From NCBI GenBank assembly GCA_905221615.1, contig CAJNDT010004879.1:310001-374000 (forward strand): 64,000 nucleotides of DNA. Reading direction: 5' to 3'. Position numbers and translations under genes: made by a program. Below, one piece after another: positions 1 through 64,000 of this stretch (positions are counted from its first letter, which is position 1; every line of letters starts with the position of its first letter). The stretch comes from Symbiodinium sp. CCMP2592. Its lineage: Eukaryota; Sar; Dinophyceae; Suessiales; Symbiodiniaceae. The notes under the pieces are model-generated. The model ran no database searches. It had not been told where the DNA came from and saw only the letters and a program-made list of their open reading frames with translations.

Positions 1-1440
1 AGGCCTTTGAGTCAGTACCTGTGGCACCCTGGCTGATGGCAGCGGACGGGCAGACGGAAGATTTCGTAACAGCAGCTCTCAGCCTAGGCCGAAACCGAAA
101 AACTGGTTTCAGCCACGGCAATGTCATCTCCTTCGCCAGTCCCGACCTCTGACTCTTTGACTGTGCTGATGAGCGGTTCGTGACGTAAACCACAGCGAGC
201 GTCGTTGCCAGAATGTTTTTGCGCAGGACCCCCTCCGCCGGCACCCCTTCCTCGCAGAAGGCTGGTCCAAGACAGGTTTCACAGCTACGGTTGCCATGCT
301 ACCACAGCCCACGCTCCGTCGGTAGACTAGAAGATATGCATGTCCTGGCAGGAAGCAGTGGGCTTCAGGTGCAGGCTTTCTCTGCATTGGCAAGTTCTGT
401 CACAAGCTATCGGTCGTCGTAAATTAAATTCTTGGAGAAGAGACTTGCAGGCTGAAGAATCTCTGTTGCTGCTGGACGACCAGGTGGCAGGGAACGCTGA
501 ATGTTACAGTGTCATCGGCGGAGTTTTCTACTGCAAGGCTCGTGCCATGTTTTGTGCGTGTGTGTGACAGAGGCAGTGGATGTGGGTGTGGTCGGACGAC
601 AGGCAGCCTCCACTCAAGATTGGAATCCAAGCATTTGCAGCCGTGTGTGGTCTCAAATCTTTGCGAGCTGCATATATGAGAGCTGACGGACTGCCGTTTC
701 CCGTTGCGGGGTTCAGGGCAGCTCCTATGCAGGCATGGCTTCAAAGATCCCGCAAGCTGAGTACTGCGCAGAGGCTGAGGATGAACTAGGTAACTAGGGA
801 GAAGTGGAGTGTCATTGAGCGTTCTTCGGAAGACAGGTCCAGACAGCTTTCGCAGGCGGACTGCTGACGCTCTTCGTTTTGGCACATTCCGGATTTCCGC
901 CGTGTGCAGGTGTCAGGCAAGAGCTGCAAAGGTGTTGCCTGCAGGGATTGTTCGTGATGTCGACGTGGTGGGGCTCAACCACCGCAAGCCAGGGCTCTCG
1001 TAATACGGACAGAACTCACTGCACGCACCTGCCACATCCGAGCAGGGGCTGTGGTTCATCGAACAACAGAGCGATCACTCTTTCACATCTCATGGCAGGC
1101 AAAGACTTGGACATGCACCGGCGCCATTCCAGCGAGGTCTTCCAAATCGGAATGCTCTCTATAGCTGAGCCATTAAGTTAGGAATCTGAGTCGTACAGTG
1201 TCGATGCCTTTCATTGTTGTCGTCTTCACCCCTAGTTCGTTTATGATTGGCAGGATTCAGGCGCCGCTCTGGCTGCTCCCAGCGTGCCAGACAACAGGCA
1301 ACAGAGGCGAAGACTGCGAACTGGGATATGATAACAGTTGTCGCGCCGCTTTTTGTAAATCGGGCAAACAGGACCAACTCCAGCGCGTCATCTGACGCGG
1401 AGGTGCTGCACAAGAGTGAGATGACCGAGAGGGTGAGAGA
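1..1440. other. No recognisable gene
   Basis: I see no protein motif, RNA gene or clear exon series here. The short open frames on both strands have no family signature and end at random stops. The base composition is similar to the introns of the genes downstream, so this could be intron or intergenic DNA of a gene lying outside the window. Confidence 0.5.
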
Positions 1441-1445
1441 GAGAG

Positions 1446-1487
<42 letters not shown>

Positions 1488-1505
1488 TATCCCCCCCCCC
1501 CCCCC
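1440..1505. repeat. Compound (GA)n-(TA)n microsatellite plus C15 run
   Basis: A short GA repeat passes into about 18 TA units (roughly 1450-1485), then GGTAT and an uninterrupted run of 15 C (1491-1505). The C run directly abuts the foldback block at 1508. A mirrored arrangement (G run, then TA repeat) occurs at 3853-3886. Confidence 0.9.
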
Positions 1506-1575
1506 ATGGATCTACCTTTTTCGTGTGTTTGAGAGCCACATCACACGAAAATGGAAGATCCTTGAGGGGAGGGCC
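1491..1575. mobile_element. Small foldback (MITE-like) element
   Basis: Positions 1508-1527 and 1542-1561 are inverted repeats of each other, matching at 18 of 20 positions, with a 14-nt loop. Outside the stem the left side is a C run and the right side reads TTGAGGGGAGGG, so the symmetry extends into C-rich and G-rich termini. The block sits directly against a TA microsatellite. It has no coding capacity. A MITE or dinoflagellate introner-type sequence is a reasonable inference; a simple hairpin without mobility is the alternative. Confidence 0.5.
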
Positions 1576-1662
1576 TACCCGATGGACCGTTTGGTGGTTG
1601 GGTGAACTCCACACTGGCCCGACTGAGTTCAATCTGGCCGATTGAACTCAATCCCCCCCCCG

Positions 1663-1925
1663 CCCCGATTGAGTTCAATCGGGGCCGATTGAGTTGAATC
1701 GCGCGCCGGATTGAAGATTGAAGATTCCCTCGAAAACTTTGCCGGGGAATCTTCAATCTTCAATCCGGCCCCCGATTGAGTTCAATCGGGGCCGATTGAA
1801 TTGAATCGCGCGCCGGATTGAAGATTGAAGATTCCCTCGAAAACTTTGCCGGGGAATCTTCAATCTTCAATCTTCAATCAGGCCCCCGATTGAGTTCAAT
1901 CGGGGCCGATTGAGTTGAATCAGGG
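1663..1925. repeat. Palindromic 107-bp tandem repeat, about 2.4 copies
   Basis: Copies start at about 1663, 1770 and 1884, with periods of 107 and 114 bp; the longer one has an extra 7-bp ATCTTCA step. Each unit holds a near-perfect 22-bp palindrome (CCCCGATTGA-GT-TCAATCGGGG) and a longer hairpin whose arms are GATTGAAGATTGAAGATTCC and its complement around a 14-16 nt loop. GATTGA and its complement TCAATC recur throughout. No coding signal is present. Confidence 0.9.
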
Positions 1926-1977
1926 CCGCTTGACTGCAATCCCGCTTCGTCCCAAGTGGGCGGGGTTTCAGGTTCAG

Positions 1978-3790
1978 GGTTGAGGAATTTGAATCTTATG
2001 TGCCGAACGTGTTTACCAGGATCTCGAGTGCTGCGTGTTGGTGAGCGGTTTTTCAAAATGATGGAGAGCGTTCATTTTTTGGTCTGTGAATATTGGTGAA
2101 AAACCAACGGGTATTCAACAGGATTCATAAAGGTATAAAAGGTTTCTATAATCTATGGGTATCTATACGAAATTTTTAAGATGTAAAGAAGGAGTATCGT
2201 GTAAGGTGTTCTATATGCTCTTGTTTTTGATTTCTTCATTGGGCACATAGCAGGTACAGCGCAGAGCATTCTGCTCCTGATTATCCTGCCATTAATCCGT
2301 TATCTATAAAGTATTCTACAAGGCATTCGATGGTGCATTCTACGGGTATGTTATAGAATATCCGTTAGGTTTTCTTTAGGACTTCCTATGGGGTACTCAG
2401 AGGGTATCATAGATATTGTGTATTCTGTAAGCTAGTCGGTAGGGGATTGCAGATGATATCGTACAAGGCCTATAAAAGGCCAAGTATGTAACGTTGTTTT
2501 GGGCTCTCTATCGGGTACTCCATAACGCATTGTATAAGGGATTGTACAAGGCATCAACATGATTGTAAAGATTATCTTACAGAACGTGTTCTATAACGTA
2601 ATGTATAGGCTATACGGCTAGAGGGTACTCAAGAAGGTATCTATGAGGTATATAGGGGATATTCTATAACGTATTATCTAGGGTCACCTGTACGAAATTC
2701 TTTGAGGTTTGTGGTATTCTTTAGGTTATTCTCCTCGACCCCTGGATCACTCCTAGAAATCCCTTACCCAATAGGCTGCTTCTTTATGAGGGGTTCTCAG
2801 ATCTTGGGCTCGTTGAAAGGTTATCTATAGGTACTCTTACTTCCCATATCCCTATGGGGGTGTAAGAAGTTTAAACTTTCGCAACAAGATTACCTTATTA
2901 GGCGCCAAAAGTTGAAAAGTTTGGTTTTGAGCCACTAAATGTTATATGGGTTCATGGTATATATACTGTATACAAGGACTGTCATGTATAGGGCCATATG
3001 GGCATCCTGTAAGGTCTTCTAGAGAGTATTCCAGATGGTCTTCCATGAGGCGCACGATGTATAGAGGGTACGATGTGTTCCATAAGGTATTCTGTAGGGT
3101 ATTCTATGTCGTATTTTGTAAGGTATTCTAGATTTTCAAGAGATATACAGGCTGTGACTGAAAGTATATGATAAGGTATTCTAGAGGCTCTAGGGTATTC
3201 AATAAGGCATGAGGGTATTCTATATCAGTGCATTCCATCTGAAAAGTCTTAAGATACATAGAGAAAGTATTCTAAAGGACATCTTGCAAGATATTCTATA
3301 TAGTGTCTTGCATAGAGTGTCCTATAGGGTATGTGTAATATAATGCGTGCGGTGTTATATGTGTTCAGGGTATATATACTGTTAAAGGGTACTATATTGC
3401 TGAAATACAAGGTATTGAACCCTGGAAATATCGATAGATTTCGTGTTCACGGATATTATCTATAATCCCGATGCGTCTTATATATGGGAGGTGTAGAAAT
3501 AGGGTCCTCTTTTCATATCTATACTTGTCGTGATACGGGATGACATATCTTTGCTCTCCTGTTGCGTGTTACCTTCACAGCCCATACTGCTGCATGCAAA
3601 AACCTATACACACACAGAACATGCATGCAACCTTGCGTTCTTTTGCAATACGAGAAGAGGCCGTGCGCGAATGTATGTCGCTTGGAAAAACTCAGTGTGT
3701 ATATGAAGGAAATGCAGAATTTAGGATCTGCGAAATCTTTGATCGAGTCGAAGCGTATTTAGTGAAGGATTTATAAAGAGAAGGGAATAC
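1978..3790. other. AT-rich island with recurring GGTATTCTA-like words
   Basis: This stretch is much richer in A+T than its surroundings. It repeatedly shows degenerate words of the form GTATTCTA, AAGGTATTC and GGGTATTC on the same strand, for example near 2310, 2420, 3085 and 3175. Open frames are short and have no family resemblance. The spacing is irregular, so this is not a simple satellite. Confidence 0.6.
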
Positions 3791-3889
3791 GTTATAGAAT
3801 ATCAACTATTTCCCATCCGGCTCTCAAACACACGAAAAAGGTAGATCCTTGAGGGGGGGGGTAGCATATATATATATATATATACATAC

Positions 3890-5740
3890 AGAGAGCCGGA
3901 GAACAGAACAGAGCTGGGCGCGAGCCTACGGGTCGGGACAGCGGACGCCTAAAGCCAGAAAAAACGTAGCATCGTCTCCTTTGTCTTTGTTTTGGGGTTG
4001 AAATAGGCTGTGTCGAGAAAATTCTGATTGTTTTGTGGATCTTTTCCGGATTCGTAGCGAGGCGGGCTTCCTCGACTGAGGTGTAGCCCAAGTCGCAACT
4101 TGCCCACTCCATTCTACATCGAAATACCACTAACACCCACCGAACATCGCCAAACTCCATGGCATACGACCAAGCCGCGCCACCAGAAGTCCCATTCACA
4201 CAACAATCACAAAAATCCTACCTGCACATGGCCAACGCTCAGGACCTGTGGTCCTACCTGCAGTCACGCGCGAACATGAACTATCACGAAACCATACAGG
4301 CACCTCACAGGCGACCATTTGTTCATGCAGTTTTGCAAGCTGCCTGTGCAGACCGCCCTTTTGGCTCGTCCCCCCTGCCCTGCGTGCTCTGCAGGCCGAC
4401 AGAGAGAGACAGAGAGAGAGATCGCGGTTTGAATGTACTTGATCAGAGTTTCCGAACGACAAGCCGCAGTGCCTGTGGGTACCAACTGTGGGCCGACAAG
4501 ACCCCTGGACAAAAAGCAATTGGATCACTAGAATGACTTGCCCAACGCTGAAACACTGTCGGCTCTGCTGTGGCAGCTTTATAGAAGGTCGTTCCTTTGA
4601 AGACATGACCGCTGTGTCTTGCCACGGCATGAATGCTGATAGGACTGCCGGAAACAGTGTTGATGCAACGTCCTACCTCGTGTTTTGCAGTGGCTTTCAG
4701 TCTTCAGTACAGCTTCGTGCATATGCAGACAAGTGCACTTATACATGAGTATCAAGGAATTGTAATTCCAGCAAACCGGTCAAACAACTTGTCTGCTGTG
4801 CTGCAGGTTGACTTCAATATTTGGACGCAGCTGCCTCAGTCTGGTGCATCATGCGCAGCACCCAAGGGGCACACGTTGCTCAGGGATGGCAGCCGACCGG
4901 CAAAGACCAGTGCGGCGCCCATGGCGTTGGCAGGGCACACAGGCAGATGCCGACATTCCGAGTTCCCTTTTGCTAAAACAGCATGGCGCTAAAGTCTGTG
5001 CAGGCCCCCCAGCTTTCAGCGGAGAGCGTGCAGTGGCCGACAGTGGTTCGGCAGCAGGATGGAAGTCGTGACATGTTGTGCAGAGCATCCTGTAATGCAT
5101 TGTGGCAGCCCGCAGCACTGCACGTTTGAGCCAATTTAGTCTAATTATCAGCCTAACATCGCTTGCTCTGCTGTGTTGCTTGACTTCCTGCCGAGGAAGT
5201 GACAGTTATTGGGTGCGGAGCCCTGTGGGTCATGCAGTGCAATGCAGCACTCTGTCAGATGTCATTCCGAAGAGCAAAAGGACTAGGACCAGGATGTGTT
5301 GGTACCAGGCAATGATGTGACCTGCTTGATATCAAGGCGATTCGGCGGACCATTTGCAGACCATCGGCTCTCGGATTGCGAAAACCTCTGCACAGCACCA
5401 GTAGAGCAGCAACTGCATGCAACATCCAGCATATCAGGGCATGATGCCATCAGGGATCCATGCGGAGTCTCCGATACGGTGACAGCAGTGCACACCGATG
5501 GCTCGGATGATTCCAGCTTAGGCTGCGAACTTGCAGGCTAGCCTCCGATCCCGCCATTGCATGACAGCCTGCAAACTCCTCATGCAGATCTGGCAACATT
5601 CGCAAGTAGCTGGCCTAACAGCATGGCAGTGAGTAGCATGCATAAGAAATCATAACGATAACATGGGACGCTGGTCGAAACTTGGTGCCTGATTCGGGGT
5701 AGCCCGCGCGCTGATGGAGCAGCAGGCAAAGCAAAACATG
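3890..5740. other. No recognisable gene
   Basis: Several open frames occur on both strands, the longest plus-strand one from 4159 to 4536, which opens with a hydrophilic peptide rich in Gln, Ser and Ala. None has a family motif or a convincing exon series. Short GA repeats occur at 4398-4422. I could not tell intron from intergenic DNA here. Confidence 0.4.
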
Positions 5741-6380
5741 CGACACGATATATAGTACAGTGTACTATATGATATGATATGATATGATATGATGTGTCAC
5801 AGTACGACGATATGACAGAATAGAATGGGATATCGTATGGTATAATATGAGTATGGTATGGTATGGTATGAGACAATATGATATGATCTGATGTAATGAG
5901 ATTTGCCACAACACAGTGTAATATGACTTATCATAGTACAAGTTAACATGTTCTCATCTAACATAATATCACATAGTACAATATGATACATTCACACTAC
6001 TATAACATACTATAACTTTTCTCAAAATACAATACAATTGAGTTTCGGATGATATACGAACATACACAAAATTTAGCATAAGGTTACAACGCACAATAGA
6101 ATATGGCACAGTGACAGTGTATATACATATGTAGGGATTTGTGTAGGTATATGTATAGGTCTATGTCTATGTACTTATATACATATACAACATAATATAA
6201 AAAATGTTGTAGAACATGTGATGCAATAGGACATACGACAATACAGTAAAAGCTATGTTAATACAGAGAACATACAACAACATATAGCATAGTATGGTAT
6301 GATCTAACAGCATATAGCATGTTTTGATATAACATGAGAGACCCACCAACATAGAATACAACTTAATGCAGTATAATGTA
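5740..6380. repeat. AT-rich low-complexity tract (GATAT and TATGA words)
   Basis: The tract opens with a pentanucleotide GATAT array (about 5764-5795) and decays into mixed TATGA, ATATG and ACATA words. It resembles the AT-rich tract at 58.0-59.6 kb in style. It has no coding potential. Confidence 0.75.
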
Positions 6381-6597
6381 CAAGCTAGTACGATAGTGAT
6401 AGAGCATAAACAGATGTGACAAAACATAATGCCATTTGATGAAACAGAATACAAGATGATGAAGCACAAATTAACATGACATAGAAAAAGCATGCACCGC
6501 ATGAGCGTGACAAACACACAATGTGCACCAGACCAAAGAACAACACCCAGCACGCTGACAACCCACGCTGACAGCACACGTTGACAACACACGCACG

Positions 6598-6978
<381 letters not shown>

Positions 6979-7189
6979 GTGCAGGTCTCCAAGCTGAGCT
7001 TTGATAACATTGTGGCTGACTACATACCTGGCTATCTCAAAGCAATCGCACTCACTCTTGTCAAGGAAAATTGCAGGTACATGACTGAGCGTCCTCAGTC
7101 ACTTCCCTTCCAGTGACCTAGCTTCGTTGGATCAGGTCAGTCACTGGAAGCCTGATCCCCCAGCATTTACAGAATCCTTGGTAACAGGA

Positions 7190-7500
7190 TGTGCGCACGC
7201 ACACACACACACAAACAAACACACACTCCCACACCCCCACACCCCCACACCCCCACACCCCCACACCCCCGCACCCCCGCACCCGCGCACACCTACACAC
7301 CCACACACCCACACAGCGCACACCTACACACCCACACAGCCACACAGCCACACAACCATACACCCATACACCCACACACCGACCCAAAACCCCCACCCAC
7401 AGGCCCACGGACCCGCAGACCCACGGATCTGCACACCCACACGCCCCCACACCCAGACACCCACACACCCGGACACCCAGACACCCAGACACCCATGCAC
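7190..7500. repeat. Degenerate CACACCC-type minisatellite
   Basis: The tract is made of variants of CACACCC, CCCACA and CACAGCC. It is strongly strand-asymmetric, with almost no G on the + strand. The apparent proteins in it are repeat artefacts. It lies about 220 bp beyond the (AC)n tract and may have arisen from a similar CA core. Confidence 0.9.
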
Positions 7501-7579
7501 CGCTTTGCGCGCAGGGACGGGGTGGGATGCTGGGGAGACGTCTGTACACACATTCACATGCATGCACACACTCGCACAT

Positions 7580-8822
7580 AATTACAGATGCTCACAGGCA
7601 CGGACGTTCCACGAGCACACATAGAAAGACAGACGGACAGACAGACAGATGCAAGCGACATTAGCATAGTCACCAGGCGCGACAGCCGAAAAGAGCAAGA
7701 AGAGAGGCCGCCGAGGACGACGAGGGATCTGGCTACAAAGTAAGCATGTCGTGTGTATGATGCATGATCAGTGATGCTGGTTTGCACCTGATTCTCGTTC
7801 CGTGCAGGAACCTGCGGCAGAGGCACTGAGAGAGCGCCGCGTGCAGTGAGGGACTCTTGCCGCTTGGGAGTTTGATGGAGTTTGCGAGGCTGTCGACCCG
7901 AGCGCACAGGCGACTATCTTTGCGTTGCGGTGTGGCTGTGTGTTGTGTGTTTCGGCCGTGCATGCTCCAACTGAAAGGTCGTACAAGCTGAAGACGACAA
8001 TGACGAACCTGGCATCACCCGGGTGAATCCGGCATGTCCGGCTCTGCGTGCGCATGTGAGGGCCGTTTCCAGAAACGAAACAGCAGGCAGCGTCGTGTAG
8101 TCAGATCTTTATACCGTCGATGACATGTCAATGTGAGTGACATATGTGCTGAGAGCAGTTTCAGGGCGAAGCTGCAGCTTGGGCATGGAGCTTTGGTTCC
8201 GGCTTAAGTTTAGTTCGGACGCAAAGCTGAAACCTAACGCATCCAAAGCCAAAGCTTCCTTTTTGTTGTTCGGCTTCTCTGCAGAACTTCCTGGCCTCAG
8301 CTGGCTGAGCTGCGATCCGCTGGACTCCTTTGCAGGAAGTATTGCAGTGGTGATATAGCCAAAGCCTCTGGACGAGCACCGTGTCGGGTGGAACGAGGGC
8401 TTTCCCAAGTGATATGTATCAAGATGTTCATTTCTTGGCAGTTGGAGCGCTTGTGCGCAACAGTGGACCAGAAGGGTGCAGGCATTTCGAAGGTGTGCTG
8501 CTGAAGTGATGCGCGCCGAAGTCGGTACATGGACGAGTCAACACGTGCGCAGACCGACTTGAATGCACTTCTCGACCACGGCATCCATTGCGACGGAGCC
8601 CTGGGTCCTCGTCATGTGTTGATGCATTGAGCGAGCTACTTGTAGCAGCCGCAAATGATGCCAAGAATAGTCATACTTGTAAGTAGAATTGTTGTTTGGG
8701 GTCTCCTTTAGAGTATTCCCCATGGTTACTCTAAGAACTATCGTGTCATATCGTGTCCTATCCTGTCCTGGCTTGTGTCACACGTGGTGGCAGTTGTCCT
8801 GAGTCGACTTGAGCCGGCTGAG
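7580..8822. other. Upstream region of RAD51, possible first exons
   Basis: The N-terminal helix-hairpin-helix part of RAD51 must be encoded upstream of 8823. A weak candidate exon lies at about 8632-8668, where the + strand reads like the conserved helix preceding the first recognised exon (Leu-Leu-Val-Ala-Ala-Ala-Asn-Asp-Ala-Lys). I could not place the start codon. Nothing else in the stretch is recognisable. Confidence 0.3.
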
Positions 8823-11293
8823 GTTGAGACCATCGCATTCATGCCTTTGCGAAAGCTGTGACCGCCTCAACCTTGACTTTGCAGGCATTACTTTTCGTCT
8901 CGCTCTTCGCACCGAGGCATGAGGTCAAAGGAATCGGCGAAACCAAAGCTGCATCCTTGGATGAGTGTTGCTTGAAACTTTAAACGATGGGCAATTGCAC
9001 GTTACATGTCCGCTGGCCTGGACGGAACAGTCCAAAAGCGTGAGGCAGCCCGAATCCATGCAGCTGCAAAGCAGCTTGTTCCAATGCGCATGGTGGGTAC
9101 CACAGATGCAGAAGCATTCGACACTCGCAGACGGCAGCTGACAATTGAGGTCAGTGCTGCAGAAATGCTCCAGCTTCGGAAGAATATGGTCGGGGGCCGT
9201 GAAAAGATTGTGTTGGAATTTTCGTCGGCTTCGTTCCTTGGCAGGTTCAAATTACCACAGGATCAGTCAAGCTTGATAGCTTGTTGAAAGGAGGCGTAGA
9301 GTCATGCCGGCCTGTTGGGTTGCTGTATTGGCCCATCACGCTTCTACAGAGACTCGGACAACAGGCAGGCATGAGGCATGTTGATGTAAACTTCACTGCC
9401 TCATCAGATCATGGAGGTCTCTTTTCGCAACTCTGCAGTGACAGATGACTTCATGTGCAACGCAGGGACCCCTTTCTTGAGACCAAGAAGCAAGCAAGAG
9501 CACACTCGAGCAGCCACGTGCATCGGGATGTCGAGTGGTGTCAATTGGTCCAATGCTTTGTGCCAGGACCGGGCAAATCACGGAGGCCTCGCGGTGCAAT
9601 GCAGTGCATGGCGAACATTTTGGGCACTTGCCAGCCGCTCTTGCACAGATATTCGGTGAATTTCGTTGCGGCAAAACTCAGCTCTGTCCGGCGCCTACGC
9701 ATCAATAGCAACCCTTCATATGAATGTCAGCATGCAAGCACCACAAAGGACATGCCTGCAGGAGATTTTGTACAGACTCAGGCCACACGCTTTGCGTGGC
9801 ATGCCAGCTGCCGATCAGCCGGGGAGGCGGTGAGAGCAAGGCCTGCACAGCTCCTGCAACTCCTGCGCTGGTGATCAGAACCGCTCGTCTTGCCCAGGCC
9901 TTGTACATCGACACAGAGGTTGGTGCCCAGTGCTTTCTGATGCCTCAACCTGGGTTTCCTGGTCGAAGGGCACTTTCCGACCGGAAAGACTGGCAGACAT
10001 AGCCAAACGCTACGGTTTGAACGAAGAGGCGACCCGACCACCCTCTGCTTTTTCTGGTTGGGTTCGAAAACTGCACATTGGAGGACGTTCTCGAGAATGT
10101 TACATATGCGCGGGCCTACAATGCGGAACACCAGGACAGCGCAGATGATGTCACAGTGTTTGCGATCCATCACGCACGACAGTCTTTTGCGTCTTTGCCA
10201 CCTCCTGGTTTCGTTGTTCCAGCGAATCTGAAGGACAAGCTCCTTATAGAAGCTGCCAGTGTGTTCTGTGAGTCAAGATACGTCGAAGGCCCAGTGGCTG
10301 TGGGGCTCGTTGGCTTTCCTAGCAGATGGTGGGCCAAGGCAGTCCTGATCGTTGACAGTGCCACTGGGCTCTTTCGCACCGACTACAGTGGCAGGCAAGG
10401 CGATAGCATCGTTAGCACTGCTCATCACCGATTGCAGCTACTTCTGATACTGTCCGCATCAGACGATGTATCACACTCATTATCACTGTCATTCTTCTTG
10501 TCATGTCTGGTCGAGTTCTTGTGCCATCAGGGGAGAGCTCGCAGATCGCCAGCAGGCGCGAGTGGGTGTGTCGCTTGGGACAAATCGGGGCAGTCTCAGC
10601 AGCATGTGTCAACTTGTCAGCAGTGTATGGGTTGCAGGCACTGAACCGTTTTCTGCGGAAGCTGCAGCGCATAGCTGACGAGCACGGTGTTGCCGTCGTG
10701 ATCACGAACCAGGCAGGGTGTCAGAAAGAGGATGCAGGAGTTGAGCAAGTGAGCAAAGCCAAATTCAGCACCGGTCGCCAGGTGATGGCATCCCCAGAAA
10801 GTGGGCCAGCCGCTTACATGGGACCTCAGGCTGGGACGACGATTTCTAACTCCTTTACGAGAATTACTGGAGTAGGCCTTTAGGATTGGATAAAGCGCCT
10901 GTGACGATTATTTCGGTTCTGAGTGGGAGAGTGCTGAGAATTCCTAAAATAATCCGTCACCTTCCAAAGCCGCACCGCGAAAGCAGCAGGTAAAGCCCAT
11001 CGGTGGCCACATCATCGGTCATGCAAGCCAGACACGCCTTTTCTTCCGGAAGGGCAAGGTGGTAGCATGATTGCTTGTATACTGGTTTCCGTGAAGCTGG
11101 TCTGAGAGCAGCATCCGGTGCAGGGAGAGACTCGTATTTGCAAAATTTACGACTCGTCTCGACCTCAGTCCTCAGTCGACGAGAGTACAACTTGATGGAA
11201 AGCCATGTGTGTTGGGGATGCCCCCCTCCGATGCATTTGGTGGCACGAGGCCGTCCTTGCCGGAAGGCGAAGCCATGTTCGCTATTGATGCAG
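8823..11293 (+). CDS. RAD51: RAD51 recombinase, intron-rich gene
   Basis: RAD51 forms the nucleoprotein filament that does homology search and strand exchange in recombinational repair. Segments align in order with the family: end of the N-terminal HhH domain (8823-8856, 8924-8947, 9045-9149), linker (9245-9300), Walker A GEFRCGKTQ (9649-9685), QLPISRGGGES (9782-9840), YIDTEGTFRPERL (9898-9918 plus 9969-10028), Walker B LIVDSATGLFRTDYSGR (10339-10394), VAVVITNQ (10638-10712), KPIGGHIIGHAS (10990-11058) and the IYDSPSLPEGEAMFAI tail (11124-11155 plus 11250-11293). Further exons: 9567-9585, 10084-10134, 10234-10281, 10531-10555 and 10782-10829. From 8924 on, the frame stays open across every junction and lengths match RAD51. 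GGGES, TEGTF and VITNQ favour RAD51 over DMC1. Walker A has Cys where Thr is usual. Donors are GT, GC and one GA. The start, the 8856-8923 junction and the last few codons are unresolved. Confidence 0.95.
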
Positions 11294-11299
11294 GCTGCT

Positions 11300-12160
11300 T
11301 CGGAGAGGGTCTGCCGATCCGTGCTTGTCCCTATGTCGTGCACCAGGTGGAATTGTGGACGCCCCTGATGGCAAGTGATCAGGAAGCTGCCGAGATTAGT
11401 GATGGGCTTAGATCTTATTCGCATCGTGGCAGCTGCTCCGTGATCGGACCGGCGTGGTGTTTCAGCACCGCTGGAGATGTGTAGGGTTTCCTTGCCAGTG
11501 TGCTTGGCAACCGTCGGCGTCTCAACCCTGCATTCAGTCCCCTGGCTTAGCACACCAGCCTCGGGTGAAGCTTCAGATAGGCAGCGACAGTTTCACGGTT
11601 CTCTAGCTCTAGCTGGCAACAATTGAAAGGCTTGGCAGCTGCCGGACGCATGCAGCAGACGCTGCATGTCAAGCCTGCACCTGCATCACACGGATTCGCT
11701 TGGATATCATGATGTACTGGCATTTACCATTGCAACTGTTGAATTATGAGGAGAAACATATCTGGACACAAGAGCTCATGGACATTGCAAGACTTAGTGA
11801 CTGTCCATGGCAGGGGGCGCTCGGGCAGCTTAATTAGTCAAAAATGCTTCGCACTTGTGGCTTGCAGCATGCATTACTTGTGGAGCTTCGTCCAGCACAC
11901 TGGGTGCCGTCAGCAAAGCTTGGTTCCTCTTCCGGGTCGTTTGCTTTTGGCTCCAACGAAGCCTCTGTGCTCGCGCTGGCCGACCGGCCAACCCCAAGCT
12001 TGCATTCCCGGATGTTTATGTCAGCTACGTGAAGCACGAGCAGAGATTTCAGCCGTTTAGCGAAGATACTACGTCATACCGTCTTTTCGCTCGTTGGAAG
12101 CAAGCTCATGTTGTCAGCTCGATCCGCCACGAGCCTGCTTACCAGGAGCAGGTTTATCAG
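11300..12160. other. RAD51 end to choline dehydrogenase start; nothing resolved
   Basis: The last residues of RAD51 and its stop should lie here. A possible final exon follows the CACACCAG at about 11545-11552, but the match to the family tail is poor. From about 11844 there are plus-strand frames that may belong to the leader or targeting region of the choline dehydrogenase gene. They have no motif I can name. Confidence 0.35.
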
Positions 12161-12164
12161 CAAT

Positions 12165-15100
12165 GCTGCAGGCCTGTCAGAAAGCGTTCCCTGTCAACAG
12201 CTGCTGCCAGTGAGTGCACTCACACCGTACGCCACAACCAAGGAGGCTATGACTATGTGATTGTTGGTGCTGGTTCGGCTGGTGCTGTTGTGGCCCATCG
12301 TCTTGTGAAAGACGCAGGCGCTAAAGCTCTTTTGCTGCAAGAGGGTGTCTTCAAAGTTTGAGGCTCATGTTGGGTTCCACGATGGCTCACGGCAGAACCA
12401 AGGTCCTCCTCATTGAGAACGGTACCAGCCATCAGGGTCGATGGGATTGGTGGAAGATCAACATGCCCGCCGCGCTGACTTTCAACTTGGCCAACGCCGC
12501 TTCGTAGCAGCGATCCGCTGTGGTGAGGCGGCCTTGTGGAGGCTTCGCCCTGCGTAGCCTATGTGTCGTCGCTTTGCGTCTGAGGCCAAGTACAACTGGG
12601 ACTTCTACACGGTTCCTCAACGGCACATGGATGGCCGACGCTTGCACCAGCCGCGTGGTCGAGCTCTGGGCGGGTCCTCGAGCCTCAACGCTATGGCCTA
12701 CGTGTGCCTTGGCTCGACTGCATCGGCTCGGCTCGGACAAGCTTGAAGATCTCTGTTCTCGAAATTTCATTGCTCATTTGGCAACGTGCCAGGAGAGGCC
12801 ACGCACTTGACTACGAGCGCTGGGCACAGGAAATCGGTGAGGGTGGTCATGCCTGGGCCTACAGGACAGACATCCTACTTGTAGAGTTCTTGAAGGGCTG
12901 CCAGGCAGATGCGTGCAGCATCCCGAGCGAGTCAGTGGATGCAACAGAGCGCAACACGCAGGAGCATCCTGCCGTACTATCGCAAAGCACAGACTCATCA
13001 AGAGGGCGAATCTTTGTATCGTGGAGGCCGGTTCGACTTTCCGGCTGTGGCGAGACATCGTCTCACTGCTCTTATCTGACAGGTTCCGGACCACTTTCTG
13101 TGACTCGTCGTAGAACACCTGCAGTGGCGGCCATCAACGATGCCTTCATTGCCGCCGGTGAGCAGGTTCCTCTCGAAGTGAACAGTGCACCAAGTTGCAA
13201 CTTTCAGAGTGTGGTGCCTCGGTGCCGGCAAGGCTGGATACCCAAGGAGCAGCTCGTTTGTCGCGAAGCGCGGCCGGGCCGGGCGGACAGTACTTCAACC
13301 CTTCCCCTCGATCGCCAGGACCGAAGACATGAACGGCTTTCAGCAGGAAGGATTCGGACAAATGGACATGACAGTAACGTCTTGCTCTCAAGAACTGTGT
13401 CAGTCGGGATTGCATTGTGTTCAAGCCATCTGCAACTGAGGCCGGATGGCAAGCGAGCAAGTACCTGGGAATGCTATCTGAGACCGCTCATGTATCCCAA
13501 GAACTCAGAGGCAGCGGGAGAATATTGTGAGCAGATCATGTGTGGCAGCTACATCTTGCAGAGTTGCGCTGCAGTCCTTCGCCGTTTCATCATGAGGACG
13601 ACGCGGCTGGAAAACGACTCAAGGCTTTGCTTTACCCGACCTTCCGCAAACTTCAAAGGAAGCTATTGCTGTTGGCAGGTGATCACCAACCAGATGGCTG
13701 TACGCCTCATTTGCGAAGGTACCAAGGTGGTTGGGGTGGAAACCATTCCCTCTCCAAAGCCGAAGCGAGGCATGGCCGTGTGCGCACACACATGCACGCT
13801 ACCCTTCAGCCTTTCCTACGGAGGTGGCGGCTTTCACAGTGATTCCTCTGGAGTTGTGCAGCGCCACTTCGCTCGCGAGGAGGTCATCCTATCAGCAGGC
13901 CCCGTGCTGAGAATCCTCACGGCCGTAGCCGAAGTACTGTCGTCAGGTGCTGTTGGCTCCCCACAGCTTCTGATGACGAGTGGCATCGGTGATGCCAAGG
14001 CCATGTTGCCCCTCCAAAGTAATGTACTGGTACCAGAACGCCATTTGACATTCTCGGTGGGCAAGACCGCATGCAGCCAACCCAAAGTCTCGCAGCACAG
14101 ACTTCTGTCTTATACCATACCCTAGGTCGGAACACCGTAGGGGACTGTCTCAAAAAGCCGAAGCGGCTGTGACAACAGTTGAGAAGGAGCTTGTGATCGA
14201 CAATTTGTGGGGAAGGCGGCACGGAATGGGATGTGTGGTGGAGTAGGGTCCCGGATGCGACTCATCGCTAAGCAAGGGGAACTGGTTGTTCCCCATGTTC
14301 GCTTTTTCTCAGACGCCCTGAGACTTCGACACGTCAGATTTCAGCTCAGCTGTGATTGCAAGGAGCTTGAGCGTCTAGGACTTCCAGTGCTGCTTGACCA
14401 GCCAGCTGTGGGTCAGAATCTGCAAGATCACCTGGAATTCTACGTGCAGTACCTGCTCCTTGGCGAGGTGTTTCTTTGAGATGTCGCAAGTATATTGAAG
14501 TGAGATGTCCAGTCTTCAACACTCAGGAGCCGATACCCTTGCTCGCTGTATCCTTGGGCAGCAACCTTTCCGGGCCTTGGTATCCTCTCAAAGTACGCGT
14601 ACCGCCAACCATGGAGAGCCATTCATGCTGGAGTTCTCTGGTTCATGGCGGGTGCTGGCATTGGCTCTTCCAACCATTTCGAAGTGGGTGGTTTCATCAG
14701 ATCACGGCCTGGGATGCGCCACCCAGATCTGCAATATCATTTCATCCCTGGGATAGTAACTGGCCAGCTGGATTTCCTTCCAGAGCATGGCTATCAGGCT
14801 CACTGTGGCACAATGCGCCCGACAAGTCGTGGCACAGTTCAGCTCAGCAGTGGCAGCATTTTGGACGCACCTCTCATCGATCCTAACTTCCTCTCCACAG
14901 AGGAAGACCGAATAGATATGCGTGCTGGGCTACGATTGACAGTGGAGCTGATGGAGCAGAGCGCTCTGAGTGACTTCAAGCTGCGACGTTACGCGCCTGC
15001 CGATCTCGACTTGGACTCCGATGAGGCCGTCGATAGCTGGATCCGCTCCTCTAGTCACTCAGGCGGATTGCTGTTCGTCGAAACTCTAAACCCCGCGTCT

Positions 15101-15541
15101 GTGCCAGAAGTGTCCTTCCCTGATCTCCAGGATATCATCTGTCGTGCACTTGTGCGATGGGCAAAGTTGTGGACGCGACGGGCCGGGTTAACGGTCTGGA
15201 AAAGCTGCGCATAGTGGATGCATCCATAATGCCGTCCATGACCAGTGGAAACCTGAATGCGCAGCGACCTTAGCGGGGGTTGGAATGTAGTAGATGGCAT
15301 GTTGGAGAGAGTGAAACTGTCCTATGCAGCGTCACGCGTCAGTATGCTGCGTGCCCGAACGCCTGTTCGGCGGACCGGCCTTGCTGGCACAGCGTCCATA
15401 TGTGCGCGGAGGCCTACGATCATGATGGCAGAGAAGATCGCAGACGATATCTGTGGACGCGAGGCGCTTCCACCTGCCGAGGAGCGGCCACTAGCCGAAG
15501 CAAAGGCCAAGGAAAGGCGCAGGAACGCAGCGCAGTTACTT
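12165..15541 (+). CDS. CHDH: Choline dehydrogenase-like GMC oxidoreductase
   Basis: This FAD enzyme family oxidises choline towards betaine aldehyde, the first step to glycine betaine. The first clear exon (12165-12325) encodes the FAD-binding motif [18 protein letters not shown]. Next come VLLIENG (12403-12495), [17 protein letters not shown] (12585-12703) and [11 protein letters not shown] (from 12793). Further on are [12 protein letters not shown] (about 12965), [14 protein letters not shown] (13320-13370), VVGVE (about 13735), [17 protein letters not shown] (GMC signature, 13945-14000), VGQNLQDH (about 14410) and a substrate domain (14640-15060). The C-terminus has [19 protein letters not shown] (15178-15260) and [13 protein letters not shown] (from about 15412). 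The catalytic His lies in the region around 15055-15245 but I did not pin it. Introns begin with GC (12326, 12496) or GT (12704). A Ser-Thr-Ala-Ala stretch before the FAD motif may be a targeting leader. Other GMC alcohol oxidases are possible, but the whole pattern fits bacterial-type and mitochondrial choline dehydrogenase best. Confidence 0.88.
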
Positions 15542-15549
15542 AGTATTTC

Positions 15550-17718
15550 GCCGTTTCGGCTTATCTTGCTCCCGTGTAAGGCTGTAATGCATGAAAGTGC
15601 AGGATGCGAGTTGGTACGTGCCAAACGACTACGAGTCCCTTCAGCGCCGGTCTTAGCAAAAGGGCTTTGTCGTAGATCCGAAGAGAGCGCAGCCAGCCGT
15701 GGTCAAAAACTTCGCTAGCTTGTCAGCCTCTTCACAAGGAATTGCATAAGCCTGCCCGTGTGACTACAGGCGGTGATATCGTCCCTTTTGCTTTGAGCAG
15801 CGTTGCTTTCTTCAACCCCGTCAAATTCGCAACGTTTTGAGAGGCAGCTGTTTGAACTTTCATTTTTGCCAGCCTAGCATCAATACAAGGGCGCATGGCT
15901 CCTGTACAGCCCGCCTCCCCTTTTGAACACGACTGAGAATCAAGGGATTCTCAGATCTGTCCTGCTTGGCTTGCAAGACAGCTTGCCTCCACGAAAGGAA
16001 CCTTGCTACTCTCAGCGCCGACGGAGACTACCTTGTACATGTTGGCTTTTTGGAAACTTTGGAGAGAACCGCTGGCTCAAGTTGACACCAGGTTGCAGTA
16101 GACACAGCATGTGAGGTGACCTATCGTTCAGGCGTCGTGCAGCCTGACACTGTAGCTAGGTGAGCAGCCGCTATCGGTTTTCAGCTTTCACCACAGCCTC
16201 ATTGCTCGGTTTCTTGGCGTGAAGGATTGCGTTGGATTTACATGCATGCGCAGCTTCATGTGCTCCTGGTCTAGCTGGAGCCAAAGCGAAGCTGGGGGCC
16301 GAATCTGACTTGTTGCCGAATGTTGCCGATAGATCAGGCTGCATGTTCTTGGAGGTCTAAAGTGTGACGATGCAGACGGCATGTTGGGGTCTCTTTGTCA
16401 TGCTGTCAAGCACCCGAGTGGTTGCAAAGGCCTGCAACGATGCCTGCAGGGACGACAGCTTTAGACCTTGTGCAGGGCATCACCGAGTGACCTCTCTCCG
16501 CAGACATGAACAAATCGAAAGCTGACAAGGCTCGCACGAATATGGGAGGTACAGCAGCCGCATCGCGCTGAAGATGCTTTTCCAGCAGTTCGGCGAGGCG
16601 GGTCCTTCTCAACGCATGGACTCAGTTCGCTTGCCTAAAAGTGCCTGCGCGTGCGAGGTGACAGCATGCTGGATACCTCCATTAGAGCATCGCAGCAATG
16701 AGAGAGCGTGCCCCGTGATGGAACCATGTTTGAGCCATGTCAACACGGAAATTGCAGCTGTCAATCAACCGAAAGGTACGTCAAGTTTGGTACCACCAAA
16801 GCAGCGCAGGTGTGGCTCCATGAGTCCTCTGAAGAGTGATAGCTTGAGGAAGGCAGTGCAGTGAAGTAGATCCTGTCGCAAGGCCGCTTTCGAGGCTTCT
16901 CAAGCAGGCCAACTGTTTCTTGTGTGGCGCCCAAGATCGAGCTGAAGTCACGTCACAGCGCCACAAGTGCCACAAGCCACATCAAGCCACGGCAGAAGCG
17001 CAAGGACGGCGTGAGCCTAAAGGCCGAGTGGCGAATGGCACCGGCAAGGACCCCGTGGCGAATGTCTCCAATATTGTCGCTTCTCGTCGCTTCTCGTCGC
17101 TTCTCCTCACAGCAGGACACAAGATGCTCGGGACTTCGAAGCTCGAGGTAGCAATTTGATGACGCTTCTTGCCTTCATGGCCCATGCCATACCCAGTTGC
17201 CGAAGTGAAGCGAATCTCGAGGTCACGGGACCTTATGCGGGCGCAGATGCGGGGAGGGGGAGGAGGAAAAGGAGGGTCAGCCGTATTCTCAGTTAAGAGC
17301 AGAGTGAGTTGCGACTTACGTATCACGATGTATCACGTATCTGTGGTGCTTAAGGGCCGTGATGACCCTCGTGGTGCTGGAGGCGGCAAGGGTAGGCGCG
17401 ACCTTGATAGCGGTGGCTCTCGTGCTCTGATGGATCGGGCCGGGAGCCAAAGAATCGACTGAGGCTGCGCACTCACGCAGGAACACCATTTTTTTGGCTC
17501 AGGTTTCTGGAGGCTCGAGACGCAACGACGACAGAGAACGAGACAGGTGATCCTCTGTGGTGCTTGCAGGGCCGTACGTGATGCCTGAGTGCCTTGTGCC
17601 GATTGCATGCACCGAGCAGGGAGAAGGATCGAAAGGCGAAGGCTACTTCCGGCACTCATGGTGTGCTATGTGCATACTGGTTTGTCATGAGTCCATGTGA
17701 GTGCATGTGTGATGTACA
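15550..17718. other. No gene identified; possible exons of the RS protein
   Basis: Plus-strand frames near 16574-16864 and 16924-17150 are rich in Lys, Arg and Ser. A Gly-Arg-rich stretch lies near 17215-17275. These could be 5' exons of the arginine/serine-rich gene at 17.7 kb, but I cannot show it. A 10-bp step (TCGTCGCTTC-like) repeats three to four times at 17075-17105. Confidence 0.35.
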
Positions 17719-17986
17719 GGAGAGGGAAAGGAGCAGAGAAAGAGACAGGCCGCGAAAGGGTTGCAAGAAGTTGCAAGATGAGCAGAGAAGTCTAAACGTT
17801 CCTCAGAGGAAGAGGAAAAGCCGCAGCCGCAGCCGCGATCGCAAGCGCCGGGAGCGCTCGCGGAGCCGGCGCAGCGGGCGCAGCGCGAGCCGCCAGAAGC
17901 GCTCCGAGGAGCGGCCGGCGGCGCTCAAGGCCGCCGCACCACACGGGCCGCTGATAGCCGCGACCTTTCCTCCTCCCCTTCAGTGA
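17719..17986 (+). CDS. Arginine/serine-rich (RS domain) exon
   Basis: After an acceptor-like GTACAG the frame reads about 90 residues ending at a stop, dominated by Arg-Ser and Arg-Glu dipeptides (QERERSRERDRPRK, then RKRKSRSRSRDRKRRERSRS). Such RS tails occur in SR splicing factors and several other spliceosomal proteins and mediate phospho-regulated contacts in the nucleus. No RNA-recognition motif or PRP38 domain was found upstream, so the parent protein cannot be named. Third-position GC is much higher here than in the flanks, which supports real coding. Confidence 0.5.
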
Positions 17987-17989
17987 TTC

Positions 17990-19076
17990 AGCCAGGATGG
18001 TGCTGTTGCGGTTGACGACGACGAGGGCACCACTGCCGTGATCTAGTAGGCAGCCCAAGATCGCCTTCAAGCCTTCCCTTGAAGCCTTGCCTTCCCTGTG
18101 CCTTTGTTGGTCTTATGTCACGACCTGCGCCGAGGCCAACTGGAGTTCATGTGCGTTTCGAAGATGCAGCGTTCCAATGTCAGAAATGTCAGAATGCATG
18201 GCACCTGCTGGTCTGCAAGTGCTGAATCAGAGCCGAATCAGTGCTGACATGTGCTGACCTTCGGAGATTCCGATTTTGCGCACCATGCCGCATGTGTTGC
18301 CAGCCCCATTGCCCGAAATACCGGATGTGCTTGCTGTTCGGGCTCTGGTCAGTTTTAAAGAACCCGCAGCACTCCAGCCTATCTCAACTTCCAGAGCCTC
18401 GTGGCATTGTTTTCCCCCTTCCATTGAAGCCTGCAGAATGCCACCAAGATCAATCATCCATCTGCCCTGCTCGCAGCAGTCTCCCAGTATTCCAACACTG
18501 TCTTTGGTTAGCTCTCATTTTTCCCCTTGCAAGCATGGGCTAGCCACGGTGGGCAGGTGGCAGCATTGAACTAGGAATGTGCAAGCAGGCTACACTTTGT
18601 CAAGGGCTGTTGCGACAGTTTCGTCTTTCGTCTCGCAGGCTATGCTGGCCATGGCAGCAACAAAGTATTCAGTCGAAGGTGGGCCGGTGTGCTTCCGCAG
18701 CAGGCTAGATCACGGCGTTTGAGGCTTTGTAGATACACGGAGCCCCTCCGAAGCTCCTCTACCTATCTATGTATCTATCTGTTCTCCCATCAGCAGAGGT
18801 CTCATGACTAGGCATTTGGACGTGATTTCTGGCTGGTTCCACAGCGGAAATCAGAGGAACACAGAGGCATCTCAAAACCGATGCAGGGGTTAGGGGTTCG
18901 ACTCCAGGTTCGATCCCGTTGGGTTGACTGTTTGAGGGACTGAGAAATGTCTGCATCAACGTCAAACCAGGCCTTGACTGCGTGGAAGGATCCCGAGTGT
19001 CTTTAAGCCCCCGCTTGAAACCGCACTCTCACTTGTTGGTCACTGGCGGCAGTGTGCCAGGCTGCAAGAAGCTCAG
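17990..19076. other. No gene identified
   Basis: A Cys-rich plus-strand frame at 18241-18540 has no metal-binding spacing I can recognise. A stretch near 18890-18925 contains a T-loop-like GGTTCGATCCC, but no cloverleaf forms around it. Otherwise nothing is seen. Confidence 0.4.
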
Positions 19077-19500
19077 TCGTCGACGCGCGTGCCCAACCTG
19101 CAGCTGATGCGCCGAAGGCTCTTTAAGCTTGCTGCAGCTGGCCGTCTTGATATCTGTTTCACTGGCAGGGATGCACTGCCGGGTTTCTTGTCGCGAGACA
19201 TCATTGACCAAGAGATCCAGCAGCTATGCGCGAAATGGCCAGCGATACTCGAGGACAACACAATCATTCGTAAAGCACAGGGGCGGTATCGCATCAACGG
19301 CCGCGAAGTGACGGTGTCTTTGAGAATGCGAGAAGCCACGCGGGAGGAAGAAGAATGTGTTTCCAAAACTCCGTCTTTGGATGAGGCAAAAGCTGCTGAC
19401 GGGCAGGTCATGGACCTCAGTGGAGACCTCATTGTTCGGGATGGGCCACTAAAGCAGCCATTTCTGGATTATGTCTTCGATACTGGACAGAAGGAGTATT
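19077..19500 (+). CDS. Unidentified probable exon
   Basis: A plus-strand frame opens after an acceptor-like GCTCAG and stays open well past 19500. Up to about residue 140 it looks like a real globular protein: a Leu/Arg/Lys-rich helix, then RYRINGREVTVSLRM, then a Glu-rich patch and DGPLKQPFLDYVFDTG. After about 19500 the composition changes and the frame is probably intron. I do not recognise the family. No start codon or following exon could be fixed. Confidence 0.45.
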
Positions 19501-22500
19501 ACTCAATGGCTGAGCCAGACAAATTGGAGAACAAATCCGTGGATACGCCAAAGCCACTGGCTCCCGACTTGAAGGGTGGCCAGCTGGCAGTTCAGGACGA
19601 CCGCCTGGAGGCCAATAGCTGTAGCAACGGCCTTAAGATCAAGAGTCACTTCTGGGCTCCCGGTCTTCTCAGGCAATGGAGATTGCTTGGACATCCAGTG
19701 ATGCCGATTCCCTCAGCGAGTTGCCTCAGATGCCATTGCCGCCGCCATTGCCGCGCTCTTGGGGGAGCGAGGAGCGAGCATCGAGTCAGTAGACGTTGCT
19801 GTGTCGCTCACAACATCCCTATATCTCTGAGGCCCAAGAGTTCGGAGCCAGTGCAGCATGCAGCAGGCACCTCTCGACTGCTCGAGTACCATCTGGAAAG
19901 GCATGATGCAGATTAAACATGACACCGGTCTGGTTCAGGCATTCACTTGACGAAGACCTGCCAAGAAACGTCTCAGTGACATGGCGAATACCATATATTC
20001 AGCTTTGTTTGCATGAGAAGCCAGACTGCCGGACGTTCCGCATCGTTCCGCAATTTGAGCGTGTCAAGTGCGACGCATATAGCAAGGAAAGAAGGTAGCA
20101 GCTTGAGTTGTTGTCATTACCCTTGCACCGCTGAGTCTGCTCAGCTTAGCGCAAACTACGCTGTTCATCCAAGGTTATGCAGAACCTATGATGCAGAGGC
20201 ACCTGAAATCACCGACATGACATATCTCGTGCTCCCAGGTTGAGTTCAGACAGCTCGACTCTGCTTCGTCAGGCATGTCTTGTCGAGATCGTCATGGACA
20301 TGCCAATAGCACCCGCTGGAAGCTTCCCAGTATGCCACGCGATGTTCTGCACCCCACAGGTGGGCTTGCATTGAATGCTCCCTTCTCCCTTGCTTCAGCA
20401 ACTGAATCAACAAGCACCAGGTAGCTTCGGATCTTCGTCTCGACGCAACAAGTGTCATTGATGTGCGTTGCGACTGCGAGGCATGTGCAGTGGCTTCCCC
20501 GAACTCTCCTGTTGTGATGGGCCTGCGGCACAGTGGAGTCCAGCTCAATGGAAGAGTCTAAGCGAAGGAGTCGCAAGCCAGGAGGAGTATGCTTCCAGGA
20601 AGGGTGTCGTGTACTGGAGCAGTCCAGGCTGTCCAGCATGTTGCAGCTGCAAGCGTTTCGGTTGTTTGCAGGCTTGTTCGGTCCTGTCCGGCCCTTTCGT
20701 GCTTTTGGTCTGGGAGTGTCACGAGAGAACCGTCTTCCCTCCAAGATGGTTCGAGTATCACGTCACCTGGTAGACTATCCGGCTTGGCTGACATATGGCA
20801 GAATTGGAGGCTGACGAGCCCTCAATAGTTGAGTCGTTGAGTCACCTGAGCCATGTCTAGCAGCTGGTGTCTACTTGTTTCGAAGCTGCGAGAACCATTC
20901 TCATTAAATGCACATCATGTTTACAGAGGGTTGCTCTGAGGGTCCTTATTCTGCGACGAGAGCCGAAATTGAGTGTGCAAAGCAGGGGGCTGCAAGAAGC
21001 TGGGGCTGAAGCATTTGGACGCTGGTCTTTCTCCGGCGTAGATTGCCTAAAACGCTTGGATGAGAAGCGTGGCTGCCTTTTTTGTGAAGATTCCGCACCC
21101 TGCGAGTCATTCTCGGATGCCCGAACCACTCGTAGACAGGTTGACGTCAGCACAGCCGTGCAGGCATTAATCATGCATACAATAGTTCACGCTCGCCACA
21201 TTGCGCCGCAAGTGCAGTTCAAAGCAGTGAGCGCGGGAAGGGCAGGACGGCTGACTAACGGGCCTCGACCTTGACAGCAGTGAGCGGACATCAAGAGTCA
21301 TCGGAAATGCAGAACATATCCATGCGCATGCATGGCCGACCGTCTGAAATCATTCTGCTCGGTCTTGGCAGGAAGTCGTGAAACCTGATGTTCTGAACTC
21401 CTCTGCAAGCCCATTGCATCAAACTGTATTTCCTACCCCGCAGTTTTGTGCGACTAAGGTCCCCACGGTGACAGCTCCACGAAGCCCTGCGTCGAGTTGC
21501 AGGAGGTCCAGAGCTCTCTGGATTTCATTTTCAGTGTTCACAGAGTGCTCAGTGATGCGCGTTCTCTTCTCGCAGAATGACGTGCCTGGCGGGCCCGTGA
21601 AGCCTTCGGAGCTGGTCATGCGAAACCCCTGGCCACAGGCCGAAACATGTAGCGGCTGCATCACTGTCGCATGTCCTCTTTCAGACGCTGTTCCGAAGAG
21701 ACTGTGCAAGAGTTGCTTGGTGTATGTGATGGAACTTCTGCAGCAGTGCTAGCTTCTTTGCGAAGTCTGGTCGATAACCGAAAGCAGCATACGCACAGCC
21801 ACCAGCCGTAGCTGCAAAGACGGAAAGCCAAGATCTCTTGCGTGGGCTTCACGGTGAAGCTGCAAGTAGCCTTGGTTGCACAGGTCCTATAGGTCCTGAA
21901 GATTCGCCCAAAACAGGACGGAGCGGTTCAGCTGCTTCCGCTGCTTCCGGCCGTCAGTGACTTTCGAGGCCTAACTAAACGCCTTGGCGCGCGCGCGTTT
22001 GCTCTGCTCCGAACTCTGCAGAGTCTCTCTCTCTCCTTCTCAGGGGTCTTGTCCTCAGGTAATGGCCCTGCCAAGGTAAAACGCCGGCACAAGTATGGAG
22101 AGGCCACGACAAGAGACAGGAGACGCTAGAGAGAGTGCATGAGCTTCGGTGTCTCACATGCTGCACGTAAGCTTAAGAGGATCAGAGGTTTGTCGAATGT
22201 TCGTGACTTGCATTGCGCAGGTGATCTTGCCTGGTGAATTGACGTTTGGATTCGGGCATGCTGCATCCAAGATTGACCAGGCCTTTAGGGACGTGTTGCC
22301 TTTCGATATCGCAGCGCCTTGCCGCGTTTCGGCCAGGCCCAGGCATGGCCAGATCGTCCACTCCGAGAGGCGAGGGGAGCGATCGGAGCTCTCAGCTCTC
22401 GCCTCTTCTGCGGTTCTTTTGCCCTTTCGCAGGCTCCGACGAAACAGGCCCCTGCCGCACTGGCATTGGATGAGCTGCACCTGGCAGAGCTGTAGGACTT

Positions 22501-23157
22501 TAGGCAGCCCAAGCCCTGCCCTGAACCGGACTCTGCGAAAAGCGCCATGCAAGACGCCTCCAAGGGTAGACGGACGTGGTGTGTTCACAGGCCCATCAGA
22601 GTTGCCCCTTCGTCTCACACATCGATCGTGACAATACATGTTTCACCGCAGCTACGACGACCCGCCGTGCGCATGCAGAGAGCGGCTCCGAAAGATCACA
22701 ACACTTTGGCATGCTCTCTTCCAGCATTCACACATCACTATCAAGGATCACTAGCAACCAAAGGCATCGTGGCGGAGTAATTAATGCCCATGTGCATTTC
22801 AACAGATCTTGGCACGTGTGTCTATTTCGACCCCATGTCCAATGTGATGTCTTACCTGTTGCAGCTGTCGAGTGCTCTGTTCGCACGATGAAGGCGCCAG
22901 TAGCATTTTAGTGTTCCTGATGTGGTTGCCGGCCCAGCACCTGGCGTCTAAGCACAGGCCAAGGTTCAAACATTCAGCATCATTCTGCAGTACCTATCGA
23001 GCAGAGGCGTTATTGGCGCCTTCTGACAGACGGTTGAAAAGGCACCTGCCTACGTCGGAGCTTTACAGATGGACACAGAATGCCGCCTCGCGAAGTGTGG
23101 GAGCCTTACATGCTGATTCGAAGGAGAAGCGTGGCTTGTGAGCATTTTGGCAGATTC
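19500..23157. other. No gene identified
   Basis: Frames such as 20867-21274 and 22149-22631 (+) and 21419-21709 (-) are open but carry no motif. None forms a convincing exon series. Composition is uniform, with no simple repeats until the trinucleotide array begins. Confidence 0.4.
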
Positions 23158-23829
23158 GACACTCCTCCTCCTACTACTGCTACTGCTACTGCTCCTGCTG
23201 CTGCTGCTACTACTGCTGCTGCTGCCAAAGCTGCTACTGCTCCTGCTGCTGCTGCTGCTACTGCTACTACTACTTCTTCTTCTACTACTACTACTACTTC
23301 TACTACTACCGCTACTTACCACTACTTACCACTACTACTACTACTACTGCTACTACTACTACCACTACTACCACTACTACCACTACTACCACTACTACCA
23401 CTACTACCACTACTACCACTACTACCACTACTACGACTACGCCAAGAACTACAACGACAGCAACTACTACTAGTACCCAATAACAACAACTACTGCTACT
23501 ACTACTTACTAGTACTAGTACTAGTACTAGTACTAGTACTAGTACTACTAGTAGTACTAGTACTAGTACTAGTACTAGTACTAGTACTAGTACTAGTACT
23601 AGTACTAGTACTAGTACTAGTCTAGTACTAGTACTAGTACTAGTACTACTACTACTACTACTACTACTACCACTACACTACCACTACCACTACCACTTAC
23701 CACTACCACTACCACTACCACTACCACTACCACTACCACTACCACTACACTACCAATACTACCACTACCACTACCACTACACTACCGCTACCGCTACCGC
23801 TACCGCTACTACTACTACTACTACTACTG

Positions 23830-23889
<60 letters not shown>

Positions 23890-23892
23890 ATC

Positions 23893-23946
<54 letters not shown>

Positions 23947-24014
23947 GTCCTCCTGCTGCTGCTGCTGCTACTGCTGCTACTGCTAGTGCTATTACTGCTG
24001 CTAGTACTCTACTA
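23158..24014. repeat. Mosaic ACT / ACC / ACTAGT array
   Basis: About 850 bp of trinucleotide repeats in blocks: CTG/CTA mixtures, CACTAC, an ACTAGT hexamer block (about 23510-23643), CACTAC again, then ACT, then CTG. ACTAGT is a perfect palindrome, so that block can fold on itself. The Leu- and Thr-rich frames are artefacts. The last 28 bases (23987-24014) recur in the second array: a 22-mer at 30974-30995 and a 14-mer at 30197-30210. Confidence 0.97.
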
Positions 24015-24437
24015 TTTCAATTGAACGCTGTGCGAGCGGGCTCAGCACATAGCGGGCGATTGCCGCGGTGCACTCACATGGTGTGAAACTGACTCAGACC
24101 CTATAGCTGAACAGCCCAGGTCGAAGACCTTTGGGTGTTGGCGGCCTACAGGCTTCCAGCTAACTGGCAGTGGTCAGCCGAAGCAAGTTGGTAGGCTGCC
24201 AGGCATCAAGCTTCAGATTGTTGTGTGTACCTGAGCGAGGATAGTGATTATGCAGCACTAGTAGCAGAGGCACAGTTCTGCGACTGGCAGAAGGCGAGGC
24301 ATGTTTTTCTCTGACAGCGGCGGCAATCAGCAGAAAGGCCGTCAGTCCGTTCCGGAAGAAACGAAGTAGAAATGCAGGCATGGCCTCCGCATTGCACTGC
24401 ATAGGTTGCCATTGGCACCGGTGATCAAAGTTGGAGC

Positions 24438-27400
24438 TCACTGGTGCCAGGAGCGGCTGCCACTGGCCCCCGAGTCCGAGCCACGATTCCACCACCCTCC
24501 TCGGGTCCAGGCATCGCCGTCTCTGTAGCGCTTGTCTGTGTGAGACTGTGTCTCTTCACCAGAGCGCTTGTCACGCTGTTCACGCTGCTCACGTAGCTCG
24601 CGTTGACGATGCCATTGGTAGGTGGCCGTGTCGCCCTTGTTGTGTTCGATACGGAGCTTGCGGACAACTTGACCATCCCGAGGCTGGTAGAAGATGGCGC
24701 GATTTTGGCCACCACTCTTCCTGGAGGACTGGTCATAGATGCACTTGAAGGTGGAGGCCACGATCTCGAAGTTGTCATCCGTTTCGAGCAGTGCGCTCAT
24801 GTCCGGATGATCCCACATTTTCTGAAAGAGGGCGTGCACTATGCCATAGTAGGTCGTGGTGAACTTGAGCTCGGTGTAGCGATCATCTTGGCCAATGGAT
24901 AGTGTGAATTGGCCATTGGCCCCGACCATAAGCCGCGCTTGCGTGATGTCAAGCCAGTTGGCATCCTTGTCAGTGGCGACCTTCTTGATCGGGGCGAAGA
25001 TCCATGGCACCTTGCCCAGTGCCCGAAACCGATTGGTCCAGAGGTAGACCTGCTCGGAGGCCGTGAGGCCACCCACTATGGCCTGCTCCTTCATAATGGA
25101 AATGGTCGCGAAGGCATGAACCCACTCCAGCATCTGGTCAGACTGGCAGATGTGGATAATCTGATCTCGCTTTGGCAGTTGATTTGCCTCTTGCTCTGGA
25201 GAGGGGTTGACACTGTACTCCACCAGCTTGGTCGTAGTGACCGGTCCCTGGTATTTGACCTCTGCACGCGTAGAGGGAGCATCCACAGGGGAGGATGATG
25301 TGGTGTCAGCCGGGCCTGGGGTCTGCGGGACGGTCTCCTCGGTGGGGGCAGCCGTCGGAGTCACATTCTGGGCTGAGAATGCATTGAAAGGCCGATCACT
25401 TGTCTGGCCAGAGCCAGCAGACTTGTGTGACTGCGGTGTGCTCGCCGGCAGCATCGGAGTGTCTGGCGTGCCCACAGTGTCTTCCGCCCATCCCAACGTG
25501 GGAACAGCAGTGGCCTGTTTCTCATCCTTGATGTCCGCCTGTTGGTCATTGACCCCCTGTTCTTGTTTCACTGCAAGAGGCCGGTGGCCCTGCGCATGTG
25601 GGGTAGGACCTGGCGGAATGGGAGGGAGGCCGAGCCCAAAGCGTGCCTTAGACACCGACGCTGTGGGTCTCCACTGGGGCGGACGGTCCGCCGTGGGTTC
25701 TGGTGGTGGTGGAGCCTGGCCTGACGCTGCGATGGCTGCAGCTGAGGGAGGGTTTGCAGGCTCTGCCGGGCGCTGCGACCACATGCTGTTGCGAGGCGGA
25801 GGGCTTGGTGGCTCGGGCACTGATCGGTCGTGCCGGGATTGCATGAAGTGGTGTGTGACTCCCAACTCATTTGGGAACTTCAAGCGCCGACCGCCGCGCT
25901 CGCAGTAGCGGCAGGAAAGCCAGTCTGGATCTTCAGGGTGAAGGCAGAGGCCTCGGGGGATGTTGCGAAGGACAGCCTCGGCCGAAATGCCGTGGTACTG
26001 CGGCTCTTTCTCGACCGCCGCCATGATCGCGTCAAAATCACCCCGTTCGAGGCTGCTGAGCACGGTCTCGCCGACAACTCTGACGCCTGCATTGGTGAGC
26101 ATTGCTCCCGCCTGTGCTGAATGGGGTGCTGCAGAGGCAGCGCCACCGGCTTCAATGACCTCCGAGACGATTTGGGGCACGCTCTGCATGAGAGAGTTTT
26201 CATTTCTTTGAGCTGCCCTGGGGTCGCTCTTGAAGCCTTTTCGCCAGCTCCAGCATCGGGTGAATGCTACCCGAACCTGACCGCGGGTCTCAAAGTAGTG
26301 ACCGTCGGACTCAAGCTCTTTGGACTTGGTGAGCTGAGCTGAATGTCGCTCGCGGAGCAAATACACCGGTCCGAACTGTCGGGTCTGGTTCCATCCTGTC
26401 ACTGGGGTGTGGCCCATGTCGTGCGTGAGGAGCTTCCAAAGTTCCTTGCAGAAGATCATGTAGTCCAGGTTGGCGACCGAGGCAAGAATTTGCCTGCTGA
26501 AAGCGTGGTTTATAGCGCAGAGCATGAGGGGATGGCGCGGTTGTCCATAGATGATGCCCTGGAAAATGTGGTCATTTTTGACCCCAATGCCCATGATCAT
26601 GTACTCCTTGGGCAGAACCCCTTCCACTCCATTTGGGCAGTGCCCCAGCTCTTTGCTCTTGCGAACTTGGACATTGTCCCATTCTGAAGCTATGAGCCCT
26701 AAAATTTGATCGAAGGGCATTCGCAGCGCCATCTTGATATCAAGGTACAGGCCACCATGATAGTAGTGGTAGACGTACCTGAAGACATCAGCCTTGTGAG
26801 CAGGCTGCCTCAAACTTTTGATCAAGTGTTCTCCGCTGTCTCCAGCATGCACCTGAAGGGTCTCGAGCAAAATCTCGTCATTGCAGAAGGAGCGCTCGAA
26901 ATCAGCCAGGAATTCCCGGCACATGCTTTTGGGACCTGGGTGGTCATCGTGCATGTATGTCTGAAAAAGAGTGCGGGGCATTGGCCGGCGACTGACATAG
27001 GGTTCCAGGAATGGTCTGAGGGCCCATGCCTTGCCCGTGTGTCGAGCAGCCACCGCACCCACCTCAGACAGTGTCTCCGCGCTGCACAGGTCGAACGTGG
27101 CGTTCATCTCCTTGTGGACATTGTCCCCCTGGCAGTTCCATGAGCACACAACCAGAACATGGATCGCATTTGGCTTCAGTCGCCGCATCGTTTGAATTGA
27201 GCGGGATACCAGCAATCCAATGACGTGATCCGCCACCGTCGGTCGAAAGTGACAGTTATTTTGGTTGTATATTTGATCGACCAGGGGAGGAGGGCCTTGG
27301 AGGCTCATGATGGTCTCATCGCTGAGCTCGTACCGTCCCAGGCCATACTGATCCCTTAGCTCCGCGATCCAGTCGTAGGCCTTCTGCTTATGGGGTAACA

Positions 27401-27746
27401 AGCTTTGTCTGATGGGGATCAGGCGCACGCTAACCTCGTCATAGTAGTGATCACGGAGAAAATTGATCAATGCAGGGCTTTCCGCCGGGAAAGATCGCGT
27501 TTCTCCAAGGACGCGGATGAATTGCCAGGCCAGTACCTCCAACACCGCTGGGTTGGGTGGCTGCGCACCCGTGTACTCTGCTGTGAGAGTGGTACCCGGG
27601 CAGGAGATGACGTAGCCGTGCATTGCACCCCGAACCATGTCAACGATTCCGTAGGATTGGCCATTGGCCCCCTGCCATAACAAGTGTTGCAAGGTGCTGT
27701 CACTGAGCACCAAGAAGGGCTTCGGCGTGGTCGGTGTAGCTGCCAT
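24438..27746 (-). CDS. Large intronless protein with GT32-like glycosyltransferase region
   Basis: This 1,102-aa frame uses the ATG at 27746; the frame extends 9 codons upstream to a GTG. Residues 10-250 hold LVLSDSTLQ and IHVLVVCSWNCQGDN, spaced like blocks of SGNH-type esterases (weak). Residues about 255-490 resemble the sugar-binding DXD glycosyltransferase group (GT32/OCH1-like): RTLFQTYMHDDHPG, then KADVFRYVYHYYHGGLYLDIK at about 318-338. The usual second Asp of the DXD motif is Lys here (DIK), so activity is doubtful. Residues 613-640 form a possible zinc finger (Cys-x2-Cys ... His-x6-His). Residues about 640-860 are Pro/Ala/Thr-rich. A globular C-terminal part ends in an Arg/Glu/Trp-rich tail. 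No introns, and orientation opposite to its neighbours, suggest element cargo or a retrocopy. It may be a polyprotein. Confidence 0.8.
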   Translation of the reverse strand: MAATPTTPKPFLVLSDSTLQHLLWQGANGQSYGIVDMVRGAMHGYVISCPGTTLTAEYTGAQPPNPAVLEVLAWQFIRVLGETRSFPAESPALINFLRDHYYDEVSVRLIPIRQSLLPHKQKAYDWIAELRDQYGLGRYELSDETIMSLQGPPPLVDQIYNQNNCHFRPTVADHVIGLLVSRSIQTMRRLKPNAIHVLVVCSWNCQGDNVHKEMNATFDLCSAETLSEVGAVAARHTGKAWALRPFLEPYVSRRPMPRTLFQTYMHDDHPGPKSMCREFLADFERSFCNDEILLETLQVHAGDSGEHLIKSLRQPAHKADVFRYVYHYYHGGLYLDIKMALRMPFDQILGLIASEWDNVQVRKSKELGHCPNGVEGVLPKEYMIMGIGVKNDHIFQGIIYGQPRHPLMLCAINHAFSRQILASVANLDYMIFCKELWKLLTHDMGHTPVTGWNQTRQFGPVYLLRERHSAQLTKSKELESDGHYFETRGQVRVAFTRCWSWRKGFKSDPRAAQRNENSLMQSVPQIVSEVIEAGGAASAAPHSAQAGAMLTNAGVRVVGETVLSSLERGDFDAIMAAVEKEPQYHGISAEAVLRNIPRGLCLHPEDPDWLSCRYCERGGRRLKFPNELGVTHHFMQSRHDRSVPEPPSPPPRNSMWSQRPAEPANPPSAAAIAASGQAPPPPEPTADRPPQWRPTASVSKARFGLGLPPIPPGPTPHAQGHRPLAVKQEQGVNDQQADIKDEKQATAVPTLGWAEDTVGTPDTPMLPASTPQSHKSAGSGQTSDRPFNAFSAQNVTPTAAPTEETVPQTPGPADTTSSSPVDAPSTRAEVKYQGPVTTTKLVEYSVNPSPEQEANQLPKRDQIIHICQSDQMLEWVHAFATISIMKEQAIVGGLTASEQVYLWTNRFRALGKVPWIFAPIKKVATDKDANWLDITQARLMVGANGQFTLSIGQDDRYTELKFTTTYYGIVHALFQKMWDHPDMSALLETDDNFEIVASTFKCIYDQSSRKSGGQNRAIFYQPRDGQVVRKLRIEHNKGDTATYQWHRQRELREQREQRDKRSGEETQSHTDKRYRDGDAWTRGGWWNRGSDSGASGSRSWHQ

Positions 27747-27779
27747 GCCCAGTTGCCAGTGCTCGTTGAGCACCGCGCC

Positions 27780-28341
27780 CTTACTAGGCTGAGGGAAAGT
27801 GAAGTGGTGAGGAACTGCGCAGGAATGTCAGAGCTGTAGCCTAGGGCAGAGCATGCTGCAATGTTCTAAAGTCTGAGCCCTGAGCCTTCTGCTTTGTGTG
27901 TTGTTATGCTTGATGCCTTCAGTGATCTTGAGCCCGGCGGCGCAGCAGGAAAGCTGCAAATGCATTCACGCTGAGGCAGCGCTGCAGAGTCAGCTTTGCT
28001 TGTGCGAGTGGGCAGGGGCACTGGTCCGGCCATGCCAGAAGGTCGGCGTCAGCAGGGGCAGCCTGAGGGCATCGTCGGACCTTAGAGGCGATATGCCAGC
28101 ATCAGTAGCAGTAGACATGAGCGATCCGTGTGTCTCTCGCTGGCAGAGAAGCTGTGTGTATCTGCCGTCTTTTCAGGTCACCGAGCCTCCAGGGAGGGTG
28201 TCGGCAGCTGAGGCTGTTGGTCAAAATTTATTGAGCTATTGGACGTGCTTCAGTCCGGCTCAGAGAGGGCGTTCAGCAGCCTCCGTAGCTTGAGCTGAAA
28301 GCCTGCTGGGCATTGCCCCCATGCCAGCGCATTGCTATACA
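27780..28341. other. Spacer between the two minus-strand ORFs
   Basis: No motif was found on either strand. The plus-strand frame at 27898-28293 is probably a shadow of non-coding DNA. The spacer may hold the 3' end of the HxD ORF transcript and the 5' end of the glycosyltransferase ORF. Confidence 0.4.
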
Positions 28342-29291
28342 TCAGCTGTGCTGCCGTTGAAAGCTAGAGGAGCTTGTAGCTGTGCGACGTACCTCGAAAC
28401 CTGAGTACTTCAGGTACAGAGCGGAATGCGCGGAGAGCTTGTCCGCATCTCGGATGTGATAAGTACCGAGTATGAGTCTGCGTCCCGTCCATGGCAGTAC
28501 CAGGTGTCGGCGTGAGGCATCAAAACTAAGGTAGGGCAAGGTCACGGGGAGAACTTGTCCTCTGGGTCCGTCGGAGTCCAACAGGTAATCCCCGGCGTTG
28601 TCCTCCACGAAGAGGTGGCCGCCCTCGAAGTTGGAGAGAGGGATCAGGATGTTGTTCACCCCTTGTTGATTGTTGTCGGTGTGCAATCCAGAGGCCATAT
28701 TTCGTGCCAGGAATAGAGTCGTGCGTGGATGGCGTCCGGCCATGGTGTGCACAACCGTGTTGAGGAGACACGTCGCCATCGGAAACCGATGCGTTGGTGT
28801 CCTCAGACCGGCCAGTGGCCCCTGCTGGTATGCGCCGAATGTGACAATCCGCTGGTCAGCAGACTGTGGCAGTGCCACCGATGCATTGCGACAGGCAGAG
28901 GTGGTAGGCATAGTGGCATAGTGTCCAGCAGGGCATCCAGTTGCTCGAAGGTGACCCACCTGCGATGTAGGTAGTCCGCCGCGGCCTGTTCGACTGCACA
29001 TAGGGTGAATTTGTGCTCCATTTCATCCATGTCAGGAGGGAGATGTAGGCATATGCCTGGTGCCTGCGCCTGTGGAGCGTATAGGCTCAGGGCTGAACAG
29101 ACGGAGCCCTGTCGTTCCTCCTCTTGTGCCGCGTCCTCGTCAGTCGTCGGAAGGGTCGACCGAAGGGTGCGTTGAGCAGTTGGCATCGTGAGTGTCGGGC
29201 GACGGCATTTTCGTGCCGGTTCGGGGACCTCCTCGTCAGATTCGTCCAGGTCCATGGGGATACATCCCGAGCTGCTACGGAGCCTCCACAT
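28342..29291 (-). pseudogene. Frameshifted HxD...H (2OG-Fe(II) oxygenase-like) ORF
   Basis: Two overlapping minus-strand frames look like one protein. The first (29291 to about 28930) is acidic then globular: DLDESDEEVPEPARKCRR and LHRRWVTFEQLDALLDTM. The second (about 28930 to 28342) gives RIVTFGAYQQGPLAGLRT, ARNMASGLHTDNNQQGVNN, LSNFEGGHLFVEDNAGDY and RRHLVLPWTGRRLILGTYH. The HTD, distal His and following Arg suit an Fe(II)/2-oxoglutarate dioxygenase core. I recall similar domains as abundant in dinoflagellate predicted proteins, often next to retroelement ORFs, but cannot verify that here. The frame change near 28930 is either a decay mutation, a sequencing error or programmed frameshifting. 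Confidence 0.6.
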
Positions 29292-29647
29292 CGCTAGGGG
29301 CAGCTGTTTGGCCTGAGCGTCCAGACCAGCTATCTGGGTCTGAGAGCCGACAAGTGTGAACAGGAATGATGGTATGAGAGGGTGACAGCCTAGTATCCGG
29401 TGTCAGATCCCAGCTGATTCTGCATTGATGGCGAAAGCATCACACTCAAACCGACACTCTGTTTCAATCCGAACTGCAACATGTGTAGCAGCGTCGTCTG
29501 AAAAGAAAATGGCCGTGATGATGTACAGCGGCGTGTGAGCCGACAGGCTCGTGGAGAAAGGAGAAAAGAGTTGAGTACCGGCCGATACAGCTCCAGCACG
29601 ACATTGTCGCCATCAGGATGACATGGGCGGACATTGTCCCAGCTGCG

Positions 29648-30172
29648 TTAGGGCGGTGGGGGTCTCGGGAATGGGCACTCTTCCAGGAAGCGATCTGGGT
29701 AGGCCTGCATATCCCCCGCGACTCCACGCAGCAAGTCCGCGGCAGTGTGAAGGCTTCGAGACCAATCCTCGATGGTGGTTTTTCGAGATCCTGGTGTGGG
29801 AGTCCTTGCGAGATCTCGAGCCACAAAAGCATCGCCAGACTGGAGCATGTGGCCCTTGGTGTCGAAGGGGACATCGCTGCCTCCTGAGGCTGCCATCGCT
29901 CGGAATCTGGCGTTCGGGTCGTAGACCTGAGCTTCCTTCATGACTATGTTAAAAGGAGGCGCTGATTCCGGTGGGTCAAAGGGAGCCTGCATGGGCTGGG
30001 GCGGGGGCTGGCGTTGGGCAGAAATTGTCTGCGAGGGGTCTTGGTCCTCCGCAGGGCGGGCGGGAGGTTCTCCCCAGATGCCTGGCAGCTCGGTAGAAGC
30101 ACGTGGGGGCTCCCGCTGCGGATTCGCTGACCCTTTGTCAGCTGGGACAGCTTCCATGGCGGGTCGGTTCAC
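29648..30172 (-). CDS. Proline-rich ORF at the element edge
   Basis: The frame encodes a low-complexity N-terminal half rich in Pro, Ala and Gln, then a short globular part (VYDPNARFRAMAASGGSDVPF, DWSRSLHTAADLLRGVAGDM). It ends in a Phe-Pro-Arg-Pro-rich tail. It stays open upstream of the first ATG up to the microsatellite junction at about 30196, so the true N-terminus may be missing. The region between its stop and 29291 has no clear frame. A Gag-like or linker role is possible but not shown. Confidence 0.45.
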   Translation of the reverse strand: MNRPAMEAVPADKGSANPQREPPRASTELPGIWGEPPARPAEDQDPSQTISAQRQPPPQPMQAPFDPPESAPPFNIVMKEAQVYDPNARFRAMAASGGSDVPFDTKGHMLQSGDAFVARDLARTPTPGSRKTTIEDWSRSLHTAADLLRGVAGDMQAYPDRFLEECPFPRPPPP

Positions 30173-30196
30173 AGGAGAGGTGGGAGATGGAGGCGA

Positions 30197-30228
30197 CTAG
30201 TACTCTACTACGACTACTACTACGACGA

Positions 30229-30259
<31 letters not shown>

Positions 30260-30310
30260 GACTACTACTACTACTCCTACTGCGACTGCTACTGGGTTGC
30301 GCGCCTCCCG
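30197..30310. repeat. ACT/ACG trinucleotide array at the element edge
   Basis: The array starts with the 14-mer shared with 24001-24014 and continues as CTACTA, CGACGA and CTACTA blocks. It is followed by unique sequence with GGCGCC-type palindromes near 30299-30320. Confidence 0.9.
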
Positions 30311-30442
30311 GCGCCTGGTAGTTTGCAGTGGTCCGAGGGTGTAAAATGCTAACTTTTTCAGAGTTTTGGGAAATTGTAGTTCAGCCAACTTCAAAGAGAC
30401 TAACTACTTGGGTGTATGATGATAATGATGATGTTAAGGATG

Positions 30443-30690
30443 ACGGTTATGAGGATGATGATGAAGATGGTCAGGTTAACGATGGTGTTGAAGATGGCGA
30501 GGATGATGGTTATGAAGATGATGACGAAGATGGTCAGGTTTACGATAATGCTGAAGATGGTGAGGAGGATGATTGGGTGGGGCGCGCATCGTTTTTTCGA
30601 GGTTTTGTGGTTGCAGAGGCTGCTGCTACTGCTACTGCTACTGCTACTGCTATTGCTGCTGCTACTGCTACCAGCGCCGGCGCTACTGCG
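30443..30690 (+). repeat. GAT-rich 66-bp tandem repeat and CTACTG repeat
   Basis: Two 66-bp units (about 30443-30568) read GATGATGATGAAGATGGTCAG with small changes. On the + strand they encode two copies of an acidic peptide (YEDDDEDGQVNDGVEDG-type) inside an open frame from 30328 to 30693. The frame then enters a CTGCTA repeat giving Ala-Thr. Whether it is translated is uncertain; no start context or neighbouring exon supports it. Confidence 0.6.
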
Positions 30691-30693
30691 TAG

Positions 30694-30854
30694 CCCCTCC
30701 CCACCACCCCACCCCACCCCACCCCCATCCCCCACCCCCCCACCCCACCCCCACCCACCCCACCCACCCCACCCCAACCCCCCACCCCACCCTACACCAC
30801 CCCACCCCACCCCACGCTACACCACCCCACCCCACCCCACCCCACCCCACCCCC
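30694..30854. repeat. CCCCA pentanucleotide tract
   Basis: About 160 bp of CACCCC and CCACCC variants with a strictly C/A-rich + strand, so the complementary strand is G-rich and could form G-quadruplexes. It is followed by short A-rich AAACGC repeats (30858-30895). Confidence 0.95.
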
Positions 30855-30949
30855 TAGCAAAACGCCAAAAAACGCAAAAAAACGCAACAAAAATGCAGAA
30901 AAGCAGCGGTTAACACCAGGCGCCTGGGGGCACGCAAAGCTATTGCTGC

Positions 30950-31075
30950 TGATGCTGCTGCTGCCACTGCTACTGCTATTACTGCTGCTAGTACTAGTAC
31001 TAGTACTAGTACTAGTACTAGTACTAGTACTAGTACTAGTACTAGTACTAGTACTAGTACTAGTACTAGTACTAG

Positions 31076-31115
<40 letters not shown>
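30950..31115. repeat. Second CTG / ACTAGT / ACT array
   Basis: The order is CTG block, ACTAGT block (about 30988-31080), then pure ACT. The junction 22-mer at 30974-30995 is identical to 23987-24008, so the two arrays share ancestry or a copied segment. Confidence 0.95.
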
Positions 31116-31117
<2 letters not shown>

Positions 31118-31119
31118 TA

Positions 31120-34100
31120 CTTTGGTTTTCCATGCCTCTGGCCCTCAAGTCTTTCAGCTCTGCGTGCGAGATATCACGGTACACCGGAAGTTAAGCTGAA
31201 AGCCCAGCTTTCTCTTCGGAACCTTCATCAGGTAGGCTGAATGCTCTGTGTGACTTCAGGTCTAGGTTAGATTTTCCAGAATGACAGCCTCCAGGGATGT
31301 TGTGTACCTTGAGACTACCCTAAGCTTGCCTATGTGACAGACGTGCACCTCTGCACCGAACAGTGCCAAGGTTCTGCGACTTATGCGGCGGAAAATTCTT
31401 TGCGCACTCTCTGCCGCACCATCGCAAAAGTTGCGAGAAGAAGGCCTTGCAACGACATGTCAAATTCAGCCCTTTCTGAACATGTTCTGATAGTCACTGA
31501 TAGCACGGATGACGCTCTTGAATGCTCGCGTTACTATCACTTGGCTTTGTCAATCGTTAGCAGAGAAGCAGGACTGTCGAAGCTCCAGCAATCTGTGCTC
31601 TTACCGCTGCATTGAGCTCCCTGTCCGTTTTTCAGGTTCAGAGTCAGATGCATGAATGCCCGTATTGCGCTATGGCCGCTCGCGGCTGAGATGAAGCCTT
31701 GTAGGTGTTTGCAAATTTCTCCGACGGCTCCACGAGGTGACACAGCTCGAAATGGACTCGCATATCCTGTCGTGCAAAGTTGCGACGCTTGCAAGCACTT
31801 TGTTGCTGGGCCATCGCTGTTCCGGTCGGCCTGATGTGTGGATACCTCACAACAAACTTTGAAGCATTGACAAGCTTCCCCAATCGGATTGCAAGAACAA
31901 ACACGAGAAGTGGACCTATACCCCAGCGTCCCAAGGTCTGAAGTACAGTCTTTGGAACTTTTCAACCTGCTCTGATACCATACTGAATTTGCAAACATCG
32001 CAGAGCTCACCCGGCGGAGGGAGCTCCTTGGTCAACGGGGCGGGGAATCATTTTCATGTGAGCTGGGTCACGCACGGGCAATCTCATCTCAATTAGCGGC
32101 CGCGTCGGAAGTTCTGCGCGTGGCATGGGTGCTGCACTGCACATGTCTTGTGCCTTGTGCCGGTGGACCATGGCGGACCAAGAACAATTAGCAACTGCAG
32201 ACGTGAAGCTTCGGGAAGAGCGGAGAAAGTGATTGGCCAAGGAAGGCGGCGGGTGCCAAGCCAACGGGTCAAAGTGCCCAGCTGAGACAAAGGCTCCAGC
32301 AGGACCTTCGACCTTCCCTTGTCTTCAGATTGAGCATCTTCAGAATCTGAAGGACCGTCGGGGCACTGCGACGGCAGCAAGCGGACGTTGGGTGCTAGGT
32401 CAGGGTTACATGCAGGCAGAAGGGTTTGGGCATCGCAGTTAGTTCTTTGAGGCCTGATCTCGCAAACCAGCTCTCAAGGAGCGGGGAATCTCAGCGTGCG
32501 ATGGCTTTTGTGCTTGCGGGGCAGTTGAGCGCAATCGCCCAGGCACGGTGTGGAAGGGAAGTCCCTTTGAACGAGGCGGGCCACGGCCAAGCACTGGTGG
32601 CTGATGGCTGTGGTGATGCACCTCTCAGATATCTGGCCGACGGACGCCGATGGACCAACACGGTACGCTGCAATTGCTTTTTGGAAAGGCCTTCGTGAGA
32701 GTTTCTGTTGCCAGGTGCTGGCGCCGATTCTGTGCTGCTGCCATGTCCGACACAAAGTCGTCCGGATAATTTCAGACTCCCTTTGAGTTCCAGACCGTTT
32801 CAGGTCAAGTTTGCGGCCGCACGTTTAGTGCTGACCGCATTGCGAAGCACCAGGCCAACGGACAGAGCTTTGAAGCTGAGCGGAGTGCATGAGTGAATTT
32901 TGTCAGGCCATTTGCTTGAAAGTGAGCAAGGTTGGGACTTGATGCTAGAAGGTCTGAGCTTCCCGTTTTCCTGTTCCACAGAAACGGCCGATCTTCCGTG
33001 CCGAGAAGCAGCGTGTCTTCATGGAGGTGAGGTGGTGATTTGTGCGCTTTGTGAACGCTGGGCCTTGCTCCGTCCAGGGTGGCAGTGGTGGCAGTGTGGC
33101 TGGCACGGCCATGAGCACTTCACACAACAGGCAAAAGCTGTGCAATCGCCGGAAGCCGCTGCAAAGCATGGTGCACTTGGTCAGAGGTATCGAGGAAGCA
33201 GCAAGGCCAGACCCAAGATGTCTGTTGGACTGGAATGGCGTACGGCGCTCTTCCCCATCAGCATCCAAGGCTGCCAAAGCTGCCAAAGCCTGCGATTCGG
33301 GACAGCCGGATCCTCAATAGCTGAGGATCACATTTCAGCACTTGCTGCTGCTCTCAGGCCTTTGAACACCAGGTGGCGCGAGCAAAGCTGGAGCTCTCAG
33401 TTTATCCCATCGGCGCCCTCTTGTTTGTTTGCGGGATTGTAAGTCAGGCAAAAGCTTGCGGGAAGCAATCAGAGCGGCTCAAGCCCAAGGTGAGCTCAAA
33501 AGGCGTGTTGAAAAGCTTGTTGGCTCCAAAGGCCAAAGGAGCGCCGCCAATGCCAATCTGGGGTCACAACATTCACAATCAGCGGCCCTGCGCTGAGTTG
33601 GGGGAAGCGCTTGTCTCGTCTCGGAACATCCGCTGTGGGCCTAGGAGTCAACCTCCTGGTCGAGGAAGCTATCGGCAGCGGTGACTGCCTCGCCCGCACT
33701 TGCAGTCACCTGCACCTGCTCAATCTGCTCTCAGTGCTGCCGGCGCAATCGTTTCGGCTCAGTGGATGTGGTACATGCAACCAAGCAGCACCTTCGAGGT
33801 CTTTTCTCCACAAGACGACTTGTTCTAAGCCTGCCAGAAGCGGCACCAGCCAGTGTTGTTGATGCTGCAGCATGGGATAGCATGGGAGCATGTGCTGACT
33901 GGTGTCAGGACTCATCTCACTAAATTCAAACAGTTTTCATGTACAAGACAGAACCTTCAAGCCACGTTCTGTACCACTGCAAGTGCAAAAGATGCCATTG
34001 TTAGCATCTTCCCGTGTTTCTGTCCGCTGTGCCGAAAATGCCGAGACAGGACGCCGGTGGCCGGAAGTTGCGCCTGTGTAAGCCAGGCATGTTTACGGCA

Positions 34101-34327
34101 TTGCGACGTTTGCATCCTTGGCATGCGCGAAACACGACTGCTGGATTCTCGTAGCGTGGCAGATTGGTTCAAAAGCAGGGACAGGCATTAGAGCCATTCG
34201 ACTGCGACAGCCTGCCATCGCGAAGCCACCGGTTGACCAATGACAGAGAAAATGGTTAGCGATGATGACTCTTCATCCGAGGCTGGGTGAGTTGGAGAGT
34301 GCACGAAGTGTCTGACGGCCGTCAGAG

Positions 34328-34330
<3 letters not shown>
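31120..34330. other. No gene identified
   Basis: Several plus-strand frames (for example 31334-31615, 32426-32698 and 32900-33442) are open without motifs. They may include exons of an unrecognised gene upstream of the transporter. No repeat structure stands out. Confidence 0.4.

Positions 34331-34361
<31 letters not shown>
34331..34361. repeat. (GT)n microsatellite
   Basis: About 15 GT units lie roughly 70 bp upstream of the transporter start. Confidence 0.95.
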
Positions 34362-34363
<2 letters not shown>

Positions 34364-34427
34364 TACGCACGTGCCGTGCAGAGTCTTCTGACAGGAGGAA
34401 CAGATTAAGGAGACGTGGCCTCCTTTC

Positions 34428-36092
34428 ATGATGTTGGCGCACCTAAGATGCAGTAAGGAGAGGCTCAGTCCGGCTAGCAGCTTCTTGCTGTCCGTTTTGG
34501 CAAGGCAGCTGTGCTGCATCAGCGCTATCGAGGGCATTGACATGGGCCTGTTGCCGGCAGTGACCTTTGCTCTTCAGCACGACCTCCAGCTGAAACTTCC
34601 GCAGATTGGATCGATGAGCTTGGCGCAGTCAGTGGCGCAGGCCCTTGGAGCACCTGTATGGGGTGTGTTGGCAGACAGAAAAGTAGCCCGGCGAAAGACC
34701 CTGCTTGCTATTGGTGCCTTCTTTCAAGGTCTTTGCACCATAGCTTTGGGTTGGACAGAGAACTTGGCCATGATGATCATCATTCGATCTATCAACGGGG
34801 CTATGCTTGCAGGTTTGAGGCCTGTTTGCGTCGGAATCATTGCCGACACCACATCAGAGCTTTCGCGCGGCAAGATCTATGGTTACCTACAGCTTAGCGT
34901 GACAGCTGGCATGATGGTTGCCACTTCGGTTGGTACACCAATGGCTAGCGCCTCGATTTGCGGGGTTCAGGGATGGCGAATAGTCTTTGCCCTCGTAGGA
35001 GCCTTTGCTATCTTCACGTCTTTGCTCATCTCCGTCTTCATGTTCGAGGCAAGACACGAAAGAACCTGGAACAAGGAAAGTCGCAAGCGATGCAGCGGAG
35101 TCACCCAGGAGTTTGCAAAGTTCTTCGGCTACTTCCGCAAGCCAACTTTCGTCTGCCTCATCGGACAGGGGCTGTTTGGAGCCATTCCTTGGAATGCGTT
35201 CAACTATTCCACTCTCTATTTTCAAGTGGTCGGGCTACCGGAAGCTCGTGCCGCCTCGCTAACGACTGCATTTCAGGCTTGCTGTGGCATTGGAAACGTT
35301 CTTGGAGGCCAGGCCCTGTAGAGTCCATTCCGAATGCAGCCTTATCGAACAGGGACATATTCCAGACATGACATAGCAATCGGAATATGACCCCACTCTC
35401 GCCTTTACCCCGGGATTTAGTATTTGCATTGACAGTGGCGTTGGTGTCCCTGAGGTTACATCGGTGATGCTTTGGCAAGGAGGTGTCCTGAACACGGGCG
35501 CGCCTTTACGGCGAACATGTCGGTCTCCTTGGGCATTCCCTGTGTCTTCCTGATCTACATGACCCAGCCGTCCGAGGACTATCAGTACATTTGGTACTTA
35601 TCTTTGCTGGTGCTCATGGGTCTGACAGCAACTTGGTGCTTGACAGGCGTGAACTTGCCATTGCTGTCAGAAATAGTCGATCCGGCATCACGGAGCGGCA
35701 TCATGGCATGGGAGAGTGCGATGGAGGGGGCGATCGCAGCCGTTGCGGGCAATGCAGCCGTGACATTCCTGGCTAGTAGTCTCTTTGGGTACGATCTGGT
35801 CGATGCGGATCCTTCCGATGCAGCACAAAGTCGGCACAATGCGGAATCGCTTGGCAAAGCTTTGGCTTTGACATCAGTGTTGCCATGGACCCTTTGCCTG
35901 ATCTGTTATATCTTCATGCATTGGGCATTCCCTTATGACAGGCGGATTATTCTGGCAGAAAGGGAGAGATACAGGGATCAGCAGGGCAGACTATTGACAG
36001 GTTCTACGATGGTCAGTGAGGATCAACTTGAACTCTGTCAAGAAGACGAGGAGGACGAGAACCTCGAATACCTGCCCTCTGTCGGCTGCTAG
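34428..36092 (+). CDS. Major facilitator superfamily transporter, two exons
   Basis: Exons 34428-35307 and 35455-36092 join in frame to 505 codons plus stop, a normal MFS length. The first exon begins MMLAHLRC and carries about six to seven hydrophobic segments. It shows the MFS signature after TM2 (GAPVWGVLADRKVARR), an Arg in TM4 (IIRSINGAMLAGLRP) and a charged middle loop (EARHERTWNKESRKRC). The join rebuilds LGGYIGDALARRCPEHGR, the second loop motif of the family. The second exon holds the remaining membrane segments and an acidic C-terminus (ELCQEDEEDENLEY). The 147-bp intron starts with GC and ends GAG|G. The layout resembles spinster-like and related eukaryotic transporters, but the substrate cannot be inferred. 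Earlier 5' exons are possible. Confidence 0.9.
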
Positions 36093-36094
36093 CT

Positions 36095-36737
36095 GCTAGC
36101 TGCTGTCAGCCAAATGCTGTAGCATAATACACAATTCAACGGGCAAAGCATGCTGCAGGCCTTAGCTCCTTGTAGCGTGAGTTTAAAGACGCTGCTAAGC
36201 GCGCAGCACTTGAAGCGACAGTCGAAGGCCGCATCAAGGTGAGCATGAGTGTTGTGTGATGCAGCATGCCATCAGAGAGACGTAGCATAGCAGTGGCGGA
36301 GGTGGGCACTTGAAAGTTCCGCTGCAGTCCCATGCCTCGCAGCTGTTTCCTGTTGCTTTAGTCATTCGACAATGCTGCCTCGATCATGTCAGCAGTCATG
36401 GCTGGTTGCATCTTGGCCCAGAGCACTGGCAGAGGGCGTGATGCTCCGAGAAACGCAACTTGCACAGTACTATCTCAGGCAGCATTGTTTGCACTGGCGT
36501 GGGCAGAGCGGAGAACAGTCCCCAACCAGCTGCGTTTCTTGAACCGAAATACTGTATGCCAGGAGCGACTAGAGTCCCTTGCCCGCTTAGTCAGGTGTTG
36601 GGACGTTCCTGTCCGGGCTACGACCACATCCCCTCACCGGTGAAGACTTCCGCCCGACCGCAACCCGCGACTCGTCAAACAAAGCATGTCGTTGACATCT
36701 GTGGCAATTGCAGCTGAGCACAAGACAGCCTTGTGCT
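36095..36737. other. Short gap between transporter and mosaic locus
   Basis: No motif was found. Leader exons of the mosaic locus, including any signal peptide, may lie here but were not identified. Confidence 0.4.
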
Positions 36738-39700
36738 GGCAAGGGGAGTTTGTCGACCTCATGAAGCACAGCACTCCCTTTGGTGACGGTTTGGAGAACG
36801 GCATTGTCGGCGACAATGCCAGCTGGGTCCACTACAACTGGCCTGAGGACTAAGACCAGTGGCATGTTTCACTTTCAACACGCGCTCGCTGCCTTTCTGC
36901 TGAGCCACTCCCAGGGCTTCGAAGTCGAGTTCCGACGCGACGGCTACCCTCGTTCGCTGCCGAACTTCACCATGTTCGGTGCTCTCGCCGCAATTGCATT
37001 GCATCCCGTAGGCCACGCGCGATGCATGTTCGAACGCTCAGGATCGTTAAGGCAGAGCTCTGTCAAAGCCACCATCGGCCTCGGCGGTGCCTTCGTGGAG
37101 GACGGCGAGTATGCGTGGGCCCTGTGTGCTTCTTCACTGTGCCACACGCGTCTGGTGATGGGCTCATGCGCGCCCATCTTGCCTACCGCAAGGTTGCCAC
37201 GTGGCAAGGCAGCGGCAACATTTCGTGGGAAGGAGATGCTGAGTTTCTGCGCATGGAGGACAGTGGGATTCAGACTGCCCGAATCTTCCAGATTCAGACT
37301 GTCAGACTGGAGACCTTCAGGATGCCAACACTGCCAGAGTCCTGGTCCGACCAAAGAGTGGTATCTTGGCGCAGTGACCCCGACGGGGGTGCTCAGCACC
37401 GAGCAAAGCTGGGTTACTCAAGACCTAAGGTGTAATTGTGCGAGTTTTTCAGACGGACGAAGCCGATCCACTTCATGGGATCTCCTTGACCCCGGCCGCA
37501 CAGCCGCACATAGCTGCGCCACCAAGTCAGATTCATCGATCCGTCGAGCACATCCTGAGGTTGAATATCAGCACAACGCGACTGAGCAGCTTTTTCATCC
37601 TCGCTTTCTGCAGATGTTGAACGGCACCGCCGTACTGCGCTTTGCCAGTTGGCAGATGATCGAGCCTTAGCAAAAGAGAAAGTGTGCGAGATTGCCGACA
37701 GAAAATTCGAAACCCAGTGTAGGATGTGAAATCTCAACCGTGCCTCGGCGGCCGAAGCCGTGGCGAATTTACGGCCAAAGCCAAACCGGTCTGTCGGGAA
37801 TGCACTTGAATGCACAGTTTGAGCACGGGGGAACTATGGGGAACCCAGCAGCCTAGAGGACAGGGTCAGCTCCCTCTTCCAAAGTAGGTACTGGTCACCA
37901 TGAACAATTGCCAAGCCCTGCTGCATAGGCTCAGAAGCCAATGTAGCTCTGCCATGTCTCAGGATGCTTGGAATCACGATGGTTCTCTAACTCGCAGCTG
38001 GGAGAATCGAACGCTTCCAACGGATCAGACGCAAGCAGGCTGGTTCTGGATCCGGCATCTCTAGTTGCTCCTGTGAAGATGCTGGATACGTTTCGGTTGC
38101 AGGTCCATTCGGAGTTTGTGTGGAGTACATGGTGGAATTGGCCAACAGACTTGGAGCGCGCCCATGGTTCTCGATGCCAAAGGTCGGAGAATTCGTTCGG
38201 ACGCACACGCATGCGCTTGTCATCGCCTGTGCGGTGTCACTGTGTCTTAGCTACGTTGGAGTGCAATTATATTGCATTTTCCACGCCCTGTCCACGACGC
38301 ACGTCTCCTTGTTTCAATGTTCCCCGTTCGACTTGCTTGAGCTCGTTCAAGTTGTAATCAAGTCCAGCGTGTGCACGCCGTCGGTGGCATGGCGAGGCCG
38401 TGGAGACTGAGCCTGATAGTGTCGATTCATATGCCAGAGAGTTTGCCTCCTGGCATAAGATCCTAAAATGTGAAGCGGCCGTTTGATGGACTCCCGCGAG
38501 CATTTTGAACTAAGGCGCTGCTGGTAAATCGGAGCTTGATTGACCGGCTGAAGGTCTATGTGGAGTACAGATCTTGTTGCCTCAATGGCTTGGCGCCTGG
38601 GTGGGACTCACAGGCCCTGCACACCATGATTTCGCATCGCAGTGTCCTGTTGCGTGTTAAAGCCGGTAGCGTCTTCACTACTCCCACTAGGCTGCACAGC
38701 CAGCTACCGCTAACTCTGTCTCTGACGGCGACGGGACGCGCGCAGATTCCTGCGACCTCTAATTTGCTAATTGCTTGTATATTGCCTCCTCCCGATACTC
38801 CGCACGATGGTGGCAAGCTAGAAGAGGTTGCGATCCTTACTGAAGTGGAGGCTTTTCGGAAGTTGGAATGGGGAATCAGGCTTGTAAGGACCTTGCCTGT
38901 CCCAATAATGACATGTCTCGAGTTTTTGAAAGGTCTGTGCGGTTTTGGCAAGAGCTGTCTGGCGAACTAACCCTACCCTCAATATCTACAGTATGCCACT
39001 CCTCTGTCCCCATTGCTGGTTCACATTCCGTCTCATCTTGCAAGACGTCCGGTTCTCGATGTGCATGACCTCATTACACGTGAGATGGTTTGGATCAGCT
39101 TGGGCGGCTAGATGGACCGCACACCTCAAACTGTGCGCGAAAAGATCAGCGAGCTTGGCGCTGTCTGTTAAACGTGCTCTCTGTGCCCATCAGCTCCGCC
39201 CGGCTGCGCAGGAAAACGCGGTACAATCGCTGACTCTGTGGAAAAGCTGGGAGCAAGCAGGCTTTGACCCAGAGCGAGTCATCAACGACTTTCGGCTGAG
39301 ACTGGCCGCAGAAGTGAAGGCTCCAAGTTCTGCCATCAGAAGACGTTTTGTCCAAGGTCATCTCTTCGCTTCAGCAGCTGGACAAGTTTGGTACCGATGT
39401 TACATCGGTGGAAGCTGCTGCAATTGAAGCTTCGTCGCTCTGTTGGCAATGGAGTGCAGGAGAAAGATCCTGTGTCCCGAGTGATCACTTAAGACGGTGC
39501 AGTACCGATTCCAACGGCTCCGCGGTCAACATTTTCGATCCAATTTGCCAAGCTGCCTCTGCCCAGGTTTTCAGACATCTGCAAGTACGGCGAGACGCCC
39601 TGTACTGACTTCAACTCAATGGAGGCACCTCTGCAATGAACAGGGAAGGGCAAGCGGCATAGGCGAAGCATCAGGAACTCAATGAGGAGCGTGTTGCTTT

Positions 39701-42700
39701 ATGAGCAATGTCGGCACACTGGTCTCGGGTTTGAGGCCAGCAGGGCTTATGGAGCCCTGACCCCTGCTGAACTTATCGATGCTGTTATTCGGCCCGCCAT
39801 GCTCAAGGAGGAAGCTGCCGCTTGGATCCGATGGCATCACCTGTGTGATGACTTGTGCTGACTTAGCAGTGTTGATTGCTGTCCACAGCCCCGCCAGCCT
39901 CGTCCCGCCGTGGCAGCCTTTGTAGTTTGCTCTGTCGCCTCCCGTTTCTTCAACTGCACGGGGGCGGTCGCCACGTGTAGCACTGCAGATAAGCGCAGAT
40001 GCCACAAATCAAGATGTGATTGTGCGCGTTCGTGCGGGCCGGAGAGGGGACGGGCGTGCTGGCCTGACGAACTCACCACAACTGAAGTCGACGTTGTTGA
40101 AGTATTCAGGCAGTATTCAGGTGTACTCAGGATATTATTCAGGACGTCTGTGGTTTTACAAGGGTTGGCATGTCGTACAGCAGCCGAAAAGCCAACAACG
40201 TCCAAGGAGATCAACCGTCGAGTTCAACAAGCTCTACATTATGGCTTCGAGACCCTTCCTTGCACGTAGTGCCACCAACAAGAGCCGACCGCGTCCAACT
40301 TAAGTTGCAGCCTGTCAGCAACACCGATCCCCTTGGCACGAAAATAACATGATGTGCTTGTCCCCGTTGCAAGATTCAAGTGCGGCAAATAGGCCACATT
40401 GGCCAAAGGACCAGCAAACACCTGCGTCAAGCGTCCGACACATACAAGCATCGAGCAAAAAGTAAAAAGCACTTGCAGCACTGTCGGAGAACCAAGATCT
40501 CGTACTCAACACAGGTGCGCGGATTCCGGCACCAGTGTAGTTAAGGAATTGGGAGCTGCAGGTAGTTTAAATCTGCTTCTGTCCCGGAGCAGATCAGATG
40601 GTTTTGGGCTTGGGGGTTAGGCTTTAGAGCGGCCCTGTGATGTGATATGTGTGGTTCTCTGTTCTGGGCCCTCAACAACCCGGTGCACACTGGGACCTGA
40701 TTTGCTACATACAAATAGGACGAGTGGGTCCGCCTCCGTGATTTCGGGCTCTGCCTTCGTAAATGGCCCAAATCGCCTCCCAAATTGCAAGCGCAGTCGG
40801 ATCTTGCCTTGGTTTGATCGGATCCAGGATCATTGCATTCAACGCGCTACCCTTGATATCTGCGCCAGCCCAAGTCATTCGCAAGCAGCGTGCGGCCTCA
40901 TGCCACTCAAAGGTAGGGCTTTCCTAGGCCCGTGGCTATGGGCACCGCGGAAATCTCAACTGGGCCCTGAGATGCGAGAGCTGCTTGATGAGAACCCTTG
41001 GACGGCGCTATGGCCGCGGGTGCGCCCAGCGGGACTAAGGGAGATTTGGGACTGTAGAGTCCAGCAGGTAGCAACCACATCGGGGCGGGATGACGCTGCA
41101 TGCCGAGAGAGCTTCGCAACAGCCTGCAGGGAGCAGGCGCAGCTGGCAGATGGTGGCTGGGTGTTTGAGGCCGACGCCAGAGCCAATGTCAAGAGACACG
41201 GCTTGTGAAAGCTCGGTCAGGCGGACTTTGTCGCTTACAAAGGCTACCAGGGACTTTTGGAGGAGGACAGGGCACAAGACAGCAATGGCAAGCTTGGCAG
41301 CAAATAGCTCGAAAGGGACCACACGACGAATTCCACGCTGACAGCCCGCACCGCTGAGGTGCATATTGGCTGCATGGTTCACCCGACCAGGCAAAAGCAC
41401 ACTGCTTGAACATGTGCCTCGACCAATTGGACGTTCTAGAGCAAAGCTACAAAATAGGACTGCATTTCCATACCTGCTTCAACTTCAGGATGTGTCAACA
41501 CACCCTTGTGTCTTCGTCTTCTAATGTCGCACAAAAAGCTTTTCTTGAATAAGAAAAAGATCGCTACTGGGGCAGACTCGTTCTCAGTTCAGCCTGATCG
41601 ACGCCCCATGTAGGCCTTGATCTGCGCGACTATCCCTTAGCTGCATACTCCATGAACCATCCAGACTCTTCACAGAAGGAACGCTACCTCTACCGCAGCA
41701 GCGTAGACCTTCACATTTGTGTGTGTGTGTGTGTGACGAGTTGCCCTCAGACTAAGCTCTCCTTTTGCTTCGGTGGTATGCCCGAAGTGTCAAGCACGGC
41801 AACTTGTGTTGAAATACCTTCACTACGTAAGAACTCTGCTGGGGTTACAGGCCTTCAGACTCGGCAGCACGTGAATCATACGAATCGGCTGAATCCGCAG
41901 ACTGTGGTTTTCGACCGGTGTCGTCACCTCTTGCGATGGACAGAGGAAGGCTCCGTCTTATGCGTACTTCTTGATTCCAGGTCCAACTCTGGCAGTTGTG
42001 ATGGCTTCATCTACATTAGAAGCGGCGAATGGAGCTGTGGAGCTGCTTTGGCATAACATGACTACAGATAGAATCAATACCCCCGTCGACATGCGTAGCT
42101 TGTGAGAATGTTCCTTTTCGTGAAGATATGCAGGAGCTCTGTGTTTTCCTTCATCACAATCTCTCTTCTGACCGAATAACCCGGTGTTGCAAGCTTCCAC
42201 TTTGCATTCATTTGAACCGCTGCGTGAGGTCGGGAATGACTATCGCTACGGCGATTGCTCGACTCCAGGGACTGCGTATTTCTTCAAGCGGAATCGGCTC
42301 GGGGAAGGTTCCCGTATGCCTCCGACAGAATGCTCTGCATTTACTGCTCATGATGATCCATATGACCGTTGTGGCGCCCCATCACGAATTGACAGCTACT
42401 TCAAAGTGGATGCCCAGATTCCAGGCCGGGCTCCTTCAATGACAGCGTGCCGTAGAACGGTGGTGTCTTTGCGCAGCCAGCACATTGACATACTTCTTCA
42501 GGTGGGTTTGTCGATGCGGCTGCTGCAGATCTTGGAGCCCGTGATGAGTGCCAGACTTCGCGACGACCTTAGCTGTTCAGCGATGTACAGCAGAACAGCT
42601 CACTTTCCAGTGGTCTATGAGTCTATGGGTTGCCGGAGTAGAGCGGCCATTGACGAGACTTAGTAGGCGCAGCCAGCTATGCGCGCGAGAACGCCTGGCT

Positions 42701-43560
42701 CATCAAAAGAGTGTTTGAAGTAGGCCATGAATCAGCACACCTGTTCGAAGTCCGAGGTGCGATCATGCCTATGAGTCTGAGCACTGGGACCCACCCGCTG
42801 CAGGCACGGTTGAAGCTTGCCCGCGACGTTTTGCAACTCACGCTTGCAGGCCTCACCTTAGACGAGCTTCGAGCATTATTGCCTGGCATCATCGCAGCCG
42901 CAGCTGCTGAGCAGAGCCTGGAGAACAACATGACCGTTTCTTCTCGTCTGTCCCTTTTTCCTCTGCACTGAACGCGCTCCAGGGTTGTCTGAGTCCAGAG
43001 CTCATAGACAGGATCGCTGCTTTCCGAGAGCCGGCAATGGAAGATTTGATGCTCGAGTACCTGGAGCGGTTGCGTCAGATGGGCTTCTCCACGGTCGTCG
43101 GTGCCAGAGCTAAGCTTCAAGCGTCTGTGCAATCACGAGATGTGGATGATGTGGATTGCAGATGCGTGCAGGGGGCCAGATGGTGCGAGAAGCCAGGAGC
43201 TGTTGGTCAGGATCCGCCACGTTAGCATGCGGCATGTCGAGGAGAGAGTTAATGCCCACGAGAAGCGGTTCGCAGGTTTGCCGTATTCTGACTCTGGCTC
43301 AGGAGGAAAAGCTTGCGGACAAGCTTCAGTCATGCTACACTGGGACGATGACAGCCCCATTCGACGCGCTTTGTCGGGCTACGTGCAGGGACGGAGAGCG
43401 GCTCTACCCATTCCTGCGGATGCACCCACGCCATGTCCGCAGAAGTGCATCCATGGCATCTGCGAGCAGGGCAGTTGCAAGTGCTGGAAAGGAGTCGTGG
43501 GCTCTGTTGGTGGTGACTACTGCTTCGCCTGTGGTGCTGGCAGTGCTTTGCAGTGCGTGC
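36738..43560 (+). CDS. GH-like mosaic, module 1 (diverged), with EGF-like tail
   Basis: First of three copies of a carbohydrate-active-like unit, read in many short exons. Segments in order: GEFVDLMKHS (36738-36846), FRRDGYPRSLP (about 36930), VATWQGSGNISWEGDAEF (about 37190-37255), QLFHPRFLQMLNG with FASWQMIEP (37565-37669), HDGSLTRSWENRTLPTDQ (about 37975), VEYMVELANRLGARPWFSMP (38120-38183), DSVDSYAREFASW (38415-38455), LIDRLKVYVEY (about 38530), FERSVRFWQELSGE (about 38925), ALTPAELIDAVI (39740-39800), and MEDLMLEYLERLRQMGF (43035-43090). The end is an EGF-like repeat (CPQKCIHGICEQGSCKCW, 43433-43486). The unit resembles bacterial proteins of clan GH-A type, acting outside the cell. The Asn-Glu motif after VEY, present in modules 2 and 3, was not found here, so module 1 may be inactive. 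The stretch 40.0-42.9 kb is mostly unassigned. Confidence 0.65.
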
Positions 43561-43699
43561 AAGCCTGGCAGTGGCTCTGTGAGCGTAACTCAGGCCAGTG
43601 GTGCCGACTGTTCTCGGCTCGCAGCCCTAGAATGCCATCGTGGTCGCAAGCTGGGCTTGTCACTTTCAGGCGTGAGCTATTGGACGAGGCTGGACAAAG

Positions 43700-46600
43700 G
43701 CCAAACTAGATGCCAATGTGAACTGCAGCCTTTCGATATCTTTCGATGTCGATGTGTCATTGAGTACAGTGCACCTAGTGAGGGAATGGCAGTTTGTCGA
43801 CGTCTTCAAAAATGCGCTCCAGCTGGATTGGATGTTCGGATCTGTACGAGCTTCCACGGTGTGTTCTCGTATCAAAGGTGGGCCAATGGCAGGCGCAGGA
43901 GTTCACGTCCTACACCTGGAATACAGGCCTGGTGAGACTCGATCATGCGACCGGCAGCAGAGTCTGTCTGTAGCAGGCAGCAATTTATCTTTCAGGGCTG
44001 ATGGATATCCTGCCCGGCTCCTTATCAACCAGGTTGCGCAACTGTTGACAGCTCCTTGAACCGCAGTTGCAATGCCGTGCGAGACTTCATGCCCGTGTGG
44101 CCATGTGTGAAAGACTTGTCCGCAGTGGCGGTAGCTAGTGTCTGACATGTTATTTGTGCATGAGGTGCGCGATGTCGAGAAGCACTACACGGATGGCTGG
44201 TATACGGTCCTTTACGACGGTGAGGGCATCCTAGAGTTTAACATGGACGTGACGTCAGTCCATCGTGAATCCCGAAATCGGATTCGAATCTATGTGAATC
44301 TGACGACCTCTATGAACAATGGCATTGGCATACGCGTGTCAGATACACGTGAAGATGACCCCGTCAGGCACAGCTTCCGAAAAAATCCAAAAGGACACAG
44401 TCTTGTGACTTAATGTCAAGTCGTGAAATGGAGTGTGCACTGATGGAAGGAACATTCGAGTCATCACGCCTGGCTTCGAAGAGATATACGACACCTCTCC
44501 ATTCCACCCCGCCTTCCTTGCCAGCCTGGAAGGCTTCTCCGTTCTTAGGTTTATGGACTGGATGCATGCCAACAGCGACAAGACACCTTTTGAATGGGAC
44601 ACTCGTCGACAAACGCAAACAGCAAGCGTGACTGCAGGATCCTAGTGACCTAGTGAGCTTCACTTCCCTTCCTGCGAGACGGCTGCTCTCTGTAAGGTCG
44701 AGCGTGTGACACCAAACTACTACACACAAGGCTCCGATCCTGGGGTAAGTTTGGAGTACATGGTGCGCCTGTCGAACGAAGTCGGGGCGGAACCCTGGTT
44801 TTCGTTACCTGTTAATGCAACCGACAACTACATCGAGCACTTCATGTCCTTCATCTCTGAAACTTGGACTGCAAGAAAGGGGTCGAGTGCATCGATCATG
44901 GTCATCTGATCGTTAGCTCTGAGCAGCGAGGAGCATCTCCGGCCGGATCTGGGCGTCTATATCGAGCTCGGCAACGAAGCCTGGCATCCCGGTTTTTTTG
45001 GAGGGCAATGGGCACAGCAGCAAGGAGCTGCGGAAGGACTGTCCCAGCTCTGTTGGTATGCGAAGCGCTCCGGCGAGATGGCCAAAATTGCCAAAGGGGT
45101 AATTAACGGCACAGGGCGGGAACTGACGGTTGTCGCCGGAAGCCAGTCTTCAAACTATGACGCAACGGCTCAGCTCCTGCAGTGCGAAGGCATCAACGAG
45201 ACAGATGCCATCGGCCTGGGTCCGTATTTCAACGGGTACAACATTCTCCCAGATCCAGATGCTTATCTAGATCTAGTGTTGGAGACCTACGAGAATGAAG
45301 TCAGCACTGCACTGCAGCGGGTGCGTGAGCACAAGGCGGTACTGCGAGGAACCCACTTCAAGCTGTTGGCTTACGAGGCGGGTCCAGCCGGGGAAGGCGA
45401 TGGCAGTGCCGACGACCTGGCGATTCAGGCACACCGAAACTCCAAGATGAAGGATATCCTTGCCAAATACCTGCAGGCACTCGACCAAGAGTTTGATTTG
45501 ATGGTTTACTTTGCGAGCTGCGGCAGGCCGTCAAGGTATGGCTCCTGGGGGATGATCGAAGCAATGGATCAGCCGAGGGAAGCTGCTGTGAAGTATCAAG
45601 CTGTGCAGAACTTCCTGGCGAATCGAACGCAGCCGCTCCCTTCGTCGTGCCAGTACGAGGAGCCGGACTGTGCAGGTGCTGAAGGCTGCTCAGGCCCGAG
45701 AAAATTGAAAGTTCATACGTCGCATAAGCCACATACTTGCGCACGTGCACTTGGCAGACTGCCCAAGTGCATCTTTGCCAGTGCTCCAGGTAAAGGCCTT
45801 TGTGGGGCAGACGATGTGTGCTACTGCTACCGTGGTTATTCTGGCACCAGCTGTTTGGATGCTTCTTTCACGGACTACTCATCTTGCGGCTACCGCTGCA
45901 CATTCGATCAAGGGCTCTGCGAAGTGTCCGCCGCTTGCCTCAACCTGCTGTGCTTTGCCGCGTCAGGGATGTCGACTCCTCGTGCTCGCAAGAGTCTCTG
46001 CGATTAGTGACTAGGAGAGTACAGGAAAATCAAAGCTCTAATTTATGCACGTTCCTTAGCTTGCCAGCGACCAGAGAGTGCCAAAGGAAATCATCGGCAA
46101 TGCTAGAAGTTGGCACTGCAACTGCCGTGAAGAGTACAGTGGCGGCAAGTGTTCCAGATTCCAGTGCTCCAACGGCTGCAATCAGAGAGGCCACTGCATT
46201 GCCAGCGGTGTTTGCAGCTGCACCTCGGCACAGCAAGCCTCCTTCGTTTCCGTTTAAGTGCAGACCACGGCGCCGTAGCAGCTGCACGCCGGAGGTTTCC
46301 GTGGATTTCGCGGCAGTGAGTGTGAAATCGACTGCGGATGTGGGCATCACGGTCAGTGCGATGCCAACAATGATGCACATCTAATTTGTCCTGACTGTTT
46401 CTAACTATCATGGGCTTTGTTGCCTTTACGGCGGATGGTCTGGTTAATAATAGGCATGCAGAGGTTATGTGTCTTCCCATGATTTACGACTTGCTGTGAA
46501 CACGACGCTAAGGAGTGCATTTGTGACCAGGGGTGGCGAAGGTCCACTACGGCTGGCTGTGAATGGGATTGTGCTACCGCTGACACACTCGGCTGCAGTG

Positions 46601-46770
46601 GCCCAGGCTGGCAGTGGCAGTTGCTTGCTACTGTATGCTGTTCGGTGCCCATTCTCTGCTGTACTGTGCAAGGCCAGAGCGCCTGTGCATCGTGCAGTTA
46701 TGGGACCTGTGTCGATGGAACCTGTCGTTGCTGGGCGGGCGCTCATGGCCCTTCTTGCGCTGATCTCGAT
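43700..46770 (+). CDS. GH-like mosaic, module 2 with EGF-like repeats
   Basis: Best preserved module. Order: WQFVDVFKNALQLDWMF (43785-43845), FRADGYPARLL (about 44000), WYTVLYDGEGILEFNMDV (44193-44250), NIRVITPGFEEIYDTSPFHP (44445-44505), LRFMDWMHANS (about 44545), YMVRLSNEVGAEPWFSLP (44757-44810). A long exon (about 44925-45690) has VYIELGNEAWHPGFFGGQWA, SGEMAKIAKGVINGT, DAIGLGPYFNGYN, LLAYEAG, and FASCGRPSRYGSWGMIEAMD. The Asn-Glu of GNEAW and the Glu of AYEAG sit where the acid/base and nucleophile would be in a clan GH-A fold (inference). Five Cys-rich EGF-like stretches follow at about 45765-45870, 46140-46240, 46280-46370, 46490-46600 and 46660-46760, each in a different frame as expected for separate exons. 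The likely role is a secreted or surface glycan-active or adhesive protein. Substrate unknown. Confidence 0.75.
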
Positions 46771-49700
46771 AGCTCTCTTCTCGCTCACGGAGGGGCTGCC
46801 TTTGGCATCAATGTTGTTAGGGCCTTAGTGATTACATCCGTCCACCGGAACTGGTTCCAGTGGCGCAAACGTGAGTTGTAAGATGTGGTCAGAAGTAGAG
46901 CAGCAGGGCTCACAGCGCTCGTCGGGTGTCGACCAGCCTCGTTTTGAAGCCCATGCTCCTGGAGTTTAGTTTCATTGCATTAGCAGTGTTTGTAAGCTGG
47001 GTATTCGGATCTAGATTGTGGGCGGTGGTGAGGAGAGCCAGCAGCAAGCAAACACAGCTCGATGGCGTTACGCTCAGGATCGAGTCGTGGGTCAGGCATT
47101 GCTGGCCATGCAAGCCTTGCTTTAAAGATGACTAGACAAGCGACAAAGAAGATCCGCGACCCGAAGACTGCGTTGCTAAGCGATGGTGCATGTACGACGG
47201 GGCGAGAGGCCTCTGGTTGACCCGATGTAAGCCGGTCAGTCGAAAATAATTTGTCGAATGACACTAACTCTCGTGAAGTTCACTCAATAGAACAGTCGCT
47301 GCCAACTGTGGCGCTGAGGCCACAACGCCTTCCACCTTCGTAGACGTCATGAAGACCTCTCGCGGATGGACCAGCATTTGGGACAGGGATACGCAGCCAG
47401 GGCAATTCTCGTATCAGGGCGGAAGCCTTATGTGGACGAGCCGACAGTACGAGTGGGGCAATGGCTTGAAGATCAGCCAAAACTCAGAGGGCTACGTGAC
47501 ATCGCTCTTAGAGGATCTCCGGTTAATCTGCACATCTGCCAATTGGACATGCAATCTTTAGTAAGTGACTTGGTCATCACTTGCCTGCAGGACCAAGCGG
47601 TCATCACTCTAGCCTTGCGCGATGTTTGCCTGCATGCACCGAAAGGGCGATACGTGATCACTTACGATGGAGATGGTGAGCTGGATCTGGGCATGGATGC
47701 AACACCAGCTGCTTTCCAAAAAGGCTCCGTCTGTCATGCATGTTGTCCAGAATTGCTGCATCAAGATGCCTGCATTGGCAAAATCAGCCACCCTGGTGCG
47801 TAACTTATTCAGGCCGCATCGACGTGGATTTCGAGCCAACCTGCCGTCGTGAGTGCTGGTTTGACAAAGCTGGCTGGCCTCTCGTACCAAAAGCCATTGA
47901 TTTTGTTTGTCCAGACGCTTTGCGTATTGACTGGGATGCCGTCAGGGTGTTGCAAATCCGGGCTCAGAACCTCTGTCCCCCAAACCCGCAAATAGTAGTT
48001 GTTGGAAAGTTGTTGACAGGGGCGAGCCATGTATGAACGCTATGGTAACTGAATGCCGGGGTACCTGAATGAAACTGCAGACTAGTTATACGAACCATGC
48101 AGTGCCAGTGCAGCGAGGCTGTTTCTGTTGCGCGCATAAGCAGTGTTTCACGATCCGGGAATGTGGCAAGCCACAAGGTTAGCCTATTGCACCGACAACG
48201 GCATTGCGATTACAGTTCGTCGCTTCAATCCGCAGAATCCGCTGCGAAACATTCGAATCATTATGCCAGGCCCATTTCGAGCACCTGATGTGACTTGTGA
48301 TTTGCTTCACAAATGTTATCGGTAAGTTATCGGCGATGCAGGTTTCTTCGCGACCCACGAGCAAGAGCCCTTTCATCCCTGGTTCTTGAAAAACCTGGAG
48401 AGATTTTCAACCATTCGCTTGATGGACTGGGCGCACATCAACTCAGTGGCTATGCAGCAGAGAGTCTTCCACAACGGTAGCGGAAGGGTGAGCTTCGAAG
48501 TCCTGAAGACTCCAAGTGAAGGAGTCTTTCATCAAGCGTGCGCCGTTCAGTGCACGGTATGTTCGCTTTACATCAACAGCCACCCACGGGGGAAGCCTGC
48601 CGAGGACTGCTTCGCGGACTGGTGTTTAGCTTCATTGTTTAGCTGCGGCGTCCGAACTACTAAGCGACGGCATCTCAAGATATGAATATGAACCACAAAA
48701 CTTCAGAGCCGCAAACTGACCCTTCTCAAGGCGTTTTGAGATTTCCGCTTATTGTTCCAACATGCTCAATCCGTGTGGTGGGTTCATGCTAGAGGGTGCA
48801 GCGGGACCCATGCCGACAAGGTCCTGAAAGGAGAGGGGCGTGGCAAGCCCTAAACTACACTGCCAAACGAAGCAAAGAGGGATGGGCAGGGGCGACAAAT
48901 AGCAACCCCGAAGAGAAGCGCTGCAAACCCCTTGCACTCTATTCTTCTTCCACCAAACCTAAACTCAACCAACAAGCACGAGGTGGCACAAGCGGAAAGA
49001 CCACCGTCTCTCGCTCTAACCCGCGTCTCGATAGTTCTACCCCTTGCACATCGGGATGCAGGATCTCGGAATTGCTGTTGAAAGGGCCTGATGGGGAGCT
49101 ACTGAGCCGCTCGGCAACTAATGTTACCGAGGAAAAGGCTGCCTTGCGTCATCCTGCGTCCGTCCTTGTCTTGCGCAGGTTGCACATCGGAATACCCTCA
49201 GCTCTGTGACGGCGATCCAAACACAGATTGGGTTTCTCGGCATTTCGCCGTGAGGCACAGTACAATGCACAGACGTCGAGATATAGCTTACGCATGCCGC
49301 GAGATGCTGTCAGCTTAGACTCCACTTCCCGAAGATGGGGGCAACGATGGGGAACTAAGCGGCGTGGTCGAACTTCCAGAAGGCCGGCACATCTATCCCT
49401 GCATTGTCAGTGTTGGCACAAGGAATTGTGCACCCTTCCGTACGGAGTTACCATGCAGCGAACACACGGCCAAGGTTCATCCTTCAGCACATACATGTGG
49501 ATGACATCAGGGTGGAGCAGACGTGTTGATCCTGTGACTGGCTCGCAGCAGGACATGAAGCTTCGGCTGGCATTCGAGTTTCCGCCTGCATAAATTGAAA
49601 TGCTCCGAAGCGCGCAAAACAGGTGCGCGCAGGGCCATAGCAAAAAATTGAAATGCTCGTACACACTGGCGGACGTTGAGTGCCAAACTCTGCAGGCCGT

Positions 49701-49848
49701 CCAAGTTCATTTCCCATGCATTCACAAGGAGCGGCAGCATGCGGTACCCCGAGCAGGATACTACTGCAGCGACGGCAACAGCAACCACAACGACACTGAC
49801 ATTGTCGACAAGAGCGGTACGACGCACCAACAGCAGAAGGTACAGCAG

Positions 49849-49887
<39 letters not shown>

Positions 49888-50831
49888 CAAGAGCAAGAGC
49901 AAGAGCAAGAGCAAGAAAAAGTCAATCCAGAAGTAGGTGCCTTGACTCCCAACACCAAATCACCAGATATTTCAAGCAAAGGACGAGCTCGAGTGAGTGG
50001 TGTACATGCAAGTTGGCTTCCGACCGCCTGTTGCAGCAGCAACTTGCTCAAACGTTTTCGCTCAGGTGATGTGGCGCTTAGAGGTGTCGGACGATGGGGT
50101 CACTTGGAGCTTGGCTGACGCACGAAACACGCTGCAGCCTGTGACGTACTATCGCCGTCGCATTGCAGCCTTCGGCAGCCAGGAGGATGGGTCTGTAAAA
50201 GTCCTGACTCACACAGTCCCGCACAAGACTCTGGAATTGACATCAGACAAAAGGTTTTCAAGCATGGTCTAAAGTCTTCCCTTGGTGGACCTGCTTTGCA
50301 GTCCGACTTGCATGGCTTAGAGAGAGGAAGTGTTCTGCATTGGTCGATTTGCAGGAGGATTCTTGGTATCCTCTCCGGAGGCCAGATGACCTGTGGCAAT
50401 GGGCCGACGGGGCCTCAGTCGGATTGTTGTCTTCCATTTCTCGGTCTCTCCAACATCTCTTTTCGTCTCTCCCGCTGAAATAGGTAACCACGTGTCTGTA
50501 CATAGTATCTTGTCTCTAAATCTGAATACTCTAAAGCAAAGCGATAAGTGAACAATACGTCAGCAAGAAGCAAAAAAGAAAATACACGAGTAACTAGATA
50601 AGTCAGGAGACATGGACCTGCATGTATGTATTTATGTATGTATGTATGTATGTATGTACGTATTTGAATGCGTTTGTTTGTCCGTCCGTCTTTCTGTCTA
50701 TCCATGTGTCCGTCCGTACGTATGTTTGCATGTGTGCACGTACAGTATGCATGCATTGTCGGACGTACGTATGCATGTATGTACTTATGTGTAAGTACTC
50801 GTATGTGCACAAAGGTGTATGCAAGTGTGTG

Positions 50832-50872
<41 letters not shown>

Positions 50873-52882
50873 GTGCATGTGTATGTACATGTGGTGTATG
50901 TATGTATGTACGTATGTATGTATGTATGTACATGTACGTACATGCGTTCCTGCCTGCCAAGCCTGCCGAGCCTGTCTGCCCTTCTGTCTGCCTGCCTGCC
51001 TGTCTGTCTGTCTGTCTGTCTGGCAGGTAGGCAGGCAGGCATGCGGCATGTCAGGTGGGTAGATAGGAATCTGCATAGCATATATTTTGTATATACATGT
51101 ATGTACATATATACATACATGCATATATTTATTGGGCTTGTTTTTGTTAATAGTTATGCTGATGTTTACAGTTGAATGCTCACGAGCATGGTAGCACTGC
51201 CCGTACGAGGATCGCTCTCTTCCCAGTCATCGATCGCAAGTGACAGGCCCTGTGGCCTTGGAATACCAGGTCCGGGAGTCTGGTATTTCTTCAGACTCCG
51301 CTCAGATCTGCTTTGGAGTATAGCTCTTGCCAGGCACTGCTAGTGAACACATTGGGAGCATCTCCATGGGATGCTCGGCTGCACTCATTTTGTTCAAGAC
51401 AAGCACGCTGCTTCTGGGTGCTCATGCAGCGGCAGATTGCACCAATTCAGGTGACCGTCCACCACCTTGCATCAGACGACTATGTCCGCCAAGAAGCAAC
51501 ATTTTGGCTGGCCAATCTACGCCCAGATGTCCAGGTTTACGTAGAACACAGCAACGAAGTCTGGAACCCGCTGTTTCCACAAGGTCGGTATGCCACAGAG
51601 AAGGCGCTGCTGACGAACAGGGCGCCTAAACGAGTTGCTGTGAGTGTCGACTCGTCTTTCGTCGTCATGCATGCTAGACTTCTCCCAACATCTAGCTGCT
51701 CTGTTGGCGTACTGTCAGTATCTTGCCACAGTGGAAACCTTGACCCCTGAGGGTGTGGCGCTTGGACTCGTGGATTCAACATGCAGAACGTCCGAGCTTC
51801 ACTGCGCTCGCGTAAGATACAATGCAACTTGCCATGTTGAGACTGCATGAGAGGGAGAGTGTCGTGACCCCTCGCACAGCAGCAGACAACGAGGCCTACC
51901 GCTCCAAGCAGATCTTTGACATCTGGGCTGATGTTTGGGCGAGCCAGCGGAGCCGAGTGAAATTCGTCCTATCGACTCAAGCAGTCTCCAAGAAGCAAGC
52001 ATAAGCCTGAACCAGCTGCAGTGGTAGGCTGCTTTTCCACATCTTTGTCGTTCAAGGTTTGGGCTGACGTTACCCGTGATCTCTTCTCACAAAACAATGC
52101 TGCCGGAGCAGACCTGCTGGGCATCACTGGTTATATGAGCCCTACAGGCCAACATCATAGCATGATTTCGCACATGTCAAGCTCAGATCAACTAGCATAA
52201 AGCACGACAAGAATATTTCAGCTTGGCGTTCCAGCAGCTGCAGGTGGCATTGACCAGTCCTACTCTGCCCGCACTCCTGCTGAAGTCATCAGGCTGTTCA
52301 CGGAGGGCAAGGAAAATGCACGGTCCTACCTGCGAGCACAGAAAGCCCTGGCGGAAGAAGCTGGACTAGGCAATGCGGTAAAGCAGACAGAACGGCTCAG
52401 TTTTGGAGGGGCATCGCACTGAGAGGCCTCGCCTTCTACGAGGGCGGAGTCGGCCTTGTTGAGGACGGGACCATCGAGACGGGCCAGGCGCGGGTGCGCA
52501 CGCGCGCGTGTCGCTGTTGTAAAACACGGGGTGGCCCTCTCCGTTGCCCTTGGCCTCGGGCCTATGCAGGCGATTGGCTCCATCACTGAGCTGCTGATGG
52601 CCACAGGCCGCTCCCCAGACTTTCAGGGAGCAGTGGAAGCGTGGCTGGACATGTTCCGGGAGGACGAAACACTGGGATCAAAAAGCTGAGCAAGAGATCT
52701 GTGGAAGCTTCTGGAAGTCTGCCCCTGCCTTGACAAAACAGGAGGTTGGAGACTCTTCTCTCTTCATGTACTTCGTCGACACTGGCTTTTGGTCCAAGTA
52801 CGGACAGTGGGGCAACCGTGAGTACTACGACGCCGCGACGGCCACCTCTCCAGCTGCAGCAGCTGCGCTTCCCTCGTGCTGA
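46770..52882 (+). CDS. GH-like mosaic, module 3 with discoidin-like segment
   Basis: Order of segments: FVDVMKTSRGWTSIWD (47337-47385), YVITYDGDGELDLGMDA (47650-47700), QNPLRNIRIIMPG (about 48235-48275), EQEPFHPWFLKNLERF with RLMDWAHINS (48360-48440). A discoidin (F5/8C)-like insert follows: ISELLLKGPDGELLSRSATN (49060-49125), DGDPNTDWV (49208-49235) and WRLEVSDDGVTWSLADA (50070-50122). The unit resumes with HHLASDDYVRQEATFWLA (51460-51520), VYVEHSNEVWNPLF (51533-51575), RSKQIFDIWADVW (51900-51940), GADLLGITGYM (52105-52137), ARTPAEVIRLFTEG (52268-52310), FYEGGVGLVEDG (52432-52470) and VDTGFWSKYGQWGNREYYD (52776-52832). Both candidate catalytic Glu (SNEVW, YEGG) are kept, so this copy could be active. 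Large introns carry a CAG array and a TATG/CTGT microsatellite. Likely continuous with modules 1 and 2, but a tandem gene array is the alternative. Confidence 0.72.
49836..49919 (+). repeat. CAG/CAA array (polyglutamine-coding if translated)
   Basis: About 84 bp of CAGCAA and CAG units passing into GAGCAA. It lies between the two halves of the discoidin-like segment, so it is probably intronic. If retained, it would add a Gln then Gln-Glu tract. Confidence 0.9.
50620..51130. repeat. Compound TATG / TA / CTGT microsatellite in an intron
   Basis: Successive blocks are TATG (50625-50660), TA (50838-50868), TATG again (50895-50935), CTGCCTG and CTGT (50945-51020), then a TACAT-rich end. The Tyr-, Cys- and Leu-rich frames here are artefacts. 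It lies inside an intron of module 3. Confidence 0.95.
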
Positions 52883-52889
52883 TACAATC

Positions 52890-54852
52890 TGACACCTGCA
52901 GCTTTAGTTCAACGGGTCAATGATGGTAGTAGCGCTGCAAGTGCATCTTTGCCGCCTGAGGTGCATTCCTTCCTGGACAGGCTTGCAGGGAGCCGCCCAG
53001 CCTGTGTTGCTGCCAACTCCGCGGGCAGAGGTCCGCAGCGACAGGGATGCATTTGCATTTAGTCATGTCCTGTTCACGAATGTCTTGTCGCTCCCCAAGG
53101 TCTTCCACCTGACAGCTTCCTTGGGCCGCCCGCTGTCTGGCAGCCGCAACAAGGAAGTCGCTGCATCGGCAACTTGCTACGGCTTCCCACGACCAACAGC
53201 GCACGCCGGAACATGCCGGAACCACGATTAGCGTCAAGCAAACTGTGACTGCTGACAGTTCAACAGAGCCTTCTCAACACATTACCGTCACGCCGTACAG
53301 CTGGCTTTCTTGCAGGAGCTATGCTTGTGAGAGGCAAGCGCTATACAGTCACCTGGGGCGATGCAGAGCGTTTGCCAGCTGGGCTTGTTTTGGACTTGGG
53401 CTTAGTTGGAGTGTCAAGTTGTTGATTGTAAGCTGTCATCGATAGTAAGGCTATGCAGGTTCGTCAAGGGTTTCTCAGCACCATCTCGTCCAGGACTTCC
53501 ACCTCTGGCAACGAAGCTCCTGTCCAGGAGAAGCCTCAAAGGAGCCTGTTCACTTAGGCGCTGCCTCAGAATACGAGCCGCGATTCTTTGACCTTTGCTC
53601 ACGGAACGCTCTCCTGGTGGCAGGCTCGCAAAATGCTTTGACCGGCACGTTCTCCTGGCAAGTCCCGACTGGTTTGGAGGCCGCCTTCTGACGTGTCAAG
53701 CGAAAAGCCGGTGTGCTTGAGTTTGTGTCTTTGAGGCAGGCGAGGAGTACTTCGTTGAGTTGCGGCCGCGGGCTCCAGCTGCCATGCCGAGCAACTACAG
53801 TGCTTTGTTCTCTGTAATCGCAGAGACGCTCGGTGACACATGTGGCTGTCTTCGAGGGTCCTGTCATGTTCTTCAACCTGCAACCTGACTACTGACTTTG
53901 TCATCGGTAACCTACTGAGCAGATCGGTAGGGCAACCACGGTACAACAGCAAAATTAGATGAAAGATGATGAAAGCAATTAAATTTAGTGTCAGCTCAGC
54001 CTTGCGAGGGCAGACGCCCCTGCGACCTACCTCCTCTATGTTGAGAACGACGTGGATTTGCTATCTGCTTTCCATCGTGACTGCAAGAAAGGGGACTGGG
54101 CCGTTGCTCCGTCCTTCAGAATCCAGTCATGTGTATTCAGCTCTGCCGAGGGTTGCCGGCAGTACCGTACATCAAGGCAACACACTGGGCCTCCTCCGTA
54201 TTTGCACGGCTCCTTCCTTCCAGTGAAGGACTGCACGTTGCACGTGGTGGGCCTGAGACAAACGCTAAGGCTGGAGGGCCTGACTCGAGGATTCGACTTG
54301 TCTTCGGAAGATTCATTGGCACGAGCGGTTGCGAACGCATCGCTGCTCCCAGCTGGCGCGATTTCCATTTCTGTGGTTGGAGGAGAGTCAGGCCGGCGAC
54401 TTGCTGAAACAACCGGTGCGATCACGCTGGAGGTCGGCATGTCCTCAGATGATGCCAGCGTCGGTTCTGCGGCTGTGGGGCTGTCGACGCTGGGTGGCAA
54501 CTCGCCTTTCCTGTCTGAGCTTGCAGCGGCGCTGGGGGAAGACAGCATCAGCATCGGCGTTGTGGGCAACCTGTCGGCCGTGGACGGCTCTTCTGAAGAA
54601 CTTGCAGCGCAATTCGTTGCGCAAACTACCAGCACCACAGCTGGCATTACGAGCTCCGCTGCTGATCGAAATGTATCTACGCCGCCGGGATTCAGATGGA
54701 CAGACATATACTTATCTGTCAGAAGGAGCGCATTGACATGGTCCTTCGTAGTCCCATGCCCGAGCGTCCCGCACCGACCCAGAGACCGGTGCAAGACCTG
54801 TTTTTGTGTAGGTCCCAAACTTGCCACCCTTTGCGCAACAAAACGCCCCTGA
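52890..54852 (+). CDS. Mosaic locus C-terminal region with SEA-like repeat domain
   Basis: After module 3 the reading continues in new exons. Around 53738-53860 the frame gives EEYFVELRPRAPAAMPSNYS. From about 54018 to 54852 a long frame gives ATYLLYVENDVDLLSAFHRD, then two related segments: LSSEDSLARAVANASLLPAGAISISVV with GRRLAE (54298-54410), and FLSELAAALGEDSISIGVVGNL with SSEELAAQF (about 54510-54620). The pattern of an acidic helix, then a beta strand, then an Arg-Arg-Leu step resembles repeated domains I recall from dinoflagellate surface proteins. Function unknown. The frame ends at the stop at 54850-54852. Whether this is the end of the mosaic gene or a separate gene is not decided. 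Confidence 0.5.
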
Positions 54853-54950
54853 ATCTTCATACATCCTCGTAAGATTCTGTCTGAGTTACAGTCGCATGAT
54901 GTTGCCCAGGACTCCAAAAGCAATCTCGCCCAGGAACTGTTTTTATATCC

Positions 54951-54965
54951 GGGGGGGGGGGGGGG
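54951..54965. repeat. G15 homopolymer
   Basis: Fifteen G follow TTTTATATCC about 100 bp after the stop of the mosaic frame. It is the counterpart in length of the C15 run at 1491-1505, but no foldback arms were found beside it. Confidence 0.95.
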
Positions 54966-54969
54966 TGAA

Positions 54970-57450
54970 TAAATCGGGGAGGCAGTTGGGGCTTGAGATA
55001 CCAAGAGCTTCTTGAGGTCGGAAGACCCGGCGGGAGAGGGACCACCTCAGCACAGATTGGCTCTAAAGTGCTGTGCTCAGTGTTCCATTGCTTCCGAGCT
55101 GAGGACGACCAGCTTAGAGTCAGGGCCACTTGGCATCTGCTTGGCATTGCGGAAACTAAGCATGTGGTGCTTTGTCCAAGTGTGCCGTGCCAACCTGTAG
55201 AAATGCTGGCCCTCAGCCCAGGACTTCCAGCATTGCCAGCGCGACACTGTTGGCAAGACTTCCCGTGACTATATTTGCGATTGCACTGGCAGGTGTGCGG
55301 AGAAGCTGTTTCTGCGGGTGGCCTGTTGATGCATAATATACATAATGGGTTGCGCGCTTCGCAACTTCAAGGCACCCCCTAGAAGGCTTGGCCAAAGTTC
55401 TTCTGCACCGCATCCCTGCTCGAGGTGCCTTCCAGTCCAGTCGAGCAATTTGAGTTTGTACGTGCAGTAGCATAGTAGCTCGAGCTCATGTTCACATGTC
55501 GCATTGGCAAAGCCTTTGGCGACTCTCAGCTAATGGTTCAACGCTTCAGATAGCGGATAAAGCATGTCCCTGAAACAAGCCACATAGTGCTTGGATGCAG
55601 GAAGTGCTTCACAGTTTGAAACTTGCAGAGGCTTGTTTTGTTTGAGCCGTCCTGCAGAAGCAAGACGACTGGCTGCAGCCAACAAGTTTGCGCCCGACAC
55701 GTCGCCTGGAACCTCTGCTCACTCGCATTGCTGCTGCAAAAAGGCGACCTCGACAGTCTGATCAGGCTTGCTAGCCGCTAGCCGTGACTAGCCTCTTGCA
55801 GGGTGTGTTTAGCCACACACAGACTTTACAATCAGAGCACATACAGACCAGCAGCACCCTCCTGGACACAGGCGAATTCGTATACGGGTGAGTTGTTGTG
55901 TTTCGTGAGGGTAGACCTATGCAGAAAGCAAGGCCGGTATGCAGAAAGCAAGATCGGTAGGCATGCATGCATTCACACAGAACGAACATGAACAAACAAC
56001 CACTCTGTAATAAAGTTGTGCATACAGTCATACAGTGTATAGCTGCACCCGTACACACACAATGACAGGTATACGGTATACCTTCATCGTACACATATCG
56101 AGGTGCAAAGTACCGGCATAGATGTACATGCTCTTTTGCTTTCGCGCTCGAAGGCGCTGATTCGAGGTCGGATGCAGCCTATCATAACATGCGCATAATT
56201 AAATGCTTGCGAAACTCAGACGGGGGCGGAAGGTACTCTGTGACTCCTGCGGACCGGCCAGCACAGAAATCAGCCCTACCTAGAGCTTGGTCCCACGGCC
56301 CTGGCGAAGGAGAACAGCCAAGGAGATTTGCCCGGCCGACTGAAGGATCGAAAAAGCCGTCTCCATGACCAGCACTCAACACAAAGTCCCCCATGAATCA
56401 CCACGAATGGGCAAAAACGAAGCACTGGGCTTCAACAGGATATGTGTGAGCGCGCCTTGGAATAGAACATCCTTAGCCAACATGGCAAGCAGCTCGGAGC
56501 CAAACAGGATGATCCTGGCCACTGGCAGCTCAACGAAGGCCAACTCGGAGAAGGGCATGGCACCAGATTCCCATAGAACTCGGAAGGGTTAGTTAAAACT
56601 CCGTCCAGCAGCATAGGATGCAGCGAAGGCTATCCAAAGCCGGATCCTGTTGCAATCACACAGTGGGGCACATGCATACCCAGACCACTCTCGCGGGCAA
56701 AGTTACTGAAGATCTAGCCAGCGAATGTGATGTGTTCCGAAGGCTCTTGTCCGTGGGGTCGAAGATCGTGCGGCACTGACTTGTCGTGTGCCACATCCCT
56801 CGTGGCGCTCATGTCGGCCTCTGTTGCCAAACACTGCTGACAAAGAGGCTCCCATATCCGTTGCTACTGCGCGGCGAAGCCAATGTGATCATGCAGCTCC
56901 GTGAAAAGCGACCGCTCACATCGGTCGCTGATAACAAGGTCATCCGGACGTTGCTGGCCGCTGTCCCTCTGCTCGGCGCTAAGCGTATTCCCGTACGGGC
57001 CTTCGCAAAGCACTGTCACCCTCCGACCTCATGCAGAGAGCCCCTCATCATCACACACATTCAATGGTCCGCACTCCCACTCCACATCAAGAGCCTGATT
57101 CGCACACAACCGTCGTAACATTCAGAAACCTTTCGTCAGCGCCGACCACCGCATGGTGACAGCAATACTCCCAACACCTATCTCTGGCAGGGCCCGTATG
57201 CCCGCGATCTATCAAACCCGTGCCATCCAGGTCGAACCACCCTTCAACTTGATCCGGGTACCGTCCGCAATGGCAAAAATCAATCAAAGTGGGTAGTGCA
57301 GACCTTCCGCTCGCCACCTTGTCATAGGAGGGCCACTGCCGCACGTTCTGCACCTCTACTCTTTGACGGCGTACCGTTTGCCACGCCCCATGGCAAACAA
57401 GGTACTGGGGGCTCTACGAGAGTCAGTCCCAGCTACTGGCGATTCGGGCC
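54970..57450. other. No gene identified
   Basis: Frames near 56786-57118 (+) and 56376-56614 (-) are open without a family signature. Short CA-rich stretches occur near 55815-55850 and 56050. Nothing else can be supported. Confidence 0.4.
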
Positions 57451-57609
57451 CCTACATGTATATATATATATATATAATATACTCTTGCAATATGATATAT
57501 CATACATGATATAGCACAATGTATCCCAATACAATGCTTGACCATATTGGCCAACATAGTACAAGAAGTTTCACTGCATTACAAACAAGGTCAAGCCGGG
57601 AACCCAAAA

Positions 57610-58003
57610 GCCAGACCCTCCAGAGCTCCCCACCCGTCCGCGTCTTCGTCCAGCCGTGTCCTCCCGCGAACGCTCGACACCCAGAGCTCCCCACCCTTCC
57701 CCGTCCACGGCCGCGTCCTCCAACGAATGCTCCATATCTGGAGCTCCCCCAATCGTCCCCGTCCACGTCCCTCCCCAACGCTCGGCACCCCCACCCGTCC
57801 CCATCCGCGCTCGCGTCCTCCCGCGAACCCACGAACGCTCGCCACTCAGAGCTCCCCACCCACCCGTCCCCGTCCGCGGCCGCATCCTCCCGTGAACGCT
57901 CACACCCAGAGCTCCCCACCCGTCCCCGTCCGCGGCCGCGTCCTCCCGCGAACGCTCGGCACCCAGAGCTCCCTGTCTGCGGCCGCGTCCTCCCGCGAAC
58001 AAA
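57610..58003. repeat. GC-rich minisatellite, units of about 50-60 bp
   Basis: About seven variable units share the core CCAGAGCTCCCCACCCGTCC followed by GTCCGCGGCCGCGTCCTCCC and GCGAACGCTCG. Cores begin near 57620, 57680, 57737, 57855, 57906 and 57964. The unit contains the palindromes GAGCTC and GCGGCCGC. It is sharply GC-rich inside AT-rich flanks. The Pro/Arg-rich frames in it are repeat artefacts. Confidence 0.92.
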
Positions 58004-59690
58004 TTATACTACAATGCAATAAAACACAATACCTAACATGATGCATCAAGATATCGCACGACATAATATAACAGGCTAAGCTTATGAACACTTATAACGT
58101 GATATTATATGATATAACCCGATATCATATTACCCATCAGATCAACCATCGTATCACAGGTATGATATATCATATAAAACTCTAGTATAGTACACTAGAA
58201 CATGATATTGAATGACGTTCATATCTCCTTATATCAGTCTAGTATAACCTATAATGTGATACAGTGCAATATACTATACTGGCCAATTTCCAGCGACGTC
58301 ACCCGAAAACCGTCACCCTCCCTCGGCTCCCTTCCAGAAGCCCAAAGAACCCAACGCGAGCCTGGTTCACATGAAAGTTTTGGCTTGACAAGTCAAAAAG
58401 CCGCAAACGAGCCTGTTTCAAAGGAACAGGTTTGTTTCCGTGCTACAACTAGCTTGTTTCAATGAAACAGGTCTAGTTGGATTCAAGATTGTTTAAGTAG
58501 CGACCCAGCCCGATTCGACCTGCCTTCGAATTGGAGAATGAAATTATTTTAAATTGGGCATCAATCAACACATGATGGGATAAGATGGCACAATACAACA
58601 GAATGTAGTGCAGTCTCATGCAACACAGCATAATCTACTATACACTCCTAACACAAGGTAACACAACATAGTTATAGAATGACACCCAATGCTACGGTAT
58701 AACCACACAGCGGTATAACATAGTCTATTATAAGAAATAACATAACATGACCTAACAAAACATAGCATAATGTCATCATACTGAGTTTCAACAAGACATA
58801 CCAGAATAGACGTATTATGTGGTGCTGCAGGATTTTGAATCATACTGCTACAATAAGTAGCACCTCAAAGCCAAGTGTGACATAGCACAATGCATCTCAG
58901 CATAACATCATGAACTACAATGTGCCAAATCGTATTTCATCTTGCAAATACATGGTACTACATTACTATACGATGTAGTACTGTATGACTTATAATGCAA
59001 TACAATAAGAATGTTAATATATTGCAATACCATGTAACATGACAGAGGATGGAACACACATGTCTAGATATATATACGCACATGCATATCGCAGTGTAAT
59101 ATAACATACGACATCCCTCACAGAACACAAATGATGTAGTACAACATATCATAGCACAACATGGTACCAATAAAGCTGGAAATAATGTACTATTCTGAGG
59201 TTTGATACAATTCTGGACATCGTACTATACCGTACAGTACAATGCAACATGCTATGACACAGCATGGTATAATACTGTATACAATATATGAAAGTAGTTC
59301 ACACCACTGCATATCAGACAGTAAGATTTAACATCATTTAGTAAGTTATAGTACCATGCAAAATCACACACAAAATCTCAACATAACCGGCCACACAAAT
59401 TCAATGTGGGATAACGAAGTAAAGTATAGTGTAGTATATTGTAATATATTGTCGTACGATCACTATAGCACAGACATGATTCATCATAGCTTCATCTAGC
59501 GTACTACACTTTAATGTACTATGATACAACGCAGTAGAGTAGAATAGAATAGGAAGAAGCGCAGTACAATATACCGTAACATACATGCTGTGTGTAATGA
59601 ATGGTACATGTGCAGCCGGAAAGTGGCACAAACAGGCGGACACGGATTCTACTCTTTTGGCAAGCAGTGCATTAACATTAGGGGGGTGCA
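58004..59690. other. AT-rich low-complexity region
   Basis: Dominated by ATACAA, ATATCATA, AACATA and TATAAT words with no long frame and no fixed period. It continues the AT-rich DNA at 57455-57600 and interrupts gene-like composition from about 57.4 to 59.7 kb. An imperfect repeat of GAAACAGG and CCTGTTTC words occurs at 58410-58475. Confidence 0.7.
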
Positions 59691-59699
59691 TCTGGTGCT

Positions 59700-62600
59700 G
59701 GGCAAGCCCACCTGCTAAAGCCCAAAGATCTGTTCTAGTGCATCTTTAGATCAGTAAGTAGCAGCGTGGCTAAACATATCTTAACTCTCCCAGCAACAGA
59801 AGCAGTGTCGCTTCGTGTTCAATCTGCCAGGTCCACCGGACGCACCAGCTGGAGAATCCGGTGAGCCTGAAATTTGACCAGACGCGGTCGAGCAGTGCTC
59901 AACGCAGCATTGGAGGATTCTCTGCATCGATTCACTTGTTGCTGAGAGCTGGCCAAAAATGCCGGAGCCTGGATGAACACAAGATGATTTCGCAGAAGAC
60001 TTCTCAGTTCGATTATGACACATGTGAGAGATCCTTGCCACGATCGCAGGTCGATGCCACGAGCCTTCAAGGCTCACAAAGGGCTTCTGGTGGGATGCTG
60101 CTGGCACTGCTGGATGCTGTGTAGTAGTATGATTTACGACCAAGGAGCATCAAGGTGCTTCCAACCGAAGTGCATCCAGGCAGGGGGGGCTGCGAGCCTG
60201 AGAATCGGCAATGAGAGCCTTTGAACGAACAGGTTGCCTTTAAGTATCAGCCCCTCTAGGCACGACGCACGGACACTTCCTCAAACTGGGCAGTCTATGT
60301 GAAGGTTCGTAGTACTAATTAGTCATGAGTGTGGTGCGAATGTATCCGGAGAGAGAGAGTGGCAAGCCCGAACGTTTGGCATGTTACACAGCACAGAATG
60401 GCATATAGTGTTGTGTGTTTGCAAGGTTTTGTCACTTTTTGACACAGCGAAATTGAAACTGTCCGTGCACGCCGTCCTCACAGAGGCTCTTCGTTCCTTC
60501 AGGGGCGTCGTGAGGAGAGGGGAAGAGCACATTAGTCGAAAAGCGAAGTACGCCGATGGCCTTGTATCGCAAGATATCGCAAGGCCAACGAGACCGGCAA
60601 GCGATGCCGCACGCAATGCAGTGCATGACCGTGCTACTCTCAGAAACTTTGACAAGTATAGGCTTGAGCTTCCGCACTCTTCACTCGCAGCGCATGCGGC
60701 GCCGCATGCTGGCGGCATAGCTGTCGTGTGCTGCCGGGGGCCTTGTCCAGACACAGTGTCACAGGTGCGAAGGCAACGCCTTTGATATCGGGATCGTCGA
60801 CGACCAGACTCCGAGGAATCAGCGTATTCAATAGTAGTAAGGTGCACCCTGCAGAAGGTATGCTTTTTTGATGCGACTGCTCCGTTGACGTTGCCAGATG
60901 GCTCAGCATGTGCAGGCAAAGAAAATAGTCAACGTGAGAGAAACACTGCACGACAAGATCATCCAAGCACAAGAGTGTTCACCGTTAAGTGGCATATAGG
61001 TAGGCGAGTCTGCTGGATGGAGATTGGAAGCATTGAAGGCCTGATGTCGATCTCGCTAGTGCTCTTTGTCAATGTGCCTGGCAGGCAGGAGGCGGCCCTC
61101 TCCGAGGGCGTCGCTGGTGAGCAGTCCAGGCTTCTCTGGAGGCAAGGGTGGTTTGTCCTGGCGGCAGGTACAGCTGGCTGGTTTGGCAGCTTTAGCCTGG
61201 TCTGGTCACGGGCTCGGCTGACAGTCGTCATGCTTCGCCATTACATGACTCCAACTAGGGCTGGCAGACTTGCGGATGAGGTGGCGAGCTGGCATTCGGG
61301 AGGTCAGGGTCTTGTAGAGCTCCAAAAGAAAGATGTTTTCACAGAGCTGTCTGCCAGGCGCAAGGTGCACGAAGAGCCTGTGCCCGAGCCTCCAGCCACC
61401 CCACCTGCCACGGAAATTCATCGATCCATTGTGGTGGGCGGCTTCTTCATTGCAGGAGCGAGCAACCACCTTGTGTGCTCGAAGTTTGAGCTTCACGGCC
61501 CCGCTGATTAAATTCAGGAGTCCTCCTTCTGGCCATCTGCAGATATTGCGATTCGATCTTGGCTTTTGCATCTCAGTAACTGCAAAGATTCTAAAAGACA
61601 CAGTCAACCGTCTGCAACACCGAGGCTAGACAAAGAACGAGTTTGCGAAGACCCTACCGGATTCCGGACTGCCCCGCCTGTGACTAGCTCTGAGCACGAC
61701 AACCTCCTCCCGGTTGAGACGTTGAGACGCTGACTCTTCTCTGTGTGCTTTGCAGGACTTCGAGGCAGGGGCCAAAAAGGCCTTAGCAGCGGATGCAGAG
61801 GCGCAGTGCGGCGCAGCCCATCCCATCCCATGCCATGTGCGCTCCGAGCGAGTCTGCAAGCGAGGCGGAGTTCCGGAGAGTCGTGAAGTTTCTTCAGGCC
61901 AGCAGACTGACAACAGTTGGCAGAGTGGCATGGCTGCTCAGGACACTACAGTAATAACTAGTCAGTGCCGAAGTGCAGCACTTGACTCGTTCATGCATGC
62001 AGGGCTATAGCAGAGAAGTAGCAGTCTTTGTCGTATTTTTTTGGAGTGACTGAGTTCGTGCCGCATGAGCTGTACAATACTTTAGCTGCAGGAGGAGGAG
62101 GGGAGGAGCGGGAGCGGGAGCAGGAGCAGCAGGAGCAAAAGCACAAGTTCTTTGTCTGCAGAACATGTACAACTGATTCGGTGAGCAGAGTGTTGTTTTG
62201 TCGATTGCGGGTGTAACTGTCAACTCGCAGGGAGGTTGCACAACACCCCCAGCACAGCCGGGGGGGGGCTAGTTCCACGTCTGGTATTTGCTTCTGTAGA
62301 TGCGCGCATGCCAGCAATCGCTGTACCAGTTCATGTCAGGATTTGTAAAGGTAATTGCCAACGTGCCCTGAAGAGGATGAGGTGCTGATTCCTATTGATG
62401 TTCGGCTGCCTGGTCGCCCTTTCGAGCACCTCGGACTCACAATGGCATTGCGGCTGCCAGCAGCCGCTTTCGCGTGTTTCCGAGATGGCTTGAGAGAGGT
62501 ACGATATGCATGCGTTTCCTTTTACGCCGATGGTCCGGGCCTTGGAACGAATCCACACAATGGATCCGCAAACGAATGTGAAGAGCTTTCGATCTTGCAG
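59700..62600. other. Unresolved region upstream of the GTPase
   Basis: The plus-strand frame 60885-61511 has one strong hydrophobic stretch (GWFVLAAGTAGWFGSFSLVW) and a Pro-rich tail, and may hold an exon. Near 61750-61830 the frame DFEAGAKKALAADAEAQCG looks helical. Near 62365-62430 the frame gives PEEDEVLIPIDVRLPGRPF. These could be 5' exons of the GTPase gene. None can be named. Confidence 0.35.
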
Positions 62601-64000
62601 GTCTTAGTGATTGGCAATCACTCCTCCGGCAAGTCCACCTTCATCAACAAGCTGTTGGGGAAAGAGGCTGTTGTGCGCTTGCCTTCATCAGGCGTGCAAC
62701 AGGAAGTTGCAGCGTCTTTCTCGAGGTCCAGGATACTGGCGTTGCACCCACAGACGACGGCTTCACCATCCTTGAGAGACGGACGGTCACCGAAACAGAG
62801 GCTGCGCAAGCCTTTCGACGATTCTGGATGCTCTCTCTCGGAGCTCACATCGGCTTTGAGGACGGTCCGACGGTTCTTGGATGTCCGGAGAATCGACCAT
62901 ATGCTGAGCCGTTGCCCAAGTGGTCCAGCAAACTAGGAGGTTGCTGACAGAGAACAAGAATCACCGCACAGACGTGTGCTGGAGGCTGCAGCGGTTTGGT
63001 CAGACCTTGGCCGGAGTGCTGCGAAGGCTTGCTCGAATTGTGTCTGCCATTCTGATGCTTGCTCTTTGTTTCGAGGAAGCGCCTGCTCCTGCCCCAAAGC
63101 TCACAATTCCCTTTCGGCTTGCAGATTGTGGACTCGTCCTTTCCTCGGGATCTTGCTATGTAAAGCTGGCGAGGCTCCCAGTTTTGCTGAGGCCTGGAAT
63201 GATCGATCTACCCGTCAACGAGAAGACCATGCCGCTCGCACAAACGAAGCGCTTCGCGGCTGCCGCCGAGCTGGGAGCCGAGGAGTGAATCCAAAGGCCG
63301 AGGCTACAACTTCGTCGAGGCGCCTCCGCCTCCGCCGCCTCCTGCGCCCGGGCTGCCCGCTTTGCGGCCTGAGCGGACATGCGAAGTGGCGTGTGGGGCA
63401 CGAGAGGTGGTGCGATGGTGGGCGAAGCGCGCCGATCTGGTCTTACTGCTCTTCGACCCAGACAAGCCAGGGCATGGAGCTCAACTCTACGAGCTCGGGA
63501 AAGATGATTATTGCAGCAGAAAAGCTGCAGCTTGGACTTGGCACCAAGGACCACCGGAGAAACCTTAGACGTGCTGACGAAGTCGCTGGCGGGTCTGCAG
63601 CTCCTTTGCAAGAAGCCACCTTTGCAATGCCATTCGGGACAAACCCCTCGTGAGCTGAGGAACCACAAGTTTCTCGTGATCCTGAACAAGGCAATGCTGG
63701 AATGGCCACACAAGTCGGAACGCTTTGTTTTGAAGCTGAGCAGGTTGACAAGCTGGACAACAGCGTCGACTTTGCTCGTGCTTATGGTGCCCTAGGATGG
63801 GCACTATCCAAGGTTATCAAGCGTAAGGCGGGAGGGATGCAAGAAAGCCTGAGTTCAGCAGGAGTGGGGGATTCTGCATCTCCAGGACATTCCGGCGATT
63901 TATACGATGTTCAATGAGGGAATGGAGTCACCAGGCTTGGTGCCCTTCCAGAACCTGGCTCCCCTTAGACTGGTTGCCTTTGAGAGGACGTGAAGGCCTT
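62601..64000 (+). CDS. EHD/dynamin-type GTPase, 5' part, runs off the window
   Basis: EHD-like large GTPases bind and reshape membranes in endocytic recycling. G1 is in exon 62601-62666: VLVIGNHSSGKSTFINKLLG. The next exon (from 62726) reads VQDTGVAPTDDGFTILERR, with the switch Thr. G3 is built across an intron: IVDS (to 63135), then PGMIDLPV (about 63193-63217), giving Asp-Ser-Pro-Gly. Then RGYNFVE joins VVRWWAKRADLVLLLFDPDK (about 63303-63470), matching the EHD helix before the membrane-facing loop. A segment TTGETLDVLTKSLAGLQ follows at about 63549. G4 is Asn-Lys-Val-Asp, rebuilt from FLVILNK (about 63672-63693) and VDKLDNSVDFARAYGALGWAL (about 63740-63810). Introns start with GC or GT. 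The window ends before the C-terminal helices and any EH domain, so EHD itself and related plastid or mitochondrial dynamin-like GTPases remain possible. The 5' end is unresolved. Confidence 0.85.

Follow-up and report, generated by a model that had tools for sequence, protein, structure and literature searches.

What is the 6.2-kb block that lies between two copies of a 14-bp direct repeat in the window, a stretch of 64,000 nucleotides from Symbiodinium sp. CCMP2592? An earlier note proposed it as a candidate for an undescribed mobile insertion that had duplicated 14 bp of its target and carries enzyme-like cargo. The present study indicates that the block is very probably a 5′-truncated copy of a giant multi-ORF LINE, which would have been moved by target-primed reverse transcription. 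The features of the locus are collected in Table 1.

Table 1. Features of the block and its flanks (window coordinates).
Feature	Position	Strand	Basis
ACT/TAG-type target array, element's 3′ side	23171..24000		tandem repeat finder rows 23171-24014
14-bp target-site duplication, element's 3′ side	24001..24014		exact match to 30197-30210; element strand reads TAGTAGAGTACTAG after A3 run
Conserved LINE 3′ tail, ends AAA (TTT on + strand)	24015..24110	-	tail search; last ~100 nt kept in diverged copies
3′ UTR including tail	24015..24440	-	from glycosyltransferase ORF stop to 3′ end
Glycosyltransferase-like ORF, uninterrupted	24438..27788	-	PF04488 E 1.6e-5; full-length alignment 98.6%
2OG-oxygenase-like ORF, frameshifted near 28914	28342..29291	-	two pieces in two frames; motif only, without family match
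Kinase-like ORF, C-terminal 182 aa	29648..30196	-	aligns to residues 477-658
5′ truncation point, position 8220 of the 14,396-bp C85 copy	30196	-	comparison with other copies
14-bp target-site duplication, element's 5′ side	30197..30210		exact match to 24001-24014
ACT/CGA-type target array, element's 5′ side	30211..30293		tandem repeat finder rows 30196-30293

The repeat, CTAGTACTCTACTA, is exact, and a 0-mismatch search found only these two copies in the window, both on the plus strand. The bases immediately outside the pair differ, so its length is exactly 14 bp. With up to three mismatches the window holds 7 matches, against a mean of 2.31 over 100 shuffles, one of which reached 7. Since words resembling CTAGTACTCTACTA are thus common near the arrays, we judged the meaning of the repeat by whether target duplications replicate in other copies of the element. 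They do, and the pair is best read as a target-site duplication. As the earlier note had it, the repeats mark the borders between arrays and unique DNA, with ACT-type arrays adjoining both ends of the block. Its statement that the block is entirely on the minus strand holds for four of the five ORFs of at least 150 aa; the fifth (25207-25908) is on the plus strand, antisense inside the largest minus ORF. That all host genes are on the plus strand agreed with a spot check of nine window ORFs, in which the two clear host-type Pfam matches outside the block, a GMC oxidoreductase (14645-15214) and an MFS transporter (34428-35321), are both plus.

Further copies with flanking duplications of their own were found, and their 5′ ends extend beyond that of the block: all 19 other copies retrieved and read continue upstream of window position 30196. 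The 6.2-kb block is therefore not the whole unit. A complete copy, C85, spans 14,396 bp. Its first ORF specifies a 1649-aa protein with APE endonuclease, RT, zinc-finger, and USP parts; behind it come a 229-aa ORF and then, in this order, kinase-like, 2OG-oxygenase-like, and 1116-aa glycosyltransferase-like ORFs. The window copy retains the end of the kinase-like ORF, a frameshifted oxygenase-like ORF, and an intact glycosyltransferase-like ORF. The absence of any known mobility gene is thus true of the window copy, owing to the loss of the initial 8.2 kb, and untrue of fuller copies, in which an endonuclease-reverse transcriptase ORF is present. The RT-USP ORF is followed by ~8.7 kb of additional sequence that holds four ORFs. 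At least 25 copies measure ~14.4 kb by coordinates: in 25 of the 40 five-prime-end matches, on many contigs, the 3′ end falls 14.13-14.42 kb from the 5′ end. The order of USP and kinase-like ORF is kept, with a spacing of 1.1-1.7 kb, in the degenerate copies C242 and C578 (54-77% identity). C975 and C323, considered as further giant forms from their tails 9.6 and 8.5 kb beyond the USP stop, were rejected as such: a 161-bp piece of C975 gave no significant cargo match, and neither contig was among the 97 kinase-like matches.

The 1649-aa protein of the C85 copy matches the Pfam families RVT_1 (E 6e-22, with YADD) and Exo_endo_phos (E 3e-9, above cut-off), the latter pointing to an APE-type endonuclease; the RT domain is absent from the truncated window copy. 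The nearest PDB structures to the RT are LINE-1 ORF2p and R2. NCBIfam and PHROG scans gave a group II RT match that stayed under its cut-off, and two weak IraD matches of this protein. It also matches UCH (E 6e-8, above cut-off), which assigns this part to the USP (C19) peptidases, and it contains GNTCYVN and GHY, which we take to be the Cys and His boxes of the UCH domain.

The termini are typical of a LINE, with a constant 3′ end, 5′ ends that are either full or cut at differing points, and duplications of variable length, in addition to the RT and the APE endonuclease. All 22 of the 5′ ends read begin GCCGCCACGG, and just 287 nt precede the RT-USP frame. No LTR was found in the C85 copy, whose first and last 1200 nt share just two 11-nt inverted matches. 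An initial scan of 5′ ends for known ribozymes and RNA families (~50 nt of element per piece) returned two low-complexity matches, and a rescan of the C85 5′ end (L052, 5600-6900) returned one match far below cut-off (E 0.69). A candidate spliced-leader relict at the 5′ end (GCC.....GGCTCA) was rejected, as 1520 of 5000 shuffles matched the leader equally well.

At the 3′ end, where the earlier note had suggested looking for a poly(A) or LTR remnant, there is a short A-run, of three As in the window copy. A tail search scored 40 of 345 candidates. The 38 three-prime junctions carry 2-7 As, followed by TAG in 32 of the 38. The last ~100 nt are conserved in diverged copies, the remaining 3′ UTR being diverged, and no significant stem-loop or fold was detected in the tail (z -0.14). 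Six further tail loci include three that are truncated less than 600 bp from the 3′ end. Insertion was into TAG-rich arrays, in a single orientation in all junctions read. Non-repetitive duplications measure 13-16 bp in four full-length copies and 14 bp in the window; most other full-length copies sit in pure TAG runs, where the duplication length is unmeasurable. Among 21 full-length copies read at both ends there are two (C3013 and C546) in which our script detected no duplication. One flank is common to each of the pairs C1691/C3279, C3013/C4983, C4892/C5115, and C2135/C4892; therefore, duplication or assembly exchange has occurred. The occurrence of copies that are 99.9% identical yet differently flanked leads us to favour recent activity in this genome.

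The earlier note was right in calling the cargo enzyme-like. The glycosyltransferase-like ORF has 1111 aa from a GTG in the window and 1116 aa when aligned to the C85 copy. PF04488 (Gly_transf_sug) scored above cut-off and matched nine of nine members, the match spanning 40 residues only, and the DXD site reads GGLYLDIK, with K in place of the second D. PHROG and NCBIfam scans of this ORF gave one weak, function-unknown match. Its dN/dS is 0.08-0.11 in those 23 of 36 pairs whose dS exceeds 0.5; judged by this ratio of ~0.1, the ORF is under strong purifying selection. By eye only, its first ~200 aa seem to resemble SGNH esterases. The oxygenase-like ORF has ~313 aa in other copies, 11 of which carry an invariant HxD...H...R pattern, and no match in Pfam, PHROG, NCBIfam, or PDB; as the assignment comes from the pattern and not from a family match, we call it oxygenase-like only. 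The kinase-like ORF falls just below the Pkinase cut-off (E 5e-7, 29.8 bits versus 31.7) and carries HGDVHADN...DYG, the motif lying at residue 203; the kinase motifs are upstream of the retained part and hence outside the window. Weak kinase matches also came from the PHROG and NCBIfam scans, which covered four and all five of the ORFs, respectively. A kinase-like ORF of 44-45% identity is present at 26 loci.

How well do other explanations account for these data? A self-contained 6.2-kb transposon, hitherto undescribed, as the earlier note supposed, would fit the clean 14-bp duplication and a block without RT, yet the 19 other copies run on into upstream sequences that are mutually related, and terminal inverted repeats, among the longest 25 of 194 pairs in the window, occur in the arrays only. 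We consider this reading exceedingly improbable. It is also very unlikely that a LINE mobilised the cargo in trans, the cargo being an independent non-autonomous element or a cluster of host genes whose union with RT-USP is an effect of assembly or chance. A cargo-free LINE of ~6 kb with the same tail does exist in this genome, near-identical repeats may be misassembled, and some copies share flanks. Against this, the near-constant distance between the ends on many contigs and the gene order and spacing preserved in the two degenerate copies argue for a single unit.

A set of kinase, oxygenase, glycosyltransferase, and deubiquitinase genes recalls large DNA viruses, and one might thus envisage the element as viral or provirus-like, its polymerase being of the LINE type. 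However, the element's ends are LINE ends, Pfam gave no capsid or envelope match in the five ORFs, and no viral-contig relatives of the glycosyltransferase-like, RT-USP, and oxygenase-like ORFs were confirmed in scans that reach close relatives only. A viral nature in this sense is extremely doubtful.

Returning to the truncated LINE, its endonuclease would nick a TAG/CTA array on the CTA strand, and the RT would recognise the conserved 3′ tail and copy the RNA from the nick; in the window copy, copying would have halted after 6.2 kb. Since the best-tested of the extra enzymes are under purifying selection, these enzymes may serve the element, conceivably in particle protection, in modification or transport, or in handling host responses. 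As to how five ORFs might be expressed, our likeliest guess is a long transcript processed by spliced-leader trans-splicing. A more far-reaching proposal, which we offer tentatively and hold to be somewhat less probable than an even chance, is that of an autonomous, recently active 14.4-kb five-ORF LINE of virus-like complexity. Its four extra ORFs and RT-fused USP deubiquitinase would form a selected host-handling kit. Dinoflagellates divide transcripts into individual mRNAs by spliced-leader trans-splicing, which would allow a LINE to hold this number of genes, and another multicopy family would have the kinase-like ORF as a module in common with it. Because the cargo-free sister has the same tail and resides in the same genome, the role of the cargo in mobility becomes testable.

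In line with the suggestion that the unit was undescribed, we found no earlier report of a LINE carrying this combination of genes in the literature searched. The closest precedent found is SymbioLINE-Dnmt, described as Symbiodinium LINEs with a cytosine methyltransferase (Ka/Ks <0.2; PMC5890265). Like the present element, these are dinoflagellate LINEs that captured an enzyme and keep it under purifying selection, with enzyme-free LINEs alongside. In SymbioLINE-Dnmt, however, a single enzyme is encoded by an ORF that precedes the RT ORF, whereas the present 14.4-kb LINE has USP in the RT ORF and four ORFs downstream. Furthermore, none of the five ORFs matched a methyltransferase family in Pfam, and the mere 287 nt before the RT-USP frame likewise place our element outside SymbioLINE-Dnmt. 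According to one survey, Symbiodiniaceae LINEs are highly divergent and likely remnants of ancient expansion (PMC8045281); active LINE lineages have been reported (PMC5890265). A review on giant transposons of eukaryotes, in the parts consulted, has LTR and Penelope-like elements as its giant retroelements, and the sole non-LTR passage concerns 3′ transduction, rarely exceeding 1 kb in humans and 3 kb in mice (PMC6431247). The Terminons, giant Penelope-like elements of rotifers, resemble the present LINE in being giant retroelements of non-LTR type, in having several accessory ORFs and many 5′-truncated copies, and in a 3′ end fitted to a simple repeat; in contrast, they are telomeric, have another RT class and no endonuclease, and the accessory ORFs named for them encode other enzymes and structural proteins (PMC6431247). 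NeSL, Utopia, Togen, and HERO, which are microsatellite-specific and cysteine-protease LINEs, share a narrow repeat target, and in some the RT protein includes a Ulp1-like cysteine protease. In the account consulted, that protease is N-terminal, the endonuclease is restriction-like, and extra ORFs are not described, whereas in our element the endonuclease is of the APE type and the USP is C-terminal (PMC4640811). Stringent-type LINEs and ORF1p-esterase LINEs resemble it in the conserved 3′ tail and in enzymes as accessory parts, though they are described with one accessory enzyme, and no significant stem-loop was detected in the present tail (PMC4176376, PMC3905857). With several extra enzyme-like genes, the fuller copies of the present element carry an unusually large load for a LINE.

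The 14-bp direct repeats reported by the earlier note at 24001-24014 and 30197-30210 are exact, and the block that they frame does sit inside ACT-type tandem arrays. Its long ORFs lie on the minus strand, as had been claimed, except for one that is antisense to the largest. Enzyme-like cargo was also proposed, and the 1111-aa window protein (24438-27773, minus) matches the glycosyltransferase sugar-binding domain PF04488 above the cut-off (E 1.6e-5). The idea of a mobile unit inserted with a 14-bp duplication stands, except that the block is not the whole unit; it is a truncated LINE, a known kind of element. Around it lie host-type ORFs on the plus strand, one for an MFS transporter (34428-35321, E 1.4e-32) and one for the C-terminal portion of a GMC oxidoreductase (14645-15214, E 8e-9). 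Two further repeats occur in the window: at 1663-1921 a 107-bp tandem unit with palindromes of the GATTGAGTTCAATC type, and at 6587-6975 almost 390 bp of AC dinucleotides.

The genome of the window (1,098,105,373 bases, 5383 contigs) was searched with parts of the block; match counts are lower bounds, as only the best candidates were scored, and in some cases several rows belong to a single copy. The host is a peridinin dinoflagellate: the peridinin-chlorophyll protein family, a marker of that group, has at least 143 matches in this genome and none in 14 control genomes. The glycosyltransferase-like window protein gave at least 44 match rows, among them 20 whole-protein matches (96-100% identity, 19 without a stop). 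The block belongs to a multicopy element. Its 5′ part (window 29300-30196) found at least 41 matches, and in all 19 other copies (20 were retrieved, one being the window itself) the sequence continues upstream, past the position at which array takes over in the window. The window copy is truncated at its 5′ end. Upstream stretches from three copies hold one large ORF and further ORFs. The complete copy on contig C85, covered by three overlapping loci with agreeing overlaps, measures 14,396 bp, and the window copy begins at its position 8220. Further copies with flanking duplications, which the earlier note proposed to look for, were found, but the unit reaches beyond the block.

Open frames of the C85 copy, given stop to stop
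Frame	Position in C85 copy	Length	Remark
RT-USP	287-5236	1649 aa	
229-aa	5414-6103	229 aa	no family match above cut-off
Kinase-like	6792-8768	658 aa	
2OG-oxygenase-like	8769-10064	431 aa open	
Glycosyltransferase-like	10619-13969	1116 aa	

With a 5′-end probe (best 40 scored of 332 candidates), the tail or glycosyltransferase end lay 14.13-14.42 kb downstream for 25 of 40 matches, 427 bp being added where solely the ORF end was known and 3′ ends being drawn from their own match lists. Spacing was 12.6, 16.8, and 23.5 kb in three others, and 12 had no 3′ partner among the matches listed, including two short forms (C584 and C148), cargo-free sisters of the element. The glycosyltransferase, kinase-like, and oxygenase-like ORFs were uninterrupted over at least 95% of their length in 23/30, 11/19, and 16/20 loci retrieved, respectively, and frames of 1646-1651 aa hold 21 of the 34 USP rows with at least 95% identity. 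In the 3′ flank of one locus (L005, on C4246), the 5′ end of a second element follows directly after about ten Ts, making the two head-to-tail neighbors.

Three domains of the 1649-aa protein exceed their Pfam cut-offs: an endonuclease of APE type (Exo_endo_phos, E 3e-9), an RVT_1 reverse transcriptase (E 6e-22), and a UCH ubiquitin-specific peptidase (E 6e-8). Two patterns of the C2H2 type separate RT from USP, and the protein also contains the motifs YADD, GDFN, GNTCYVN, and GHY. Its PDB matches number seven: LINE-1 ORF2p or R2 in six cases, and one entry, 8c8j, named RNA-directed DNA polymerase. The 658-aa ORF, with HGDVHADN...DYG and a Pkinase score of 29.8 bits (E 5e-7; cut-off 31.7), may be called kinase-like. 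Family searches gave no match for the 431-aa frame; its HTD...H...R pattern, unchanged across 11 aligned copies, is by itself a lead toward a 2OG-oxygenase-like protein, which probably starts at an internal ATG (~313 aa). In the 1116-aa ORF, the glycosyltransferase domain match spans 40 residues, with GGLYLDIK in place of a full DXD.

The ends of the element are those of a LINE. All 38 3′ junctions read, two of them from the short form, show the conserved GCGTTCAATTG and then 2-7 As, followed by TAG in 32 and otherwise by TTG (3), GTAG (2), or TCG (1); the tail probe had scored the best 40 of 345 candidates. Of the poly(A) or LTR remnant suggested earlier, a short A-run is present, but LTRs are absent from the C85 copy. 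The element starts with GCCGCCACGG after TAG-rich sequence in all 22 5′ ends read (of 40 matches), and in the junctions read the TAG strand is its coding strand. Of 21 copies with both ends read, 19 have a common string of 8-40 bp according to a script, but most of them sit in a TAG run, where duplication length is not measurable. Duplications other than simple TAG runs measure 13 bp (C3602, C5252), 14 bp (C4983), and 15-16 bp (C4790), and partly repetitive ones 15 bp (C5198) and 15-16 bp (C85). The script found none in C3013 and C546, the latter having by eye a 15-bp duplication plus 5 extra bases. Among six further tail loci (600 bp each), three are cut inside the piece at different points, one of them (L075) with a 13-bp duplication by eye, and three extend to its edge.

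When the diverged copy L030 (~1.4 synonymous divergence) is aligned to the C85 copy, the final 500 columns show 32-72% identity per 40-column window, rising to 87, 97, and 100% within the last 100 columns. Such conservation is the pattern that a cis-acting recognition site would show; a folding test of the tail gave no significant fold. For the USP probe, the best 120 of 2030 candidates were scored and gave at least 122 match rows, of which 18 with 81-83% identity sit in 1647-aa frames. In C63, the tail in common with the giant form ends 792 bp past the USP stop, the 5′ end upstream of USP is the same as that of the giant form, and no significant cargo match lies within 99200-101000; this copy is a LINE of ~6 kb. 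C890 has the same tail. A short-form 3′-end probe (best 40 scored of 690 candidates) matched 700-900 bp past a USP stop in 30 cases and at 688 bp in one, distances being taken to 48 of the 122 USP rows, among which seven matches had no USP stop. Two such tails lie 9.6 kb (C975:60252-70813) and 8.5 kb (C323:152951-161935) past the stop rather than ~0.8 kb; no significant cargo match was seen in a 161-bp piece of C975. A short-form copy (USP and tail) also lies on the contig of the window, ~200 kb away (C4873:111720-113523, minus).

The last 219 nt of the two forms are common (89.5% identity). Together with the common tail and 5′ end, this makes the giant form a version of this same LINE, into which ~8.7 kb of additional sequence is fitted between the RT-USP ORF and the 3′ UTR. 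Gain in the giant form and loss in the short form fit the data here alike. Degenerate copies with stops, C242 (USP 54%, kinase-like 70%) and C578 (75% and 77-82%), keep the same order with 1.1-1.7 kb between, which suggests that the USP to kinase-like arrangement is old. Outside the window, a related kinase-like ORF marks another multicopy family, which gave 26 rows of near-equal score (44-45% identity; C3957:18162-19220, C5239:76781-77839, C4951:529289-530344, and 23 others); in 23 rows the frame is open over 434 aa.

Pairwise dN/dS (Nei-Gojobori) for the glycosyltransferase ORF, omitting the first 170 alignment columns, where one copy is array, was 0.05-0.23 overall (36 pairs, 9 copies) and 0.08-0.11 in the 23 pairs with dS >0.5 (0.55-1.46). 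The oxygenase-like ORF gave 0.08-0.14 in 10 of 21 pairs (dS ≥0.47) and 0.22-1.06 in the 11 closer ones, 1.06 occurring at dS 0.01; its first ~118 codons are probably non-coding and may inflate the values of close pairs. On these values, the glycosyltransferase ORF and the core of the oxygenase-like ORF seem to be maintained. Weaker evidence comes from the kinase-like ORF (0.20-0.46 at dS 0.03-0.23, 21 pairs); single pairs gave 0.32 for RT-USP, one copy being frameshifted, and 0.04 for the 229-aa ORF.

The best pairs among 28 copies are 99.97% identical over the last 3.6 kb, with assembly exchange possible between near-identical copies. Since the closest pairs include copies with one common flank (C1691/C3279, C3013/C4983, C4892/C5115), they may reflect segmental duplication or exchange in the assembly; C2135 and C4892 have a common 5′ flank. 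C5198 and C5252 are 99.92% identical with different flanks on both sides.

Onto the parts, ends, duplications, target, and selection documented here, a mechanism may be fitted. RNA of the whole element would be made, the APE domain would nick the CTA strand of a TAG/CTA array, and the RT, guided by the tail, would copy the RNA starting at the nick. Second-strand steps would leave the duplications, and an early stop of copying would yield 5′-cut copies such as that of the window. The long RNA might be divided into mRNAs by trans-splicing; the 5′ end showed no relict of the leader above chance, which speaks neither for nor against this. Protection or steering of the particle is a speculative role for the deubiquitinase and for the kinase-like, oxygenase-like, and glycosyltransferase-like proteins.

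No LINE with RT-USP and this cargo gene set is described in the literature searched, which covered few subscription papers and no preprints, or in the parts compared of PMC6431247, PMC4640811, PMC4176376, PMC8045281, PMC11453091, PMC10235124, PMC12014239, PMC5408684, PMC6338049, PMC5890265, PMC11071213, and PMC3905857. Size, the RT-USP fusion, and the four-ORF cargo would set the element apart among LINEs as new. As far as the portions compared describe them, its nearest precedent is SymbioLINE-Dnmt (PMC5890265), whereas the nearest giant, Terminon (PMC6431247), belongs to another retroelement class.
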